Assembly: GCA_905235735.1 (NCBI GenBank)
Contig: CAJOMU010000003.1
Location: 1-64,000, forward strand
From: an uncultured Synergistales bacterium
Lineage (GTDB): Bacteria > Synergistota > Synergistia > Synergistales > Aminobacteriaceae
Direction: 5' to 3'
DNA: 64,000 nt
Part shown: piece by piece, positions 1-64,000 of the stretch
Layout: each line of letters starts with the position of its first letter
Numbering within the stretch: position 1 is the first letter of the stretch
Position numbers and translations under genes: made by a program
Notes under the pieces: generated by a model
Seen by the model: the letters and a program-made list of their open reading frames with translations, nothing else
The model's database searches: none
Told to the model about the DNA's origin: nothing

Positions 1-741
1 CCCAGGTTGTGTATAATTACTGAATAAATCGAATCTCGGGAAACCTAAGAACTTTGCTTTTATGTCAAAAACATGAAGAAATCTTATGATGTTATCGAGC
101 ATAGCCTCATGATATTCTGAATGGGCAAATATCAATGAGCAGTTCACCATGAACTTTAGACCTAAGAGCTTGAAACTCCATACAGCTATTGGATAGTAAT
201 ATGCATGAAAACAAATCCTTGCATACTTCTTCACTTCATCACTGCGATAACATGGAGGAAGATGAATATCATAAGGTCTCGGAATAAATACGTAATCGGG
301 TTCAAGACTTCGCAGATCAAACCATGTCTTTGAATAATAATCGTATGCACTTATCGTGTCTTTGTCGAACTCATAACACATATCATATGCACGGTTCACA
401 TCATACTCTTCGTGATTCACATCATAATTCTCATGCATTATCTTCTCTGGTATCGCAAGAATATACGCATCAACATCATTGTCTCTCTTAGCGGCAAGAT
501 AGATAGATTTCATCGAGTTCCATACACTTACAGCCTGACACATGAAGACAATACATAATTTTTTTCCTGGCTTCTTGTGTGAAGGAACAGATTCATGATG
601 AGAAAAACTGTTGCGAATCTCATTAACGCTTTTTCTGAAATTATGACTGAGGAGATAATTTATCTTCACTTCCTTATCATACGGAACGTAGAACCATAAA
701 AATTTTTTCACTGCACTTTTGATTTTGCCGAATAACGACAA
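1..741 (-). CDS. CDP-glycerol glycerophosphotransferase-like protein (TagB/TagF type), 3' end beyond window
   Basis: A 247-codon open frame runs off the left edge, so only the N-terminal part is visible. It starts at TTG 741 (complement), about 7 nt after a strong AGGAGG at 751-756; no ATG lies upstream of the conserved region, so TTG is the best start. The segment KLCIVFMCQAVSVWNS (about residues 45-60), then YILAIPEK, then DYVFIPRPYDIHLPPCYRSD, resembles the N-terminal lobe of CDP-glycerol:polyol glycerophosphotransferases, which transfer glycerol-phosphate from CDP-glycerol to a glycan at the inner membrane face. The catalytic C-terminal lobe is outside the window, so activity cannot be judged. 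In a diderm the product would more likely be a capsule or surface glycan than wall teichoic acid; that is inference. Confidence 0.6.
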   Translation of the reverse strand, partial: MSLFGKIKSAVKKFLWFYVPYDKEVKINYLLSHNFRKSVNEIRNSFSHHESVPSHKKPGKKLCIVFMCQAVSVWNSMKSIYLAAKRDNDVDAYILAIPEKIMHENYDVNHEEYDVNRAYDMCYEFDKDTISAYDYYSKTWFDLRSLEPDYVFIPRPYDIHLPPCYRSDEVKKYARICFHAYYYPIAVWSFKLLGLKFMVNCSLIFAHSEYHEAMLDNIIRFLHVFDIKAKFLGFPRFDLFSNYTQPG

Positions 742-811
742 GTTAAACACCTCCTAAAAAATTATTATAGAGCCAGCACGTTATAAAATTCAAATGCTGA
801 CTCCTTTTATT

Positions 812-3058
812 TCATTCATTTACTGCATCACCCTGCGACTTGTATCCGCACTTCGTACAGAATAAACTTGATCCCCTTATGAATAAATCCTCTCCGCATT
901 CAGGACACTTCTCTCCTGCTGGACGATTCCATGCAACATAATCGCATTCAGGGTATCTAGAACATCCGTAAAATGTCCTTCCCTTTTTGCTCTTACGCTT
1001 CACTATGTCTCCCTCTCCGCACTTCGGACACTTCACGCCTATTGTGCTTAATATCGGACGTGTGTACTTGCATTCAGGGTAATTTGAACACGCAATGAAT
1101 TCTCCGAATCTGCCGCGCTTCTTCACTAAATCATTTCCGCATTCTGGACATGATTCACCAATCGGTTCAGGGCCGGGCAATGCTACTTTCGGGGCTTCCT
1201 GTGCCTCATCAAGTGTATTCGAGAACTCATTCCAGAATTCACTCACTACATCCAGCCATTTCCTTTGGGCATCTTCTACTTCATCAAGTTCCTTTTCCAT
1301 TTGTGCAGTGAAACCTGCATCAACAATCGAGGATAAATCCTTACGGTTGAAATACTGTGCGAGGAATTCATCTACTACCATTCCAAGTGATGTCGGATAA
1401 AATCTCTTCTCTTCATTTTTCTCAATGTATCCCCGCGAGTCTAACGTTCCTGCTATCGTTGCATACGTTGAAGGTCTTCCTACACCATTCTCTTCAAGCG
1501 TGCGAATCAATCCTGCCTCCGAATATCTTGCTGGCGGTTTCGTTGCTTTCTTCTCACTCTGAACATCAGAAAGCGATAACACTTCTCCTTCGTTTATCTT
1601 AGAGACAACTGAACCTTTCATATCGAGAGGCCATAACTTGCTCCATCCATCAAAAACTAATGTCTCGCCTTCCTGTTTAAGGTCAACACGTCCTGCGTTT
1701 ACCTTCAGTGTTGACTTGGCCGTTACCGCATCACTCATCTGTCCCGCTGTGAATCGATTCCATATCAGCGAATACAGTTTATGCTGTTCAGGCGTTAATG
1801 CATCTCTCAATCTTTCAGGGGTTAATGTTATATCTGTCGGTCGAATTGCTTCATGTGCATCCTGAACTTTTGCCTTGCTGTTAGACCCGAAGATGTTCGG
1901 CTTATCGGGAAGGTATTCAGGAGCGTATGACGACTTTATGAACTCTCTGCACATGTTCAACGCTTCATTCGATATTCTCAGGCTGTCAGTTCTCATGTAC
2001 GTTATCAGTCCTACATGGCCTAGTCCGTGAATCATGATACCCTCATACAATGCCTGTGCAATTCTCATCGTGTGTGCTGGTGCCATGCCCAGACGCTTCG
2101 AGGCTTCCTGCTGAAGTGTACTCGTCCTGAATGGTGCAGGTGCTGAGTGTGATACGTTCTTCGATTTGAATTCACGCACTACAAGTTCACTTGCTCTTAT
2201 CTCCGCAATAATCTCATCTGCTTTCTCTTTCGTATTGATGAGAAGAGGAAGGTTATTCTTCATTAAGGTCTTGCCGTCAAGTTTGTATGCTCGGAGTTCA
2301 TAATGTCTGTCTGAATTCTCAGCTTTAGCCGTAATTACATAATACGGATCTGGAATGAAATTCATGATTTCACGTTCGCGTTCACAGATCAGATTCAATG
2401 CTACAGACTGAACACGTCCTGCCGATAAACCGTAACGAATCTTCTTCCACAATAACGGGCTTAATGAGTAGCCTACAAGACGGTCTAATATCCTTCGTGC
2501 CTGTTGTGCGTCTACTTTGTTGATGTCTATGTAGTCTGGATTTTTCACTGCGGCTTTCACTGCATTGGCTGTTATCTCATAGAATCGAACTCTGCACTTC
2601 TCATTCAGATTCACTCCGAGTATGTCGGCCAAGTGCCACGCAATAGCTTCACCTTCACGGTCAGGGTCAGACGCTAAGAGAACGTGTGATGCATTCTGTG
2701 CGAGCTTGAGTAATTCATTCTTGAGAGATGCCTTGCCTTTAACGAGTATGTATTCAGGTTCAAAATTATGTTCAATGTCTATTGCAAGTCTGCTCTTGGG
2801 TAAATCTTTCATGTGTCCCTTGCTTGAACGTACTACATAGCCTCGTCCCAGCATACTCGATAATGTTGCTGCTTTCGATGGTGATTCAACTATGACCAAT
2901 ATTTTCCCTTTATCGGCTGTACCTGCAATTATCTTCTTAGCTTTCGATGTCGTTTTTGATGATGATGTTTTCTTCTTCGCAGTTGTTGAGGTCTTTGCTT
3001 TTATCTTTGCAGTTGATGAGCCTGCTTTTTTTGATGCCGGAATCGTCATTACCCCCAT
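812..3058 (-). CDS. topA: DNA topoisomerase I (type IA)
   Basis: This 748-residue enzyme relaxes negative supercoils by transient single-strand cleavage. The Toprim domain begins at about residue 52 (KILVIVESPSK) and carries the metal-binding DPDREGE at 131-137. The active-site tyrosine is Y354 in ITYMRTDSL. The C terminus has three Cys4-type zinc ribbons (two CPxCG...CSxYPEC and one CPECG...CTKCG), typical of bacterial TopA. The first 50 residues are an unusual Lys/Ser/Thr/Ala-rich basic tail, perhaps an extra DNA-binding extension. The annotated start is ATG 3058, but the second ATG (residue 4) is preceded by GGGGGT and may be the true start. It is divergent from tamB across an 86 bp AT-rich gap. 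Confidence 0.96.
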   Translation of the reverse strand: MGVMTIPASKKAGSSTAKIKAKTSTTAKKKTSSSKTTSKAKKIIAGTADKGKILVIVESPSKAATLSSMLGRGYVVRSSKGHMKDLPKSRLAIDIEHNFEPEYILVKGKASLKNELLKLAQNASHVLLASDPDREGEAIAWHLADILGVNLNEKCRVRFYEITANAVKAAVKNPDYIDINKVDAQQARRILDRLVGYSLSPLLWKKIRYGLSAGRVQSVALNLICEREREIMNFIPDPYYVITAKAENSDRHYELRAYKLDGKTLMKNNLPLLINTKEKADEIIAEIRASELVVREFKSKNVSHSAPAPFRTSTLQQEASKRLGMAPAHTMRIAQALYEGIMIHGLGHVGLITYMRTDSLRISNEALNMCREFIKSSYAPEYLPDKPNIFGSNSKAKVQDAHEAIRPTDITLTPERLRDALTPEQHKLYSLIWNRFTAGQMSDAVTAKSTLKVNAGRVDLKQEGETLVFDGWSKLWPLDMKGSVVSKINEGEVLSLSDVQSEKKATKPPARYSEAGLIRTLEENGVGRPSTYATIAGTLDSRGYIEKNEEKRFYPTSLGMVVDEFLAQYFNRKDLSSIVDAGFTAQMEKELDEVEDAQRKWLDVVSEFWNEFSNTLDEAQEAPKVALPGPEPIGESCPECGNDLVKKRGRFGEFIACSNYPECKYTRPILSTIGVKCPKCGEGDIVKRKSKKGRTFYGCSRYPECDYVAWNRPAGEKCPECGEDLFIRGSSLFCTKCGYKSQGDAVNE

Positions 3059-3144
3059 ACATAAAAATTTTTTTTGGCAACGTAAATTTATACCACATTT
3101 TAGAATATAATTAACGAAAATTTTTCAGGAAGTGAAATTTAATC

Positions 3145-6100
3145 GTGCGGTTTATAAGTTCGCTCATAAAATATTTCATATACCTCTTGATTATACTCGC
3201 GGCTTTAAGTGCTGCGTTATTCTGGTTCGATACAGGTTCATGGTTAGTTCTCCCTCTGGCGCAAAGAGCAGGCAATTACTTTCTTTCACCTCTTCAGCTT
3301 GAGATTCAGAACATAAACGGCTCAATGCGTAACGGATATTCACTTGATGGACTGCGAATCATTTCAGGCGACAAAGATATTTTCACTCTTGATTATGCTT
3401 CAGTAAGCCCGGATTGGAATCGTGTCCTCAATGGCATGGACGGATTGCCCTTCGTGAAGTCAGTGAATGTTCGAGGCATCAACGGAGAGATTGAGAACTT
3501 CAAGTTTCATGTGAAGGACATACATGGAACTGAGCCAGACGGTTATTATGTGAGTGATGTAAAAGCAAGTTCAGGAGACAAAGAGTTAATCTCGCTTTCA
3601 CATGCATATGTTAATCCCGATTGGTCTTCCGTCTCAAAAGGTCTTGAAGGAATTCCTTTCATAAACTCAATTGATGTCGGTGCAGTAAGCGGAGGATTTG
3701 ATACATTGAAATTCAAACTCGCAGGCGTGAACGGGAATAAGAACGATGGATTTTCGATTGACGGCGTAAAACTCACATCGAATGATAAGAATGTATTATC
3801 TCTCAATCACGCATCAGTTCTGCCTGACTGGGAAGCAATTACGAAGGGCAATGACGGAATACCATTTGTGAAGTCATTGAAGATAGCAGGAGTACGTTCT
3901 GACTTGGACAGAATTCTTGAGGTAGTGGATTATTTCTCGTCAGACTCAGATGACGAAGACGAAGAAACTGAATCTGAAGACGAAGAACCTTTCAAGCTCA
4001 CGAAGATTAATCCTCTCAACCTTGCAATTCATGATGTAATCTTCACAACACCGTATGCAAACGTATCGCTCGACAAGATTACGCTGAACGAATCAGGAAA
4101 GCTGTTACTGTACACAAAGATAATCTCGAAAGATAAAGTATTGCCCATACGAACAGAAGCAAAAGTAAACTTTGACCCTTTCGAAATCGTCTCATCAGAT
4201 TTATCCGTAGGCAAGGGTAAAGGCTCATTATCTGCAAGAATTGAACCATTGAAGGCACGTTTAGACCTCACAGCATTATCGCTAGAAGAACTGATACGAT
4301 TTTCACCCGAACGAATAAAAGCATCAGGACGAATAGACAGCAGAATATTCATCGACACTAAAGACGACATCATGAATGCATCAGGTATCATCTCAATGCC
4401 AAGAGCTAATATCATGGATATTCCGTTATCATTCAGGCTGCCATTCAAATGGGACGGAGGAAGGACACTCACGATTGATGATGCGAGACTGAAGACTGAC
4501 GTTGCAAGCGTGAATCTCAGCAGCACAATGGACATTCAGGACATGAAATTACGGGCTAAGGGTGAGGCCAAGAACATATCACTGAATGAAATCGGCAGAA
4601 TGTTTGCACCCGAAGCAGGACTTAAAGGTGAAGGAGGAAACATACGCTTTAATATCGATACGATACTTAGCGGCGACATTCTGGGACGAACGAACGCGGA
4701 CATAAAAGCGGATATTCCATCGATAACAGCGGCAGGGATTAACATTATTCGCGGACTGAATGCAAATGTTAATCTCAAGCCCAAACAGACACCTAAAATA
4801 TCAATGGGAGGAGAGATATTCGGAGGGAAATTATTCGCAAGAGGAGAAGCATTGCAGGATAAGAATGGCGAATTTAAACCTCAGGCAGTAATCTCAATCG
4901 TGAATCTCGATTTGAACACTCTGATTCGTGCGTTCCCTGAAGCGGCAAAAAGCATAAGCAAGCCGTCAGGAAAGATTACGTTGAACACGAAAGTAGCAAA
5001 TGATTTGAGTGTTACGGGAAAAGTTACATCGGACAAGTTAAGCGCGAACGGAATCACATTAACGAAGCTGCTCGCGAATCTGAAATATGATTACCAAAGG
5101 AACATGGCCAGTCTCGAAAGTTTTTCGGCTAATCTTGGACGTGCGGCACTGAGGGCATCAGCAAGAGCAAACCTGAAAGATTCATCATTCACATTCAATG
5201 CAAATGCGGACAACTTTGACCCTAAAGCAATTCCAGAACTTAAAGACTTATCAGGCATATATAATCTCAAAGCTGATGCATCAGGACGATACACCAGACC
5301 TGAAAGCATAAAGGCAAATGTAACTCTAACTGGAAAGAACGCAGGCTATGCAGGAATGAGAATAGGCAATCTGAATGTCCCATTGAGTTTTGCAAATAAC
5401 GTACTTAAAATTTCAGACGCAAGAGCATCACTTCCAGGAGGCACATTGAATCTCAAAGGCAGTGTGAATATCGCTAACGCATCAAATCCAGGTCTCGACC
5501 TCACAGCATCAACGCAGGGAATAAATCTCGCTGAACTTCTGAAAGGATTCAATCTTCAGGATAAATCCATGCCAATATCAGGAAGAGTACGAGGCTTTGC
5601 TGTCGTGAGAGGCCCAATGAATACGGCGAGTGTTAATGCAGGAGTATATGCATCAGGTGTGAAGGTCGGAAATCTCGTGAATATGCCTGAAGCAGCGATT
5701 GAAGGTGTCGGGAACATGAAGCGAGTGAACGTGAAGACATTTTCGGCGAAAATCAACGGAGCTGACATAAATGGTCGAGGAAGTCTGATAATAGATCAGA
5801 AAAACTTCATGAAGAGTGGAGTGAATATCAATGCATCAGTGAAGAATCTCGAACTCAAACCTATACTCATTGCCGCAATGGGAAATGCTCCGGCAGAAGG
5901 AACAATCAATGGCAATATCAATCTGAACGGAATAATCTCACAGCCGACACTGAATGTAAAAGTGAACTCACCGATTGAAGTTAGCGGTCGTAATATTGAA
6001 GATATAAACGTAGACCTGAAGTCGCCGTCAGAGAATCATTATGTGATAAATGCAGGAGCACGAATAGGAAAGTTTAAGCCTAAAGTAGATGTTGATGTTC

Positions 6101-7206
6101 AGAATAAAAACGGAATATGGGTTTATCAGGTAGACACGAAACCTTTTGATTTAGATCATGCAATTCAAACACAGATGCCGGACATGTCCGGGATGGTGAG
6201 AGGTTACGCCACGATAAACGTGAAGGGAAGTACGAAGCCGAATTCAAACATAAACATAGATGTTAAAGCGAGAAACTTAACAGTGATGGACAATATAGAG
6301 ATTAAGAATATATTCATGCCGGTTATATATATGACTTCGAACAACAAGATACGAATGAAGAAGGGCAGCATAAAACTCTATGACGGAGTTGTGAACACGG
6401 ACTTTGATTTAGACCTTAACAAAAGTGAATGGGAAGGCAAAGTTGATGTATCGCATTTAGACTTCGGGAAACTTGCGACACCTTTTATGCCTGAAGGAGA
6501 GTTAGTCGGGACAGTTGACGGACAGGTGAACATGAAGGGGCATTACGGCGGAATGATGGCGATGAGTTTTGCGAACGGAAAATTTTCGACATCATCGGGT
6601 TATGTTCATAAACTAGCGATGATTGAGAACATATCGCCTACGAAACGCATATCATTCGAGAAGATTAACGGTACATTCTTCTGGGACGGAACTGACTTAT
6701 TCCTGAATCCCGGAACAGGTGCGCGTGCTGGTGTAGATGAACCTATGTACCGATACTTCATGATTAACGGTTCATGCGGTATACCCGGAAAGGGATTGAA
6801 TCTGCTGTGCGATGGAAGATTTGACCTGAAACTTTTAGATCAGTTTCTTGGAGCGATGAAGGGAGTGTTTCAGTACATGACCGGCGGGCTTACCAGAAAC
6901 GTATTGAAGGATGCTGCGAGCCGGGCAATGGGACTTCAGGGCAGAGACCTTCAGAATGTATCATTTACGCTTTCTAACTCGTGGAACAATCTTAGAATTG
7001 AGAACCTGAAAGTTACGAAGCCTATTGAAGACTTTCTGCCGATTGATGTGCTGAATGGTGATGAAGAAAAACAGAAATCAGAAGCGAAGTTCAACATAAG
7101 GTTGAAGATTCCGACAGGGCCTGGTGAGAAGAGTGGGGAAGATATATCGACGACGGAGCAATTCAAGAAGCAATTGATAGATAACCTTTTCAACTTAGGA
7201 TTGTAA
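3145..7206 (+). CDS. tamB: TamB-family translocation/assembly module protein
   Basis: A 1353-residue protein starting at GTG 3145 after AGGAAGTG. Residues 5-28 form one N-terminal membrane anchor. A very long beta-rich periplasmic region follows, ending in a conserved C-terminal DUF490/TamB-type segment (about 1000-1353). TamB-like proteins bridge inner and outer membranes and are implicated in outer-membrane protein assembly and phospholipid transport. Near the N terminus are three tandem copies of a 69-residue repeat starting at residues 63, 132 and 201, each with a DG-PF-(V/I)-(K/N)-S core and PDW motif. A highly acidic linker (about 265-282) follows. No TamA/BamA homolog is adjacent. It is the only gene in its unit before the terminator at 7211-7250. 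Confidence 0.85.
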   Translation: MRFISSLIKYFIYLLIILAALSAALFWFDTGSWLVLPLAQRAGNYFLSPLQLEIQNINGSMRNGYSLDGLRIISGDKDIFTLDYASVSPDWNRVLNGMDGLPFVKSVNVRGINGEIENFKFHVKDIHGTEPDGYYVSDVKASSGDKELISLSHAYVNPDWSSVSKGLEGIPFINSIDVGAVSGGFDTLKFKLAGVNGNKNDGFSIDGVKLTSNDKNVLSLNHASVLPDWEAITKGNDGIPFVKSLKIAGVRSDLDRILEVVDYFSSDSDDEDEETESEDEEPFKLTKINPLNLAIHDVIFTTPYANVSLDKITLNESGKLLLYTKIISKDKVLPIRTEAKVNFDPFEIVSSDLSVGKGKGSLSARIEPLKARLDLTALSLEELIRFSPERIKASGRIDSRIFIDTKDDIMNASGIISMPRANIMDIPLSFRLPFKWDGGRTLTIDDARLKTDVASVNLSSTMDIQDMKLRAKGEAKNISLNEIGRMFAPEAGLKGEGGNIRFNIDTILSGDILGRTNADIKADIPSITAAGINIIRGLNANVNLKPKQTPKISMGGEIFGGKLFARGEALQDKNGEFKPQAVISIVNLDLNTLIRAFPEAAKSISKPSGKITLNTKVANDLSVTGKVTSDKLSANGITLTKLLANLKYDYQRNMASLESFSANLGRAALRASARANLKDSSFTFNANADNFDPKAIPELKDLSGIYNLKADASGRYTRPESIKANVTLTGKNAGYAGMRIGNLNVPLSFANNVLKISDARASLPGGTLNLKGSVNIANASNPGLDLTASTQGINLAELLKGFNLQDKSMPISGRVRGFAVVRGPMNTASVNAGVYASGVKVGNLVNMPEAAIEGVGNMKRVNVKTFSAKINGADINGRGSLIIDQKNFMKSGVNINASVKNLELKPILIAAMGNAPAEGTINGNINLNGIISQPTLNVKVNSPIEVSGRNIEDINVDLKSPSENHYVINAGARIGKFKPKVDVDVQNKNGIWVYQVDTKPFDLDHAIQTQMPDMSGMVRGYATINVKGSTKPNSNINIDVKARNLTVMDNIEIKNIFMPVIYMTSNNKIRMKKGSIKLYDGVVNTDFDLDLNKSEWEGKVDVSHLDFGKLATPFMPEGELVGTVDGQVNMKGHYGGMMAMSFANGKFSTSSGYVHKLAMIENISPTKRISFEKINGTFFWDGTDLFLNPGTGARAGVDEPMYRYFMINGSCGIPGKGLNLLCDGRFDLKLLDQFLGAMKGVFQYMTGGLTRNVLKDAASRAMGLQGRDLQNVSFTLSNSWNNLRIENLKVTKPIEDFLPIDVLNGDEEKQKSEAKFNIRLKIPTGPGEKSGEDISTTEQFKKQLIDNLFNLGL

Positions 7207-7210
7207 GACA

Positions 7211-7250
7211 AAAAAAATTCCCCCGCAATGAAAAACGGGGGAGTTATTTT
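7211..7250. terminator. Rho-independent terminator between tamB and the convergent small gene
   Basis: TCCCCCG (7219-7225) pairs with CGGGGGA (7236-7242) around a 10 nt loop. An A-run lies before the stem and a T-rich stretch after it, so it can serve both convergent strands. Its right side overlaps the stop of the 56-residue gene at 7249. Confidence 0.8.
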
Positions 7251-7419
7251 ATTCACTTTCCGGCCATATTTCGCCGTTCTCAAATATTAAACTTGAATAC
7301 TTGCTGTTTTCTATGGCCTCAATGGAAGGAAGCTGATTTATTGGTTCCATATTCCTGGCAAACTTTGTTATTGCATCATCAAAACCTGAAATTTTTTCTG
7401 TAAAGTCTCTAGGCTCCAT
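7249..7419 (-). CDS. Small hypothetical protein, 56 residues
   Basis: The open frame extends upstream, but the start is best placed at ATG 7419, which has GGAGGT about 9 nt upstream (around 7428-7433). The product (MEPRDFTEKISGFDDAITKF...IWPESE) is soluble, acidic and without a recognised domain. It lies 20 bp downstream of the three-helix membrane protein at 7440-7985 on the same strand, so the two probably form a pair. It could be an accessory or immunity-type partner, but nothing in the sequence proves a role. Confidence 0.55.
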   Translation of the reverse strand: MEPRDFTEKISGFDDAITKFARNMEPINQLPSIEAIENSKYSSLIFENGEIWPESE

Positions 7420-7439
7420 AATACTACCTCCATTCATGG

Positions 7440-7985
7440 TTATTGCTGTAAGATGAATCCCGAAAGCAAAATTACGAACATTCCGAATATAGCATAGAGA
7501 GAATGATAAATGCATTCAATACTACGCGCAAGTTTTTTGTGTCTTTCCTCGCGGGCTTGTTCTCCTGCCTTAGTATATGATGCATACGTCATAGCAAAAC
7601 GTCTCAGAGTTATCTCATAGTTCTCTTCTTGAGGTATATTGTCATTCATCAGCTCGTATACATTGGCTCTTCCCGTCTTCGAATCGTTTAATATAGCAAT
7701 CAGAAGAAAAATAGACTTTGAGAGATACCATCCAGCCATTAGAAGAAGGAATGAAGACAAGATGACAGGTACATAACCGCATACTCCTTTTGAAATGTGC
7801 CACACAAAATTTTCTTTCACGTACCCCATTACCGTATAGAGTGCAGTAAAGAGAAATGCACATACAGTTAGAAGAGTGTATGCTTTACTATCCAGCTTGC
7901 TCGAATTAGTAACAGCATATTCATATTCTAATTTTGCGGCTTCGTAATAAATCTTCCATTTTTCTCCTGATTCTGAAATATCCAT
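7440..7985 (-). CDS. Hypothetical membrane protein with three predicted helices
   Basis: A 181-residue protein. An amphipathic N-terminal segment (1-34, containing KLDSKAYTLL) leads into a membrane helix at about 36-55. A second long hydrophobic segment spans about 70-97. A charged cytoplasmic-looking stretch (100-155) and a final helix (about 160-180) follow. A D-x-KA segment just before the first helix is seen in several small membrane effector families of bacterial conflict systems (PycTM/SLATT-like), but the match is too loose to assign. It ends 20 bp before the small gene at 7249-7419 and starts 4 bp after ychF ends, so it is probably co-transcribed with ychF. Confidence 0.5.
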   Translation of the reverse strand: MDISESGEKWKIYYEAAKLEYEYAVTNSSKLDSKAYTLLTVCAFLFTALYTVMGYVKENFVWHISKGVCGYVPVILSSFLLLMAGWYLSKSIFLLIAILNDSKTGRANVYELMNDNIPQEENYEITLRRFAMTYASYTKAGEQAREERHKKLARSIECIYHSLYAIFGMFVILLSGFILQQ

Positions 7986-7989
7986 AGTA

Positions 7990-9090
7990 TTAAACGTTGA
8001 AGCGAATCTCTATCATGTCTCCGTCCTTCACGATATATTCTTTGCCTTCAAGACGAAGCACACCCTTATCACGGCAAGCAGACATAGATGCACCATTCGC
8101 AATGAAATCATCATACGCAACGACCTGCGCACGAATGAATCCCCTCGCTAAATCCGAATGAATCGCTCCCGCCGCCTCAACTGCATTAGCTCCTTCTCTG
8201 AGTGTCCATGCACGAACTTCATCACTTCCTGATGTAAAGAATGAAATCAATCCCAAAAGTTTATATGCCTCGTGAATCAATCTCTCTCTTCCAGGCTCAG
8301 TTATGGCCAAGTCCTTCATGAATTCGATTCGTTCTTCTGGGTCAAGCTGTTCAAGTTCCATTTCTGTGGCTCCGTATACACGCACGGATTTGATTCCCTT
8401 CTTCGACATTTCAGACATAAGACCTGAAAGCTCTGGTATGTTCTCGTCTGTCTGAGTGTCATCGAGATTCAGCACTACGAGTTCAGGTTTCAGTGTCAGG
8501 AATGCAAATCCTGAGAGTGATCTCTTCTGTTCATCTGAAAGTTCATATTCCCTCAATGGCTTTTCATCAAGCAGATGTGATTCAAGGTTCTTCAGGAGTT
8601 CAAGTTCAGATGATTCGGCAGGCGTTAATTTCTTCTTGGCCTTCTTCTCCTCAAGACGTGCTAACCTGTTGCTGATTACTCCTAAATCACGATAGATTAA
8701 TTCCGCCTCAACGATTCGATAATCCCTCAATGGGTCTATACTGTTCTCTGGGTGAGGCACAGATGAATTCCTGAATACACGAATGACATGCAGCAACGCT
8801 TCACTCTCTGACACGAACGACAAAAATGAATTCCCAAGTCCTGCACCTTTTCCTGCATCTCGCGATAAACCGGCCAAGTCTACAAATTCAACGTCAGCGG
8901 GCTTTTCGCTTTTCGGCTTGAATATCTCAACAAGTTTATCGAACCTCTTATCGGGTACGCTCACTAACGCACGATTAGGTTCTGTCTTTCCTCCTGCATA
9001 AGGCTTAACCTCTGCTCCTGCTCTCGTTATTACATTGAAGACCGTTGATTTACCCGATAAAGGCAAACCTACTATTCCGCATTTAAGCAT
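7990..9090 (-). CDS. ychF: YchF/OLA1-family P-loop NTPase
   Basis: A 366-residue TRAFAC-class NTPase. The P-loop is GLPLSGKST (8-16) and the Walker B/G3 motif is DLAGL (71-75). A helical insert follows (about 125-200), and the C-terminal TGS-like (DUF933) domain contains RAWTLREG and ARGFIRAQVVAYDDFI. YchF proteins bind ribosomes, often prefer ATP to GTP, and are linked to stress and translation control. The usual GLPNVGKS P-loop is altered to GLPLSGKS, and the usual NxxE/NKxD specificity motif reads NLDD here. The length is normal. The gene lies between the L,D-transpeptidase upstream and the membrane-protein pair downstream on the same strand. Confidence 0.9.
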   Translation of the reverse strand: MLKCGIVGLPLSGKSTVFNVITRAGAEVKPYAGGKTEPNRALVSVPDKRFDKLVEIFKPKSEKPADVEFVDLAGLSRDAGKGAGLGNSFLSFVSESEALLHVIRVFRNSSVPHPENSIDPLRDYRIVEAELIYRDLGVISNRLARLEEKKAKKKLTPAESSELELLKNLESHLLDEKPLREYELSDEQKRSLSGFAFLTLKPELVVLNLDDTQTDENIPELSGLMSEMSKKGIKSVRVYGATEMELEQLDPEERIEFMKDLAITEPGRERLIHEAYKLLGLISFFTSGSDEVRAWTLREGANAVEAAGAIHSDLARGFIRAQVVAYDDFIANGASMSACRDKGVLRLEGKEYIVKDGDMIEIRFNV

Positions 9091-9099
9091 TTGTTCTCT

Positions 9100-9930
9100 C
9101 TAATTCTCCCTTATTATTACTGGCATGTTCCTATATGCATACTGCTTCAGCTCATCTATATCTTCATTGCTAAGGCGTATACATCCTTCTGTTGCATTAG
9201 TCCCTCTTGAATCAGGGTCATGCGTCCCATGAATACCGATTCCCTTCCAGCCTTTAGCATCGAGCCTCAAGAACCACGGCCCATATGCACCCTTAATCTT
9301 GCCTTTGCCGTCGCGGAAATCATGAGACCATTTCGAGGCATCTTCAATCGATACTATCTTGAAATTTCCTGTGGGCGTTCTGTTATCTCCTGTTCTCTGT
9401 TTATCGCCGGGATTCTTTCCTGTCGCAATCGAATATTCACGAACAAGTTTATTCCCTTTTAACAGCCATAGTTTATGTTCAGATTTGTTCACTAGGATTC
9501 TATACATCCCGTCATTAGGCATATTGAACGTCCGCACTCTGGGTGCTTCATGTCTCTTTATTGGTTCGGGCCTCTTTACAGGTATCATGATTCTGTCTGT
9601 TTCAGGTTTCATTTCAGACGGAAGTATTATCTCGCGTCTCATTGCCATTGTCTTCAACGGCTGAACTGGCTGAACTGTTTGCTTCTGAATCTCTGAAGGT
9701 TTCTCAGGTTCAATTGTCTTCGCTATTGCCTGCTCTGGTTTCGGAAGCGATTCATTCTTCAGTGCAGCGTATACTGTCAATGATGCTATGACTGCAAGTG
9801 TCCATAGTGTTCCACGCAATAACGGGTGCATTCTTTTCTTCACAGACCATTGACCTTGACCTTTGTCTATCCATACTGTGCGCAAAGTGAATAGGTCGCT
9901 GAGAAGTTCTTTTATCCTTTGGGTATTCAT
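9100..9930 (-). CDS. L,D-transpeptidase (YkuD family), membrane-anchored
   Basis: A peptidoglycan cross-linking or anchoring enzyme. From the preferred start (ATG 9930, with GAGGGG about 10 nt upstream; an in-frame GTG at 9948 is possible) it has 276 residues. A single membrane helix spans about residues 40-57. A Pro/Lys/Glu-rich linker follows, and the YkuD domain starts near residue 120 (YRILVNKSEHKLWLLKG). The catalytic signature is complete: HGT at 234-236 and TEGCIRLS with the nucleophile C250. The signal-anchor places the domain in the periplasm. It ends 9 bp before ychF on the same strand, so the two may be co-transcribed. Confidence 0.88.
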   Translation of the reverse strand: MNTQRIKELLSDLFTLRTVWIDKGQGQWSVKKRMHPLLRGTLWTLAVIASLTVYAALKNESLPKPEQAIAKTIEPEKPSEIQKQTVQPVQPLKTMAMRREIILPSEMKPETDRIMIPVKRPEPIKRHEAPRVRTFNMPNDGMYRILVNKSEHKLWLLKGNKLVREYSIATGKNPGDKQRTGDNRTPTGNFKIVSIEDASKWSHDFRDGKGKIKGAYGPWFLRLDAKGWKGIGIHGTHDPDSRGTNATEGCIRLSNEDIDELKQYAYRNMPVIIREN

Positions 9931-10010
9931 CTTTATCATTCCCCTCACTAATGAAAAGTTTTGATTCTTCTGGGAAAAATATTATCGCAGTCTCAGCAAA
10001 AATCAACAAA

Positions 10011-11492
10011 CTAATTCGTATGTTCTATGCGTTTGGTCAAATTCTTCTCAATGTCTGACAGCTTTGCACGATCTCCGAATAACAATAACGTATCTCCGTC
10101 TTGTAAGACAGTTCCGCCTTTAGGAATCATGTACTTATCTCCGCGATTTATGAGCAGTATCGTAACTCCTTCAGGGAATCTCAGATCCTTAACCGAAAGA
10201 CCAACAGCCGCCGAATCATTACTCAAATCAACTTCACGAGTCTCATCAGTTCCTGAAGCAGGCGTTATGTCGAAGTTCAGTGTCCATGTTCTGGCCTCTC
10301 GTACAACTGCATCAAGTTTCAGGAGCTTGGCCGCATATGCAAGAGTTTTGCCCTGAATCATTACTGACGTTAAGACGACGAAAAATATCACGTTGAACAT
10401 GTACTTTGCCTGAGGATGTCCTTCTGTTAAAGGGTATGTCGCAAGTATAATCGGCACTGCTCCTCTGAGTCCTGTCCATGATACGAATAATTTTTCGCGG
10501 ACATTGAACCTGCTGAATATTGTGCATATGAATGTAGCTACAGGTCTTGCGATGAACATTAAGAAGAACGATATGAACATTCCTGTCTTTATTACTGGCA
10601 CGTTGATTATCTCTGTAGGTGTAACGAGAAGGCCAAGCACTAAGAACATGATAATCTGCATGAGCCATGCGAATCCTTCATGAAATCTCTGAAGACTATA
10701 CTTGTACAGGAAATCTCCGCCTCCCATTACGATTCCGCAGATGTACACTGCAAGATAACCATTGCCGTAAACTGTTTCAGTAATTCCGAATGTAGTTAAT
10801 ACAATGCATATTCCCCATACAGGATATAACGCTTCATTTGAGACTTTGAGCTTCTTAATTGCATAGCACGCTAACCTTCCCATGATGAGACCCATAGCTC
10901 CGCCAGCTGCCATTTGAATCACAAACTTAATGGCCATGTCGAACAATGGGACTTCTGGACTGTTCAGCCAGTTTATTGCTGTTATCGTAAGGAAGACTGC
11001 CATTGGATCGTTGCTTCCTGATTCAAATTCAAGTAAGGGTTTCAGTGCTCCCTTTACGCCTACTTTCTGAGTTCTGAGAATTGAGAAGACTGCTGCGGCA
11101 TCAGTTGAAGAGATGATAGAGCCGAGAAGGAATGCATCTTTGTATGTGAACTGAGGAAGCATAGCGAGAGGTATAGCCATTATGACGGCAGTGAAGAATA
11201 CTCCGAGTGTTGAGAGTACGACACCTTGAGTTACGATTGGTTTCACGTCCTCCCATCGTGTTTGGAATCCTCCTGAGAACAATATGAATGCTAATGCTAA
11301 CGTTCCTACATTATTGGCGGCTTCTGCGTCATTGAAGTATAAACCTCCAGGCCCATCTACGCCTGCGAACATTCCGATTGCGAGGAAGAGAATCAATGCA
11401 GGTACTTTAATTTTTTCTGAGAGAGTACCAGCAACGAGGCTCATGAAGAATAAGAGGCCAGCGACAAGAAAAGGATCAATAGTTCTAAGCAT
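10011..11492 (-). CDS. Potassium (or sodium)/proton antiporter with C-terminal RCK_C domain (NhaP2/CvrA type)
   Basis: A 493-residue monovalent cation:proton antiporter of the CPA1/CPA2 superfamily. About twelve hydrophobic helices fill residues 1-390. The core contains GSIISSTDAAAVFS, with the acidic residue expected for transport, and ESGSNDPMAVFLT, the characteristic ND motif. Residues about 425-490 form a TrkA-C/RCK_C domain (EGVTILLINRGDKYMIPKGG...LLLFG), as in NhaP2-type K+/H+ antiporters that protect against high cytoplasmic K+ at alkaline pH. K+ versus Na+ preference cannot be read from the sequence. It lies about 60 bp upstream of the L,D-transpeptidase on the same strand. Confidence 0.87.
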   Translation of the reverse strand: MLRTIDPFLVAGLLFFMSLVAGTLSEKIKVPALILFLAIGMFAGVDGPGGLYFNDAEAANNVGTLALAFILFSGGFQTRWEDVKPIVTQGVVLSTLGVFFTAVIMAIPLAMLPQFTYKDAFLLGSIISSTDAAAVFSILRTQKVGVKGALKPLLEFESGSNDPMAVFLTITAINWLNSPEVPLFDMAIKFVIQMAAGGAMGLIMGRLACYAIKKLKVSNEALYPVWGICIVLTTFGITETVYGNGYLAVYICGIVMGGGDFLYKYSLQRFHEGFAWLMQIIMFLVLGLLVTPTEIINVPVIKTGMFISFFLMFIARPVATFICTIFSRFNVREKLFVSWTGLRGAVPIILATYPLTEGHPQAKYMFNVIFFVVLTSVMIQGKTLAYAAKLLKLDAVVREARTWTLNFDITPASGTDETREVDLSNDSAAVGLSVKDLRFPEGVTILLINRGDKYMIPKGGTVLQDGDTLLLFGDRAKLSDIEKNLTKRIEHTN

Positions 11493-11589
11493 ATGTTATA
11501 AAATCGAACTCCTTCAATAAAAATTTTTGAACGCGAACAAATTAATTCACTTGTTGAATCAAATCAAGTGTACAATTTGCAGAACTAAA

Positions 11590-11630
11590 TCAAAAGAGCC
11601 TCCCGTAAATTTCTGGGAAGCTCCTTCGTT
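11590..11630 (-). terminator. Rho-independent terminator for the surface-protein gene
   Basis: On the minus strand, GAGCTTCCC (11623-11615) and GGGAGGCTC (11604-11596) form a nearly perfect 9 bp stem around a 10 nt loop. A TTTTGATTT tail follows. It lies just downstream of the gene ending at 11660. Confidence 0.8.
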
Positions 11631-11659
11631 TTGAATCTGCGTGTATGAATCGAAGATGA

Positions 11660-13465
11660 TTATTTTTTCCGTGAACTTATGAATGCGAGCATGGGAAACA
11701 ATATTCCTGATGAAATACCGAACGACACACATCCTCCGCTTGATGAACTTATTGCTGAACTTAATGATGATGATAATAATTCAAAGTACCATGCTGCTAT
11801 CAGATGTCCGTCTCTCGAACCATCACTTACGAGAGTTTCCCCTTCAGGCGAGAATGCGTATGTATCTCCTTCTCTGATTTCTCCAGTGTTGGCATCTGCG
11901 AGCATGACACCGTAATATATCATTATGTGTTCGTCATCGCTTATCATTGCACCTGCACCTACATAACTTGTTACGTCAACAGTCTTGCCATTCTGAACTG
12001 ACATTGCACGAAGTCCCATGCTCCTGAACATATCGCCGTCTACAGATTTGTATCCGCTTGGGTATGTTGGGAGCTTTGAGATTGACGAGTATATTTGAGA
12101 GTATTTTTCACCGCAGTTACTAGGTGTGAGGTAAAATATTTTCCCGAATCCAACTACTGCAGTTTTTCCTGAAGGGAGATTGTTCAATTTGATGTCAAAG
12201 CTGAAGCCGGAACCTTCAACTTGATTCTTCATTCCTGAAAGGGGAACTGAGCGATTCAAATCGGGGCTTGTGTAGTCGGATGCATTCACGAAATTTCCGC
12301 GCTCAAGCTCCGCATCTACTGATGATACTGCGCCTTTGGGAGTGAGAAGAAAATTTACATCACCGAGATTATCTCCTGAGATGATAGAGCTGTTTGCATC
12401 TGTCGAATAGAACGTGAAGCTCGCAGATATGTCTGTATAATCTGTCGTCTCGAATACTGCCGTATAGCTTCCAGGCATCACAGTTCCGTTGAGCGTCAGT
12501 ACACCGTCTGCATATGTATAGTCTGTTATGTTCGTTCTGTTACGTCCGCTTCCCATGTACACGGATTTGATTGCGTATACTGCCGGTGCATTAGTAAATA
12601 TCATCTTTAACTTCGGACTTTCTGCCGGTGCTATAAATCCTCCGTCAGGTTCTTCTGCCTTTACTGTTGCTGCTGTCTGTCGTTTCACGAAAATATTGCA
12701 GTTAATTACGACATCAGGAATATTCTTCAGCATGAATGTTATCTTGCTTATTGTCTTTCCTTCGAGTGAAGCTGTGTAATCATAATCTCTGACTACTCCG
12801 AATCCGTGCGGTTCAACATATTTGTCGTTCACGCAGAATGCTATCGTGTTTGCATCGCTCCAAAGGTTGCAGTCGTGTCTCATTCCGTAAACCTTGCCAT
12901 CGGAAGTTTCAATCAATGCGCCTAGATAATTTCTTGCTATCTTGTCATCACTAAGTCCGATATTAATATTCGCATTTGAAATCGTGAGCTGATAGTTTCC
13001 CCATGTTGCTGATGCTCCGCTTCCGAGTGTTAATGTTGCACCTGTTGCTGTTGTCGTTTCAGTTATCATTTTTCCGAATGAACCGTCTGCATTCACATCT
13101 TTGTACTCGCTGAATGTCTCATCTGAGAATGTGAATCTCATTCTGTTACTGAGTGATTCATAAACTGCTTCTGTCATTCGTACCGGTACTGCTTTCACTC
13201 CCGATATTGTGCTCCCGTTGTCATTTGATTCTGAGACTAAGAGAGGGAAACGAGAGATTGCGAATGTAGTCGGTGAAGTAATTGCATCAAGACCTTCTAC
13301 TTCGAGAGCCGATGAAGTCTGATTCACTTCCCCAGCATAGAACTCTGCCCATGTCATATTTGTTGTTGCATAACGATACTCTGCGGCATAAGCATATGAA
13401 CATGGAAGTATGAAGGCACAAATTATAAGTGCAAAAACTTTTCTGAAAATGCCCAAGAAAATCAA
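11660..13465 (-). CDS. Secreted surface protein with Tp47-like region and Synergist-CTERM-type C terminus
   Basis: A 601-residue exported protein. A signal peptide spans residues 1-27 (ALIICAFILPCSYAYA, then A). The N-terminal part (YRYATTNMTWAEFYAGE...) resembles the Tp47 domain-A region found in treponemal and Synergistetes surface proteins. This match is from memory and gives no clear enzymatic activity. Beta-rich segments follow. The C terminus has a Ser-rich stretch, then GGC, a hydrophobic run and SSRKK, matching the layout of the Synergist-CTERM sorting signal that also ends the protein at 29589-35402. It is monocistronic: its own terminator lies at 11590-11630, and a 125 bp gap separates it from the divergent RelB gene. 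Confidence 0.7.
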   Translation of the reverse strand: MIFLGIFRKVFALIICAFILPCSYAYAAEYRYATTNMTWAEFYAGEVNQTSSALEVEGLDAITSPTTFAISRFPLLVSESNDNGSTISGVKAVPVRMTEAVYESLSNRMRFTFSDETFSEYKDVNADGSFGKMITETTTATGATLTLGSGASATWGNYQLTISNANINIGLSDDKIARNYLGALIETSDGKVYGMRHDCNLWSDANTIAFCVNDKYVEPHGFGVVRDYDYTASLEGKTISKITFMLKNIPDVVINCNIFVKRQTAATVKAEEPDGGFIAPAESPKLKMIFTNAPAVYAIKSVYMGSGRNRTNITDYTYADGVLTLNGTVMPGSYTAVFETTDYTDISASFTFYSTDANSSIISGDNLGDVNFLLTPKGAVSSVDAELERGNFVNASDYTSPDLNRSVPLSGMKNQVEGSGFSFDIKLNNLPSGKTAVVGFGKIFYLTPSNCGEKYSQIYSSISKLPTYPSGYKSVDGDMFRSMGLRAMSVQNGKTVDVTSYVGAGAMISDDEHIMIYYGVMLADANTGEIREGDTYAFSPEGETLVSDGSRDGHLIAAWYFELLSSSLSSAISSSSGGCVSFGISSGILFPMLAFISSRKK

Positions 13466-13538
13466 TCCTTCCTTGAAAATATATTTTATAAAAAAGTTTT
13501 ACTGATAAAACCTAGCTAATTATATCACGTTGTTAAAG

Positions 13539-13568
13539 TTGCAATCACAAAATTTTTCGTGATAGTAT
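13539..13568 (+). promoter_or_regulatory. Candidate promoter with embedded operator for the RelB/YoeB operon
   Basis: TTGCAA (13539-13544) and TAGTAT (13563-13568) are spaced by 18 nt and lie 23 nt upstream of the RelB start. Between them ATCAC (13544-13548) and GTGAT (13559-13563) form an inverted repeat, a plausible site for autorepression by RelB. This is inference from position and symmetry only. Confidence 0.4.
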
Positions 13569-13590
13569 TCGCACGAAGGAGATGAAAATC

Positions 13591-13887
13591 ATGAACGTAT
13601 ATGTAGATGATATTACAGCAGAAAGGGCAAAGGAACTTCTTGATGAGTTCGGGTTTGATATTCAGACGGCAGTTAATGTTTTTCTCAGGCAAGTTATACG
13701 TGAGAAGGAAATTCCATTTAGCATAGGCATGACTTATGATGAACGAAAACGTCTTCAGGAAATTGAAGAGAAAGCAGAATACGATGAATACTTCAGCGGA
13801 GTAAATCTTGAACACATAATGCAGAGTGTACAGCAGGCCAAAGAAGGAAAAGTTATCGTTCACGATTTAATAGAGGTGGAAGACTAG
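13591..13887 (+). CDS. relB: RelB/DinJ-family antitoxin
   Basis: A 98-residue antitoxin. The chosen start is ATG 13591, because AAGGAG (13576-13581) sits 9 nt before it, while the in-frame ATG at 13582 directly abuts the ribosome site. The N-terminal ribbon-helix-helix part (MNVYVDDITAERAKELLDEFGFDIQTAVNVFL) would bind the operator. The C-terminal half (FSGVNLEHIMQSVQQAKEGK...) would wrap the toxin. It is followed after 2 bp by yoeB, the standard antitoxin-first order. RelB/DinJ-type antitoxins are labile and usually repress their own operon. Confidence 0.88.
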   Translation: MNVYVDDITAERAKELLDEFGFDIQTAVNVFLRQVIREKEIPFSIGMTYDERKRLQEIEEKAEYDEYFSGVNLEHIMQSVQQAKEGKVIVHDLIEVED

Positions 13888-13889
13888 CT

Positions 13890-14159
13890 ATGAATATTTC
13901 ATGGACAGAAGATGCCTGGCAGGAATATGTAGACTGGCAGACGCAAGACAAAGCTATTCTGAAGAAAATAAACAGTCTTGTGAAGGACATAATACGGAAT
14001 GGCAATTACGGAATAGGTAAGCCAGAACCATTGAAGGAAAATCTTTCGGGAATGTGGAGCAGACGTATAACCGAAGAACACAGGCTCATATACAGACTGG
14101 AAGACAATGAATTAATGATATATTCATGTGCCAGACACTATGAAGACGTGAAAGATTGA
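13890..14159 (+). CDS. yoeB: YoeB/Txe-family mRNA interferase toxin
   Basis: An 89-residue RelE-superfamily toxin that cleaves mRNA in the ribosomal A site. The key residues align with E. coli YoeB numbering: E46, R65, H83 and Y84 are all present (GKPEPL, HRLIYR, ARHYEDV). The length is typical and the gene looks intact. A hand-aligned ungapped comparison with the second YoeB at 63491-63769 gives about 51 identical of 86 positions, so the two are paralogs or independent acquisitions of the same type. It pairs with RelB immediately upstream. A terminator at 14357-14385 separates the module from the dap genes. Confidence 0.92.
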   Translation: MNISWTEDAWQEYVDWQTQDKAILKKINSLVKDIIRNGNYGIGKPEPLKENLSGMWSRRITEEHRLIYRLEDNELMIYSCARHYEDVKD

Positions 14160-14230
14160 CAGAATAAATTTTCACGGTTATCATTTCTCGCAATATGAAT
14201 TCACATGCAAATAAGGAGGGTGTAAACATC

Positions 14231-14323
14231 ATGACGAAGTTCATTTTTGAATCAGCAAAAATATTTATGCCCTATAAGATGTCATCACTGAAGATAAAGC
14301 GTAATTTAACCTTGCCTCAGTGA
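14231..14323 (+). CDS. Possible 30-residue peptide before the dap operon
   Basis: ATG 14231 is preceded by a strong AGGAGGGTG (14215-14223). The frame encodes 30 residues (MTKFIFESAKIFMPYK...) including five lysines, and ends 34 nt before an intrinsic terminator upstream of dapA. That layout allows a leader peptide, but the lysines are scattered and no antiterminator was traced. A gene remnant is equally possible, since another frame stays open across the terminator. No homology is recognised. Confidence 0.3.
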   Translation: MTKFIFESAKIFMPYKMSSLKIKRNLTLPQ

Positions 14324-14356
14324 ATGACGGAGATACATTTAGATTTGCGTATCATA

Positions 14357-14385
14357 AAACCGCTCATTCATGGGGCGGTTTTTTT
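14357..14385 (+). terminator. Rho-independent terminator between the toxin module and dapA
   Basis: AACCGC (14358-14363) pairs with GCGGTT (14375-14380) around an 11 nt loop, followed by a run of T. It would end the relB-yoeB transcript, or act as an attenuator if transcription into dapA starts upstream of it. Confidence 0.8.
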
Positions 14386-14434
14386 GTGAGTTTTCGTTTT
14401 CATATTACATATTTCAGAAGGAGAGATTGTTTTC

Positions 14435-15322
14435 ATGATAACAAAACCAATCTTCAAGGGAGTAGCTACAGCATTAATCACACCGACAAATGATAACGGA
14501 GTAGATTATGATTCATTCGGAAGAGTAATCGACTGGCAGTGTGAAGAAGGAATCAATGCGCTCGTGATTGCAGGTACGACAGGTGAAGGTTCAACCCTCG
14601 ATGATGCAGAACACAAAGCAGTCGTGAAATTTGCAGTCGAACGCATAAACGGAAGATGCCCAGTGATAGCCGCAACAGGTTCAAACGATACGAGATATGC
14701 AATTCAGCTCACGAAGTACTGCTGTGATGTAGGCGCAGATGCACTGCTTTGCGTTACCCCGTACTACAACAAGACCACGCAGAACGGACTCATCAAAATG
14801 TATTCGACGATTGCAGACGCATCAACAAAACCGTTAATCCTCTATAACGTTCCATCAAGGACAGGCATAAACATTGAGCCTGAAACATATGCGGCACTTG
14901 CAGATCATCCAATGATAGCCGGAATAAAAGAAGCGAACTCGAACATAAGCAAGATAGTGAAGACAGCACAGTTAGTGAATGGAAAGCTCACGATATATTC
15001 AGGCAATGATGACCAGATAACTCCGATTCTCTCAATTGGAGGTTTGGGCGTAATCTCCGTGCTCTCGAATGTCGCTCCAAAAATCACAATGGAAATTTGC
15101 GATAAATTCTTCGCAGGTGATGTGAAAGGTTCTGCGGAATTGCAGTGCAAGATGCTTCCGTTAATCAATGCGCTCTTCAGTGAAGTGAATCCGATTCCAG
15201 TGAAGGCGGCAATGTCTGCAATGGGATGGTGCGAGAATCATGTACGTCTTCCTCTTGTGCCAATGGAAGAATCACACTGGAAGGTTCTGAAAGCATTAAT
15301 GCAGGAACAGGGGTTAATCTAA
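14435..15322 (+). CDS. dapA: 4-hydroxy-tetrahydrodipicolinate synthase
   Basis: A 295-residue cytosolic class I aldolase that condenses pyruvate with aspartate semialdehyde, the first committed step to diaminopimelate and lysine. GTTGEGSTL (47-55) and YYNK (110-113) match the family. The proton-relay Y137 is in LYNVPSRTG, and the Schiff-base lysine is K165 in GIKEAN. A good GGAGAG site lies about 9 nt before ATG 14435. It is the first gene of the run dapA-dapB-dapH-deacetylase-lysC-dapF; dapB follows after 2 bp. Confidence 0.97.
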   Translation: MITKPIFKGVATALITPTNDNGVDYDSFGRVIDWQCEEGINALVIAGTTGEGSTLDDAEHKAVVKFAVERINGRCPVIAATGSNDTRYAIQLTKYCCDVGADALLCVTPYYNKTTQNGLIKMYSTIADASTKPLILYNVPSRTGINIEPETYAALADHPMIAGIKEANSNISKIVKTAQLVNGKLTIYSGNDDQITPILSIGGLGVISVLSNVAPKITMEICDKFFAGDVKGSAELQCKMLPLINALFSEVNPIPVKAAMSAMGWCENHVRLPLVPMEESHWKVLKALMQEQGLI

Positions 15323-15324
15323 TT

Positions 15325-16041
15325 ATGAAGATAATCATCAATGGTGCAGGCGGCAAAATGGGGCATATGCTCGCTGACATGGCCAGAGAAGAAGGTGAAG
15401 TTATCGCGGCTGGTGTTGACGTTGTAGGAGATTATATGAGGCTTGAAGATTTCAACGGTGAAGCTGACTGCGTAATAGACTTCTCGAATCACAAAGCAGC
15501 TCCCGAACTCGTAAGCTATTGCGTGAAACGTAACCTTCCCGTTTTAATCGCATCAACAGGACACACTACCGAAGAACTCAAACTCATTCATGATGCCGCA
15601 GAAAAAATTCCTGTCTTCATGTCTCCGAATATGTCTGTAGGAGTTGCATTGCTCGCTGACTTGGCCGAACGCATAACACGAATCTTCGGTGATTGCGATA
15701 TTGAAATGATTGAAGCTCATCATAACCAGAAGCTCGATGTCCCAAGTGGAACAGCATTAATGTTAGCGAATCGAATTCAGGAAGCAAGACCTGATATGAA
15801 ACAGAATGTAGGCAGGCATGAAAACGGAAAGAGACCAGCTAACGAGATTGGAATTCATTCATTGAGATACGGAACTGAAGTAGGAACTCACGAGATTATA
15901 TTCTCGAATGGACTTGAGACCATAACACTGAAACATGACGCGAAGAACAGAGCATTATTCGCAAAGGGTGCATTATCGGCGGCAAGGTGGCTCGTGAAAC
16001 AGTCAAAAGGATTCTATAACATGAGGGATTTAATATCATGA
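15325..16041 (+). CDS. dapB: 4-hydroxy-tetrahydrodipicolinate reductase
   Basis: A 238-residue NAD(P)H-dependent reductase, the second step of the DAP pathway. The start at ATG 15325 gives [13 protein letters not shown] with the nucleotide-binding GAGGKMG at residues 7-13; the open frame extends further into dapA but that part is not plausible protein. The substrate signature [15 protein letters not shown] (131-145) includes the catalytic lysine K136. It is shorter than E. coli DapB (273) but within the range of small variants. It overlaps dapH by 4 bp, which indicates translational coupling. Confidence 0.96.
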
Positions 16042-16739
16042 TGAATGCACAAGAGATAATAAGTTTCATATCAAACTCAAAGAAGGTTACGCCTGTAAAA
16101 ATATTTCTCAAGGAACGTGAAGAAATTGATTTTTCAGGAACTAATGCGAGGGTATTCGGTGCAGGCGACAAAATAATTTTCGGGGACTGGTCGGAACTTC
16201 AGCCAGTAATCACAATGAATAGCGATAAAGTTCTTGATATTGTGATTGAGAACTCTGCAAGGAACTCAGCAATTCCACTCCTCGACCTCAAAGATATTCA
16301 TGCAAGAATCGAACCGGGCGCAATAATCCGCGATAACGTTTCAATCGGAGAGAATGCAGTCATAATGATGGGAGCAGTAATCAACATCGGAGCAGTAATA
16401 GGCGAAGGCACTATGATAGACATGAATGCTGTACTCGGTGGACGTGCTACTGTCGGTAAGAACTGCCACGTAGGAGCAGGTGCTGTACTTGCAGGCGTAA
16501 TTGAACCCGCGAGCGCAAAACCCGTAATCGTTGACGATAATGTTCTGATTGGTGCAAATGCCGTAGTGATTGAGGGAGTTCATATCGGAGAAGGTGCAGT
16601 AGTAGCCGCAGGAGCAATCGTGATTGATGATGTTGAACCCGGCAAAGTTGTAGCAGGTTGTCCCGCGAGAGTCATCAAGGATAAAGATGCAAATACGACA
16701 TTGAAGACTGCACTTGAACAGTCATTGAGGAAGATATAA
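16038..16739 (+). CDS. dapH: 2,3,4,5-tetrahydropyridine-2,6-dicarboxylate N-acetyltransferase
   Basis: A 233-residue acyltransferase with an N-terminal alpha-helical substrate domain (1-80) and a left-handed beta-helix of hexapeptide repeats (about 85-215; for example [24 protein letters not shown] and [10 protein letters not shown]). It resembles the DapH (YkuQ) acetyl-CoA branch rather than the longer succinyl-CoA DapD. The paired M20 deacetylase immediately downstream supports the acetylase pathway. Starts at ATG 16038 or 16041 are both possible; GAGGGA lies upstream within dapB. The pathway aminotransferase is not in this cluster. Confidence 0.94.
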
Positions 16740-16741
16740 AC

Positions 16742-17884
16742 ATGGCCGTAAACTTTCTGAATGAAGCAAAAGCACTCAAAGATAAACTCATTGAGATTCG
16801 CAAGAGCTTTCATAGAATACCTGAAATAGGCAATCATGAATTCAAAACTTCGGAGTTAATTGCGAAGTATCTTGATGAAGCGTGCATAAAGTATCATCGT
16901 GTTCTCGATACTGGAATAATCGCACGCATTGACGGAAAGAATGCAGGCAGGAATTCAGCGGTACGTTCGGACATTGACGCATTGCCTGTAACGGAGAATA
17001 CAGGCTGTGATTTCGCGAGCAATAATCCCGGAATGATGCATGCATGCGGTCATGATGTTCATATTACAGGTGCATTAGGCGCGGCAATGATGCTGAAGGC
17101 ACATGAAGATGAACTGTGCGGTTCAGTTACGTTTCTCTTCCAGCCCAACGAAGAAGGCGATGGAGGTGCACAGAGAATGATTGACGCGGGATGTCTTGAA
17201 GGAATTGATGCAGTCTTCGGATGTCATGTTGACCCTGCATTACCGGCAGGCCATGTTGGAATACGTTACGGGAATTTCTATGCGGCCTCAGCGACATTCA
17301 ATGTCATAATTCACGGTAAGAGTGCTCACGGTGCACAGCGAGACAAGGGAATAGATTCGATTGAAGTATCTGCACATATAATTCCTGAGATACTGAAGAT
17401 TTCAGGAGGCGTTGTGAGTGTCGGTATGATTCATGCAGGTACAGCAAACAACATTCTTGCGGGTACAGCTGAATTCTGCGGCATAATTCGCACTTTCGGA
17501 GTGAATGAGCGTTCGAGAATGTGCAATGAACTCAGAGACATATGCGAGAGAATATCACGTGAATTCAAAGCAACATGTGAATGTCTCATCATAGATTCAT
17601 GTCCCGGTATCGTGAATGATAATGACGCAATCACCTCAATGGTCGAATCATCAGCCCGTAACACTCTGGGCAGTGAGAATGTTCACATCATCGATAAGCC
17701 TCTGTTCATCAGTGAGGATTTCGGATGCTTCATCATGGCCAAGACCGGATGCTTCTATCACATCGGTGCAGGGTGTGAATATCCATTGCACAGCGATAAA
17801 TTCCTACCTGAACCTGACGCAATCGTAACAGCTTCGGCTCTTCATGCTGCGGCTGTAATGCAATACAACAAGAAAGAAGACTGA
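16742..17884 (+). CDS. M20 amidohydrolase, probable N-acetyldiaminopimelate deacetylase
   Basis: A 380-residue dinuclear-metal peptidase-family enzyme. Metal ligands are visible: C102 and H104 in MHACGHD, E137/E138 in NEEG, and H162 in GCHVDP. EDFGCF near the C terminus matches the family's last ligand region. M20D enzymes act on many N-acyl amino acids, so the motifs alone do not fix the substrate. The position directly after dapH and before lysC makes N-acetyl-LL-diaminopimelate the likely substrate. The start has GAGGAAG about 8 nt upstream. A second M20 enzyme at 48532-49713 sits in a different, transport context. Confidence 0.85.
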   Translation: MAVNFLNEAKALKDKLIEIRKSFHRIPEIGNHEFKTSELIAKYLDEACIKYHRVLDTGIIARIDGKNAGRNSAVRSDIDALPVTENTGCDFASNNPGMMHACGHDVHITGALGAAMMLKAHEDELCGSVTFLFQPNEEGDGGAQRMIDAGCLEGIDAVFGCHVDPALPAGHVGIRYGNFYAASATFNVIIHGKSAHGAQRDKGIDSIEVSAHIIPEILKISGGVVSVGMIHAGTANNILAGTAEFCGIIRTFGVNERSRMCNELRDICERISREFKATCECLIIDSCPGIVNDNDAITSMVESSARNTLGSENVHIIDKPLFISEDFGCFIMAKTGCFYHIGAGCEYPLHSDKFLPEPDAIVTASALHAAAVMQYNKKED

Positions 17885-17890
17885 TATAAC

Positions 17891-19213
17891 TTGAATCGAA
17901 TCATAACCGCGAAATTCGGCGGAACATCATTAGCGGACGCATCGCAAATCAGAAAGGCAGCCGCAATCATCAAATCTAATCCTGAACGAAGATATGTAGT
18001 TGCCTCTGCACCTGGTAAAAGATTTTCTGACGACATGAAGATTACCGATATGCTTTACACATGCCACAAGGAGAGCATAGAAGGCAAAGATTTTTCGGAG
18101 ACGCTGAAGAAGATTACAGAACGTTATGCTGGAATTATTCGTGAACTCGGAATTGATTTTGATATTGATTCAGAGATGAATGCAATCGCTGAGAACTTGA
18201 AGAACGGAACATCGGCAGATTACCCCGCAAGCAGAGGAGAATACATAAATTCAAAGATAATCGCAAAATTCTTAGGCTGGGAATTCGTTGATGCGTCAGA
18301 GATAATTTTCTTCACGGATAACGGAACACTCAATGAGGCTAAGACGTTCAGCACAGCAGAAGAGAGACTGCTTGCACTTGAGTATGCGGTAATACCTGGC
18401 TTCTATGGTTCACTACCTGACGGAAGCATTAAGACATTCTCACGCGGAGGTTCAGATGTAACCGGCTCAATCATTGCACGTTCAGTGAATGCAGATTTAT
18501 ATGAAAACTGGACAGATGTATCCGGCATGTTATCAGCAGACCCTCGAATCGTAAAATCCCCTAAGACAATTGAGAACATAACGTACACCGAGTTACGAGA
18601 GTTGAGCTACATGGGTGCAAGTGTTCTTCATGAGGACGCAGTCTTCCCTGTACGAAAAGCAGGAATACCTATCAACATACGAAACACGAATTCACCTGAT
18701 GACAACGGAACAATGATAGCTGCCTCACTACCGAAGGACATTAAGCGAAGGGCAGTAACAGGTATTGCAGGCAGAAAGGGATTCACATCAATACGTGTTG
18801 AGAAGTCCATGATGAACGGTGAGACAGGTTTCGGTGCAAAGTTACTCTACATATTCGCGGATAACGGTGTTCCATTTGAACATTGTCCGACTGGCATTGA
18901 TACTATATCAGTCATCGTGAACACGGCCATGTTTGAATCGAAACGAGAAATAATTTTGCGGTTAATCAAGAACGATTTGAACCCTGATTACATTACGATT
19001 GAGAAGAATTTATCCGCAATTGCAGTTGTCGGTGAGGGAATGGTAAGCACAAAGGGAACAGCGGCAAAATTATTCAGGGCATTAGCAGACGCAGGAGTGA
19101 ATGTGCGAATGATAGATCAGGGTTCAGATGAATTGAATATCATCGTCGGAGTTGATGATGATGATTACGAGAAATCTATTTGCGCCTTATATGACGCTAT
19201 GATAAAAGAATGA
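17891..19213 (+). CDS. lysC: Aspartate kinase
   Basis: A 440-residue enzyme that phosphorylates aspartate, the entry to the aspartate family. The start is TTG 17891; the family N terminus (ITAKFGGTS, with KFGGTS at 8-13) begins right after it, so no earlier start is needed. The amino-acid-kinase domain includes SRGGSDVTGSIIA. Two C-terminal ACT-type segments (about 290-440; for example VGEGMVSTKGTAAKLFRALADAGVNVRMI) imply feedback control by lysine and/or threonine. It follows the deacetylase by 6 bp. An intrinsic hairpin separates it from dapF. Confidence 0.95.
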   Translation: MNRIITAKFGGTSLADASQIRKAAAIIKSNPERRYVVASAPGKRFSDDMKITDMLYTCHKESIEGKDFSETLKKITERYAGIIRELGIDFDIDSEMNAIAENLKNGTSADYPASRGEYINSKIIAKFLGWEFVDASEIIFFTDNGTLNEAKTFSTAEERLLALEYAVIPGFYGSLPDGSIKTFSRGGSDVTGSIIARSVNADLYENWTDVSGMLSADPRIVKSPKTIENITYTELRELSYMGASVLHEDAVFPVRKAGIPINIRNTNSPDDNGTMIAASLPKDIKRRAVTGIAGRKGFTSIRVEKSMMNGETGFGAKLLYIFADNGVPFEHCPTGIDTISVIVNTAMFESKREIILRLIKNDLNPDYITIEKNLSAIAVVGEGMVSTKGTAAKLFRALADAGVNVRMIDQGSDELNIIVGVDDDDYEKSICALYDAMIKE

Positions 19214-19220
19214 ATGAACG

Positions 19221-19250
19221 CCTTCCTGAATTTTTCAGGAGGGTATTTTT
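19221..19250 (+). terminator. Intrinsic terminator or attenuator between lysC and dapF
   Basis: CCTTCCTGA (19221-19229) pairs with TCAGGAGGG (19235-19243) in a 9 bp stem with a T-rich loop, followed by TATTTTT. The dapF ribosome site AAGGAG begins right after it. It probably lowers dapF expression relative to the upstream genes. Confidence 0.7.
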
Positions 19251-19264
19251 AAGGAGAGATAAAT

Positions 19265-20104
19265 ATGAAATTCACAAAGATGCAGGGATGCGGAAATGAT
19301 TATGTCTACGTAAACTGCTTTGAAGAGAAAGTAGATTCACCTGAAGAACTTTCAATCAGGATTTCAGATCGTCATTTTGGGATTGGTGCTGACGGATTGA
19401 TTTTGATTCTTCCGTGTGAGAATGCAGATGCCTTCATGCAGTTATACAACGCAGACGGTTCATCGGATACAATGTGCGGAAACGGTATTCGCTGTGTGGC
19501 CAAGTACGTATACGATCACGGACTTGTTCCGTCAGACAGAAGAACGCTGAAGATAGATACTCCTGTAGGAATGCATGAACTCGAACTCACATTAGGCAAT
19601 GACGGCAAGGTATCATCAGTATGTGTTGATATGGGAATTGGAAGTGTGAACAGTGATATGCCTGAAGACATTCATGTTCACGATATGGATTTGAAGTTCA
19701 TCGGGATAAACGTGGGGAATGACCATGCAGTATATTTCACCGATGAGAATCCGATTCTGAAAGGCATACATACATGGCCTGATTCAAAGTTTGCATCAGA
19801 AGGAGATTACTTCGAGAGGCACAAGAGATTTCCGAACAGAATCAACAGCGAGTTCATTGAAATCATATCACGCAGAGAGATTAACATGCGGGTATATGAG
19901 AGAGGCTCAGGAGAAACATTTGCATGTGGAACAGGCTCAACTGCGAGTGTATTTGCAGGTGTAACATCAGGAAGGCTCGATAGGAATCATGATGTAACAG
20001 TTCATTTGCGCGGAGGAGACCTGAAGATTCGAGTTGATGATGATAACAGATGCTTCATGACAGGCCCGGCAGTTGAGGTGTTCAACGGAGAATACAAAGC
20101 ATAG
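19265..20104 (+). CDS. dapF: Diaminopimelate epimerase
   Basis: A 279-residue cofactor-independent racemase converting LL- to meso-diaminopimelate, used for peptidoglycan and lysine. Both active-site cysteines are present: C71 in DTMCGNGIRC and C221 in FACGTGSTAS. The N-terminal KMQGCGNDYVYVNCF matches the family. The start has AAGGAG about 10 nt upstream. It ends the dap operon; the convergent hairpin at 20115-20145 separates it from the glutamate dehydrogenase gene. Confidence 0.97.
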   Translation: MKFTKMQGCGNDYVYVNCFEEKVDSPEELSIRISDRHFGIGADGLILILPCENADAFMQLYNADGSSDTMCGNGIRCVAKYVYDHGLVPSDRRTLKIDTPVGMHELELTLGNDGKVSSVCVDMGIGSVNSDMPEDIHVHDMDLKFIGINVGNDHAVYFTDENPILKGIHTWPDSKFASEGDYFERHKRFPNRINSEFIEIISRREINMRVYERGSGETFACGTGSTASVFAGVTSGRLDRNHDVTVHLRGGDLKIRVDDDNRCFMTGPAVEVFNGEYKA

Positions 20105-20114
20105 AGTGAAACAA

Positions 20115-20145
20115 TAAGACCTCCCCGTGTGGAAGGGAGGCCTAT
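20115..20145. terminator. Convergent terminator between dapF and glutamate dehydrogenase
   Basis: CCTCCC (20120-20125) and GGGAGG (20135-20140) form a hairpin. The minus-strand flank is T-rich and suits the incoming dehydrogenase gene better than dapF. The same CCTCCC/GGGAGG core recurs at 22053-22090. Confidence 0.6.
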
Positions 20146-20192
20146 AACAAAAAAGTGTGAAAAATTGTTCTGTGTGAAAAAGCTGATTGCGT

Positions 20193-21485
20193 TTACAGAT
20201 AAACACCGCGAAGTTCAACGATGTCTGAAACTCTCTTTATTGCCGCTATATATGCTGCTCGTCTCATGGTAACCTTCTTATCATTTGAATACTGCCATAC
20301 TTTCAGGAAGTTATTCGTCATGAGTTCAACGAGCCTCTTGTTGTATGTATCCTCTGACCATGTCCAGCCCTGAAGGTTCTGTGCCCATTCAAAGTATGAA
20401 CCTACAACGCCGCCTGCATTCGCTAAGAAATCAGGAACAACGATAACACCTGCATCATCAAGAATAGGTTCAGCTTCGGTTGTGGTTGGGCTGTTTGCAC
20501 CTTCAACGATGTACTTTGCTTTAATCTTCGGTGCAGTGTCCTTGTTGATCGTTCCCTGAAGTGCGCATGGGCATAAGAAATCGCAATCTACGAAGAGAAC
20601 ATCATCAAGTCCGAGTTTCTCGCATCCTTCTTTCTCGAAGCCTTCGAGCTTTCTTCCTCTCTTGCCGGGATTCGTGTTCATGTACTCGAATGCCTTTGCT
20701 ACATTGATTCCTTTCGGATTGTAATATGTGCCTGTCGTGTCGCTTATTGCCACGATTGTAACTCCTGCATCATTGAGTATCTTTGCCGTATAGCTTCCAA
20801 CGTTGCCGAATCCCTGAACTGCCGCTTTCATCTTTGAAGGGTCAAGACCTTTCTGCCTCATAAGTTCAAAAGCACATGCCGCTAATCCTCTTCCTGTTGC
20901 CTCAGTTCTTCCAGGTGCACCCCAGTAATCTATGGGCTTACCTGTGAGCATTGCGGGTTCAAAGTGTCCGAGCATCTTGCATATCGTATCCATTATCCAG
21001 ACCATTTCCTGACCTCCAGTGTACATATCAGGAGCAGGTACGTCTGACCATCTGCCAATAATGGGAGCGATTCGAGCACCGTATGTTCTGGACATCTTCT
21101 CTTTCTCTTTTCGGGACATTGCTGTTGGGTCGCAGCATATACCGCCTTTGCCTCCGCCATAAGGAATACCTGCAAGAGAACACTTCCAAGTCATGAGCAT
21201 AGCAAGTCCTTCGCACTCCTGACCAGTTACGTCCATTGCGTAACGAATACCGCCCTTTGACGGCCCTAATGCTGTTGAATGCTGTACACGGTGGCCATGA
21301 AACACTTTCACTGTTCCGTCGTCCATTTCAACAGGAACGGAAACATCAACTCTGCGTTCCGGGTAACTTAGGATTGAAATTAATCCTTCACTCAGGTGCA
21401 TGTCGTCAGCAGCTGCATAGAAATCTAACAGTGCTGTATCAAGTATCAGGTTATTGGATCGTCTTCTCCCGGTTTCGTCTGTCAT
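20193..21485 (-). CDS. gdhA: Glutamate dehydrogenase (Glu/Leu/Phe/Val dehydrogenase family)
   Basis: A 430-residue hexameric-type dehydrogenase interconverting glutamate and 2-oxoglutarate plus ammonia. The substrate region includes HSTALGPSKGGIRY (69-82), and the catalytic lysine K113 is in PYGGGKGGI. The Rossmann motif is GFGNVG. The length and the N-terminal YPERRVDVSVPVEMDDGTVKVF segment fit the NAD-type enzymes of anaerobes that ferment amino acids, a lifestyle common in Synergistota (inference). GAGGGTG lies about 8 nt before ATG 21485. It appears monocistronic, divergent from the thioesterase gene across 133 bp. Confidence 0.95.
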   Translation of the reverse strand: MTDETGRRRSNNLILDTALLDFYAAADDMHLSEGLISILSYPERRVDVSVPVEMDDGTVKVFHGHRVQHSTALGPSKGGIRYAMDVTGQECEGLAMLMTWKCSLAGIPYGGGKGGICCDPTAMSRKEKEKMSRTYGARIAPIIGRWSDVPAPDMYTGGQEMVWIMDTICKMLGHFEPAMLTGKPIDYWGAPGRTEATGRGLAACAFELMRQKGLDPSKMKAAVQGFGNVGSYTAKILNDAGVTIVAISDTTGTYYNPKGINVAKAFEYMNTNPGKRGRKLEGFEKEGCEKLGLDDVLFVDCDFLCPCALQGTINKDTAPKIKAKYIVEGANSPTTTEAEPILDDAGVIVVPDFLANAGGVVGSYFEWAQNLQGWTWSEDTYNKRLVELMTNNFLKVWQYSNDKKVTMRRAAYIAAIKRVSDIVELRGVYL

Positions 21486-21618
21486 AAAATAACACCCTCA
21501 AAATATTTAGTAAATTCGTAATATTTCAACGAGCGCAAATTTTACATGCATATTCTTTTTTTGTCAAATCACGCTTATAATCCTATTAACATTTTCACAG
21601 GAGAGTGAATTATTTTTC

Positions 21619-22038
21619 ATGAACAATGACATTCTGGACAACGCAAACGCTCTCGATGTTCTTAAAAATGATATTGAATGTAAGACAGGCTTTCGTTTCA
21701 TTGAAATCGGAGAAGGAAGAGCAGTAAGTGAGCTTGAACTTCAGGAATATCATTTTAATCCTTATGGCATACCCTACGGAGGAGTCCTCTTCACTATGGC
21801 TGATGATACTTCAGGCGTTGCGTTTCTGAGTGCTGGAGGTAATGGTGTAACTATTAACGGTCATGTTGATTATCTTAGAGGCGCAAGAGATGCGGAGAAG
21901 TTGATATGCACAGCCAAAGTTCGCAAAGCGGGGAAAAAAATATTTTTCATTGATGCTGATATTGTGAACGAGAAGGAAGAAGACCTATGCAGATTCAAAT
22001 TTGTGTTCTTCAACATGGCAGACAATCATAAATTATAG
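21619..22038 (+). CDS. PaaI-like hotdog-fold thioesterase
   Basis: A 139-residue single hotdog domain. The PYGGVLFTMADDTSGVAFLS segment (about 50-70) matches the active-site helix of PaaI-type acyl-CoA thioesterases (usual pattern HGG...LAD). In this protein the usual His before the glycines is Tyr. The following NGHVDYLRGA and KAGKKIFFIDADI also fit. Substrates are probably medium-chain or aryl acyl-CoAs, but context gives no pathway. AGGAGAG lies rather far (about 13 nt) from ATG 21619. A terminator follows. Confidence 0.8.
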   Translation: MNNDILDNANALDVLKNDIECKTGFRFIEIGEGRAVSELELQEYHFNPYGIPYGGVLFTMADDTSGVAFLSAGGNGVTINGHVDYLRGARDAEKLICTAKVRKAGKKIFFIDADIVNEKEEDLCRFKFVFFNMADNHKL

Positions 22039-22052
22039 ACCGCGATAAAAAA

Positions 22053-22090
22053 ATTGACCTCCCCGATTTGATTCAGGGAGGCCATTTTCA
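22053..22090. terminator. Bidirectional terminator between thioesterase gene and plsY
   Basis: CCTCCC (22059-22064) pairs with GGGAGG (22076-22081). An A-rich flank lies to the left and ATTTT to the right, so it serves both convergent genes. Confidence 0.75.
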
Positions 22091-22100
22091 ATTTAACCTT

Positions 22101-22733
22101 TTAACCTTTGAACTTGTTCTCCGTTCCGTGAAACAGTTTCACAATGTTTTCTCTGTGGCTGAATATCACTAATACCGCCAATCCCACCGCAAGCAGGATA
22201 AATACGTTCGGTGCTCCTAACATCGCAAGACATATTGAACTCGCTGATAATGAAAGCATTGATGCAAGCGAGACATAACGTGTCGTTCCCCTGATGATGT
22301 ACCAGATTGCTCCACATACAAGCACTACAGCAAATGATTCATACGGCCAGATGAAGAATATCGTTCCGTATGATGTCGCTACTCCCTTTCCTCCTTTGAA
22401 CTTCAGCCACACAGGAAATATATGACCAAGTACTACAGCAAAGCCTGCAAGAGCCATTATCGTCTCCTGCGATTCAACTGGAGCAATATGCGCCGCAAGC
22501 AATAACGCAAATGCACCCTTCAGCATGTCTACTATCGCAGTGAACCATGACCATACAGGACCCATTGCACGCCCTACGTTCGTTGCTCCGATTGCACCTG
22601 AACCTATCTTCCTGATGTCCAGATAATCCCGCTTGCCGTTCACATCCTTGTGGAATAATTTCGTTACTACATAGCCCGTCGGAAATGACCCGATGAGATA
22701 TGAGACTATTGCCCATAAAATCATTGAACGCAT
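22101..22733 (-). CDS. plsY: Acyl-phosphate:glycerol-3-phosphate acyltransferase
   Basis: A 210-residue integral membrane enzyme that makes lysophosphatidic acid from acyl-phosphate. The three family motifs are visible: SYLIGSFPTGY (near 11-21), RKIGSGAIGATNVGRAMG (about 41-58), and GHIFPVWLKFKGGKGVAT (about 101-118). Five or so hydrophobic helices fit the usual topology. The start is ATG 22733 with a G-rich site upstream. It lies 27 bp downstream of the RelA/SpoT-like gene on the same strand. Confidence 0.94.
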   Translation of the reverse strand: MRSMILWAIVSYLIGSFPTGYVVTKLFHKDVNGKRDYLDIRKIGSGAIGATNVGRAMGPVWSWFTAIVDMLKGAFALLLAAHIAPVESQETIMALAGFAVVLGHIFPVWLKFKGGKGVATSYGTIFFIWPYESFAVVLVCGAIWYIIRGTTRYVSLASMLSLSASSICLAMLGAPNVFILLAVGLAVLVIFSHRENIVKLFHGTENKFKG

Positions 22734-22760
22734 TACATAATTTCCCCCCGAAATTTCTTT

Positions 22761-23837
22761 CTAATCTGTGCCGCTTATACGGTCTGAACCTTTCTTTATG
22801 TTGAGTTTCACTAAGTCCTTATCCTTGAGATATTCCCACCTGAAATTTAATACTAACAGGAACAGTGCAGAGAACGGATCCATTCTCCATTTTGGATTGT
22901 TCCTGAACGTATCATGAAGTGTCCTAAGCTGACGCATACCCTTGTTATCTGTCTCCATGTCCGAAAGAAACTTCTTCACTTCCGAAAGTGTATCTATCCC
23001 TGCCGCCCTGAGTATATTGCAGAAGTATTCAAAGCTCTCACGCAGATAATCAGAATCAGGCGTGAACGCTGGAAATCCTGCCTCAAGCACAGCGGCATTC
23101 CAACGGCCAAGTAGTGATGAATCATCCCTGAAGAGATTATAGAGTTCCTCATTCGTAAATAATTTTTCGGCATCAAGTGATTCAGGTCTCTTAGGGCCGA
23201 GATTATTTGACGGAGGAATCAATAACGCCTCATCTTTTATCTCGTTGCGCAACGATAAGAACCCCTGATCCGCCTTCTCCAACAGTGCCGCAAGCAGCAC
23301 AAGTTCACGCGTAAGTTTCTTTTCTGATAACGTTCCGACTGTCTGATTCACTTTCGGGAATATCGTTGCCCATGCCTCCTGAAGCATCGTGCGAAGTTCA
23401 AGCCGGAAACTTAAATCTTTATACTTTGCCCATTCCCGAAGACCTGAACGCGATTCTGATAGTGATAGTATGTATACAACTGCGGGATAGCCGAAACGAT
23501 ACGGGTCTTCAAGTCCGCTAGACGGAACTGAACGAGTCGAATCAATATCGAACTCAGTCCTTATGACTTCCTCAATGCGCAATACATCTTCAGGGAATCG
23601 CAGTAGTACCCTTATTGTTACAAGGTCAATGCCGGATAAATCTTTTTCTTCAAGAGCTGAGAGAAGGCGCAATAATTCAGCAGGAGGTTCAGCCCAGCCT
23701 TCAATGGCATAGAATTCAACTCCTTCAAGCTCAACGAGATCCTGAATCAAATTCCTGATTCTTGTTGCATATTCCTCATAGAGCTTCAGACTTTCTACAT
23801 ATTTTATTCCTAGTTCATCAATTCTGCGCTTATCCAT
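22761..23837 (-). CDS. RelA/SpoT-like nucleotidyltransferase-domain protein, probably degenerate
   Basis: A 358-residue protein. Residues about 30-165 keep the outline of the (p)ppGpp synthetase fold: DLVTIRVLL (71-79, with the D-x4-R pair), FGYPAVVYIL (115-124, with the conserved Tyr), and RLELRTMLQEAWATI (145-159, with the Glu of the E(I/V)QIRT motif). The basic stretch normally preceding them is replaced by GWAEPPAELLRLL, and the His after GYR is missing, so pyrophosphokinase activity is doubtful. The C-terminal 190 residues are helical and unassigned. It lies 12 bp downstream of csaB. A regulatory or nucleotide-sensing role is possible. Confidence 0.6.
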   Translation of the reverse strand: MDKRRIDELGIKYVESLKLYEEYATRIRNLIQDLVELEGVEFYAIEGWAEPPAELLRLLSALEEKDLSGIDLVTIRVLLRFPEDVLRIEEVIRTEFDIDSTRSVPSSGLEDPYRFGYPAVVYILSLSESRSGLREWAKYKDLSFRLELRTMLQEAWATIFPKVNQTVGTLSEKKLTRELVLLAALLEKADQGFLSLRNEIKDEALLIPPSNNLGPKRPESLDAEKLFTNEELYNLFRDDSSLLGRWNAAVLEAGFPAFTPDSDYLRESFEYFCNILRAAGIDTLSEVKKFLSDMETDNKGMRQLRTLHDTFRNNPKWRMDPFSALFLLVLNFRWEYLKDKDLVKLNIKKGSDRISGTD

Positions 23838-23849
23838 GCGAAAATTTTA

Positions 23850-24803
23850 TCACAACGATTTAATTTCACTGCATATTTCATCAACAGCATATACGTCTTT
23901 GGGTATCATAAGAGGCATTACTGGTTCACAATATGAATCATCAATGCACGGTACACCTGACTGTTTCGCGAATTCACTTACCTTAACGTCATAGGGCATC
24001 ATCGACAATGGAACTCTGAATATCCTCGATAGAACTCCGAAGTGCAATCTCATTCCCAATGCAGACGATGCACCCTGCCATAAACTTTGAGCATCATTGA
24101 AACTCTTCACCCTCACAATATCTTTCTGATTTATTATCATCTTCAGAGGTTCTATATCTTCATCTGAAAGTGCCGCTCCCTTTATGTTATCGTTCAGGTA
24201 AGGCGTAATGATTCTAATATAGTCATTCAGTTTTGAACATGGCCTCAGGTTCACCAGCATATACCCGTTATCATCATGCGAATATGAATCGGGCTTCAGT
24301 GTCATCACAATATCACTGCCCAACGTTACGCTCCTACACTTCGAGGTTACAGCTACATTATATGAAAGTTCATCGCGCACATGAATCCTTGAGCATGAGT
24401 TCAGTGCATTACGTGTGAGAATCAATGACAGCTTAGAGTTCAGAGGGCCGAATGACTGGCCAAGTGCATAAACCTTACAGCCTAGAAATTTTGCCAGTCT
24501 CACGATTCCCCAGTACCACACGCATGATTTCACGCTTGTCGAATCCTGAAATAATCCTCCTCCGCCCAGCACTAACGAATCACTGTTCCTGAACGCATGA
24601 ATGACCTCACGAACCTTCCAGCGATTGACCGTATCAACATGAAAACTCTCTGATGTCTCCGAAGGGCTATTCGACAGCACAACAATTTTATCGCGTGATA
24701 TTCCGTTTCTACTTAGAATCTCAATGCATGACTGAAGCAGTAACTCATCACCGAGATTCCCGAAACCATAATAGCCGAGCAATGCGGCCTTGTATCTTTT
24801 CAT
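23850..24803 (-). CDS. csaB: Polysaccharide pyruvyl transferase (CsaB family)
   Basis: A 317-residue enzyme of the WcaK/AmsJ/CsaB family. The N-terminal GYYGFGNLGDE (10-20) and the LVLGGGGLFQD segment near residue 78 are the family hallmarks; SALGMRLHFGVLSRI near the C terminus also fits. CsaB adds pyruvate ketals to surface polysaccharide, which in other bacteria creates docking sites for SLH-domain proteins. Its start overlaps the stop of the DUF5693-type gene by one base (TAATG), so the two are translationally coupled. Confidence 0.88.
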   Translation of the reverse strand: MKRYKAALLGYYGFGNLGDELLLQSCIEILSRNGISRDKIVVLSNSPSETSESFHVDTVNRWKVREVIHAFRNSDSLVLGGGGLFQDSTSVKSCVWYWGIVRLAKFLGCKVYALGQSFGPLNSKLSLILTRNALNSCSRIHVRDELSYNVAVTSKCRSVTLGSDIVMTLKPDSYSHDDNGYMLVNLRPCSKLNDYIRIITPYLNDNIKGAALSDEDIEPLKMIINQKDIVRVKSFNDAQSLWQGASSALGMRLHFGVLSRIFRVPLSMMPYDVKVSEFAKQSGVPCIDDSYCEPVMPLMIPKDVYAVDEICSEIKSL

Positions 24804-26662
24804 TATGATATTAACGGGCGAATGAGTTTCAGCAGAGGCACAATCACGAACTTAATCATGATAACGACAATAAGACCGACAAGCAGACCAGTCCATAAGC
24901 CATTGAACTCGCGCAATAAAATCATAGTCAGAGGAGTATGGAAATGACAGAATGAATTGATGACTGACGAGAAACCCAATACAGCACCTATCCTGAATAT
25001 CTCTCTATATCTTGCAAAGTAATTATTGCTCACCAGATATGCAAGCACTAATATGCACGGATACCCTAAGAAGACTTCTCTCGTTCTTGGCCTGGCTATA
25101 AGCATTTTCTCAAGTGAATCACGAATGCTCATCTCAAACCCTGAAACGTTCGCTACATTGTCGCTCCTGTACACTATGAATGCTACTCCGCCTAAAAGAA
25201 CTCCGTATAGAATCAATTCACCCCATAACGGAGGACGTGAGAGAAACTCAATCAGAGATTCAGGATGTATACGCCTCTTCAAGTCATGCAGTAAGACAAG
25301 CACAGGAGGCAGTACGAGAGTGAGTTTAACTCCTGAGAACGTCCGAAGTCTCATCATGTATGACGTAACACTGAAGAATGATGCCAGTGCAAGACCTCCG
25401 AGAACTGCGAACACGAATGCAGGAAGTATATTGCGTTTCCTTCCCGAATCCATAGCCAGCAATGACGCTTCAACCGCAATTAACGGTGCTGTGAATGCTC
25501 CTGTAATCCTCGCCGCAAAAGGAACTTTCAGAATAATGAATGCCATAACGATATTCACAATCACGAGAGCATATACGCTCTTCATGTTCATGTTCAATCC
25601 CATGCGTGAAAGATAACGGAACAATGCGAAGATGAATACCGCAGAGAGTGCCCATGCCGCAAATATATTCTGGTTCAGATTATAGTCAGCAAAGAGTGTT
25701 TCAGGCCATGAAAGATTGAAGCCGTGATCTTTGAGTTCATTCGCAAGCAGTCTGACTTCTTCAGCGTAATCATTGAACTTGAAGTTTGCTGTGTTAGCAG
25801 GTGCACTCCTTAACAGAAGCAATCTAACCGAACGTTCAAGTGCTGCACGTATCATTCTGTCCCTTAATGCTCTTCGTGAAATCCTTCGTGAAGTCATCTC
25901 CTCATTCGTTACGCTGTGAAGTGCGAGTAAATTCGGTGAGACTAAAGCGTTCAATTGAGGTTCGCCTAACTGACGCGAGAATTCGACAACCGCAAGAGGG
26001 ATATGAAGTTCATTCGCGGTATTGGCCATCATGCTGACATCGGGATAACCTGAGACGTATTCGCCTGCTGGAGTGAAGACACTTATCGGGTACAGTGCAT
26101 TCACTTCTCTCATCATCACTGATGCCTGCTCTGACAGATGACCAGGTGATGATGCCGGCCTGTAGTATATCTTGAGACCTGCGCGTTTTGCCGCCTCTAA
26201 TCCGTCAATATCTGGAAGCATTCCAGAGTTCTTTAGAACATTTGCGGGCAGTGTTAGCAGAAGAGGGCCGTTAGCTTTGTCGTCTGAAACTGCGAATCTA
26301 ATTCTCAGCCAGCGATTCAGAATATCCTTGTGCGTGCTCGTAGGGAGTATTGATACTATTGTTCCTTCTGTACCTCTTTCAGGATCATGTACCTTCTTCA
26401 TTTCAGCCTGACCTATACCGTGATCTACGTTATCGCCGGTAAGTTCGCTAACCATCATTCCGGTTATGCCGTTGCGAATCAGAATAGCGATTGCATCATC
26501 AATGCTAAGTCCTGAACTCTTAGACAGTGCAGATATTTCGCGGTAATCGGATATGATTGCGATGTTATTGTTCCTGCTCTCCATCATGAATCTCGGAAGC
26601 AGGCCGTAACATGAACATGCGAGTATGCAGATAAAGAGTGCAGGATAAAAAACTTTGCGCAA
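24803..26662 (-). CDS. DUF5693-type membrane protein
   Basis: A 619-residue protein. An N-terminal signal-anchor (about 4-22) precedes a soluble, probably extracytoplasmic domain (about 30-325) that looks like a TIM-barrel-type fold (repeated ISALSKSSG..., FTPAGEYVSGYPDV). About eight hydrophobic helices fill residues 330-615. This layout and the coupling to csaB match the DUF5693 family often found beside csaB in Synergistota and Thermotogota. The partnership suggests a role in surface-polysaccharide modification or export; the biochemical activity is unknown. The start is ATG 26662 after a GGAGAG site. Confidence 0.7.
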   Translation of the reverse strand: MRKVFYPALFICILACSCYGLLPRFMMESRNNNIAIISDYREISALSKSSGLSIDDAIAILIRNGITGMMVSELTGDNVDHGIGQAEMKKVHDPERGTEGTIVSILPTSTHKDILNRWLRIRFAVSDDKANGPLLLTLPANVLKNSGMLPDIDGLEAAKRAGLKIYYRPASSPGHLSEQASVMMREVNALYPISVFTPAGEYVSGYPDVSMMANTANELHIPLAVVEFSRQLGEPQLNALVSPNLLALHSVTNEEMTSRRISRRALRDRMIRAALERSVRLLLLRSAPANTANFKFNDYAEEVRLLANELKDHGFNLSWPETLFADYNLNQNIFAAWALSAVFIFALFRYLSRMGLNMNMKSVYALVIVNIVMAFIILKVPFAARITGAFTAPLIAVEASLLAMDSGRKRNILPAFVFAVLGGLALASFFSVTSYMMRLRTFSGVKLTLVLPPVLVLLHDLKRRIHPESLIEFLSRPPLWGELILYGVLLGGVAFIVYRSDNVANVSGFEMSIRDSLEKMLIARPRTREVFLGYPCILVLAYLVSNNYFARYREIFRIGAVLGFSSVINSFCHFHTPLTMILLREFNGLWTGLLVGLIVVIMIKFVIVPLLKLIRPLIS

Positions 26663-26695
26663 AATTATCTCTCCTTTTTTAAATATGAAAAAATT

Positions 26696-27835
26696 TCATT
26701 GGAATTTTAGCACTGTCTGCGTTTCATTATGCATGTCTGGACGTTCAACCAGCAATTCATACAGCAATGACGCTTTGAATTCTGCATCAGCGAAGAATTT
26801 TCCACGTCTTGTTTTTGCTTCTGACAGTCTCGTTATGACTGATATGCGTGAATCTCCAGAACGTTCCTTCAGAATCATTCTGCCCTTCTGACTGAACGCA
26901 AGAACTCTCGCATAAGGAACGCCTTCACGAACCGCACCGACAACCTCCCATTTATCGAGGCCAAGTAGAATATACACGAGCCTTCTTCTTATGTGTGAAC
27001 GTGTATATCTCGCACAAACGCATCTTCCTATGAAGTCATCAAGACCATGTGAATCTCTCCAGTGTTTCAGGAACAAACCTTCAATTCCCTCATCAATTCC
27101 GTAAATGCGCTTCAGGTCATCGCGTCTGTTCCTGATGAATATACTTTGCAGGATAGGCCAGAGTTTTGATTCATCAGCGAGCCTTCCGTTATGCATTGCA
27201 TTGAGCAGAATATTCCTTGAGAATTCCGGCATCATATCGAGATGAGCATCGATGTCCTCACGAATCAATTTACTTCTAAAACCTCCAGTACGTTTTACTG
27301 GAAGTATCTTCAAATTATAATTATGTCTCCTAATCTCCAGAGTGTAAGACAGTGCGAGCATGTTATTAGGCTTAGATATGAACGCATAAGCACCGTGCAT
27401 AATGTATTCTAGTGCGAGAGCATTAGCCTTTGAGAATGAAGCTCCCTTTTTCATTTCATAGTGAAGGGCATCATCATAATCTTCATATCTGAGGATCAAT
27501 TCATCAGCGAGACCTTCAAGAGGAAAATTAGAATCCTCCATACCGAAAGTGATTCCGTCAGCTAATCCAGAACGTGCAATCAGATCTACAGCACCTCTTG
27601 CGAAATCCTGACCAGCGGAACATGCGAACAAGAACGGAAGTTCAATCACGAGATCTGCACCAGAATGTACGGCCATGTCAGCGCGAATGAATTTATCGAT
27701 TAATGCTGGGCTTCCTCTCTGAGTGAAATTTGATGAGAGAATAACAATGCAATAATCAGCGATAGATTTTATGAGTTCATGATGACCTTTATGTAACGGA
27801 TTGAATTCCGCGATAACAGCTGTAACGATATTCAT
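26696..27835 (-). CDS. tmcAL: tRNA(Met) cytidine acetate ligase (TmcAL, UPF0348)
   Basis: A 379-residue protein when started at ATG 27835 (ATG 27838 is also possible), after AAAGGGAG. The open frame extends 58 codons further, but that part overlaps the divergent gene and has no family match. The nucleotidyl-transferase HIGH-like motif is at FNPLHKGHH (11-19). SSNFTQRGSPALIDKFIRADMAVHSGADLVIELP follows in good agreement with TmcAL. This enzyme uses acetate and ATP to make N4-acetylcytidine at the wobble position of elongator tRNA-Met. It is divergent from the Rpn-like gene. Confidence 0.88.
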   Translation of the reverse strand: MNIVTAVIAEFNPLHKGHHELIKSIADYCIVILSSNFTQRGSPALIDKFIRADMAVHSGADLVIELPFLFACSAGQDFARGAVDLIARSGLADGITFGMEDSNFPLEGLADELILRYEDYDDALHYEMKKGASFSKANALALEYIMHGAYAFISKPNNMLALSYTLEIRRHNYNLKILPVKRTGGFRSKLIREDIDAHLDMMPEFSRNILLNAMHNGRLADESKLWPILQSIFIRNRRDDLKRIYGIDEGIEGLFLKHWRDSHGLDDFIGRCVCARYTRSHIRRRLVYILLGLDKWEVVGAVREGVPYARVLAFSQKGRMILKERSGDSRISVITRLSEAKTRRGKFFADAEFKASLLYELLVERPDMHNETQTVLKFQ

Positions 27836-27881
27836 CATCTCCCTTTTGAAATATAATACACGTGAAGAAGGGAATGATGAC

Positions 27882-28682
27882 ATGCCAGAAGGACAATTTG
27901 AGATAGACATTAAGAAGTACAAGCGGACAGTTACACTTATGGACGATGACTTCATGAGCCTATGTCTTAACGAATGCATACCATGTACGCAGGTAATGAT
28001 AAACATCATACTTGGGCGCAGTGATATTCATGTTAAGAAAGTTGAGACGCAGAGATTCTTTCAGGGGTTTGAGAGGTCATTGAAGGTTGATGTATTTGCT
28101 GAAGATGAATCTGGGAAGCTCTACAACATTGAAGTTCAGAACTCAGACGAAGGGACAGACCCAAGACGAGCGAGATTTCACGGTGCAGTAATTGATGCAC
28201 ATAGTCTGAAGAAGGGACAGAAGTTTAAAGAGCTTCCAGAGACGTACATTATTTTCATAACGCGCAATGATGTTTTCGGTTTTGGAGATATGCTTTACAG
28301 AATCGAACGTCACATTGAGGGAAGGAATGAACGATTTGATGACGGACAGCATATAATATATGTGAACACTTCGGCAGCTGAGGACGGTAGCAGCTTATGG
28401 AAATTAATTCACGACATGAAATGTGATGATCCAAATGAAATGTTCATACCTGAGATAGCAGAGCGTACAAGTTTTTTCATAGAGACGCAGAAAGGAGAAA
28501 TGAATATGAATGCGTATCTTGCGGAAGTAGTGGAAGCACGAGAAAAAGCCGCAGAGCTAAGGCGGGCACGTAACATTGTCTTGAGCCTTCTTGAAGTTGG
28601 AAAGATGACCCTTGAAGAAATTGCGCGTTGTTCGGGTTTGGCTATTGCGGAAGTAAGGAGACTTGCAAGTGGACGAGAGTGA
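27882..28682 (+). CDS. PD-(D/E)XK nuclease-family protein (Rpn/YhgA-like transposase-related)
   Basis: A 266-residue protein of the Rpn/PDDEXK_2 type. The nuclease core shows D70 (LKVDVFAED) followed by E84-x-Q86 (YNIEVQN), a standard D...ExQ variant. GKLYNIEVQNSDEGTDPRRARFHGAVIDAHSL and YIIFITRNDVFG are typical of the family. E. coli Rpn proteins promote recombination or act as nuclease toxins. The start is ATG 27882 with GAAGGG upstream. A second ribosome site and start lie inside the gene before the C-terminal module (28506). The module is duplicated downstream. Confidence 0.82.
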   Translation: MPEGQFEIDIKKYKRTVTLMDDDFMSLCLNECIPCTQVMINIILGRSDIHVKKVETQRFFQGFERSLKVDVFAEDESGKLYNIEVQNSDEGTDPRRARFHGAVIDAHSLKKGQKFKELPETYIIFITRNDVFGFGDMLYRIERHIEGRNERFDDGQHIIYVNTSAAEDGSSLWKLIHDMKCDDPNEMFIPEIAERTSFFIETQKGEMNMNAYLAEVVEAREKAAELRRARNIVLSLLEVGKMTLEEIARCSGLAIAEVRRLASGRE

Positions 28683-29097
28683 TGGACTTGGCTAACTCAA
28701 TCTGTACTTTGAGGCGCAGAAAGGAGGCATGAATATGAATGCGTATCTTGCAGAAGTAGTGAAGGCACGAGAAGAAATTGCAGAGCAGAAAGCCAGACGA
28801 GAATTAAAACTCACTGTCGCATCAAAACTTCTTGAGACAGGAAAAATGACTATTGATGAGATAGCCAGTGTAACAGAGCTTGAGCTTACAGAAGTTACGA
28901 ATCTTGCACACATTTTTAAAGGGGATACGGAAAAGGTAAACCCGTATCTTATTGAAGTAATAGAGGCACGAGAAAAATTCGCAGAGCAGAGAGGAGCACA
29001 TAAGGCACAACTCTCAATTGCATCGAGACTTCTTGAGACAGAAAAAATGACTATTTATGAGATAGCCAGCTTAACAAATCTTGAGCTTGCAGAACTA
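28500..29097 (+). repeat. Three diverged tandem copies of the Rpn C-terminal module
   Basis: Unit 1 is 28500-28680 (end of the nuclease gene), unit 2 is 28729-28920 and unit 3 is 28936-29097. Each encodes (N)xYLxEVxxAREKxAE, a basic linker, a SxLLExxKMTxxEIA helix-turn-helix-like part, and an ExxxL end. Units 1 and 2 also share the upstream DNA CGCAGAAAGGAG and the double ATGAATATGAATGCG start, so they arose by duplication including the ribosome site. Confidence 0.75.
28506..28682 (+). CDS. Internal in-frame start giving a separate 58-residue C-terminal module
   Basis: Inside the Rpn-like gene AAGGAG (28492-28497) precedes ATG 28506 by 8 nt; another in-frame ATG is at 28500. The product would start MNAYLAEVVEAREK, carry a coiled-coil-like helix and end in a short helix-turn-helix-like segment (KMTLEEIARCSGLAIAEVRRLA). 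E. coli Rpn genes are reported to make small C-terminal proteins from internal starts that block the full-length nuclease, so this may be an immunity partner. Use of this start here is inferred, but the same site is kept in the downstream copy. Confidence 0.4.
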   Translation: MNAYLAEVVEAREKAAELRRARNIVLSLLEVGKMTLEEIARCSGLAIAEVRRLASGRE

Positions 29098-29100
29098 TGA
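28735..29100 (+). CDS. Duplicated Rpn C-terminal module protein (two units)
   Basis: The open frame begins at ATG 28729, but that ATG is 1 nt from AGGAGG (28722-28727); ATG 28735, 7 nt away, is the likelier start. The product of about 121 residues holds two copies of the C-terminal module of the preceding nuclease, without a nuclease core. It may be a stand-alone inhibitor of the Rpn-like protein, or simply a remnant of a second copy whose 5' part was lost. It follows the nuclease gene by about 50 bp and is probably co-transcribed with it. Confidence 0.55.
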   Translation: MNAYLAEVVKAREEIAEQKARRELKLTVASKLLETGKMTIDEIASVTELELTEVTNLAHIFKGDTEKVNPYLIEVIEAREKFAEQRGAHKAQLSIASRLLETEKMTIYEIASLTNLELAEL

Positions 29101-29588
29101 ATCTATTAGCATCGAACTCATAACCCATAGAAGGCATCTCACATGGAAAAATTAAGTATTGCGTTTTATGGGTTTTTACGTGTATAATTCCCCACATAAC
29201 GGCGTACCCATTTCCTGTAAAGCTGTTCCAGTTCTGCTTATCTTCTGCCAGTTTCACAATCTGCATCCTGGTACGTCATGAGAACAGCATTAATCGCACG
29301 GAATGTAAGGGATGTAATATCAAACAAAGGAGGTGCTCTGAAGTGAGTAACGCTGCGGTTCATGGAAATATAATTCTGCGTTTGCGGTCTGCTCTCTTAA
29401 AGGGAAGGGAACAGACTGTGTCCGGCAACTCTGAGTGGTCTACTTGGAGTGTGGCCGCACGTTATCAATGGGAAGGATAGCGGTAGAGACTTAGATTTTA
29501 GTCCGTGAGAAATTTTTGCGGACGCGCGTTTGTGGTTGTTCATGCGATTAAATTCGTGTGAACGTGGTTAAAATTTGGAAGGAGGAAA
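29101..29588 (+). other. 488 bp leader region before the giant surface-protein gene
   Basis: No conventional gene is seen. AACCCATA (29122-29129) and TATGGGTT (29167-29174), followed by TTT, form an inverted repeat that could end the upstream transcript. The part from about 29280 to 29500 is more GC-rich than its surroundings and holds two coupled small frames: 22 codons from ATG 29279, then GTG 29343 overlapping its stop as GTGA. A minus-strand frame at 29051-29266 has only a weak ribosome site and was not called. The region may be a structured mRNA leader. Confidence 0.4.
29343..29480 (+). CDS. Possible 45-residue peptide in the leader region
   Basis: GTG 29343 follows a perfect AAAGGAGGTG (29326-29335) by 7 nt, and its stop is TAG 29478-29480. 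The predicted peptide (SNAAVHGNIILRLRSALLKG...RYQWEG) has no recognised domain. Its codons (CGG, TCC, GGC) differ from the A/T-ending choices of neighbouring genes, so the segment may be structural RNA or foreign DNA rather than protein-coding. A 22-codon frame (ATG 29279) ends by overlapping this start. Confidence 0.3.
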   Translation: MSNAAVHGNIILRLRSALLKGREQTVSGNSEWSTWSVAARYQWEG

Positions 29589-32500
29589 ATGGTTTTGAGT
29601 AAAAATTTACGTGTATTTTTTCTTTCCGTCTTGGTTGTGATATTCGCTGTATCATCAGCCTTTGCTCTTGATGAACTTAAATGGGGAAAAGCAGCAGATG
29701 GTAATGAAGGCAACACTGATGATGTATTGTATTCACAGAATAAAACACTCACATTCAAGAAGAGCGGTTATCTTGTTCTCCCCAATCAGTTTAGCAACGG
29801 TACACAGATTGAGTTGGACAAAATAATTCTGGAAAGTAAGGCTACTGAAGTTGTGCTGAGACTTCCTGATCCTTACACTAACATTGCTGGTGAGGGTATG
29901 CATGGAAACTGGAACATATCATTTGATCCAGCTGTAAAACAGAAATTCACAATTGTGAAGCACGGCGGTGTAAATGCTGCTATCATCCTGGAGGGTGATT
30001 TTAGTGAAGATGTGGGGAAAAACTATTGGGAGGTTCCGGCGGGTTCAACGCTCGACATCAACGCACCCGTAAGAGCAACTAATAATAATAACCCCTTCTC
30101 ATTACGTGCAAAAGTATTTGGCACTCTTATATTCGATACAGATTCGAATATATACGGAGAAGGTTCTCTTGTTCCGAGAGGTTTTCACACAGATGGAACT
30201 AATGTAACGCAGAGAAGCAGCTTCGACATTGAAAACGGCGGAAGGCTTACCGTCAAGGTTCATACTGCACTTCAGAGAGATCTTGATGTTCATGTGAAAG
30301 ATAAAGGAACGCTCGAGATTGCTATGGCTGGTGAACATCCACTTGAGGGTGCTGTGCTTATGATTGACGGTGCTATCGAGGTCAACCAGAACTTAGAGAT
30401 CACGGACGGTACAATTAAGACAGGCCAAGTAGGAGTATCATCATCAGCAGATAAGACCCTCACGAAGACTGGAAATGCTACACTTACAATAGGTTCAGGC
30501 ATTTTTAATGATATTGGTGATAACCTTGCGCTTCGAAGTCCAGATCTATCGATAAAGAGAATTAATGTCAAAGCTGGAACACTTTATCTCAAGGGTACAG
30601 CTGATTATACACAGAACGTAAAGAAACCGAATACGTTTGCATCAATGCATAAAGCCGACGTAACGTTCGCAGTTGACAGCGGTGCTACTCTCATGCTTGC
30701 TACGAGATCAGTTGAGCAGAATGACGCAGACAGCAAAGTGAAATTCGATATTGCTGGTAATCTTATTCTCGCTAACCACTCAGTGTATGCTCTTGACTTG
30801 CTTCAGAACGATGGACTCTACAAGGAAATTTATCCTTACGAGGAGTACTACAGGAAGGATAATGCCATGAGAATCGATGTCGGTGATGCATCTAGCAGCG
30901 ATAAGGTTAGCAACAATCTAGCGGGAGTTCTGCTTGATGTTAAGGCGACCGGATCAGTTACCATTAATGAGGGCTTCCAGGCATTCAATAAGGTAACAGG
31001 TGCAGGCACAATCACCATCAACAACACATCCGGTGATGATATGGGCGGAATCATTTTTGTCGGTGGCGTAAAAGCTACTGATGTACCTGAAGTGAATTTC
31101 AACGACTTCGCTGGAACAATCAATGGAACGAATGCCAACGTAGGACTTTGGAGCAGTCATTTCACTGAAGGCTTGTTCAGGAATGCCAAGATTACGGCTG
31201 ATAACCTGCTTCTTTACGGCTATGGACTGAACAACACCGTACTCGATATCAGAGAGAGCAACGAGGCTAAGATTCAGGATGGGTTCAATCATATCTACCT
31301 CAGAAGCGACAGACCTGGTGCAGACAATACCAATAATGACATCAAAAGCACGATGCTCACAATCGGTAAAATCAGCTTCACAGGCATTGAGCGCAATACT
31401 GACAAGCTACAGGAAGATTCACCTCAATACGAAATCAAGAGCCTCAAAGTTGACTCAACTCACGTAGAGGAGCGTGCAGGTATCGTTGATACGGACGGCG
31501 GTTGGAGAATCGTTGATCTCAAGAAGGTACAGCTTTACGCTAACAGAGATACGGACTTCAATGGAAAATTCAGTCCACTTACTAATGACGGAGTAGGCAT
31601 GTATGCTATCAGGCTTGGAGTAGGCTATGATGCTGCAAGTAATGATAAGCCTATGTCAATAATCTACTGGAATGCTGACGGTTTAGTATCAAGCGATGGC
31701 GAAGCGGCAGACGTGAACAACATCTTCAGCGTCAAGGTACTTGAGAAGGCGAACGTCATAGTATACGGCAAGGGTACGGATAACTACTCATTTGGAAAGA
31801 ACAACAGTATACTCGTGAAGCAGGACGGTAAACTTGAGTTCCCATCAGGCGCGGCGGTTAACGGAAACCTCATGCTCGAAGGAAGCTCAACTTCTAGTGC
31901 GGATATCGGATCATGGTATGAAGATGCTGCCGCACCTAATAAAGAGGCTTATCCCAGAGAGGAATACTTCGCACCTTACCTTCCTATCGATTATAATGGT
32001 GATGGTAGTTATGATAGGCTCTCTGAGTATTGGTGGAGCAATGACAAAGTAGGCTGTTTCACAGTTCTGACGACAAGACTGACCAAAAAGAGCCGCAGAG
32101 ACAATGCAGGCGGGGAATATGCTATAACAGTTGACGGAACGCTTGACCTCTCAAGTGATAAGGTAGCAAACCCCAACGATCCAACGGTCGTATATCCCGG
32201 CAGAGTTATGGTGAGAGTCAAACCCGATCTTGATATTCTTGATGCATCTGATCAGACAGTCGGAGAACTGACTAATGGCGGTCAGCGTTTCAAGATTGTA
32301 GGTAAAGAGGGCGGCAAAGTAACCAATGACTTTATCCCTGTGTACAACGCAATCTACGGATTCAGAATTCCGAGAGAGAAGGCAAATACGGAAACTACAG
32401 GAGGAGTAATCTTTGAGCTTCGCCGCAATGTTGGACAGCTTCTACTCAAGAATTGGGAATTCACAGAGGACGGTTACGGTGATGAGTTCGGCGCACCCAA

Positions 32501-35402
32501 TGGTCATAACTTCAAGATTCATATATATTATGATCAGATAGGCAAGTATGTGGATGAAGATCTCGTTCTCGTTACGTATTTCGGTGATTATCAAGATGGC
32601 GTAGAGCGCCCATATGGATTCCAGGAAAACGTTATCGATGAAGGTAAAGTATGGTACGCTGAAGGCGATACACTTGATCGTGATGAAGCAAATCGTCCTG
32701 GCAGAGCTTACGTAAGCAACGATATACAGTTCACAGCCAGTTTCACAACAAAATCTGATGACAAAATTGACAGAAATGGTGATATTCATACTGGTTGCAT
32801 TGAGCTGATCGGAACGTCATATCAGGAAATCGTAAAGCTTCCGAAGATAGCTCTCGCAATGACTAGTAATGAGGCTAAGGAGAAGTTAAGGAATAGTGAA
32901 CCTGTAGCACCGGCTCTTTACTCGCAGTACATAGTGCCTTCATACAAGCAGTACACATTTGCGCGTGAGGGTATTGTTGTTCCTACTACAGAGAAAGAAG
33001 AGAGCAACGTTACGCCTTCGTATAGCGGTTCCAGTAACATTATTGCTGGTAAAGGCAATGCAGAGTTCATTATTCCTGGAATGTGGAAGTCATCATACAC
33101 TCCTGTTAATGCGGCACCTGTTTTTGTCGATGGTGGTTATGTATGGAACTACCGTGCATCACCGACAGATGTATATTACATTAAGGACAGCAACGGCCAT
33201 GTTGTAGGTATCACCGACCTCAAGGTCAGAGTGTATACCGGATATGCGATTGAGGAAAACTATGAGGATTATGATGCAGATAAATTTGAAATCAGCGCGT
33301 CAGATAATCCTGCTGGTATGCTTATATCAGTTCCTGCAGAACTTTTAGGGACAGCAAAGAATTTCACTCAGATTAGGCAGATTTCCTTGATCGGCACAAA
33401 GGTTAACGGCGGCGGCCTCCTTACTACATCGCCTCTTACGTACACACTGTATGCAAACATTGACTCGGAAGGTGAAAAGCGTGAAGAGCTTAACTTGAAA
33501 TACACAGAGGGTGAGGCACTTAAAGGGGAGCAGAGGATAACCGACATTAATCCGTCCGATCTTGGGGTTACTAATGTGGATGACATTCATCTTGTAGCGT
33601 ATAACCTTCCTAACGAAATTAGTCTTGATGTCGCGAACGGAGGAATCATCGCTTACACAGCAACTGGTGCTCCTAAGGCTGGTACTTACAGCATTCTTGC
33701 TTACGCCGGCGATAATTTAGCGTCGAACACGAAATACAAGCTGTACACGTTCACTGTTGAAGTTGTGCCTGCAGTAAAACTAGCAGTTAATGTATCAAAT
33801 CTTACAGTAGAAGCTGGCAAGACTGGAACAATTACGATAACGGTTTCTGGCGGAGCTTCTGATGATTTGCGTACATTTACGATTACTCCAATCGGAACAG
33901 CACCTACTGAGATTTTCGATAAGGTATCAGGCATCAGCATTTTCGGCAACGGTTCTGTTACGATAACGGTTACAGCTGGCCAGAGACCTGCGGCATACAA
34001 CTACGTGGTAAGCGGCGGCGGACTTCAAAAGGAGTTTACGGTTACAGTTACCGCGATTCCTGAGCCGTCCGTAACGATTGACAATCCTGCAGAAGGATAT
34101 GATAATCAGTTTGAGGATGCTCCTGCTGATGGATACACATATCATGCAGTGTTCAGCGCAACAGCAGAGAATTTCGGCGATAATACTCCAGAGGTTGAAT
34201 TCACGTTTCTACCCAGCAATGCGGCAAGTCAGCTCTATGCATTCAATTCAACGGATATCGATGAAGAGGGCAATGCGCGCAAGTTGCTTGTAGTTGAGGG
34301 TATTGCAAAACGTGCGGGTGATACTGAGCAGACATTCAGAGTAACTGCAAAGGCTGGAAGCTATGATGCAGAGCCTGTTGAATCTGCATTCACGGTTGAT
34401 GCGGATCCTTATGCAGAAGAAGTAACGTATCCCAATACTACGGGAATCACGTTCATGGGAGACAGCAATAGCAATGCAGTTACGACTGGTTACAGAGCAA
34501 TGCTTCCGACGCGCACAACAGCAACTGAGGATGACGTAGTTCTTCCTTTATGGCTGAAGCCTGTATTTGCTACTGATGATGACAGTGTAGTAATCGGAGT
34601 CGAGTTTGTAGGTGCACCAATCGGCGATCTTGCGAATGGTGCAAAGGCAACAGTCCGAATCTATGCAGAATACGAACCTGATGAAGATGAAGAGCTGGAC
34701 GAAGATGATGACGGCTACAGATATTACGGCTGGGATGTTGTGTATGCGGCGAAACCTAAAGACCTTGAACTGACAGTCAATAATTTCACAGTAGCAGTTA
34801 ATGCGACTGCTACGACTACAGCGACTACGGCAAATGCAATGGGTGCGGTAACGTACAGTTTAAGCGGCGATGTACCTAGCTGGGTAACGATTAATGGATC
34901 AACTGGTCTCATAACTGCAACGAATCCAACAGTAGCAGGGCCGTATCCGATTACGGTTATAGCGAGAGATTCACGCGGTGTATCAGGTCAGGCGACAAAA
35001 ACGATTACGATTACGGTAACTGGTTCGACACCTACAGCGTTCGCTATCACAGCTAATCCGACAACTGTAACATTCGACAGCCCAACAGCGGCGGCTAAGA
35101 CAGTAGCACTCAACTCCAATTTTGTCGGTGCAACAGTAACGTACACTGCATCGGTTGATAAAGCAGGACTTTCGGCAACAGTAAGCGGAAGCACACTGAC
35201 ACTCAAACCGTCAGCGGCAGGAACTTACACTGTTACGGTTACGGGTACTAACGGAACGAACACTGCAACAGCTACGGTCAACGTTACGGTTAGAAGTGCT
35301 ACTGCTGTGGGTTCAAGCGGCGGCGGCGGATGCGATGCAGGATTTGGAGCACTCGCATTAGTACTTGCGGCACCGTTATTCCTTCGCAGAAGACGTTCGT
35401 AA
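29589..35402 (+). CDS. Giant secreted surface protein with Ig-like repeats and Synergist-CTERM signal
   Basis: A 1937-residue exported protein with a signal peptide (about 1-26, ending SSAFA). Residues about 30-1390 are beta-rich and resemble large adhesins. From about 1394 come Ig/cadherin-like modules (about 1394-1490, 1491-1610, 1722-1810 and 1814-1902), rich in Thr and Val. An acidic patch (near 1698-1710) precedes the last two modules. The final 31 residues (GSSGGGGCDAGFGALALVLA..., then RRRRS) are the Synergist-CTERM pattern: Gly/Cys, hydrophobic helix, basic tail. It is probably an outer-surface or S-layer-like protein. AAGGAGG lies just before ATG 29589. A strong terminator follows. 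Confidence 0.85.
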   Translation: MVLSKNLRVFFLSVLVVIFAVSSAFALDELKWGKAADGNEGNTDDVLYSQNKTLTFKKSGYLVLPNQFSNGTQIELDKIILESKATEVVLRLPDPYTNIAGEGMHGNWNISFDPAVKQKFTIVKHGGVNAAIILEGDFSEDVGKNYWEVPAGSTLDINAPVRATNNNNPFSLRAKVFGTLIFDTDSNIYGEGSLVPRGFHTDGTNVTQRSSFDIENGGRLTVKVHTALQRDLDVHVKDKGTLEIAMAGEHPLEGAVLMIDGAIEVNQNLEITDGTIKTGQVGVSSSADKTLTKTGNATLTIGSGIFNDIGDNLALRSPDLSIKRINVKAGTLYLKGTADYTQNVKKPNTFASMHKADVTFAVDSGATLMLATRSVEQNDADSKVKFDIAGNLILANHSVYALDLLQNDGLYKEIYPYEEYYRKDNAMRIDVGDASSSDKVSNNLAGVLLDVKATGSVTINEGFQAFNKVTGAGTITINNTSGDDMGGIIFVGGVKATDVPEVNFNDFAGTINGTNANVGLWSSHFTEGLFRNAKITADNLLLYGYGLNNTVLDIRESNEAKIQDGFNHIYLRSDRPGADNTNNDIKSTMLTIGKISFTGIERNTDKLQEDSPQYEIKSLKVDSTHVEERAGIVDTDGGWRIVDLKKVQLYANRDTDFNGKFSPLTNDGVGMYAIRLGVGYDAASNDKPMSIIYWNADGLVSSDGEAADVNNIFSVKVLEKANVIVYGKGTDNYSFGKNNSILVKQDGKLEFPSGAAVNGNLMLEGSSTSSADIGSWYEDAAAPNKEAYPREEYFAPYLPIDYNGDGSYDRLSEYWWSNDKVGCFTVLTTRLTKKSRRDNAGGEYAITVDGTLDLSSDKVANPNDPTVVYPGRVMVRVKPDLDILDASDQTVGELTNGGQRFKIVGKEGGKVTNDFIPVYNAIYGFRIPREKANTETTGGVIFELRRNVGQLLLKNWEFTEDGYGDEFGAPNGHNFKIHIYYDQIGKYVDEDLVLVTYFGDYQDGVERPYGFQENVIDEGKVWYAEGDTLDRDEANRPGRAYVSNDIQFTASFTTKSDDKIDRNGDIHTGCIELIGTSYQEIVKLPKIALAMTSNEAKEKLRNSEPVAPALYSQYIVPSYKQYTFAREGIVVPTTEKEESNVTPSYSGSSNIIAGKGNAEFIIPGMWKSSYTPVNAAPVFVDGGYVWNYRASPTDVYYIKDSNGHVVGITDLKVRVYTGYAIEENYEDYDADKFEISASDNPAGMLISVPAELLGTAKNFTQIRQISLIGTKVNGGGLLTTSPLTYTLYANIDSEGEKREELNLKYTEGEALKGEQRITDINPSDLGVTNVDDIHLVAYNLPNEISLDVANGGIIAYTATGAPKAGTYSILAYAGDNLASNTKYKLYTFTVEVVPAVKLAVNVSNLTVEAGKTGTITITVSGGASDDLRTFTITPIGTAPTEIFDKVSGISIFGNGSVTITVTAGQRPAAYNYVVSGGGLQKEFTVTVTAIPEPSVTIDNPAEGYDNQFEDAPADGYTYHAVFSATAENFGDNTPEVEFTFLPSNAASQLYAFNSTDIDEEGNARKLLVVEGIAKRAGDTEQTFRVTAKAGSYDAEPVESAFTVDADPYAEEVTYPNTTGITFMGDSNSNAVTTGYRAMLPTRTTATEDDVVLPLWLKPVFATDDDSVVIGVEFVGAPIGDLANGAKATVRIYAEYEPDEDEELDEDDDGYRYYGWDVVYAAKPKDLELTVNNFTVAVNATATTTATTANAMGAVTYSLSGDVPSWVTINGSTGLITATNPTVAGPYPITVIARDSRGVSGQATKTITITVTGSTPTAFAITANPTTVTFDSPTAAAKTVALNSNFVGATVTYTASVDKAGLSATVSGSTLTLKPSAAGTYTVTVTGTNGTNTATATVNVTVRSATAVGSSGGGGCDAGFGALALVLAAPLFLRRRRS

Positions 35403-35470
35403 ACGACGGATCGAAGTGTAAAAACCTTCAGAGCAGTCAACTAAATTGACTTAGGCAGAAGAAAAAGCAA

Positions 35471-35507
35471 AATCCTCGTAGGTATAAAGCCTGCGGGGAT
35501 TTTTTTA
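35471..35507 (+). terminator. Strong Rho-independent terminator after the giant surface-protein gene
   Basis: ATCCTCGTAGG (35472-35482) pairs with CCTGCGGGGAT (35490-35500) in an 11 bp stem, including G-T pairs, around a 7 nt loop. A run of seven T follows. Confidence 0.88.
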
Positions 35508-35528
35508 TGAGGTAATGAGGTGATATTG

Positions 35529-36125
35529 ATGAATTTTCCTGTCAGTGAACATATGCTTGAAGAGAATTATGACGAGATTATGCCGCTCATCGATGAATTA
35601 TCCTGGCAAAGTCGTAATCGAATATGGGATACATGTCCTGAATTCGTGAAGTCCGCAGGAACTTGGGAATGCCTGAAGAAGATTCATGTTTTGATGTTCG
35701 AGGGACTGTTTGAGTTTTCGGGAATGCTTCGCACAAAGAATATCTCAAAGAGAGGATGCAGATTCGCAAATGCATTGTTCCTTGAGAAAATTATTCCCGT
35801 AATTGAAGATATGCCGCAGAAGAATTTTCATGACATCATAGAGAAATATATCGAGATGAATATTGCTCACCCATTCAGAGAAGGTAACGGAAGAGTTATG
35901 CGCTTGTGGCTTGATGCTATTCTTGAACGTGAACTTGATACTCGAATCAACTGGTCGAATATCTCTCGCAATGATTACCTTTCAGCAATGCAGAGAAGTC
36001 CGGTTAACTCTCTTGAACTTGAAGTGCTCCTCACACATAACATGCTTGCTCCTCATGAACTTAGCGATGAAGTTAAATTCATGGCCTCGCTGAATGCATC
36101 ATACGGTTACGAAAAATTTTCATGA
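35529..36125 (+). CDS. Fic/DOC-family protein
   Basis: A 198-residue single-domain protein that probably transfers AMP or another nucleotide moiety to a target protein. The active-site signature HPFREGNGR is complete at 114-122, including the catalytic His114, and a flap-like strand is present at about 64-72. ATG 35529 (GAGGTGAT about 6 nt upstream) is preferred to GTG 35520. No inhibitory helix ([S/T]xxxE[G/N]) was recognised at either end, and no small antitoxin gene is adjacent. The next gene, hisH, begins 43 bp later and looks unrelated in function. Confidence 0.85.
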   Translation: MNFPVSEHMLEENYDEIMPLIDELSWQSRNRIWDTCPEFVKSAGTWECLKKIHVLMFEGLFEFSGMLRTKNISKRGCRFANALFLEKIIPVIEDMPQKNFHDIIEKYIEMNIAHPFREGNGRVMRLWLDAILERELDTRINWSNISRNDYLSAMQRSPVNSLELEVLLTHNMLAPHELSDEVKFMASLNASYGYEKFS

Positions 36126-36168
36126 TGTGGTATAGTGAATCAAAAATTTTCACGAAGGGTATTATTTC

Positions 36169-36777
36169 ATGATTGCAATCGTAAATTACGGCGTGGGAAA
36201 TCTATTCTCACTCGAATCTTCTTTCAATGCTATAGGTCAGAATGTCATCGTTACTTCAGATCCTAATGACCTTAAACACTCAGACAGAATAATTCTGCCC
36301 GGCGTAGGTGCGTTTGAAGACGCAGCACGTAAACTCTTCGCGTCAGGATTAGCTGAACCTCTCATTGATGAAGCTCGCAAAGGCAAGCCAGTTTTAGGTA
36401 TATGTCTTGGAATGCAATTACTGTTCACGAAAAGCTATGAGTTCGGAGTTCATGACGGATTAAATCTCATTCCAGGAGACGTTAGACCTATTAGTGATAT
36501 TATTCCTGCTGACTTCAAGATTCCTCAGATAGGATGGAATTCACTTCACTTAACGAAGCCTTCAGGGCTATTCGCAAATTCTCATGAAGGAGATTACGTT
36601 TACTTCGTGCATTCGTATTCTGCGTTCTGCGATTCAGGTTACATCACTGCAATTACAGATTATGGTGCTGGTCTCACTGCGGCGGTTCAGTTCGGGAACG
36701 TCTACGGTGCACAGTTTCACCCTGAGAAAAGCGGCAATGTAGGCTTGAATATGCTTCGTGCGTTCTGTGAGGTGTAA
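36169..36777 (+). CDS. hisH: Imidazole glycerol phosphate synthase, glutaminase subunit
   Basis: A 202-residue class I glutamine amidotransferase that supplies ammonia to HisF. The nucleophile is C79 in LGICLGMQLL. The catalytic His/Glu lie in AQFHPEKSG near residue 184. The N-terminal VNYGVGNLFSL fits HisH. It is the first gene of a tightly spaced histidine-cobalamin run. hisA begins 1 bp after its stop. The hisG, hisD, hisB and hisC genes are not in this window. Confidence 0.96.
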   Translation: MIAIVNYGVGNLFSLESSFNAIGQNVIVTSDPNDLKHSDRIILPGVGAFEDAARKLFASGLAEPLIDEARKGKPVLGICLGMQLLFTKSYEFGVHDGLNLIPGDVRPISDIIPADFKIPQIGWNSLHLTKPSGLFANSHEGDYVYFVHSYSAFCDSGYITAITDYGAGLTAAVQFGNVYGAQFHPEKSGNVGLNMLRAFCEV

Positions 36778-36778
36778 C

Positions 36779-37498
36779 ATGATTATTCTTCCGGCAATCG
36801 ATTTGTTTCACGGTCAGGCAGTCAGACTTCTTCGGGGAGATTACGACAACATGACCGTTTATGACACTGAACCTGTGAACACTGCGATGAAGTTCAAAGC
36901 GTCTGGTGCAGAATGGATTCATATTGTCGATCTCGAAGGTGCGAAGTCAGGTGATACTCCCAACATCAAAACTGTAACTGAGATAAAACGTTCATGTAAT
37001 CTCAAGTGTGAGGTTGGCGGAGGAATTCGGGACATGAAGACCATTGAACGTTACATTGAATCTGGAATAGACCGCGTGATTCTCGGAACTGCGGCAGTAA
37101 CTCATGAAGGTTTCGTTAGGGAAGCAGTTAATGCCTTCGGAAGTGAACACGTTGCTGTAGGCGTTGACATTAAGAATGGGAACGTTGCGATTAAAGGCTG
37201 GATTGAAAGTTCAGATGTAAATGCGTTCGAGTTCTGTAGACGAATGGAGAATGACGGCGTTGATGTTATCATATGCACGGATATTTCACGGGACGGAGCA
37301 ATGAAAGGCACTAACAGAGAACTCTATGATGCAATGAGCAGACAGTTTAACATGAAGATAATCGCGTCTGGAGGAGTAAGCTCACTTGATGACGTGAAAG
37401 CACTCGCAGGAATGAATCTTTATGGTGCGATTATAGGCAAGGCATATTACACAGGAGCAATAGACTTGAAACAGGCAATAGAGGCGGCGAAATCATGA
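36779..37498 (+). CDS. hisA: ProFAR isomerase
   Basis: A 239-residue TIM-barrel enzyme for the fourth step of histidine synthesis (ProFAR to PRFAR isomerisation). The true start is ATG 36779, giving MIILPAIDLFHGQAVRLLRGDY, the family N terminus with the catalytic Asp8. CEVGGGIRDMKTIE and IASGGVSSLDDVKAL are the phosphate-binding loops. The open frame extends 7 codons upstream into hisH, but that part is not conserved. Its end overlaps hisF by 4 bp. Confidence 0.96.
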   Translation: MIILPAIDLFHGQAVRLLRGDYDNMTVYDTEPVNTAMKFKASGAEWIHIVDLEGAKSGDTPNIKTVTEIKRSCNLKCEVGGGIRDMKTIERYIESGIDRVILGTAAVTHEGFVREAVNAFGSEHVAVGVDIKNGNVAIKGWIESSDVNAFEFCRRMENDGVDVIICTDISRDGAMKGTNRELYDAMSRQFNMKIIASGGVSSLDDVKALAGMNLYGAIIGKAYYTGAIDLKQAIEAAKS

Positions 37499-38253
37499 TA
37501 ACGAAACGAATAATCCCATGCTTGGACGTTCGTAACGGGCGAGTGGTCAAAGGCGTAAACTTTCAGGGATTGAATGACGTGAATTCCCCCGTTGAACTCG
37601 CGAAATACTACAGCGATAACGGTGCTGATGAATTAGTCTTCTATGACATAACTGCATCGTCTGACGGTCGCAAGATTTTCACTGACATTCTTCGTGAGAC
37701 TGCAAGAAACGTATTCATTCCCCTCACTGTTGGAGGCGGCATATCTGGTGTGTCTGACTTCGAGAGAGTGCTGTCATGCGGTGCGGACAAGGTGAGCGTG
37801 AATACAGGAGCAATCATGAACCCGAATCTCATTCCTGAAGCGGCAAAATTATACGGCTCTCAATGTGTCGTAATATCGGCTGACGTTAAGCGAGTTGATG
37901 GTCAGTTTCACGTCTTCGCGAGGGGAGGACGCGATGATACAGGCATTGAGGCTATCGGCTGGATTCGCAGATGTGTTGATGCAGGTGCAGGTGAGGTTGT
38001 TCTGAATTCAATTGACACTGACGGAGTGAAACAGGGATTTGATTTAGAGATGCTCAAGGCAGTATGTGATGTAGTGAGCGTTCCTGTCATTGCGTCAGGA
38101 GGTGCAGGTTCAATTGATGATTTCATCAGCCTCTTTAAGACTGTTCCGGGAGTTGATGCAGGACTTGCCGCGTCAATCTTTCACTTCGGAGAGGTTGCAA
38201 TCATGGACTTGAAACACAGAATGTATGATGAAAATATACCAGTGAGGTTATAA
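37495..38253 (+). CDS. hisF: Imidazole glycerol phosphate synthase, cyclase subunit
   Basis: A 252-residue TIM-barrel partner of HisH that makes imidazole glycerol phosphate and [20 protein letters not shown] (with catalytic Asp11), [23 protein letters not shown] (second catalytic Asp) and [12 protein letters not shown] are all present. ATG 37495 overlaps the stop of hisA (ATGA), and hisIE follows 2 bp after its stop, so translational coupling is likely across hisA-hisF-hisIE. Confidence 0.97.
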
Positions 38254-38255
38254 GT

Positions 38256-38909
38256 ATGGTTGATATTAATGAACTGAAATTTGATTCTAACGGGCTAATT
38301 CCCGCAATTGTCGTTGATGATGATTCTGGTGATGTTCTCACTCTCGCTTACATGAACCGTGAGAGCCTGAATATATCACTTGAAAAGAAACTGACGTGTT
38401 TCTGGAGTCGTTCACGTCAGGAATTATGGCTGAAGGGTGAAACCAGCGGGAACTATCAGCACATAAAGGAAATAGTTGCGGATTGCGACCGTGATGCATT
38501 GCTCGTGTATGTTAAGAAGGACGGCCCTGCTTGCCATTTGGGTAATGCTTCATGCTTCGTTGATGACCTCATGATACGCGAGAAGGAAGCGCACGAGAAG
38601 TTCACAGTCTGCGGGTTAATGGAACTGATTAAAGGCAGGAAGACAGAGAAAGTTGAAGGTTCATATACTACATATCTGTTTGAGAAGGGATTAGATAAGA
38701 TACTCAAGAAGATTGGTGAAGAAAGCTCTGAAGTCATAATTGCGTCAAAGAACAGCAAACAGGAAGCAGTATACGAGATTTCAGACCTGATTTATCATCT
38801 GCTCGTGCTCATGGCCGAAATGGGAATTGAGATTAAAGACATCATAAAGGAATTAGCATCACGTCATGTGATAGACAAGAAAGTTAAGCAGGAGAAAATG
38901 ACTTCATGA
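38256..38909 (+). CDS. hisI: Bifunctional phosphoribosyl-AMP cyclohydrolase / phosphoribosyl-ATP pyrophosphohydrolase
   Basis: A 217-residue HisIE fusion covering steps 2 and 3 of histidine synthesis. The N-terminal cyclohydrolase domain (about 1-105) has [20 protein letters not shown] and [10 protein letters not shown] with metal-binding cysteines (including [11 protein letters not shown]). The C-terminal pyrophosphohydrolase domain (about 115-205) has [16 protein letters not shown] and the [12 protein letters not shown] helix. It is followed by the PHP phosphatase with a 4 bp overlap. Confidence 0.95.
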
Positions 38910-39685
38910 TACTTTCAGACTTTCATGTTCATACATGCTATTGCGACGGCAAAGATTCACCCGAAGATGTTGTGATTGAAGCAATATCGCGAGGAATGAA
39001 GAAACTCGGTTTTTCCGGGCATTCTTACACATGGTTTGATGAAGAGCCGTGCATGTCCAAAGACGGAACGGAAGAATACAAGCGTGAAATCTGGAAGCTG
39101 AAGCGTAAATATGAAGCACAGATTGAGATTCTCTGCGGAACTGAACAGGATTATTATTCGGATATGCCGGTTGATGATTATGACTTCGTTATCGGCTCAG
39201 TTCATTACGTGAAATGCGGCAATGAATACATTCACGTTGACCATAAGCCCGAAATGCTGACTGACGCGATAGATAAATACTTCGCAGGTGATACTTATGC
39301 ACTGGCAGAAGCATATTATGATTCGGTTTCTGATGTCGTGAACAGAACACATGCAGACATAATAGGACACTTTGATTTACTCACGAAGTTCAATGAACAG
39401 GTACGAATCTTCGATGAGGATAATGAACGCTATGTTACCGCGTCAAATAATGCACTGGATATGTTACTGAAGACAGGAAAGCCATTCGAGATTAACACGG
39501 GAGCAGTCTCACGAGGATACAGAACCTCACCGTACCCGTCTGAACGCATTCTGAAGTATATTGCAGAACATAACGGGACTGTCATTATGTCGAGCGATTC
39601 ACACGACAAGAACAATCTCATGTATGCATTTAATGAGTGTGAAGAACTTGCGCGTAAACTTGGCCTGAAGGTTGTTGAGCTATGA
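38906..39685 (+). CDS. hisK: PHP-family histidinol-phosphatase
   Basis: A 259-residue polymerase/histidinol-phosphatase-family metallophosphatase. The N-terminal [11 protein letters not shown] (metal-binding HxH), GFSGHS, GTEQDYY, GHFDLL and SSDSHDKNN motifs fit the HisK/HisJ type, which dephosphorylates histidinol phosphate. The position after hisIE supports that substrate. It overlaps both neighbours by 4 bp. The gene symbol follows B. subtilis usage (hisK is also called hisJ). It is the last histidine gene before the cobalamin genes begin. Confidence 0.88.
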
Positions 39686-40422
39686 TATATTTCATAGGTG
39701 CAGGGCCTGGAGCAAAAGACCTAATCACCGTGAGAGGAGCTAATATTCTGCGAATGGCAGGAATTATCGTGTATGCAGGTTCTCTCGTAAACCCTGAACT
39801 TGTTGCTGAATATGCAAGTCCGAAATGTGAATTGCATGACAGCTCACGATTGACGCTTGAGGAGATACTTGCGATTCTGCTTAGAGGCCATGAAGAGAAT
39901 ATTATTACTGTCAGACTGCATTCAGGAGACCCTTCGCTGTATGGTGCAGTGCGTGAACAGATGAATTATCTGCGGGAACGAAACATTCCATTTGAGGTTG
40001 TGCCGGGAGTAAGTTCACTCTTTGCCGCATCTGCTGCATTGAAGACAGAGTACATGATTCCCGGAATCACTCAGACGCTCGTGATTTCACGCATTGAAGG
40101 ACGTACTCATGTTCCGAATGATAATGCATCAGTTGCACTCTTTCTGTCAGCTGGAATGATTGAGCGTGCATGTTCGGAATTGATTGAACGGGGATATTCA
40201 CCAGACACTCCTGCGGCTGTGGTGTATCGTGCATCATGGCCTGATGAGAGGATCATTCGCGGAACTCTGGCAACTCTTCCGAAACTCTCAGACGGAATCA
40301 CTAAGAGTGCATTGATTCTTGTGGGTGAATTCCTGAACGATGACATAAACGCATACTCGAAGTTATACGACAAAAATTTTTCGCATGAATACAGAAATCA
40401 TAACAGCAGCATTCACGAATAA
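39682..40422 (+). CDS. cbiF: Cobalt-precorrin-4 C11-methyltransferase
   Basis: A 246-residue SAM-dependent tetrapyrrole methylase. The N-terminal [47 protein letters not shown] (the SAM loop) and VPGVSSLFAASAALK follow the CbiF/CobM pattern. It adds the C-11 methyl in the ring-contracting middle of anaerobic cobalamin synthesis. It begins inside the end of the histidinol-phosphatase gene (4 bp overlap) and its end overlaps cbiG by 38 bp, an unusually long overlap. Confidence 0.93.
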   Translation: MIYFIGAGPGAKDLITVRGANILRMAGIIVYAGSLVNPELVAEYASPKCELHDSSRLTLEEILAILLRGHEENIITVRLHSGDPSLYGAVREQMNYLRERNIPFEVVPGVSSLFAASAALKTEYMIPGITQTLVISRIEGRTHVPNDNASVALFLSAGMIERACSELIERGYSPDTPAAVVYRASWPDERIIRGTLATLPKLSDGITKSALILVGEFLNDDINAYSKLYDKNFSHEYRNHNSSIHE

Positions 40423-41371
40423 GGGAATAGATTTAGCGTTGAGACTTGGTTATAGAGTGTTTGTACCTGAGAGGTTATATCGTGAGGGTACAGAGGCAAT
40501 AACTGAACCGTTAAGCGTGTGGGCAGGAAGATATTTTCATTCGGTTATAGCGTTCGTGTTCATTGGTGCATGCGGAATTGCTGTGCGTTCTGTTGCTCCT
40601 CATCTCAAATCTAAGCTCACTGACCCTGCCGTTATTGTCATTGATGAAGCCGGAAAATTCGTTGTGCCGGTTCTATCTGGTCATATCGGAGGAGCGAATG
40701 AACTTGCGCGTATGATTGCTGATACGATTCATGCTCAGGCAGTCATAACGACAGCTACGGACGTGAATAATATTCCTGCGGTTGATGAATGGGCAGTGAA
40801 GAATGATTGCGTTATCGAGAATCCAGAGAACATAAAACGCGTTTCAGGTTCAATGCTTGAAGGACATTCTGTAGGCGTTGCTGTTACATCTGAGAATGTA
40901 CCTGCTCCGTTCCCTGTAACATTATGGCTGAGGCCAAGAGAGTTGGTGTTGGGTGTTGGGTGTCATAATGGAATTCATGCGGATGAATTTGAACATTCAG
41001 CAATTGATTTTCTTGCTGGTGCAGGTGTGAGCGTTCTATCACTGAAAGCACTTGCATCAATAGATAGACGAGCTAATGAACCTGCATTGATTTCGTTTGC
41101 GGAGAAACATAACATACCTTTTATTACGTTCAGTGCAGATGAGCTTAATGCGCTTACAGGGAAATTTTCGGGGTCTGATATTGTAAGGCGTTCAGTTGGG
41201 ACTGATTGCGTGTGTGAACGTTCATGTATGCTTGCGGCTGGAGAAAGAGCAGTGCTGTTACGGAGTAAATGCGTGTATGGTAATATGACATTTGCGTTAT
41301 CGAGGTGCGGCAGAAACAAAATGTACGCAGGAGGGAAATGTATACATGGCGGAATTAGATACGATAAATAA
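40385..41371 (+). CDS. cbiG: Cobalt-precorrin-5A hydrolase
   Basis: A 328-residue CbiG that opens the delta-lactone ring and releases acetaldehyde. The central IGACGIAVRSVAPHLKSKLTDPAVIVIDE and VPVLSGHIGGANELAR segments are diagnostic. The C-terminal half (RELVLGVGCHNGI) is the CbiG C-terminal domain. The start, ATG 40385, lies inside cbiF. The last part of the gene overlaps the start of the antitoxin-like gene by 26 bp; its final 20 or so residues (RCGRNKMYAGG...) are longer than usual and may be altered by an insertion here. Confidence 0.92.
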   Translation: MNTEIITAAFTNKGIDLALRLGYRVFVPERLYREGTEAITEPLSVWAGRYFHSVIAFVFIGACGIAVRSVAPHLKSKLTDPAVIVIDEAGKFVVPVLSGHIGGANELARMIADTIHAQAVITTATDVNNIPAVDEWAVKNDCVIENPENIKRVSGSMLEGHSVGVAVTSENVPAPFPVTLWLRPRELVLGVGCHNGIHADEFEHSAIDFLAGAGVSVLSLKALASIDRRANEPALISFAEKHNIPFITFSADELNALTGKFSGSDIVRRSVGTDCVCERSCMLAAGERAVLLRSKCVYGNMTFALSRCGRNKMYAGGKCIHGGIRYDK

Positions 41372-41696
41372 AAGTTACATGGAGAAACCTATTTTTATCA
41401 GACGTTCCTCACTCAGGCATTTGAAATTTAATGTCTCCATTTTTGAAGAAGATGACGGCTCTTTTACAGGCACACTTGAAGAACTCGATTTGATAGAAAA
41501 TGCACATTCAAAAGAAGATTGCATTGTTTCTTTGCTGAAGGCCATGAAGGAATATGCTCAGGATTTTTATAACGAATATAGCTTGTGGTCATCAGCACCT
41601 AACAGAAAAAATCATATACCTTATGTGCTGAAGATTCTTTCTGGGTCTGACAGTGAGCTTATGAGGGATATAGTATGCCAAAATGGAAAGAGCTAA
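41346..41696 (+). CDS. HicB-like antitoxin
   Basis: A 116-residue protein started at ATG 41346, about 10 nt after AGGAGG. The upstream part of the open frame lies within cbiG and is not used. Residues about 17-100 (SIFEEDDGSFTGTLEELDLIENA...) fit the partially degraded RNase-H-like fold of HicB-type antitoxins. The end overlaps the toxin gene by 22 bp. It sits inside the cobalamin operon between cbiG and cbiC, so its transcription probably depends on the operon promoter. Confidence 0.65.
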   Translation: MAELDTINKSYMEKPIFIRRSSLRHLKFNVSIFEEDDGSFTGTLEELDLIENAHSKEDCIVSLLKAMKEYAQDFYNEYSLWSSAPNRKNHIPYVLKILSGSDSELMRDIVCQNGKS

Positions 41697-41893
41697 AACG
41701 TTTCTGTGATAATGACGGCTGGGAATGCTATAAAGTTACAGATCATTATTTTTATCGTAAAATTCTTTCCAATGGCGAAATTTTGTTTACTAAAGTTTCA
41801 ATGGGAAGCGGAGAAATTCATAAACATATGTGGCAGCAAATTAGAAGCAGACAGCTTAAAGTAACTCAGGAATATTTCAACAGCAAAATATGA
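41675..41893 (+). CDS. HicA-like toxin
   Basis: A 72-residue basic protein (MPKWKELKRFCDNDGWECYKV...). The KELKRFCDNDGWE, DHYFYRKILSNGEILFTKVSMG and IHKHMWQQIRSRQLK segments suit a small dsRBD-fold mRNA interferase of the HicA type, a family often called cytotoxic translational repressor. A His in IHKHMW may be the catalytic one. Its start lies in the antitoxin gene and its stop overlaps the start of cbiC (ATGATG at 41890), so the pair is wedged into a coupled operon. Confidence 0.65.
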   Translation: MPKWKELKRFCDNDGWECYKVTDHYFYRKILSNGEILFTKVSMGSGEIHKHMWQQIRSRQLKVTQEYFNSKI

Positions 41894-42498
41894 TGATAAT
41901 ACAACCAAATGAAATTGAACTCGAAAGCATGAGAATAATTCACGAGGCTATAGGCGAGTATAATGGCCCTTCTGAAAACCTGCCTGTCATTATGCGCGTC
42001 ATTCATGCATCTGCTGACTTCGATTTTCTTCACACTCTCACGTTCTCACATAATGTAGTCAGTCTCGCTCGTAATGCCCTCCGCAATCACACTCCCATAA
42101 TCACAGATACGAATATGCTCATGTCCGGCATCACCAAACGTTACGGAGTGAAGATCATATGCTCAATGTCAGACGAAGACGTAAAGACCGAAGCGCAATC
42201 TCGAAATATTACGCGTGCAATCGTGAACATAGAACATGCAGTGAATAAATATCCCAATGCAATATACGCAATCGGAAATTCACCAACAGCTTTAATCCGT
42301 CTCTGCGAATTGATTCGTGAAGGTAAAGCAAATCCTTCACTCGTTATCGGTGTACCTGTAGGGTTCGTGAATGTCATTGAGGCTAAAGAAATGTTATCGG
42401 AACTCAAAGACATTCCAAGAATCATAGCTACGGGCAATAAGGGAGGAAGTACAATCGCTTGTGCAATCGTGAACGCTCTCCTCTACGGACTGGAATAA
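41890..42498 (+). CDS. cbiC: Cobalt-precorrin-8 methylmutase
   Basis: A 202-residue enzyme that moves a methyl group from C-11 to C-12 to give cobyrinate. RVIHASADFDF, TDTNMLMSGI, AIGNSPTALIRLCELIREGKANPSLVIGVPVGFVNVIEAKE and ATGNKGGST are all conserved CbiC segments; the catalytic His is in VIHAS. It starts at ATG 41890 or 41893. Its 3' end overlaps cbiD by 40 bp. Confidence 0.95.
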   Translation: MMIIQPNEIELESMRIIHEAIGEYNGPSENLPVIMRVIHASADFDFLHTLTFSHNVVSLARNALRNHTPIITDTNMLMSGITKRYGVKIICSMSDEDVKTEAQSRNITRAIVNIEHAVNKYPNAIYAIGNSPTALIRLCELIREGKANPSLVIGVPVGFVNVIEAKEMLSELKDIPRIIATGNKGGSTIACAIVNALLYGLE

Positions 42499-43526
42499 CT
42501 ACAGGCACATGTGCAGCAGGTGCAGCTAAAGCATACGCATTGTATCTCCGTTATGGTTCATGTCCCGATTACGTCAGCATAAAGAATCTTGAAGGCCATG
42601 TATTTACGCTTCACGTATTCAAAGAGGGAGATTCATTCGGAGTGATTAAGGATTCAGGCGATGATGTTTCTGACATAACAAATGGGGTAAAAGTTCTCGT
42701 TCATCTTGAAGTCCTTCAAGGCAATCATGAAATTATATTTGAAGCTGGCAATGGTGTTGGTACTGTTACGCTTCCAGGTCTCAAAGTCGGAATCAATGAG
42801 CCTGCAATAAATCCTGTTCCTAGAAAAATGATTGAGCTTGCCATTCGTGAAGTGATACCTGAGAAATCATTTCGCGTTATCATTTCCATTCCGAATGGTG
42901 AAGAACTCGCAAAGAAAACTTTTAATCCAAGATTAGGCATAATCGGAGGGTTATCGATATTAGGCACAACAGGCATAGTTAAACCCATGAATGAATCTGC
43001 ATTGCTTGAATCTCTAAGTCTCGAACTCAATATGATTCGTTCACTCGGATTCACTGAAGTATATATCACGTTCGCAGGTACAGGAGAAAAATTTCTGCGT
43101 CAGAGATTGAGAATCAAATCACGAAATGTAATTCAGTCTGGAAACTATATAGGCCATGTTCTTGATGAAGCAGCACGATTAGAATTCACTCACGCAGTCA
43201 TCTTCGGTCATCCAGGAAAGTTACTGAAGGTTGCATCCGGGAACTTCAACACTCACAACAGAATAGCAGACGGAAGACTTGAAGCACTCTGCACACAGCT
43301 CGCAATCATTGGGGTATCACGAAGCATGATTGAACGCGTATATCACAGCAACACTACGAATGAGGCAATGAGCATTGTTGATTCAGAAGGCTATAATGAG
43401 GTCTGGAATGTATTGGCAGAAATCGTATCGCGTAAATGCAGAGAGAGGACATGTAACAGCATGAAAGTTGATTCATATTTTGCTGACAATGACGGCAATA
43501 TTCTGGGGTATTATGTCGATGAATGA
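42459..43526 (+). CDS. cbiD: Cobalt-precorrin-5B C1-methyltransferase
   Basis: A 355-residue CbiD that methylates C-1 of the corrin ring. The start is TTG 42459, about 9 nt after GGGAGG (42441-42446); the conserved N terminus LRTGITTGTCAAGAAKAY follows at once, so TTG is well supported. PGLKVGINEPAINPVPRKMI, GISILGTTG-type GGLSILGTTGIVKPMNE, and HPGKLLKVASGNFNTHNRIADGR are family motifs. It overlaps cbiC by 40 bp and cbiET by 14 bp. Confidence 0.95.
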   Translation: MCNRERSPLRTGITTGTCAAGAAKAYALYLRYGSCPDYVSIKNLEGHVFTLHVFKEGDSFGVIKDSGDDVSDITNGVKVLVHLEVLQGNHEIIFEAGNGVGTVTLPGLKVGINEPAINPVPRKMIELAIREVIPEKSFRVIISIPNGEELAKKTFNPRLGIIGGLSILGTTGIVKPMNESALLESLSLELNMIRSLGFTEVYITFAGTGEKFLRQRLRIKSRNVIQSGNYIGHVLDEAARLEFTHAVIFGHPGKLLKVASGNFNTHNRIADGRLEALCTQLAIIGVSRSMIERVYHSNTTNEAMSIVDSEGYNEVWNVLAEIVSRKCRERTCNSMKVDSYFADNDGNILGYYVDE

Positions 43527-44703
43527 GATAGTTGTTGCTGGTGCAGGCATTGGAGATTTTACGCATGAAGTTCAAAGTGCACTGAATGAAGCTGATGTTG
43601 TGCTTGCAAGTTCACGGTTCAGAGATTTAATTCCTCAAGGTAAACGCATAATTGACCTGAAAGATTTTGATTCGTCGTTCAGTCAGCTTGAACATGAACA
43701 CGGTAACAAATTAATCCTTCTGTCTGGGGATTCGTGTCTGTTCAGTTTACTTCCGATGATAAAGAAACGTTTCATGAATATTCGTGTTCTGCCGGGCATA
43801 AGTTCTTTGCAGGTATTATGCGCCCGTGCATGTGAAATATGGAATGATGCAGTTATCTTGTCTGGACATGGCCGGACGTTAAGAGCAGGTACATTCCTGA
43901 ATATAGTTGAACGTAACCATCTCGTTATCCTCTTCTGCGACCGTAATATATCGCCTCAATGGGCATGTGAAAATCTCAATCGCATTCACGGAGATATTGA
44001 AGTCTTCATAGGGTGCAATCTTGGCCTCAATGATGAGCAGGTGTTTCACGGTAAACCAGAAGAGTTTATGTGTCAGAATTTCCCTGAGCTGTCGATAATC
44101 CTCGTGAAGAATCATAACGTCTATGTGCCGGTAAATTTTCATCTCCGCGATTCCGAATTCATACGCGAGAATAGTATCGTGATGACGAATGAATGTGTAC
44201 GTTCGGTTGTTCTGTCGCGTCTTAATCTCAATCATGATTCTGTCTTGTGGGACATAGGAGCAGGTTCGGGAAGCATAAGCATATCGGCAGGCCATGAAGA
44301 GATATACGCTGAGATTCACGCAATAGAGTACAGGCATGAAGCCGCAGATTTAATCTCACGCAACGCATCGCATTTTCACACTCATAATGTAATCATTCAT
44401 GAAGCACGTGCACTTGATGTTCTTCATACATTGCCTCAGCCTACACATATATTCATTGGAGGCTCTGAAGGTGAGCTTGACGGTATATTAGAATATATAT
44501 CACAAATGAAAAGCTCAGTTCAAATTATGATTGCATGCGTAACACTTGAGACTTTCAGCAGGGCATATGAAGTTCTAAGAGACTGGGAAAATTTCGAGGC
44601 AGTACAGATTTCGGTGAACACATCAAAGCATCTCAACCCTTCAATGACTCTCATAAATGCAAGAACTCCAGTAATGATTCTCAGCGCGAATCATAATGTA
44701 TAA
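43513..44703 (+). CDS. cbiET: Fused cobalt-precorrin-6B/7 methyltransferase-decarboxylase
   Basis: A 396-residue CbiE-CbiT fusion, like CobL. Starts at ATG 43513 or 43519 both follow GGGGTATT; the open frame extends further upstream but only within cbiD. The CbiE half (about 1-200) is a tetrapyrrole methylase (VVAGAGIGDFTHE, GDSCLFSLLPM, VLPGISSLQ). The CbiT half (about 210-390) is a Rossmann methyltransferase with LWDIGAGSGSISIS. It ends the cobalamin run; the cbiL, cbiH, cbiJ, cbiA and later genes are not in this window. Confidence 0.93.
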   Translation: MSMNEIVVAGAGIGDFTHEVQSALNEADVVLASSRFRDLIPQGKRIIDLKDFDSSFSQLEHEHGNKLILLSGDSCLFSLLPMIKKRFMNIRVLPGISSLQVLCARACEIWNDAVILSGHGRTLRAGTFLNIVERNHLVILFCDRNISPQWACENLNRIHGDIEVFIGCNLGLNDEQVFHGKPEEFMCQNFPELSIILVKNHNVYVPVNFHLRDSEFIRENSIVMTNECVRSVVLSRLNLNHDSVLWDIGAGSGSISISAGHEEIYAEIHAIEYRHEAADLISRNASHFHTHNVIIHEARALDVLHTLPQPTHIFIGGSEGELDGILEYISQMKSSVQIMIACVTLETFSRAYEVLRDWENFEAVQISVNTSKHLNPSMTLINARTPVMILSANHNV

Positions 44704-44743
44704 TAGCGCATTGAAAAAATTTTTTGACGGAGGAAGTTTCATC

Positions 44744-45541
44744 ATGAAGAAAATTTTAGCAGTTATTCTCACGCTGGCATTAAGTGCAGGCGTATGTTTT
44801 GCTGAAGGCTTGAACATCTCGAAGGCAGAAGAGTTCGTGAACTACAAGATAGGAACTCAGAGAGGAACAATAGCAGAGGGGATCGCAAGAAAGATGCTCG
44901 GCGATAAAGCAGGTGCACAGCTCACGACTTACGAGAAGGCAACCGATGTAATTCAGGCATTGAAGGTCGGAAAGATTCAGGGTGCAATTATGGACGAGGC
45001 TCCAGCGACACAGTTCAAGAGGAATGACCCTGATGTGCTTACGATTCTTCCTGAGCCTTTGACTACAGAACAGTATGCAATCGGATTCAAGCAGGGCAAC
45101 AAGGAATTGCTTGAACAGGTCAACAAGGCACTCGCAGAGATTAAAGCGGACGGTTCACTTGAGAAAATCATGCTGAAGTACAAAGAAGACCCGACTGCGG
45201 CCAAGCCAGAAGATATTGATTTGCATGTTGGTGCTTCAGGCGGAAAGTTATATCTCGGAACTGAATCAGGTTTCCCTCCTTATGACATTAAGGTTGGAGA
45301 CGGCTACACAGGAATCGATATTGAGATGTGTGCGCTCATTGCAGGGAAGTTGAACAGGGAACTTGTTATTATTGCATACCCATTTGATTCACTGTTCATG
45401 GCTGTGAACTCAGGGAAGGTTGATATGATCTGCGCAGGAATTACGGTTAATGAGGAGAGAAAGTTATTCACGGACTTCTCAGAGCCGTATGAAAATGCAG
45501 CACAGGTAGCAGTGATACTGACGAAGGATTACGCGAAATAA
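44744..45541 (+). CDS. Amino-acid-type solute-binding protein with swapped halves
   Basis: A 265-residue secreted binding protein. A signal peptide spans residues 1-20 (MKKILAVILTLALSAGVCFA). The start at ATG 44744 has GGAGGAAG upstream. Residues 34-146 match the second half of SBP_bac_3 proteins (KIGTQRGTIAEG..., YEKATDVIQALKVGKI, ADGSLEKIMLKY). Residues 167-262 match the first half (KLYLGTESGFPPYDI, GIDIEMCALIAGKL, GKVDMICAGITVNEERK, DFSEPY). The order is therefore reversed relative to the family, like a circular permutation. It should bind an amino acid in the periplasm. No ABC permease or ATPase gene is adjacent. A terminator follows. Confidence 0.8.
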   Translation: MKKILAVILTLALSAGVCFAEGLNISKAEEFVNYKIGTQRGTIAEGIARKMLGDKAGAQLTTYEKATDVIQALKVGKIQGAIMDEAPATQFKRNDPDVLTILPEPLTTEQYAIGFKQGNKELLEQVNKALAEIKADGSLEKIMLKYKEDPTAAKPEDIDLHVGASGGKLYLGTESGFPPYDIKVGDGYTGIDIEMCALIAGKLNRELVIIAYPFDSLFMAVNSGKVDMICAGITVNEERKLFTDFSEPYENAAQVAVILTKDYAK

Positions 45542-45565
45542 TTAATCATTCACGAAGCTCATTTG

Positions 45566-45598
45566 AATCCCTCTGTTAAAATTCAGGGGGATTTTGTT
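45566..45598 (+). terminator. Rho-independent terminator after the binding-protein gene
   Basis: AATCCCTCTG (45566-45575) pairs with CAGGGGGATT (45584-45593) in a 10 bp stem around an 8 nt loop, followed by TTGTT. The next gene's ribosome site is downstream, so ThrE expression would need read-through or its own promoter. Confidence 0.8.
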
Positions 45599-45625
45599 AT
45601 GTTGTTACAAGGAGGAAATAAATTT

Positions 45626-46870
45626 ATGCCACAGGAAAAAAGTAATGTTGATGAGATATTAGACTTCTGCGTAAACTTAGGCCGTAAAATGATAATCAGC
45701 GGCGCAAATCTCGAACGTGTTCATCTTGCAATAGAATTCATCTGCAAAGCCTATAATCTGAAAGACCTTAGCATCTACATGCTGAGTACTCATATATCAC
45801 TCGGCGCATACGATTCAGAAGGGAGGTATGCATCACGTCAGGCATCAATACCTGCAGCAGGAATTCATCTCGACAGACTCCGAAGCCTGAATCAATTATC
45901 GTATAAAGTTGCAGAAATAACCCCTCCGACGAAATTGCTTGCAGGAATGTTAGAGAAAGCATATCAGGTTAGAGACTACAATGATATAGTGATTCTTTTC
46001 GGAAAAATTTTTGCTGTGATATGTCTGTGCTTTATGTTCGGAGGTTCATTCAGTGATTTAATTCCTGTTGCGTTCGTCGTTGCATTGATTCATTTCATGA
46101 CAAAGATACTCGAAAAGACCGGCTTAGATCGTCTGGTCTGCAATGCATTAATAATGTTCAGTGCAGTTTCACTCGCGATATTGTTTGTGTATTCAGGGTT
46201 CAATCACAATCTTCCCGCAGTGCTCATATGCGTATCACTTCTCATGATTCCAGGTATACCTCTCGTGAATGCCATGCGTAACCTATTATGCGGAAGTGAG
46301 ATCAACGGAATACTTCAGATGTTGAAAATCTTTGTTGATACTATGGCTCTTGGAATGGGTATCTATCTTGCTATGTGGCTGTTTGCAGGCAGAAGTCTTG
46401 TCGGTGAATCTTATTCTTACGAGGCTTTGAATCCTTCAGTCATGGTTATACTCTCATTCATTGCATCAGTGAGTTTCGGTGTCGTATTCAGGATACCTCC
46501 CAGAGATTTATGGCTCGCTGGTCTCGGAGGAGTATTAGCACGAATAGCACTCCTAACGCTTACACCGTTAATGTCAGAGAGACTATCATACATGACAGCT
46601 TCGGCATTAGTTGCGGCACTTTACGCTGAATTTCTCGCAGTCAGACGAAGACAGCCGTCTACATATTTCGTTTACCCTTCGATGATTCCATTGATACCTG
46701 GTGATCTGTTCTTCTTCGCGTTAATTGGTCTGTATATCGGTGATATATCTATATTCCTATCACAAGGAATCAATTGCCTGCTATCACTTTCAGGATTGAG
46801 CATAGGATTCGTTTTGAGTTCAACTGTCTCGCATTATATCCGCAGAATAAGATACGAAATGCAGCGATAA
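45626..46870 (+). CDS. Threonine/serine exporter, ThrE family (ThrP-ThrE fusion)
   Basis: A 414-residue protein from ATG 45626 (AAGGAGG about 10 nt upstream; the open frame extends earlier without support). The N-terminal hydrophilic part (1-115) carries a DUF1212-type domain with CVNLGRKMIISGANLERV and YMLSTHISLGAYDSEGRY. Ten or so helices follow (DUF1212 and DUF3815-type halves), including SLLMIPGIPLVNAMRNLLCG and FVYPSMIPLIPGDLFFFALIGL. ThrE proteins export threonine and serine by proton-motive force. The neighbouring binding protein imports amino acids, but a functional link is unproven. Confidence 0.85.
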   Translation: MPQEKSNVDEILDFCVNLGRKMIISGANLERVHLAIEFICKAYNLKDLSIYMLSTHISLGAYDSEGRYASRQASIPAAGIHLDRLRSLNQLSYKVAEITPPTKLLAGMLEKAYQVRDYNDIVILFGKIFAVICLCFMFGGSFSDLIPVAFVVALIHFMTKILEKTGLDRLVCNALIMFSAVSLAILFVYSGFNHNLPAVLICVSLLMIPGIPLVNAMRNLLCGSEINGILQMLKIFVDTMALGMGIYLAMWLFAGRSLVGESYSYEALNPSVMVILSFIASVSFGVVFRIPPRDLWLAGLGGVLARIALLTLTPLMSERLSYMTASALVAALYAEFLAVRRRQPSTYFVYPSMIPLIPGDLFFFALIGLYIGDISIFLSQGINCLLSLSGLSIGFVLSSTVSHYIRRIRYEMQR

Positions 46871-46873
46871 AAA

Positions 46874-46902
46874 ATCCCTCCCCATTTCGTGAGGAGGGTC
46901 AT
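46874..46902. terminator. Convergent terminator between the ThrE-type gene and abgT
   Basis: CCCTCC (46877-46882) pairs with GGAGGG (46893-46898). An A-run on the left serves the minus-strand gene as a U-tail. Support on the plus strand is weaker. Confidence 0.55.
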
Positions 46903-46916
46903 TCGTTCATTTATTC

Positions 46917-48482
46917 TTACAGCCCTACAGATACACCAGGCCCTAATGGAATCCCAACGAGATACCAGATCACTAACAGCACAGTGAATCCTACAAGATA
47001 GAACAGTGAGTAAGGCATTGCCATTGATATTACTGTTCCAATTCCAACCTCTGTATCATCATTCGGCTTGTACTGCTCAAGCAATCCAATCATGACCGGC
47101 AGATAATATGACAGAGGCGAGATTATGTTCGTGGTTGAATCTCCGATACGATATGCTACCTGCGTCAATGCAGGAGAGAAACCTACGCCCGCAAACATTG
47201 GAACGAATATAGGTGCAAGTATTAGCCATTTAGCAGACCCGCTTATCATGAAGAGATTCAGGAACGTTACGAGAATGATAAACAGAATCAATAACGGTAT
47301 ACCTCCGAGATTCATGCTCTTCAGGAACTCCGCACCCGTAACAGACAGAATCGTATCGAAATGGCTCATTCTGAAAAGTTCAACGAACAATGATGCAGGC
47401 AAGACCACAACCATAAATCCAGTACTGCCGACTAAACCCTTCTGCATTAACTTCGGAACATCTTCACCCTTCTTAATCACTCCCGCTCCTATTCCGTATG
47501 CAGTGCCGATCACAAAGAATAATCCGAACAGTAACGGCATAACACTGCTCAGTAATGGTGAACGAGGAAGAATATCACCGTTTGCAGGGTTACGGAACAA
47601 TGAACCTTCCGGATATGTCATCCACACTATCAATGCTATATATGCAATTAAAGCTATTAATGCGCAGAACAGTCCGTGATTTTCTTCAGGGGTTACTGCA
47701 TGTTTCTTCAGTTCTTCTTCATCATGGCCCATGTCATTGTCTCCGAGCATCTTCACTATATAGCGTTCTGTTACGTAAACTGTCAGGAAGGTCAATACGA
47801 ATGTTCCTGCCATCATGAAGTACCAGTTGATTAACGGGTGTGTAGGTGTTCCTTCGGGGATATAAGGTACACCTTCAATAGCAGTTGTCGTTATCCCTGA
47901 GAGCAATGCATCTGTTCCAGCAATGAATAAGTTCGCCGTGAATCCTCCTGCACCTGCCGCATATCCCGCCGCAATCCCTATCCATGGATTTCGTCCCAAT
48001 GCCTTAAAGACCGCTCCAGCTATTACGGGAGTGAATATGATTCCTGCATCAGAGGCAAGGTTTGCGTTTATGCCAACGATAGCTATCACTGCCGTAACAA
48101 GTACACGAGGTGCACCCAGAATCGTTTTTCTCATCAGTGCCGAAATCATTCCTGTCTGTTCGACAAGTCCAATTCCAAGCATCATTGTGAGAATTAATCC
48201 CAACGGCGCAAAATTCATGTAGGTCTTCACGAAATTAGCGAAGAATGTACGAAGTGAATCATACGAGAGCAAATTTATCACTGCAACCGTCTGTTCCGTA
48301 ATCTTTCCCGACTTGCTCACCATATACGACACTTCTTTTCCCTGAAGCCAGTATGACAGCCCGAAGAGTATCAATGAGAGCACTACGAACAGCCAGAAAG
48401 GATGAGGAAATTTGTTGCCTATAACCTCAATGGCATAAATGAATTTCTCAAAGAATGAACGCTTTTGCAATTTATCATTCAT
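46917..48482 (-). CDS. abgT: AbgT-family p-aminobenzoyl-glutamate (or drug) transporter
   Basis: A 521-residue inner-membrane protein with about nine to eleven helices and two re-entrant hairpins. LVEQTGMISALM, NLASDAGIIFTPVIAGAVFKALG, GGFTANLFIAGTDALLSGITT and SGSAKWLILAPIFVPMF fit AbgT, including the Na+-linked NxxSD-type regions. AbgT imports p-aminobenzoyl-glutamate; some relatives export sulfonamides. The upstream M20 amidohydrolase on the same strand (49 bp apart) is the classic partner that cleaves the amide, so folate-fragment salvage is likely. Confidence 0.9.
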   Translation of the reverse strand: MNDKLQKRSFFEKFIYAIEVIGNKFPHPFWLFVVLSLILFGLSYWLQGKEVSYMVSKSGKITEQTVAVINLLSYDSLRTFFANFVKTYMNFAPLGLILTMMLGIGLVEQTGMISALMRKTILGAPRVLVTAVIAIVGINANLASDAGIIFTPVIAGAVFKALGRNPWIGIAAGYAAGAGGFTANLFIAGTDALLSGITTTAIEGVPYIPEGTPTHPLINWYFMMAGTFVLTFLTVYVTERYIVKMLGDNDMGHDEEELKKHAVTPEENHGLFCALIALIAYIALIVWMTYPEGSLFRNPANGDILPRSPLLSSVMPLLFGLFFVIGTAYGIGAGVIKKGEDVPKLMQKGLVGSTGFMVVVLPASLFVELFRMSHFDTILSVTGAEFLKSMNLGGIPLLILFIILVTFLNLFMISGSAKWLILAPIFVPMFAGVGFSPALTQVAYRIGDSTTNIISPLSYYLPVMIGLLEQYKPNDDTEVGIGTVISMAMPYSLFYLVGFTVLLVIWYLVGIPLGPGVSVGL

Positions 48483-48531
48483 GAGATTATCTCCTCCTTT
48501 TAAGAATATTCATACAATTATAATTTACATC

Positions 48532-49713
48532 TCATGAGTTCAGATAGTCAATTACACTTCCAGTGAAGAAATTGATTCCGTAAATGAAACATGATTCATC
48601 AGGACAGAACTTTTTGTTATGCAACATGGCAGTATCCTTCACACTTTGATTCAATGGTCTGCACCCTAACCATGCCATAACCGCAGGACGTTCACGCGCA
48701 AAAAATGCAAAGTCCTCCGCTCCTAGTTCAGGCTGTTCCGCAACAATCAAAGCATCATTGCCGATATGTTTTCTCACTGACTCACATACTTTTTCAGTCA
48801 GTCCTGAATCATTCACCGTAGGAGGATAACCCTTCACGTATTCCACATCACATGTAGCACCAAATGCAGAGGCTATGTTCTTCGCTGTACGTGTTATGAG
48901 TTCGGATATTTGATTCTGTACATCAGAGTTCACTGTTCTCACTGTGCCTTCAATCTTCACGCAGTCGGGAATGACATTGTAACGATAACCTCCGTTTATT
49001 TTTCCGATTGTGAGAACCGCAGAGTCCAACGGTGAAACTGAACGCGATATTATGCTCTGCAATCCCGTTATTATGTGCGCAGACGCAACTATTGCATCAA
49101 CTCCCTGATCTGGTCTCGAACCGTGTGCTGTCTGTCCGTGAACCGTCAGATATATTCTGTCTGACGCTGCCATTAATGAACCTGAACGTGTAATAATCTT
49201 CCCAGTCTCATATAATGGCCATACATGAAGTGCGAGCATTGCATCAACATTAGGATTCTCAAGTACACCATCACGAATCATGCCTGGTGCTCCTCCTATT
49301 GGATTCCATTCTTCGGCTGGCTGAAAGATGAACTTCACATTGCCTTTCAGATTATCTTTCATCTCCGACAATACACATGCAGTACCCAATAACATGGCCG
49401 TATGTGTATCATGTCCGCATGCATGCATAACCCCTTCATTCAACGAGGCATATTCAAGCCCTGTCTCTTCGTTCAATGGAAGTGCATCCATATCCGCACG
49501 TAACGCAATCGTTTTTTCTCCGCCTTCATTCTTTCCTCGAAGCAATCCAACTACACCATAGCCTCCTACATTACGTGTAACCTCAAGGCCAAGACCTTCA
49601 AGAACATTTGCAACGAGTTCTGATGTTCTCTCTTCATGCTGGCTCAATTCAGGGTGTGAATGAATATCCCTTCGCCATTCGATAACTTTATCAATATATT
49701 TTTCTCCGTACAT
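48532..49713 (-). CDS. M20 amidohydrolase (AbgA/AbgB or N-acyl-amino-acid hydrolase type)
   Basis: A 393-residue M20D peptidase-family hydrolase. The metal-binding MHACGHDTHTAM (about 92-103), PAEEWNPIGGAP and ALHVWPLYETGK segments, and GAEDFAFF near the C terminus, are present. The length and motifs match IAA-amino-acid hydrolase-like enzymes. Its position directly before abgT suggests it cleaves p-aminobenzoyl-glutamate, although E. coli uses two subunits (AbgA and AbgB) and only one is present here. It is divergent from the CDF gene across 68 bp. Substrate is inference. Confidence 0.82.
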   Translation of the reverse strand: MYGEKYIDKVIEWRRDIHSHPELSQHEERTSELVANVLEGLGLEVTRNVGGYGVVGLLRGKNEGGEKTIALRADMDALPLNEETGLEYASLNEGVMHACGHDTHTAMLLGTACVLSEMKDNLKGNVKFIFQPAEEWNPIGGAPGMIRDGVLENPNVDAMLALHVWPLYETGKIITRSGSLMAASDRIYLTVHGQTAHGSRPDQGVDAIVASAHIITGLQSIISRSVSPLDSAVLTIGKINGGYRYNVIPDCVKIEGTVRTVNSDVQNQISELITRTAKNIASAFGATCDVEYVKGYPPTVNDSGLTEKVCESVRKHIGNDALIVAEQPELGAEDFAFFARERPAVMAWLGCRPLNQSVKDTAMLHNKKFCPDESCFIYGINFFTGSVIDYLNS

Positions 49714-49781
49714 TTATCATCACCTCTGCATTAAATGATATACTCATCACTTAAATATTCAAAAGCAGGAAGGTTAAAACT

Positions 49782-50888
49782 TTGGAAGACAGAGAAAAGA
49801 AAATTATTCGTGTCAGCTTAATCGGAATCACTGCTAATGTTCTTCTCGCAGGATTTAAATTTCTTATCGGCTTAATGTCTAATTCTATTGCAATCATGAT
49901 TGACTCTCTGAACAATGCAAGCGATGTTCTCTCGTCAGTCATAACTGTAATCGGAACTAAACTCGCAAATCGTCCGGCAGATAAATCTCATCCGTTCGGG
50001 CACGGAAGAATCGAATACATCAGCGCGGCAGTCATTTCGGCAATCATTATGTATGCAGGAATAACAGCACTCATTGAATCATCAAAGAAGATTCTGAATC
50101 CTAGTACACCTGAATATTCAACTGAGACTATCATTATCGTATCTGCTGGCATAATCGTTAAGATACTCCTCGGACGTTACGTAAGCTCTCAGGGAAAAAA
50201 GCTATCATCAGATTCACTCGTGAATTCAGGTAAAGATGCTTTGATGGATTCTGCTGTGTCTTCTTCAACTCTTCTTGGTGCTTTTGCGTTCATTCTGTTC
50301 GGGATAAATCTTGAGTCATGGCTCGGAGCATTCATCTCAATCATCATCATAAAAGCAGGAGTTGATATGTTCAGGGAGACAACGAGCAAGATTCTCGGTG
50401 AACGTGCAGAAAGCGGATTCACCAATGCCATAAAGGAAACCATATGCAAGACTGAAGGTGTTTTCGGTGCTTACGATTTGATTCTCACTAACTATGGGCC
50501 TGATATGCTCATGGGGTCTGTTCACATTGAAGTCCCTGAAAGCTGGACGGCAGAGAAAATTGATATAGTCAGCCGTGAGATAATGCATCGTGTATACACT
50601 GAACATCACATCATACTTGCTGCTGTAGGAATATATTCGCATAATTCAAATGATGAAGTCATGAAGATTCGCACTGAAGTAACAAGGGCTGTAATGTCTC
50701 AGGATTACGTACTTCAGATTCACGGATTCCATTGCAGTACTCAGGAGAAGGTTATACGCTTCGATGTAGTGATAGATTTTGCTGCTCCTGATTCAAATGA
50801 AGTTTACCGTAATGTCCTTGAGAAAATACAGGCTCTTTATTCCGACTACAGAATAACAGTACAACTCGACTCCGATTATTCAGATTAA
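49782..50888 (+). CDS. Cation diffusion facilitator family metal exporter
   Basis: A 368-residue CDF protein. The start is TTG 49782, with AGGAAGGT about 7 nt upstream; no ATG fits better. Six helices fill residues 12-210. The transport-site helices show DSLNNASDVLSS and DALMDSAVSSST, a pattern closer to Mn/Fe-type than to the His-containing Zn-type CDFs, though metal choice cannot be fixed by eye. HPFGHGRIEYISA is the loop signature. Residues about 215-368 form the cytoplasmic domain, longer than usual and perhaps containing a second ferredoxin-like unit. It is convergent with the CitG-like gene. Confidence 0.88.
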   Translation: MEDREKKIIRVSLIGITANVLLAGFKFLIGLMSNSIAIMIDSLNNASDVLSSVITVIGTKLANRPADKSHPFGHGRIEYISAAVISAIIMYAGITALIESSKKILNPSTPEYSTETIIIVSAGIIVKILLGRYVSSQGKKLSSDSLVNSGKDALMDSAVSSSTLLGAFAFILFGINLESWLGAFISIIIIKAGVDMFRETTSKILGERAESGFTNAIKETICKTEGVFGAYDLILTNYGPDMLMGSVHIEVPESWTAEKIDIVSREIMHRVYTEHHIILAAVGIYSHNSNDEVMKIRTEVTRAVMSQDYVLQIHGFHCSTQEKVIRFDVVIDFAAPDSNEVYRNVLEKIQALYSDYRITVQLDSDYSD

Positions 50889-50891
50889 GGT

Positions 50892-51788
50892 TTATTCATC
50901 ATATCCTGAACGTGTCAGCTTCATCTCTGAAAGTTCAAGAATGTATAATGCAGTCGCAAGAACAACAGCACTTCCTCTCGGTGAACTTCCTCTTGAGCGT
51001 AATGATTTGTCCATCTCGAACACTGCATCAATTCCTTCGGACGTTATCATTCCTCCCAGTTCAATCACGTGCTTTGCTTCCTCCTGAACACGAATCAATT
51101 CAGCTATCCCTCCATGTGCAGCGAGACATGAATCCTGATTCGATGACATTATATTTATGAGTGTATGTGTAAGTCTCTCTCTGAGCGTTAAATTTCCGTG
51201 AGTAGCTTCAAGTTTCCGGAGTGTGTCTATTGCTTTCAGTGTCTCAATGAATCCATGTTCTGCTTCTCCTCTGCAACCTTCGATACCGTAAGACAGATAT
51301 GCTCTTTCACTGGGAGTGAATACTCTTGTTCCGCGTTCATCTTCGAGCCTCCATAGTTCACGCTCTGTTATTCCCCGAACGAATGATGATGCAGTAAGTG
51401 CGAGTGCCTTTGAGGTTAGGATTCGATCCTGAGCGATTAACCTTCCTGCTGCTGCGGAGATTAGGCCAAGACAAAAGACATGTCCGCTCATTGAAAGTTT
51501 TCCCCGCGTGGCTCTCAATGCATCATCAATTCCAATCTTCGATGAACCTTTCAGAATCGTGTATGCGTCTTCGGGTTTCAATGCTTCGGTATCTGAACCT
51601 GCACTTACAGAATTAACCAGACATTGAAACAATGACATTGTCCCGTCGATATGGCACGGGTAATCTGTGGAGTCTAATGCGCTGTTATCCAATGGGGTAA
51701 TGAGTCCCGGCTTCGGGTATACTGATGCAACAAGTACCATAGACTTCACTGCTAATTTTGCGGCGTTGAAAATATATATCTCGTTCAA
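50892..51788 (-). CDS. Triphosphoribosyl-dephospho-CoA synthase-like protein (CitG/MdcB family)
   Basis: A 298-residue protein. ASVYPKPGLITPLDNSALDSTDYPCHIDG matches the EVxPKPGLVD...GAHxDMD region. KIGIDDALRATRGKLSMSGHVFCLGLISAAAGR corresponds to the GxxAExxMLxATgGvNTHKGxiFxLG motif, though NTHKG is replaced by SMSGH. GCRGEAEHGF and SPRGSAVVLATAL fit the family ends. CitG makes the prosthetic group precursor for citrate or malonate lyase, yet no lyase genes lie nearby. It is divergent from the oxidoreductase gene. Altered motifs suggest a different substrate. Confidence 0.75.
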   Translation of the reverse strand: MNEIYIFNAAKLAVKSMVLVASVYPKPGLITPLDNSALDSTDYPCHIDGTMSLFQCLVNSVSAGSDTEALKPEDAYTILKGSSKIGIDDALRATRGKLSMSGHVFCLGLISAAAGRLIAQDRILTSKALALTASSFVRGITERELWRLEDERGTRVFTPSERAYLSYGIEGCRGEAEHGFIETLKAIDTLRKLEATHGNLTLRERLTHTLINIMSSNQDSCLAAHGGIAELIRVQEEAKHVIELGGMITSEGIDAVFEMDKSLRSRGSSPRGSAVVLATALYILELSEMKLTRSGYDE

Positions 51789-51870
51789 AATTCAATATCC
51801 CTCTCATAATTTTATTTGATAAAATTATTCTACACACACAAAAAAATTTTTAGGGAGGTAACTTGTCATT

Positions 51871-53454
51871 ATGCGTTTAACTCTTCAGGGACTTAATGAT
51901 TCAGCAGCATGGAAGAACGCTAACATAGCACTTCCGAAAAATGATTTACAGAAAATGCGCGAGAATACCGCGAAAAATCCTAAATGGGTTCACTTTGGTG
52001 CAGGAAATATTTTCAGGGGATTCATTGCGGCATTACAGCAGAGATTGCTCGATGAAGGTCTTGATGATACAGGCATAATTGCGGCAGAGACTTTCGATTA
52101 CGAAATCATCAGGAAGATTTATGAGCCTTTCGACTGTTTGACCCTAATGGTAACACTCCATGCATCTGGCAATATGGACATGAATGTTATCGCATCGATT
52201 GCAGAAGGTATTCGTGCAGACAGTTCAGATGAATCCGAATGGGCAAAACTGAAGGCAATATTCGTGAAACCTTCTCTTCAAATGGTGAGCTACACAATCA
52301 CTGAAAAGGGATATGCATTGCGAGACATGAAAGGTGAATTGCTTCCCGTTGTCGTGTCAGACATGAAAGCAGGCCCTGATTCACCAAAACATGCGATGAG
52401 TGTAACGGCATCATTATTGCTTGAGAGATTCAGAGCAGGTGCAAAGCCTATAGCAGTTGTGTCTATGGATAATTGTTCGCATAACGGAGAGAAGCTGAGA
52501 GGTTCAGTTCTTGAAGTTGCAAAGGCGTGGGTCGATAATGGATTCGTGGACAAAGAATTTTATGCGTGGATTAGTGATGAATCACAGGTATCATTCCCAT
52601 GGTCGATGATTGATAAGATTACGCCTAGACCTTCAGATGTAGTTGAAGCTGAGATAAAGAAGCTCGGTGTTGAGGACATGAGTCCCGTAATCACGAACAG
52701 AAACACGTACATTGCACCATTTGTTAATGCTGAAGCTCCTCAGTATTTGGTGATTGAAGATAACTTCCCGAACGGAAGACCAGCGTTAGAGAAGGCCGGA
52801 GTGTATATGACTGACCGTGATACAGTGAACAAGACCGAACGCATGAAGGTTACTACATGTCTGAATCCTCTTCACACTGCACTTGCTGTATATGGCTGTA
52901 TGCTCGGCTACAAGAAGATTGCGGATGAGATGAATGACCCCGAACTGAAGAAACTCGTTGAGCTTATCGGATACAAAGAGGGTCTGCCTGTCGTAACTGA
53001 TCCGAAGATACTTGACCCGAAGAAGTTCATTGATGAAGTTGTAGGTGAAAGACTTCCGAATTCATTCCTTCCTGATACGCCGCAGAGAATTGCAACTGAT
53101 ACAAGCCAGAAGATACCTGTACGTTTCGGAGAGACATTGAAGAGTTACGTTGCGGATAAAATGGACATCAAATCACTGATTGCGATTCCTCTTGCACTTG
53201 CAGGCTGGTTACGCTATCTTGACGGCACAGATGATAACGGCGAGGCTATGAGCGTGAGTTCAGACCCAATGCTTGAGACATTGCAGAGTGAACTGAAGAA
53301 GCCTGACGGACTGAAAGAGATTCTGAGCAACAAGCACATCTTCGGAGTGAATCTCTATGAGGCAGGTCTTGGTGAGAAGGTTGAAGGTTTATATCGTGAA
53401 CTCAAAGCAGGAAAAGGAGCAGTACGTTCAGTTCTGAAAAAGTATTTAGGCTGA
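51871..53454 (+). CDS. Mannitol dehydrogenase-family oxidoreductase (fructuronate reductase/UxuB type)
   Basis: A 527-residue polyol-specific long-chain dehydrogenase. The N-terminal NAD-binding region includes WVHFGAGNIFRGFIAALQQ. The catalytic centre K-x-x-x-x-N-x-x-H is seen in MKVTTCLNPLHTALAVYGC (about residues 327-345). VVSMDNCSHNGEKL and SQVSFPWSMIDKITPRPS fit the mannitol/fructuronate dehydrogenase family. Whether the substrate is fructuronate, tagaturonate or a polyol cannot be decided. AGGGAGGT lies about 9 nt before ATG 51871. No other hexuronate gene is adjacent. Confidence 0.87.
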   Translation: MRLTLQGLNDSAAWKNANIALPKNDLQKMRENTAKNPKWVHFGAGNIFRGFIAALQQRLLDEGLDDTGIIAAETFDYEIIRKIYEPFDCLTLMVTLHASGNMDMNVIASIAEGIRADSSDESEWAKLKAIFVKPSLQMVSYTITEKGYALRDMKGELLPVVVSDMKAGPDSPKHAMSVTASLLLERFRAGAKPIAVVSMDNCSHNGEKLRGSVLEVAKAWVDNGFVDKEFYAWISDESQVSFPWSMIDKITPRPSDVVEAEIKKLGVEDMSPVITNRNTYIAPFVNAEAPQYLVIEDNFPNGRPALEKAGVYMTDRDTVNKTERMKVTTCLNPLHTALAVYGCMLGYKKIADEMNDPELKKLVELIGYKEGLPVVTDPKILDPKKFIDEVVGERLPNSFLPDTPQRIATDTSQKIPVRFGETLKSYVADKMDIKSLIAIPLALAGWLRYLDGTDDNGEAMSVSSDPMLETLQSELKKPDGLKEILSNKHIFGVNLYEAGLGEKVEGLYRELKAGKGAVRSVLKKYLG

Positions 53455-53536
53455 TTGATTTAAACCTAGCTTTACAGTATATCTTTATGCCGTTAAGATT
53501 TTCGGATTAAAAATCAGAAAGGGGAATTTTTTCGGC

Positions 53537-54472
53537 ATGAAGAATTTTTCATTATTATTCATTTCATTGTTACTCGTTATTGTTCTCGCAGGTTCAGCAT
53601 TTGCATCATCAAAAGTGTTCTTCACAAAGGACATATCACCCGCAGGAATGATGGCAATCTACAACAGACTTGGCCGTGAAGCAACTGGTCATGTAGGTGT
53701 GAAGCTCAGTACAGGCGAAGCAGGAAACACTCACTATCTTTCACCGAATTTAATCGGAGAACTGGTGAAGCATGTGAACGGAACAATCGTTGAATGCAAC
53801 ACAGTATACGGAGGTTCAAGATCGCGTACAGCAATGCACATGCAGGTAGCAGAGGATCACGGCTTCACGAAGATTGCGAAGGTTGACATCATGGACTCGG
53901 AAGGCGAAATATCACTGCCTGTTGCGAATGGAAAGCATCTCAAAGAGGATGTTGTCGGCTCACACTTCAGGGATTATGATTTCTTTCTTGTGTTGACGCA
54001 CTTCAAAGGTCATGCAATGGCAGGTTTCGGAGGAGCAATCAAGAACATATCAATTGGAATTGCATCATCGAACGGCAAAGGATTAATTCACGCCGGAGGA
54101 AATAAAAACGCAAGAAGTATCTGGGGTACCGAACAGGATATATTCCTCGAATCAATGGCTGAAGCTGCAAAGGCAATTTCAGACAGTCTTGGAAACGGAC
54201 AGCGCATAATGTATATCAGCGTAATGAATCATCTTTCTGTTGACTGCGATTGCGACGGTAGCCCGGCAGAACCTGATATGCATGACATTGGTATACTCGG
54301 ATCACTTGACCCTGTTGCACTGGATCAGGCATGCGTTGATTTAGTCTACAAAGCTCCAGACGGAAAATCACTCATCAGAAGAATGGAATCGCGTCATGGA
54401 ATTCACACGATTGAATACGCGGAAGAAATCGGTTTAGGTTCACGTGCATATGACCTTGTGAGTATCGACTAG
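53537..54472 (+). CDS. DUF362-domain protein with signal peptide
   Basis: A 311-residue exported protein; residues 1-23 (MKNFSLLFISLLLVIVLAGSAFA) are a signal peptide. The remainder is a DUF362 region (GHVGVKLSTGEAGNTHYLSP, VLTHFKGHAMAGFGGAIKNISIGIASSNGK). DUF362 proteins often carry 4Fe-4S ferredoxin motifs, but only one short Cys pair (DCDCDG) is seen here, so a redox role is uncertain. AAAGGGGAA lies about 10 nt before ATG 53537. A permease gene follows almost immediately. Confidence 0.8.
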   Translation: MKNFSLLFISLLLVIVLAGSAFASSKVFFTKDISPAGMMAIYNRLGREATGHVGVKLSTGEAGNTHYLSPNLIGELVKHVNGTIVECNTVYGGSRSRTAMHMQVAEDHGFTKIAKVDIMDSEGEISLPVANGKHLKEDVVGSHFRDYDFFLVLTHFKGHAMAGFGGAIKNISIGIASSNGKGLIHAGGNKNARSIWGTEQDIFLESMAEAAKAISDSLGNGQRIMYISVMNHLSVDCDCDGSPAEPDMHDIGILGSLDPVALDQACVDLVYKAPDGKSLIRRMESRHGIHTIEYAEEIGLGSRAYDLVSID

Positions 54473-54515
54473 TGATTTATAGCTTGAACAGATATATGCG
54501 TACTGGATATTAGGA

Positions 54516-55337
54516 ATGGCAATAGGCTCGTTTGTATCAGTATTCGGCAAGAAGAAGATACACGAGCTTTTTGCTTCAATGAGTGATAAGCGCATGAGCA
54601 TCTTCGGAATAATCCTAGCGTGTATTCTGGGAATAGCATCACCGTTATGCATGTACGGAACGATTCCGATTGCGGCATCATTTCGTGAGAAGGGAATGCG
54701 TGAGGATTGGCTTGCTTCATTCATGGTCGCATCAGTTCTGCTTAACCCTCAGCTAATCATATACTCTGCTGCACTTGGCCATGTTGCATTGAGTGTCCGA
54801 GTTATCTCATGCTTTATGTGCGGAATATTTGCAGGATTATGCGTGAACTTGTATTGCAGACTTACACACAGAGAGTTCTTCAGGTTCACGGGATTTTACG
54901 AGAGCAGTAATCGTGATACAGACCCGAATCTATTCATGAGATACATCAAGAATTTCGGGCGTAACATTAAGGCAACGGGATGCTATTTTCTTCTTGGGAT
55001 ATTCCTGACTGCATTGTTTCAACGTTATGTTCCTGCTGAATCATTTGCGAGGCTCTTCGGACGTAAGAACGGATTCGGTGTCTTAATGGCAGCAACTATA
55101 GGAGTGCCATTATATGCATGCGGAGGAGGAACGATTCCATTATTGCAGATGTGGTTAGCTGACGGAATGAGTATGGCAAGTGCGAGTGCGTTTATGATTA
55201 CCGGCCCTGCAACGAAGATTACGAATTTGGGTGCGCTTAAAATTGTTCTGGGCATAAAGAAGTTCATCGGGTATATTGTATTCGTGATGATGTATTCATT
55301 GCTGAATGGTATTGCTGTCGAGCTTATAGTTCCGTAA
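54516..55337 (+). CDS. Permease, UPF0718/DUF318 type
   Basis: A 273-residue protein from the first ATG, with about seven hydrophobic helices. IASPLCMYGTIPIAASFREKGMREDWLASFMVASVLLNPQL and GVPLYACGGGTIPLLQMWLADGMSMASASAFMITGPATKITN are the paired family motifs with small-residue Pro/Cys cores. Many relatives are linked to metalloid or thiol-related transport, but substrates are mostly unknown. The same frame continues upstream from 54483 as LEQIYAYWILG, which looks like genuine family sequence, yet contains no ATG, GTG or TTG and is bounded by TAG 54480-54482. Confidence 0.78.
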   Translation: MAIGSFVSVFGKKKIHELFASMSDKRMSIFGIILACILGIASPLCMYGTIPIAASFREKGMREDWLASFMVASVLLNPQLIIYSAALGHVALSVRVISCFMCGIFAGLCVNLYCRLTHREFFRFTGFYESSNRDTDPNLFMRYIKNFGRNIKATGCYFLLGIFLTALFQRYVPAESFARLFGRKNGFGVLMAATIGVPLYACGGGTIPLLQMWLADGMSMASASAFMITGPATKITNLGALKIVLGIKKFIGYIVFVMMYSLLNGIAVELIVP

Positions 55338-55339
55338 TA

Positions 55340-55370
55340 AGAAAGGGGAGTCATTAACGCTCCCCTAAAA
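55340..55370. terminator. Convergent terminator between permease gene and the 1021-residue gene
   Basis: GGGGAG (55345-55350) pairs with CTCCCC (55360-55365) around a 9 nt loop. A-rich and TAAAATT flanks allow moderate termination on both strands. Confidence 0.65.
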
Positions 55371-55379
55371 TTGCAATCT

Positions 55380-58300
55380 CTATTTCTTCAAGCCTAAACA
55401 CTCCGTAATCTCAAAACATATCTCTTTAACTGCTTCAATATCTTCACGGCTCAAGTATTCAGGATGCGCATGAAAAACTGAATCTCGAACATGCTGCAAT
55501 TTCGAAAATTTTTCCTTCCAGTATCCTTCGTATGGCTTATCACCGAAGTATTTCCCGAATGAATTCACCCAGTACTGTCCCATCACTGTACCAAGCACAT
55601 TAATCGGAAGAACATCAAGAAGACTTGCGTTAGTATTGTATTTTCGTCTCGTCTTCAGGAGCGAATTGTTATACTCATCTGAATTCAGAATCGGATTCTT
55701 TGTGCGCAGAATTTCATCAAGTTTTTCCTCATGCGTCCCAAATATCACAAGAAGTTCCTTCTTCATCAGTCTCACTATTGCCGCCTGAACATCAAGTATC
55801 TTCAACAAGCCAGGCGAGAATATAACTTCTGGGTCTTGAATCGAAATGTCTTCGCGCTTTTCATACTGGTCTAATTCCTTCTGAAAACATGCCTCAATCT
55901 CATTGTCCGCATTCCCCTTCTGATATATATTCACGTTAAGGCCAAGACGATTCAAGAGTTCACCTGAATATTCGAGGTTATAGAGTAAGCCCTTGAGAAT
56001 CGTATTCAGCAGCTTAGCTCCAGTTACATATGCAAGCGTAAGAAGTCCATCAAAGAATTTGCCGAAATCATTGCACTCAAGAAGACTGCTCCCTGATAGT
56101 GATATGCTCTGCGCTGTCCACTTCCCTGAACGCGAATCATGCCTCAGTCCGTTAATGAAGTATGAGTATACGTATATCCTCAGCCACGCGTTATTCTCGC
56201 CTATATGTCCTGCCTCTTTGATCTCGTCTGCAAGTTTCAGAAGACAGTATCGCCTCGCTGTATCATATCTTGAAGTGTTCTTCTTCGTTCCGTCAAGCTC
56301 AGAGTATAACAGGTATTCCAGTCCCTTATAGGCCATGATCCTAATGTTGTCCTCTTCGGAAAGCGAATATAGCTTCACGTCTTCATCATCGGCAAGCGTG
56401 AAGAAGTTGTAGACGTACCTGGCCATGATGAAACATCTTTCTGCACGTTCGGAATTAGTGAGGCTGAGATTGTCCGTGTTGAATTTGCTGACAAGATAAA
56501 GATAGTTATTCCTGACCTCGATATAATGTCCCTTGCTGTAAAAATTATCCGTCAGAATCTTCGATGTCTCTGAAATCGCCGCTGATGTGTTCAGAATCTT
56601 ATCCTGCAAGAATTTCGGAAGCTCATTGAATGTGTCTACCTTCCTGTCCTCAAGTATTGCCGGTTTTGTCTGTTCGGATTCAGAATCAGAAGTGATAACG
56701 TAAGGCTCAAGAGGAGTGTATGAACGGTTCACTAATTCTTCAAGCTCAGGATTAGAATCAAATTCATTTGTATCTTCTTCAGGGATCAGAATATGATTGA
56801 TTCTCTCTTTTGCTTTCTTGACCAGACCTTCACGCTCCCATGACTGCACTTTTTCTTCAGGAAATGGAATCGATGACACTATATTTTGAATCTGCATATT
56901 CCCGCTCATGTTCCTTCCCCTGATGAATCTTACTGGATGACCTTCAACACTAGGCGAATATTCAAGAAAGACAGCAAGAAGAGGGTCTTTAACGTTATAT
57001 TCATTGAACGTGCATAAAGTTTTGTCCTTAGTGCGTACCTTCCCGAACGGAGGAGTGCTGTGCCTTGCATAAAATTCAATCACGCCTTCTTCAGACAATG
57101 CAGAGAATACATCTGCCTTGAATACCTGTGCTGCTTCCGTTCCTCTGCTCTGAATTGCATACGCTGCTGCTCCTCTTCCGTTATTGCCCACTCTGAACGA
57201 AACTTTGAATTTCGGACGCATCTTCTTGCATGTCAGTAATCTCCTTCGAAGGTCTTTATCCTCAATTTGATTCAAGTGAAAGAATACAGCCTCTTCTGAT
57301 GTTAGCTGAACATCATATTTCTCAAGTGCCGCACACTTTATGAATCCGTAGAGCTTATCCCTGTTAGGATTGAAGTAATCTACCTCTCCTTCAAATTTTC
57401 TAGTGCTTATGTCCGGGAGGTTATTCAGTGATTCATTTTCCGTTACTGAAGGGCTTCCTGCAGTTTTATATGCGTGTTCCATGATCGCATTATCGTGTTT
57501 CTGAGAGTTCAGCCATTCCTTTAATGCACTGACATTTTCAGGTGAACATAATTCGTCCGTGTTAGGCCATGATGAGAAACCCAGAACGTGATTTGCAATT
57601 GCGGCAGTATATGCGAAACACATGTTACGATACTCGGTTGAATTATTATGATTCTCAACTGCATTCACAATTATCCAGAGTAACATGGAGATTAACTGCT
57701 GAGGTTCAGATTTCAGTAATAATGCAAAGTTCTTAGGGTTTAAGGCTTCACTAACTATCAGACAGGCTAAGGCATTCATTCTTGATGCTGATGGTGATGA
57801 GATCATATATGCAGCTCTGAAATCGTGTATCCGCATGAAAATATCAAAACTCTTATTGTTTTCGCCTATGATGTGAAGTATGAATGCGTAAACTTCAGAT
57901 GCAATGACACTGTTCTGATTAGCCCTCCATAACTGACGCGATGAGTTCAATATGTCCGTCATTCTTGCTGAATATGGCTTATTCTCGTTTATCTTCACTG
58001 CATACTGATACTGCGATAATATTTTTTCAGCGGCTGTCTGCTGTTTCTGAATAGTCTTATCTGTTTTTGCTGTCTTGAACTTACGAATATAATCCGCACT
58101 GAGTGATTCTGTTTCACCTGAAGCATATTCCATCTCGTTGATATATTCATCAAGTTCACCCTGAAATTTTATCTCATGCGCTGCTTTTGACTTCTCTGGC
58201 TTTGGTTCAGGTTTAGGAATTTCAACATGCTCTTGTTTAGGAAGTTCAACAGGTTTTTGTTCAGCAACAGGCTCATCATCAAGCGGACGAATTCCCCAAA

Positions 58301-58445
58301 TCATTTGATAGACCCAAAGCTCACGGCCAAGTTCAATATGATCATCTTCGCATTTAAGCAGAACACCTTCAGATTTGTGTCCGTCGGGCATTAATGTAAT
58401 TTCAACTTTCCTGCCTAAATACTTTTCGATAGTCTTTCGTTCCAT
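55380..58445 (-). CDS. Large multidomain protein with Sm-like, cold-shock-like and HEPN-like segments
   Basis: A 1021-residue protein, unrecognised as a whole. Residues 1-58 (GRKVEITLMPDGHKSEGVLL...) resemble an Sm/LSm-like fold. A Pro/Glu/Lys linker covers 59-88 and a helical region 95-325. Residues about 350-432 (FEGEVDYFNPNRDKLYGFIK, AVFFHLNQIED, KVSFRVGNNGRGAAAYAIQ) resemble a cold-shock domain, with a second beta-rich segment at 441-510. A long helical part (605-1021) ends in SKLQHVRDSVFHAHPEYLSREDI. There R987-x4-H992 fits the RxxxxH motif of HEPN ribonucleases. It starts 25 bp after purL on the same strand. An RNA-binding and possibly RNA-cleaving role is inference. Confidence 0.6.
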   Translation of the reverse strand: MERKTIEKYLGRKVEITLMPDGHKSEGVLLKCEDDHIELGRELWVYQMIWGIRPLDDEPVAEQKPVELPKQEHVEIPKPEPKPEKSKAAHEIKFQGELDEYINEMEYASGETESLSADYIRKFKTAKTDKTIQKQQTAAEKILSQYQYAVKINENKPYSARMTDILNSSRQLWRANQNSVIASEVYAFILHIIGENNKSFDIFMRIHDFRAAYMISSPSASRMNALACLIVSEALNPKNFALLLKSEPQQLISMLLWIIVNAVENHNNSTEYRNMCFAYTAAIANHVLGFSSWPNTDELCSPENVSALKEWLNSQKHDNAIMEHAYKTAGSPSVTENESLNNLPDISTRKFEGEVDYFNPNRDKLYGFIKCAALEKYDVQLTSEEAVFFHLNQIEDKDLRRRLLTCKKMRPKFKVSFRVGNNGRGAAAYAIQSRGTEAAQVFKADVFSALSEEGVIEFYARHSTPPFGKVRTKDKTLCTFNEYNVKDPLLAVFLEYSPSVEGHPVRFIRGRNMSGNMQIQNIVSSIPFPEEKVQSWEREGLVKKAKERINHILIPEEDTNEFDSNPELEELVNRSYTPLEPYVITSDSESEQTKPAILEDRKVDTFNELPKFLQDKILNTSAAISETSKILTDNFYSKGHYIEVRNNYLYLVSKFNTDNLSLTNSERAERCFIMARYVYNFFTLADDEDVKLYSLSEEDNIRIMAYKGLEYLLYSELDGTKKNTSRYDTARRYCLLKLADEIKEAGHIGENNAWLRIYVYSYFINGLRHDSRSGKWTAQSISLSGSSLLECNDFGKFFDGLLTLAYVTGAKLLNTILKGLLYNLEYSGELLNRLGLNVNIYQKGNADNEIEACFQKELDQYEKREDISIQDPEVIFSPGLLKILDVQAAIVRLMKKELLVIFGTHEEKLDEILRTKNPILNSDEYNNSLLKTRRKYNTNASLLDVLPINVLGTVMGQYWVNSFGKYFGDKPYEGYWKEKFSKLQHVRDSVFHAHPEYLSREDIEAVKEICFEITECLGLKK

Positions 58446-58470
58446 AAAAGTATATACACCTCCATAAAAA

Positions 58471-61400
58471 TCATTCTCTCATACAATACTCACAAGCTGA
58501 CTCGAAAAATTTCAGGTCATAATTCCCGCATACGTTCTTGTACAGCCCTGAGCTAACACGTTCTGCATGTCCCATTCTGCCAAGTACACGGCCATCAGGT
58601 GAGGTTACACATTCAACAGCATAGCATGACCCTGAAGGATTGTATCGTGTATTCATTGAGGGATTGCCGTTGAGGTCAACATACTGCGCTGCAATCTGGC
58701 CGTTATGCATGAGTTCCGTGAAGAGTGATTCATCACATACGAATCTTCCTTCACCGTGTGAGATTGGCATTGAGTATACATCGCCGATATTATACTTTCT
58801 GAACCATGCAGAATGATTCGAGATTACTTTCGCATTTATGATTCGCGATTGATACCTGCCTATGCGATTGAACGTTAATGTTGCATTCAGTTCTTCAGGT
58901 TCGCATATTCTACCGAATGGAAGCAAGCCTACCTTCACGAGTGCCTGAAATCCGTTGCATATTCCAAAGATTAATCCGCCTCTGACATCAAGCAAATCTT
59001 CAAGTGCATCACGTACCGCTGGACTGCGTAAGAATATCGCGATGAATTTTCCAGATCCGTCAGGCTCATCACCATTTGAGAATCCTCCGGGCAAGACAAG
59101 TGCGTTTGATTCTCTGAGTGAACGTGAAAACTCTTCTGCTGATTTTTTCATGAGTTCGGGCGTTAATGTCTTCACAACAAATATTTCTGCCTGACCTCCA
59201 GAACGATTGATTGCGCTGGCGGTTTCATATTCGCAGTTAGTTCCGGCGAAAACAGGAATAAGAAATCGAGGCTTTGCTTTCAGGTTGTGAGTGTAAAACA
59301 TCTTTGGCAAATCATGTTTCACTTCTACGTTCGGAATGTTCATTGATGATTCATCAGTCTCAACTGGGAATATGCTCTCAAGTGTTGAGTTGTACGATTG
59401 CTCTGCGTCATGAAGGTTCACGGTCTCACTTGCAAACTTAATCACAGGTTCATCAATCACATGGCCAAGTTCAACGGCATCATCAACATTCTCATCATCT
59501 GAAAGCTCAACGATAAATCTTCCGCGTCTCTCATCGAATACATCAATGTCATCATGCGAAAACTCAAAGCCGAAATTATTTCCGAGACACATCTTGAAGA
59601 CTGACGCAATTATTCCCCCGTTCGTTGGAACATGACAGGCTAAAATTTTTCCGCGTGAATTCAAATCTCGAATCACATTGAACACTTTCATCAACGATTT
59701 GCTGTCGGGAATTCCTCTTTCATCATATGAAGGCTGAATCATAATGACACGTGAATCTGAACATTTGAATTCATTCGAGACTACATCATGAACATCTGCG
59801 ATTGAGACGGCGAAAGATATTAATGTTGGAGGGACATCATAATTCACACCTTCAGAACTCATGAATGAACCGCTCATTGAATCCTTTCCTCCGATTGCCG
59901 CAACTCCGAAATCTAATTGTGCCTTCAATGCTCCGAGTAATGCAGAAAACGGCAGTCCCCATTTCATTGAATCATGTTCAGGTTTACCAAAATATTCCTG
60001 GAACGTAAGCCAGCAATGACTCAAATCTCCTCCTGAGGCGATAATTTTGCACAGTGAATCAACGACAGCAATATATGCACCGTCAAAGCATGAACGCGAA
60101 GATATATACGGATCGAAGCCCCATGACATTAACGAGCATGTATCAGTTTCGCGGTCAATCCCAACAGGAATTTTTGCGGCCATGACCTGCGAAGGTGTCT
60201 TCTGGAATTTCCCTCCGAATGGCATTAGTACTGTGTGTGCTCCGACAGTCGAATCAAAACGTTCAGACAGTCCGCGCTTTGAACATACATTCAAATCTGA
60301 CAGAACGTCAAACAGTCTCGTCTTAAAGTCCTTGTGCGAATCATTATGCATCTCATTTGCTGGTTCATTCACGATTATGTTTATGTGTCTTTCTGCACCG
60401 TTGCTGTCGATGAATTCACGTGAGAGATTCACGATTTCCTTTCCTCGCCATGTCATGCGCATACGTCCTGAATCATTCACTCGTGCAATTACTGCGGCGT
60501 TTACGTCTTCGGAGAGTGCGAGAGATTTTACGCGTTCAACATTCTCTGAGCTTACGACAACGGCCATGCGTTCCTGAGATTCACTAACGGCTATTTCTGT
60601 TCCGTCTAGACCCGCATACTTCAGCGGTACAGTGTCAAGGTCAATATCAAGTCCGTCTGCAAGTTCACCTACTGCAACGCTAACCCCTCCTGCACCGAAG
60701 TCATTACACTTCTTGATGAGCTTCGTGAACTCTGAATTTCTGAACAGTCTTTGAAGTTTTCGTTCTTCGGGAGCATTACCCTTCTGGACTTCAGCACCGC
60801 ATGTTTCGAGTGATACTGCATTATGTGAAACGCTGGAACCTGTTGCACCTCCGATTCCGTCTCTGCCTGTTCTGCCTCCCAAAAGCAAAACGTAATCTCC
60901 TGCTTCAGGTCTCTCACGTATAACGCTGTCCTCTTTCACTGCCGCTATTACTGCTCCGACTTCGAGACGCTTTGCACGATAACCTTCGTGATATATCTCA
61001 TCAACGATTCCTGTGGGAATTCCGATTTGATTCCCATATGACGAATAACCTTGAGCTGCCTTCGTTATGATTGAACGCTGAGATAATTTGCCTGGCATTG
61101 TAGGTTTGAATGGATTAGCTGCGCCTGTTATTCGCATGGCCTGATAGACATATGCACGTCCTGATAGAGGATCTCTGATTGCTCCGCCGATACATGTTGC
61201 TGCACCTCCGAAAGGTTCAATTTCGGTCGGGTGATTATGAGTTTCATTCTTGAAGAGCAATAACCATTTCTCACCGTCAACATCAATTCTCACTGTGCAC
61301 GCATTATTCTCATCGGATAATACAAGGTCATGAAGTTTATCTTTAGACCTGAGATATTTTGCTCCGATTGTTGCGATGTCCATTAACGTTACCGGTTTGT

Positions 61401-62136
61401 CTTCAGGATAACCCAGCTCTTTGCGAATGGCCAAGTACGAATCAAATGCTTTCTGAACGTTCACATCATGAATTTCTGCATCATCAATTCGAGTTGAGAA
61501 CGTTGTATGTCTGCAATGATCTGACCAGTACGTATCGATAACTTTAATCTCGGTAGCGGTTGGGTGTCTGTGTTCAGCCTCGAAATATTTCATGCAGCAC
61601 ACTAAATCTTCATTGCTCATTGCGAGATTACGAATCGATTCAAGGCTAGTGATTGTCTTCACGTCTTCAGGAATTGAATAGTTCATCTCAAGTGAAGAAT
61701 ATTCATTCAGTTGTGCCTCTCGTGATTCGACTGGATTAATGAGAAATTTCTTTATGGCATCGTGATTCTGAATCTCACCGTAAAACACATACACTTTTGC
61801 TGTCCTGACTACCGGCCTGAAACCGAGTAACAGCATTGCACATTGTTCAGCGGCATCAGCACGTTGGTCATATTGTCCTGGAAGATATTCGACAGCAAGA
61901 ACGTAATCTGCATCATTGGGAAGTGATTCGGTGATTGTGTCTGTGGGTGCTTCAGCGAAGATTGAATACCTGCATGTGTTGAGCATATCATCAGTGAGAC
62001 CTTGAATATCATAACGGCTGAAGATTTTTATTTCGCGTAAATTTTCATTGCCTTTCATGCTTCGAATTTCGTTTATGAGTGAAAGTGTTTCTGTGTTCAG
62101 AATATCTTTTCTTGTTGTATATAGTCTATGTACCAA
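58471..62136 (-). CDS. purL: Phosphoribosylformylglycinamidine synthase, single-chain clostridial type
   Basis: A 1221-residue enzyme converting FGAR, glutamine and ATP to FGAM in purine synthesis. The start is TTG 62136 (VHRLYTTRKD follows), about 10 nt after AAGGAGG. Domains in order: an N-terminal PurS-like part (about 1-160); the substrate/ATP domain beginning near 185 (IDTYWSDHCRHTTF), with NETHNHPTEIEPFGGAATCIGG; a second AIRS-like half (DFGAGGVSVAVGELADG, GGKDSMSG); and a C-terminal glutaminase (GTNCEYETA, GICNGFQAL with the nucleophile near residue 1057). It matches the roughly 1200-residue family rather than split PurS/L/Q. purD is 91 bp upstream. Confidence 0.95.
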   Translation of the reverse strand: MVHRLYTTRKDILNTETLSLINEIRSMKGNENLREIKIFSRYDIQGLTDDMLNTCRYSIFAEAPTDTITESLPNDADYVLAVEYLPGQYDQRADAAEQCAMLLLGFRPVVRTAKVYVFYGEIQNHDAIKKFLINPVESREAQLNEYSSLEMNYSIPEDVKTITSLESIRNLAMSNEDLVCCMKYFEAEHRHPTATEIKVIDTYWSDHCRHTTFSTRIDDAEIHDVNVQKAFDSYLAIRKELGYPEDKPVTLMDIATIGAKYLRSKDKLHDLVLSDENNACTVRIDVDGEKWLLLFKNETHNHPTEIEPFGGAATCIGGAIRDPLSGRAYVYQAMRITGAANPFKPTMPGKLSQRSIITKAAQGYSSYGNQIGIPTGIVDEIYHEGYRAKRLEVGAVIAAVKEDSVIRERPEAGDYVLLLGGRTGRDGIGGATGSSVSHNAVSLETCGAEVQKGNAPEERKLQRLFRNSEFTKLIKKCNDFGAGGVSVAVGELADGLDIDLDTVPLKYAGLDGTEIAVSESQERMAVVVSSENVERVKSLALSEDVNAAVIARVNDSGRMRMTWRGKEIVNLSREFIDSNGAERHINIIVNEPANEMHNDSHKDFKTRLFDVLSDLNVCSKRGLSERFDSTVGAHTVLMPFGGKFQKTPSQVMAAKIPVGIDRETDTCSLMSWGFDPYISSRSCFDGAYIAVVDSLCKIIASGGDLSHCWLTFQEYFGKPEHDSMKWGLPFSALLGALKAQLDFGVAAIGGKDSMSGSFMSSEGVNYDVPPTLISFAVSIADVHDVVSNEFKCSDSRVIMIQPSYDERGIPDSKSLMKVFNVIRDLNSRGKILACHVPTNGGIIASVFKMCLGNNFGFEFSHDDIDVFDERRGRFIVELSDDENVDDAVELGHVIDEPVIKFASETVNLHDAEQSYNSTLESIFPVETDESSMNIPNVEVKHDLPKMFYTHNLKAKPRFLIPVFAGTNCEYETASAINRSGGQAEIFVVKTLTPELMKKSAEEFSRSLRESNALVLPGGFSNGDEPDGSGKFIAIFLRSPAVRDALEDLLDVRGGLIFGICNGFQALVKVGLLPFGRICEPEELNATLTFNRIGRYQSRIINAKVISNHSAWFRKYNIGDVYSMPISHGEGRFVCDESLFTELMHNGQIAAQYVDLNGNPSMNTRYNPSGSCYAVECVTSPDGRVLGRMGHAERVSSGLYKNVCGNYDLKFFESACEYCMRE

Positions 62137-62227
62137 AAGAGAATGCCTCCTTAAAGATAAAAATATGAGCTGAACCTTCGCATTAAACGTAAGTATCAGC
62201 CCTCTAATGAATATATATTGCTATCCT

Positions 62228-63484
62228 TCAACATGCGCCTATATCTGTTCTGTAACGCATCCCATCGAATTTGATTCTGCTCACTGCGTCATATGCTTTC
62301 TCACGTGCACTGACTGAGTCATCACCTACAGCATTAACCGCGAGAACTCTTCCTCCTGATGTAAAATATTTTTCTCCTTCGCGTCTCGTTCCCGAATGAA
62401 ACACATGAACTCCCGATATACTCTCCGAATCACCGAAGTCAATTTCGTAACCAGTGAGATATGTGCTCGGATAACCGTTAGACGCAATGACGACACAGCA
62501 TGAAGATTTATTGCTGAACTTCACATCAACTTCATCAAGTCTTTCATCACAAACAGCAAGCATGATGTCAAATAAATCACTCTCCAATAATGGGAGTACT
62601 GCTTCTGCTTCAGGGTCTCCGAACCTGCAATTATATTCGATGACTTTCGGGCCTTCCTTCGTGAGCATGAGACCGAAATATAAACAGCCTTTGAAGGTTC
62701 TTCCTTCGTGATTCATGGCCTCAATCGTTGGGATAAATATTCGTTTCATGCATTCGTCAGCGATTTCAGGAGTGTAATAGAAGTTCGGAGCGACAACACC
62801 CATTCCGCCGGTATTAGGGCCTTTGTTGCTGTCATATGCTCTCTTGTGATCCATTGATGAGATCATAGGAACGATTGTTTTTCCGTCAGTGAAAGCGAGA
62901 ACCGTAACCTCTGGGCCTCGAAGACATTCCTCAATGAGAATTCTCTCGCCGCTCTTCCCGAATGTTTTATCTTTCATGCATGACATTATTGCGTCTCTTG
63001 CCTGCTTGAAATTTTCCGCAACAGTTACGCCTTTTCCCTTTGCGAGACCGTCAGCCTTAATCACTATGGGACAATCGGAGAGTGCTGCATACGATAATGC
63101 CTCATCAACTGAGGTGAAGATTTTGTATTTTGCGGTTGGGATATTATATTTCGTCATGAGTTCTTTGGCGAAGATTTTGCTGCTTTCAATGATTGCGGCT
63201 TTCTGGTTAGGGCCGAAACATTTTATGCCTATTGCCTCTAAACTATCGACAGCTCCGAGTGCAAGAGGGTCATCTGGTGCGACGATTGCGAAATCTATTG
63301 CGTGTGTCTTTGCGAATTCGACTATGCCTTCAATATCTTCAGCTGAAATTTTCACACACTCAGCTACTTTTGATATTCCACCATTACCTGGTAATGCGTA
63401 GAGTTTTGTGATGCGTGGGTTATGCGATACACATTCAGCGATTACGTGTTCGCGTCCACCTCCGCCGATTATCATTACGTTCAT
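62228..63484 (-). CDS. purD: Phosphoribosylamine-glycine ligase
   Basis: A 418-residue ATP-grasp enzyme that makes GAR from phosphoribosylamine and glycine. The N-terminal MIIGGGGREHVIAE, DPLALGAVDSLE, KADGLAKGKGVTVAEN, HKRAYDSNKGPNTGGMGVVAP and YNCRFGDPEAEAVLPLL are all conserved. The start, ATG 63484, lies 6 bp after the yoeB stop, so the toxin-antitoxin genes and purD may share a transcript. A 91 bp gap with no clear terminator separates it from purL. Confidence 0.97.
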   Translation of the reverse strand: MNVMIIGGGGREHVIAECVSHNPRITKLYALPGNGGISKVAECVKISAEDIEGIVEFAKTHAIDFAIVAPDDPLALGAVDSLEAIGIKCFGPNQKAAIIESSKIFAKELMTKYNIPTAKYKIFTSVDEALSYAALSDCPIVIKADGLAKGKGVTVAENFKQARDAIMSCMKDKTFGKSGERILIEECLRGPEVTVLAFTDGKTIVPMISSMDHKRAYDSNKGPNTGGMGVVAPNFYYTPEIADECMKRIFIPTIEAMNHEGRTFKGCLYFGLMLTKEGPKVIEYNCRFGDPEAEAVLPLLESDLFDIMLAVCDERLDEVDVKFSNKSSCCVVIASNGYPSTYLTGYEIDFGDSESISGVHVFHSGTRREGEKYFTSGGRVLAVNAVGDDSVSAREKAYDAVSRIKFDGMRYRTDIGAC

Positions 63485-63490
63485 GATTGA

Positions 63491-63769
63491 TTACTTCCTT
63501 TCTGGTCTGTTATCCTCGTAATGTCCTTTACAAGAAGAAATTACGACGATACCATTTTTTTCACGATATATTATTCTGTTTTCTGAATCAATTCGCCTAC
63601 TCCACCAGCCCGAAAGATTTCCGACTAAAGGCTCAGGTTTTCCGATTCCGACACAAAGATTACGCTGAATGTCTTTGAGCAGAGAGTTAATTTTCTTCAA
63701 CGTTTTCTTGTCTTCATTCTGCCATTCAAGATATTGCTCCCAAGCCTTTGCGTCCCATAAGATATCCAT
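63491..63769 (-). CDS. yoeB: YoeB/Txe-family mRNA interferase toxin, second copy
   Basis: A 92-residue RelE-superfamily toxin. The functional residues are conserved at the same positions as in E. coli YoeB: E46 (GKPEPL), R65 (NRIIYR), H83 and Y84 (KGHYED). By hand alignment about 51 of 86 positions match the YoeB at 13890-14159. It follows its RelB partner by 6 bp and precedes purD by 6 bp, so read-through of toxin transcription into purine genes is likely unless a promoter intervenes. Confidence 0.9.
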   Translation of the reverse strand: MDILWDAKAWEQYLEWQNEDKKTLKKINSLLKDIQRNLCVGIGKPEPLVGNLSGWWSRRIDSENRIIYREKNGIVVISSCKGHYEDNRPERK

Positions 63770-63775
63770 GAATTT

Positions 63776-64000
63776 TTAGACTTCTATGAGTTCATGCTTT
63801 TCGAGTTTTGCTTTTCCGCTGTCGATCTCCGAAGTAATTTCTTTGAGATATTCGAGGTTATTTTTGGAGTAGAATGGATCATTTGCGAAATTTTTTGCCA
63901 ACTGATTAAACGCCTCTGCAACGCTAATCCCCAAAGTTCTGCATATGTCTTCAATTTTTCGTTTGATGCTTGATTCAATTTCAAATGTTACGACTTCTGT
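63776..64000 (-). CDS. relB: RelB/DinJ-family antitoxin, 5' end beyond window
   Basis: The visible C-terminal 74 codons read TEVVTFEIESSIKRKIEDIC, then RTLGISVAEAFNQLAKNFA, then a helical tail ending HELIEV. The ribbon-helix-helix start (TFEIESSIKRKIEDI) and the following helix match RelB/DinJ antitoxins. A different overlapping frame on this strand is longer from an ATG but has no family match. The start codon lies to the right of the window. It is the antitoxin for the YoeB at 63491-63769. Confidence 0.8.
   Translation of the reverse strand, partial: TEVVTFEIESSIKRKIEDICRTLGISVAEAFNQLAKNFANDPFYSKNNLEYLKEITSEIDSGKAKLEKHELIEV

Follow-up and report, generated by a model that had tools for sequence, protein, structure and literature searches.

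Naturally circularly permuted SBP_bac_3 binding proteins in Synergistota and their relatives, with a second permutation and long permuted arrays

The locus and its gene product

The window (the whole 64,000-nucleotide stretch analysed here) carries a gene at 44744..45541 (+) that encodes 265 amino acids from the ATG at 44744, and the coordinates and translation given in a preliminary description of this DNA proved correct. Another in-frame ATG lies upstream of the assigned start, at 44696; the orthologues share the start Met of the window protein. The product opens with a signal peptide, read by eye as residues 1-21 (44744..44806, +), with a hydrophobic helix at residues 2-20 in the predicted model. 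It is followed by the former second half of an SBP_bac_3 protein, now first (residues 24-146, 44813..45181, +), which comprises lobe 2 and the C-terminal part of lobe 1, by a new linker from the old C-terminus to the old N-terminus (residues 147-166, 45182..45241, +; placed by profile search and alignments), and by the former first half, now last (residues 167-262, 45242..45529, +), which ends in the strand following hinge 1. Both halves were delimited by profile and AncQR alignments and by the model. Two residues are invariant in 33 aligned permuted proteins, namely Asp84 (44993..44995, +), expected to contact the ligand ammonium group and presumably the equivalent of GlnBP Asp157, and Arg239 (45458..45460, +), expected to contact the ligand carboxylate, which we take to be the equivalent of GlnBP Arg75. 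An Arg/Asp pair of this kind serves as the amino-acid clamp.

Upstream, 41890..44703 (+) holds the corrin-synthesis genes cbiC, cbiD and a TP_methylase (cbiE-like) ORF, the last of which, at 43468-44703, precedes the window-type gene in 21 of 34 orthologue loci, several loci ending nearby. No permease adjoins the window gene, an orphan behind the corrin genes, and no RNA element at 36000-50000 reaches the gathering score. Elsewhere in the window, 29589-35402 encodes a 1937-aa protein with a GGGCDAG-hydrophobic-RRR tail, also found on an L019 protein, that we take to be a Synergistota sorting signal.

The two halves of SBP_bac_3 occur in reversed order

The swapped order of the halves, proposed from the sequence alone, is borne out by PF00497, TIGR01096, AncQR alignments and a doubling test, all of which agree. 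In Pfam, the whole protein scores above the gathering threshold (PF00497, E 8.3e-30, 103.7 bits versus a cut-off of 26.4) and is matched in two stretches, the best aligning residues 171-261 with profile positions 3-92. Searched separately, the first half places residues 78-146 on profile positions 97-129 (E 2.9e-7), and the C-terminal piece alone again covers positions 3-92 (E 1.4e-21). NCBIfam TIGR01096 aligns residues 12-146 with its positions 109-249 of 250, and on AncQR (4zv1) residues 166-258 fall on 9-102 and residues 25-146 on 109-230. Since the AncQR alignment breaks there, the cut lies between about AncQR 102 and 109, past the strand following hinge 1 (we assume the hinges to be at GlnBP 85-89 and 181-185). 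The preliminary description had placed the new termini at the hinge; they are indeed near hinge 1, with the correction that they sit in a lobe-2 loop after the strand following it. The chain now starts and ends some ten residues beyond the first hinge, so that both lobe crossovers are kept.

A single collinear match over the full length, which had been named as evidence against a permutation, was not found by profiles, AncQR or the doubling test, and for PF00497 it is rejected by the two reversed stretches. We term this order type A, in which lobe 2 and the end of lobe 1 come first and the start of lobe 1 last; a second order, type B, is described below. For the doubling test, mature proteins were aligned to eight canonical references written once versus twice. 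The score of the window protein rises 1.41-1.82 fold over the eight references. Among sampled pairs, type A shows a median gain of 1.73 (320 pairs) and type B one of 1.25 (192 pairs), whereas canonical proteins stay at 1.00 (313 pairs), as circular permutation predicts. Because the stretches run in reversed order, we regard the window protein as a permuted derivative of SBP_bac_3 and not as a canonical member. Among the matches listed (60 of 95 and 60 of 119), no SBP_bac_3 structure with this order was found by sequence; 6h30 is a tandem, and its match spans its domain boundary.

The predicted fold resembles OpuAC in topology

AlphaFold2 was given an alignment of 33 type-A proteins, that is, relatives of the same order, from which L199 (stops) and L175 and L189 (both suspect) were left out. 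The proposed AlphaFold check yields a compact, two-lobed model of the monomer (pLDDT 91.3, pTM 0.83), and a Lachnospira relative modelled with 15 sequences scores similarly (pLDDT 85.7, pTM 0.80). From this model, the window protein is predicted to have the two-lobed type II binding-protein fold. The best sequential PDB match is OpuAC 2b4l (Z 13.8 over 216 residues, 4.0 A), with model residues 17-265 superposed on chain residues 5-264, and many canonical amino-acid binders match at Z 11-12 only, values that refer to sequential matching, the sole kind returned by Foldseek and VIA-align. The N-part superposes on ArgBP 4prs at 1.6 A with 36% identity over 90 residues. Type I sugar binders are absent among the structural matches listed, and the profile of the window protein is that of SBP_bac_3.

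OpuAC, the glycine-betaine binder of Bacillus subtilis, has the same linear topology and differs in sequence family: Pfam at E up to 0.001 gives PF00497 alone for the window protein, with no OpuAC profile. Since OpuAC is the best sequential match, yet there is no OpuAC sequence match, an SBP_bac_3 protein appears to have adopted an OpuAC-like linear order, and the likeness is one of topology, not of family membership. Circular permutation is reported in PMC2395249 among the betaine-binding proteins, the group to which OpuAC belongs.

Permuted paralogues, operon context and selection

The order of the window protein is not a one-off. The source genome, a 41-contig draft, has 16 PF00497 matches, none of them an array, and a family of eight permuted paralogues: the window gene, C21:2500-3324, C21:7725-8549, one on C25 and four on C6 (three in a row). 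For two of the eight the profile sees the N-part only and the order comes from the paralogue alignment, in which five members have diverged to 19-22% identity and, judged by eye, lack the clamp residues. The canonical proteins are C1:91126 (255 aa) and one within a 756-aa kinase-like ORF. At another locus, L017:111-5877, three divergent permuted paralogues stand in tandem directly behind two ORFs, which by eye resemble HAMP/SpoIIE-type phosphatases, hinting at a sensing role.

The paralogue at C21:2500-3324 shares 54-56% identity and the same clamp residues with the window protein; its gene overlaps a permease gene by 17 bases and lies beside a PAAT-type permease and ATPase pair. Across the 37 loci of the paralogue group (L163-L199), the gene directly precedes a permease in 36, and an ATPase follows in 35, the sole locus with neither being L168, a window-type gene. 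Purifying selection is evident: of 20 orthologues taken from the 34 window-group loci, six had saturated dS, and the other 14 gave dN/dS of 0.04-0.08 against the window gene. The median is 0.058 over those 111 pairs, out of 210, whose dS lay between 0.05 and 2. Together with the recurrence of the gene, this selection rejects a pseudogene reading. Among tree rows, the Arg239/Asp84 pair is R/D in 10/13 Synergistota type-A, 36/36 Lachnospiraceae type-A, 7/7 type-B and 14/14 canonical Lachnospiraceae proteins, and in 4/13 array units.

Distribution in Synergistota and beyond

The search for the same order in other Synergistota, suggested in the preliminary description, returned stand-alone matches of nearly full length in 44 of the 149 Synergistota genomes sampled, made up of all 38 genomes of the genus (G054 cut short) and six in four other genera of the family. 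The named relatives are ruminant Synergistaceae and Fretibacterium. Orthologues in ruminant Synergistaceae share 76-100% identity (best 80 of 464 relatives), and the complete Fretibacterium fastidiosum genome NC_021038.1 has the same order at 51% identity. When 12 genomes of other genera were searched with PF00497, full-length canonical matches dominated, with permuted layouts by half-profiles in G049, G098 and G001.

Outside the phylum, 92 of 200 Lachnospiraceae genomes match at 1e-30, and half-profile order assigns type A in 43 of the 200 (28 stand-alone, 17 fused, 2 both). Other listed Lachnospiraceae rows are mostly split matches; 21 of 24 canonical-looking loci examined were confirmed as canonical, and the remaining three turned out to be type B (L281, L282) and type A (L283). 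Canonical relatives often occur at 50-66% identity per half within the same bacterial family, and in a Lachnospira MAG (L206) a type-A unit fused to a PAAT permease and followed by an ATPase has a canonical fusion adjoining it. For the class of the Lachnospira genome, 24 of 291 genomes match at 1e-40, and the 20 loci examined from these are all permuted (15 type A, 5 type B). Close type-A relatives are concentrated, since only 3 of 398 genomes of its phylum match at 1e-45. Verrucomicrobiota contribute matches at 1e-30 in 2 of 194 genomes, one a type-A permease fusion and the other a C-N-C-N-C-N array. Three candidates proved canonical: L208 (Verrucomicrobia), found with a permuted query, and L303 and L302, suspected from partial matches and resolved by half-profiles and by eye, respectively. 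The finding is thereby larger than first noted, extending to two permutations, three phyla and long permuted arrays.

A second permutation

The second order, type B, is seen in L281, L282 and L301, which open at hinge 2 with the final third of the second half, continue through the whole first half into lobe 2 and end just before hinge 2. With L281 as query, near full-length collinear matches occur in 21 of 200 Lachnospiraceae genomes (40-100% identity, frames <350 aa), with one further weak collinear row (G205), and 20 of 21 type-B loci read C-N-C by half-profiles, the last piece of L326 being read by eye. This order cannot derive from the type-A cut. Type-B loci in Lachnospiraceae and others of its class are L281, L282, L301, L307-L327 and L352-L356.

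Permuted arrays fused to a permease

Giant frames in the genus consist of a signal, (C-N)n and a permease. The frame at L092:1358-11107 (3249 aa) has 12 SBP_bac_3 stretches and one PAAT permease domain, those at L053:644-7426 and L054:1667-8425 have eight units each, and L093 and L098 have six (by half-profiles, with Pfam on L053). The C-to-N gaps of the arrays measure 16-22 residues (median 18, n=107) and the N-to-C gaps 1-30 residues (median 12, n=81; often Pro/Ser-rich by eye), versus a canonical N-to-C median of 3 (n=55); on account of these lengths, each permuted C-N pair most likely folds as one unit, tethered to its neighbours by flexible linkers. By these arrays, L053:7410-8504 and L054:8409-9482 encode an ABC ATPase with an extra C-terminal part of ~110 residues, for which Pfam gives no match in L053 and which by eye recalls anti-sigma/HATPase-like domains.

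Origin of the permuted order

In the first tree, array rows represent 13 of 64 array representatives, and the first AU tests left out 20 of 111 rows (long branches and one type-B row). Constraining type A of both groups, or all type A plus arrays, gave a better tree than the free search (p-AU 0.66 and 0.67), and a single origin of type A is allowed by these tests. Type B falls in three places of the tree, with L354 joined to a canonical protein at 96, and a single type-B clade is not rejected (p-AU 0.17). In the second tree (91 rows; support values are SH-aLRT only), the window family (9 rows, 100) groups with permuted and canonical proteins of Clostridia (84), apart from the canonical Synergistota proteins (11 rows, 84). 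Because of this grouping, the tree suggests that the window family descended or was transferred from a Clostridia-like source. Permease sequence, tried as a marker of shared descent, is uninformative, with ~45-54% identity to ours beside both permuted and canonical Lachnospiraceae genes.

The type-A order probably arose once, in a common ancestor of the Clostridia and Synergistota forms, and the ancestral step would be a duplication into a tandem, after which the outer halves were lost. Of the earlier proposal of a permuted but foldable protein that arose by tandem duplication, the first part agrees with the sequence, the predicted fold and dN/dS; the route is plausible, and is favoured because canonical tandems of the form (N-C)x3-permease and permuted tandems of the form (C-N)n-permease coexist in the same groups. 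A fusion of half-genes from two parents, or a fission and re-fusion, would be another route to this order; a mixed origin is raised by the authors of TpMglB-2 for their own protein in PMC4990184. We consider such an origin unlikely, as good scores for both halves come from one and the same set of canonical Clostridia proteins (162-207 written once, 291-374 written twice) and the families contain tandems of both kinds. A canonical triple, (N-C)x3-permease, of the tandem kind from which a permutant could arise, lies at L259:2410-5313.

A probable functional permutant and its alternatives

We consider it highly probable that the window protein is a true, functional type-A circular permutant of SBP_bac_3 and a secreted amino-acid binder. 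The old termini would be joined by the ~20-residue linker and the new ends opened in the lobe-2 loop just past the hinge-1 strand, so as to preserve both crossovers and the clamp, with Arg239 and Asp84 contributed one by each swapped half. From the preserved crossovers and clamp, the protein would be expected to work as an ordinary Venus flytrap, closing around an amino acid and handing it on to a PAAT-type ABC permease. That the order is an assembly chimera, or that the gene is a decaying remnant of a tandem binding-protein gene, might be entertained for a draft genome whose relatives do have tandem SBP genes. Yet many assemblies made independently show the same order, with 75-100% identity, as does the complete NC_021038.1 with 51%, which excludes the error near the junction raised in the preliminary description, and with dN/dS of ~0.05 and a frame free of stops the remnant reading is hardly credible either.

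Two further alternatives accept the order and concern what the chain does. One is a domain-swapped oligomer, in which a chain unable to close on itself pairs its first half with the last half of another chain; swapped elements have been seen in engineered permuted halves of ribose-binding protein, according to PMC10601554. We judge this very unlikely, given that the AlphaFold2 monomer is compact and that the C-to-N linker of single type-A proteins is near-constant (median 17, quartiles 16-19, n=207 ORFs including duplicates), as expected for an intramolecular join. The other, a sensor or storage binder outside any transporter, draws on the orphan position of the window gene. It is improbable in view of the identity and identical clamp residues shared with the operon-encoded paralogue, and of the fact that one permease is commonly shared by several binding proteins.

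Relation to known binding proteins

Most work on circular permutation concerns engineered proteins, and the present set offers two permutants that arose naturally in a binding-protein family that is among the commonest. With T. maritima ArgBP, E. coli GlnBP and AncQR (PF00497), the window protein shares the family of both halves, the clamp residues and, as predicted here, the type II fold; it differs in the order of the halves, the new linker and the new ends in lobe 2. Precedents for permuted binding proteins are known from other families, namely TpMglB-2 and the betaine binders. TpMglB-2 (Tp0684) of Treponema pallidum is described in PMC4990184 as a natural circular permutant that retains ligand binding, for which 'Type Ic / Cluster Bc' is proposed; it has a type I sugar-binding fold, another cut site and an added fourth crossover, whereas the window protein keeps the crossover number. 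In the open-access literature, which leaves most subscription papers outside its scope, we found no report of natural circular permutation in SBP_bac_3 proteins or of binding-domain arrays this long, and text search of the OpuA paper PMC2861598 and the GlnPQ paper PMC8025302 found no mention of permutation.

Tentatively, and with some doubt, these observations may be read together as follows: SBP_bac_3 was permuted more than once in nature, each time beside a hinge strand (after hinge 1 in type A, at hinge 2 in type B), type A came by convergence to share the topology of OpuAC, and its bead-like units made possible arrays in which one permease carries up to 12 of them, giving gut Synergistaceae an importer for many ligands. 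Because both ends of a type-A unit would leave lobe 2 at approximately the same spot, such units can follow one another like beads on a string, each with its lobe 1 free. As canonical relatives often stand at 50-66% identity per half, natural pairs could be used to test which steps a permutation takes and what it costs. Software built on collinearity breaks up or misplaces permuted proteins, and hinge-adjacent ends are what designers of binding-protein biosensors seek.

How a single permease could be supplied by some twelve binding domains is a question that the long permuted arrays pose. Both GlnPQ (SBD1-SBD2-permease, 6h30) and the fusions in L206, L056, L053 and L092 are tandem binding domains fused to a PAAT permease; their number is two in GlnPQ, where they are canonical, and 1 to 12 in the relatives described here, where they are permuted. 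In a further arrangement, L304:995-3694 encodes a permuted binding domain, a permease and an ATPase in one 899-aa chain.

Follow-up and report, generated by a model that had tools for sequence, protein, structure and literature searches.

A purL-linked gene of ruminant-gut Synergistales encoding a predicted Swt1-like HEPN endoribonuclease with SH3-type and cold-shock modules

The gene that lies directly behind purL in the 64,000-nucleotide stretch of Synergistales DNA analysed here (the window) encodes a 1021-residue protein whose domains run in the order SH3, helical repeats, cold-shock domain (CSD), CSD, helical domain and HEPN. The explanation that we consider best, with slightly better than even confidence, is that the protein is a chromosomal, vertically inherited, conditionally active Swt1-like HEPN endoribonuclease with built-in RNA-recognition modules. 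Computation established the order of the domains, that R987 and H992 are invariant and occupy the site canonical for HEPN, that the locus is fixed and that the gene is under purifying selection. Judged from its sequence and predicted structure, the protein is a new arrangement of known parts in which three predicted RNA-binding barrels are joined to a predicted RNA-cutting end.

The gene, its locus and its domains

The open reading frame runs from 58445 to 55380 on the minus strand and has 1021 codons with an ATG start (Table 1); the plus-strand reading of the same interval contains 52 stops and was ruled out. Thus, the 1021-residue protein proposed by a sequence-only reading of this DNA holds once the strand is corrected to minus. 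More than 20 full-length homologues, 49-82% identical to the window gene, have open frames, and the pN/pS of the window gene against its two closest relatives is 0.19-0.25, compared to 0.14-0.16 for purL, and from the open homologues and this ratio we conclude that the frame is a real gene. The stop codon of purL is 25 nt upstream of its start and both genes are transcribed in the same direction, which agrees with the position right after purL given earlier, and the two are probably co-transcribed. Upstream of purL is purD, and on the downstream side there are a convergent ArsP-type permease gene and a DUF362 gene; the genes flanking the HEPN gene in the window are purL, purD, the permease, DUF362 and metabolic genes. 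The genome that contains the window is 2.1 Mb. Just upstream of purD there is a YoeB-like toxin gene (63491-63769, minus strand, Pfam E=1.8e-30), and a 74-aa ORF at 63776 that adjoins it may be its antitoxin; no test gave any tie between the YoeB-like gene and the HEPN gene.

Table 1. Positions in the window of the HEPN gene, its encoded domains and adjoining features
Feature	Position	Strand	Basis
Whole gene, 1021 aa	55380..58445	-	ORF; homologues sharing the full architecture; purifying selection
SH3/Sm-type beta barrel, residues 1-56	58278..58445	-	AF2 and DUF150_C; nearest family RimP C-terminal SH3
Helical-repeat region, residues 95-330, TPR-like at low confidence	57456..58163	-	AF2; TPR matches in L122
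Cold-shock domain 1, residues 351-433	57147..57395	-	Pfam CSD, Foldseek, AF2, invariant residues
Second, diverged cold-shock/OB barrel, residues 452-524	56874..57092	-	AF2 five strands; tandem-CSD Foldseek match
Helical domain of no known family, residues 641-880	55806..56525	-	AF2 helices; absent in some homologues
Swt1-like HEPN domain, residues 881-1018	55392..55805	-	HEPN_Swt1 profile, hhalign, AF2
RDSVFH, HEPN Rx4-6H motif, residues 987-992	55470..55487	-	Invariant R and H; end of helix 3
Ribosome-binding-like GGAGG	58459..58463	-	Sequence; 13 nt before ATG, in the 25-nt gap behind purL
purL, 1221 aa	58471..62136	-	Pfam; directly upstream of the HEPN gene, same strand; adjacency conserved

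The AF2 model of the full protein was built on 33 relatives and has a mean pLDDT of 74 and a pTM of 0.35, and with this pTM single domains can be trusted but not their mutual arrangement. At the N-terminus it has a five-stranded barrel (strands within 13-54, pLDDT about 84). The RimP C-terminal SH3 family (DUF150_C) is matched in 12 of 23 family members, with no better than E=0.037 in the window copy and E=3.9e-7, over the curated cut-off, in the homologue L123, whereas LSM family models match only 2 of the 23, weakly, the best at E=0.0047. By these profile matches the RimP-type SH3 fits the barrel better than LSM does, and the earlier designation 'Sm-like' is correct as to the fold class, the nearest family being RimP C-terminal SH3. 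This is followed by helices at residues 95-329, with pLDDT of 80-94 across most of them, and the TPR matches in the truncated homologue L122 are at E of about 1e-3. The helices at residues 641-880 were predicted with pLDDT of about 47-84, and this domain has the lowest pN/pS among the larger domains (0.088 and 0.123), that of the HEPN domain being low as well.

Between these helical regions lie the two cold-shock barrels. The first has an RNP1-like YGFIK and an RNP2-like VFFH motif, five AF2 strands, and G367, F368, I369, F388 and H390 invariant in 33 sequences; Pfam CSD matches residues 353-432 at E=6.6e-4, which is below the curated cut-off. When Foldseek was run against the PDB, the best matches were the tandem CSDs of Drosophila Unr (E=1.2e-4 and 2.9e-4, probability 1.00), and single domains of the CspA type came shortly after them (TM of CspA 0.73 by target length). 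In the second barrel E452, G454, G468 and F480 are invariant in the 33 sequences and the RNP motif has diverged. A cold-shock domain is defined by an OB barrel of five strands and by the motifs RNP1 and RNP2; the first domain has all of these and the second has the barrel with a diverged motif. These results confirm the cold-shock-like segment that had been placed at about 350-432 and identify the 'second beta-rich segment' behind it as a second five-stranded cold-shock barrel in tandem.

The C-terminal helical part with RDSVFH at 987-992 is exactly as the sequence-only reading described it. HEPN_Swt1 (PF18731) is the family that most members match (17 of 25, best E=9.9e-5, under the curated cut-off). 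When compared by hhalign with genuine HEPN_Swt1 domains, which came from other Synergistota, the domain gave P=8.8e-5 and the R/H motifs were aligned in register, while seven further helical segments of this protein, serving as controls, gave P of 0.16-0.88; with the narrower and less diverse alignment A3 the P was 0.0046. The earlier case hinged on the conservation of R987 and H992, and both are invariant in every HEPN-bearing homologue aligned, in the pattern R-[DN]-x3-H, as well as in 11 diverse HEPN copies of which some are only 28-44% identical. The conservation thus holds over identities from 82% to 28%, and the residue that follows R, which in the HEPN motif is polar (N, D or H), is always D or N. 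Swt1-like HEPN domains also have a conserved acidic residue in helix 2 near the active site; in the window protein D944 is invariant. The AF2 model of this domain (pLDDT 89.6) is a C-terminal helical bundle in which R987 is near the end of helix 972-991, H992 opens the loop and the next helix is 1000-1016, with extra short helices before helix 972-991. This topology agrees with the published one, in which the motif lies where helix 3 ends or the loop to helix 4 starts and an insert separates helices 2 and 3 (PMC3710099). When the HEPN model was run in Foldseek against the PDB there was no significant match, the C-terminal domain of yeast Swt1 (4pqz) being at rank 18 (E=4.1, TM 0.33/0.36), and a profile search of PDB sequences with alignment A2 gave no match; the HEPN call is therefore rested on sequence and topology and not on a solved structure. 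Hence, the Sm/SH3-type, cold-shock and HEPN topologies that had been anticipated are all seen in the predictions, but for HEPN no solved structure matched significantly. HEPN membership is well supported by the profiles, the conservation of the motif and the predicted topology.

Related systems and variation among relatives

The nearest described proteins are those in which a Swt1-like HEPN is fused to a STAND-ATPase, TPR and S1 (Npun_F6454, MED222_16016, Desac_1927; PMC3710099, Table 1). In the Npun_F6454 type, as in the window protein, one chain carries a Swt1-like HEPN together with helical repeats and RNA-binding modules of the OB fold; going by the description in PMC3710099, the window protein differs in that it has no NTPase, has tandem CSDs instead of S1 and has an extra N-terminal RimP-type SH3, and the AAA/STAND-type domains are shared only by its relative in G022. 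Pfam gave no AAA/STAND match on the window protein, and NCBIfam gave nothing useful. HEPN-STAND proteins with C-terminal cold-shock-like OB folds have also been reported (B. cereus gi 229028907; PMC3710099), and these too have HEPN and a cold-shock-like OB fold on one polypeptide, but in the reported order HEPN is first whereas in the window protein it is last and there is no STAND. The DUF499 ATPase/HEPN_Swt1 proteins of other Synergistota (Ava_2192 type) share the HEPN subfamily and the phylum with the window protein; in them, however, HEPN precedes the DUF499 ATPase, the Pfam match is strong and no CSD was found. HEPN_Swt1 with a DUF499 ATPase was seen in other Synergistota among L155, L157, L163 and L164, along with one HEPN_Swt1 with an HD domain. 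In CoCoNuT type IV restriction systems, CSDs and HEPN RNases serve predicted RNA targeting (PMC11090510), but there they are in separate proteins around McrB/McrC whereas the window gene encodes one chain, and there is no McrB/McrC among the immediate neighbours of the HEPN gene. Unr/CSDE1, the nearest solved structure to residues 351-524, differs in being a eukaryotic multi-CSD RNA-binding protein with no nuclease.

In the literature searched, no description was found of the SH3-CSD-CSD-helical-HEPN order or of the purL linkage, and nothing relevant was found on HEPN with RimP or Synergistetes. The earlier claim that no system with this order of parts had been described thus holds for the exact order, but not for its ingredients, since cold-shock-like OB folds were already known from HEPN-STAND proteins, and Swt1-like HEPN from chains that also have STAND-ATPase, TPR and S1. 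In the same way, the idea of one polypeptide that joins RNA recognition with an RNA-cleaving end is borne out by computation as far as the Sm/SH3-type, cold-shock and HEPN parts with the conserved Rx4H are concerned, but full novelty and a role in conflict or as a toxin are not.

Relatives of the window protein differ in architecture. The homologue L078 is 731 aa long and is without residues 597-880, the forms in G018 are 722 aa and 447 aa, and that in G034 (215 aa) has retained nothing beyond the SH3 barrel and the first part of the helical repeats. An NTPase has apparently been added to the same core in G022 and placed beside it in G018. In G022 (L121 914-7449), behind purL, a 1683-aa ORF overlaps a 523-aa ORF, with AAA_16/nSTAND-type domains and a C-terminal HEPN, and this may be a frameshifted single gene or two coupled genes. 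In G018 (L124 2-2515, on G018:C397) the AAA+ ATPase gene (PADLOC IetA-like, E=2.2e-28) is upstream of the HEPN gene, as is a gene for a 476-aa protein that has a glycine-rich C-terminus and, by its sequence, a possible PD-(D/E)xK-like, nuclease-like stretch; the end of the same gene is on a second G018 contig (L123 7657-8061), and G030 carries a 68%-identical copy of the protein. The frame of L069 2255-5283 (G094) is broken inside HEPN, leaving 936 aa and a separate ORF of 71-80 aa, which may be a sequencing error or a real inactivation. About a dozen genomes also have, at other sites and with housekeeping genes around them, short paralogues with SH3 and two CSDs but without HEPN; those at L080-L088 are 310-496 aa long and several are near a candidate AlbA/Schlafen-like gene, as read from its sequence.

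Distribution, inheritance and possible roles

In a profile search, 31 of the 43 genomes of the window's genus (ruminant-gut Synergistales) had the family and the 140 other genomes of the order gave no match, and matches to the HEPN profile in 188 Synergistota genomes were confined to the window's genus. In a scan of the genomes of 84,980 species with three peptide patterns, which was the sole reach into other phyla and could miss distant relatives that do not fit the patterns, matches were only in Synergistales. Related contigs in public data belong to MAGs that bear the label Synergistaceae/Synergistales or Fretibacterium, and many of them come from the guts of goat, sheep, deer and reindeer. 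Each of the 26 copies for which the DNA upstream is present (24 fetched loci, the window and G022) directly follows purL on the same strand, and the gaps are mostly 11-92 nt, the exceptions being L062, with a gap of 445 nt and a shortened purL frame, and L079, in which the start that was chosen gives an overlap. The contigs that carry the G018 copies have no purL, and these copies cannot be placed. Protein distances correlate with purL distances (r=0.69, 0 of 2000 permutations), and pN/pS across comparisons is 0.06-0.25, about that of purL. Inheritance is thus mostly vertical. Between L064 and L071 the dN of the HEPN gene (0.013) is lower than that of purL (0.039), which suggests recent gene exchange or stronger constraint.

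The fixed site behind purL, the distances that track those of purL and the purL-like purifying selection are what favours the main rival explanation, a housekeeping enzyme of the genus for RNA processing or mRNA decay that has a low constant activity, whose CSD and SH3 modules pick transcripts or (pre-)rRNA, by a logic like that of Las1-type HEPN processing enzymes; RimP-type SH3 and CSD modules likewise belong to RNA and ribosome biology. However, 12 of the 43 genus genomes have no profile match and these are scattered on the purL tree, which shows that the gene is dispensable, and the architecture differs between relatives. We therefore regard a housekeeping role as a serious contender but clearly less probable than a conditionally active nuclease.

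The purL tree requires several gains or losses of the gene. In genomes without it the interval between purL and the permease is empty (G024, G089) or is a variable cargo slot whose genes, glycosyltransferase-like, LicD-like or others, lie on the opposite strand (L109, L111, L112, L114). Such an interval speaks for a toxin or an anti-phage (abortive) module that occupies a variable site, with purL on one side and the permease/DUF362 pair on the other, and so do the AAA/STAND NTPases and the nuclease-like gene carried by or next to the G022 and G018 homologues, and the common use of HEPN domains as defence effectors (PMC3710099). Nevertheless, the window protein has no PADLOC match, no defence gene was found among the immediate neighbours of the HEPN gene, and the adjacent antitoxin that marks a type II toxin-antitoxin pair is missing, there being purL 25 nt upstream, the convergent permease downstream and no adjacent gene of antitoxin size. 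No copy was found in phages and plasmids, or in viral contigs with either the whole profile or the HEPN profile; in PHROGs the sole match was a weak one of the N-terminus to a 75-aa family that has no name, and when the full model was compared with viral structures in Foldseek, the matches were only OB-like and partial, none at E<=0.001. With the mostly vertical inheritance and the conserved HEPN and 641-880 regions added to this, we rank a defence module after the housekeeping enzyme and consider it unlikely, and the conflict or toxin role hinted at in the sequence-only reading is not supported. The gene is a resident one that has been lost or replaced in some lineages and not a travelling module.

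Proposed mechanism and significance

If the protein is the conditionally active nuclease that we favour, its HEPN end would dimerise and cut RNA without metal through R987 and H992, as characterised HEPN RNases do. The SH3 barrel and the tandem cold-shock domains may bind RNA, or its ribosome- or mRNA-bound form, and would either bring RNA to the nuclease or sense RNA for it. The helical regions would keep the nuclease inactive until a signal of stress or infection, upon which the released nuclease would degrade cellular RNA. A switchable effector of this kind fits the AAA/STAND-type domains in G022 and the separate AAA+ gene in G018. Uncontrolled HEPN RNases harm the cell, as is known from HEPN toxins; this favours conditional activity, and so do the lack of an antitoxin gene to go with the HEPN gene and the NTPases found in, or next to, the homologues of two relatives. 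A different form of control, to which we give a little less credence than to the defence module, is that of an RNA-sensing shut-off enzyme in which binding of RNA by the cold-shock and SH3 modules directly switches on HEPN, with no guide, NTPase, second messenger or antitoxin, and the site in the purine operon would tie its level to nucleotide demand. That the protein is a non-catalytic regulator whose HEPN end binds RNA without cutting it is very improbable, since R and H are both invariant and one or the other should have decayed if catalysis had been lost, even though for some HEPN families RNA binding is probably the whole function (PMC3710099) and the short paralogues without HEPN presumably only bind.

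If the activity of the favoured enzyme is confirmed, it would add to the HEPN RNases one with RNA-recognition modules on the same chain, and one that has been kept for long at one chromosomal position and not on mobile DNA. It would then also be a compact and testable model for the targeting and restraint of a HEPN RNase in which no antitoxin, guide RNA or NTPase takes part, and its relatives provide a natural series of the same core with and without added domains.
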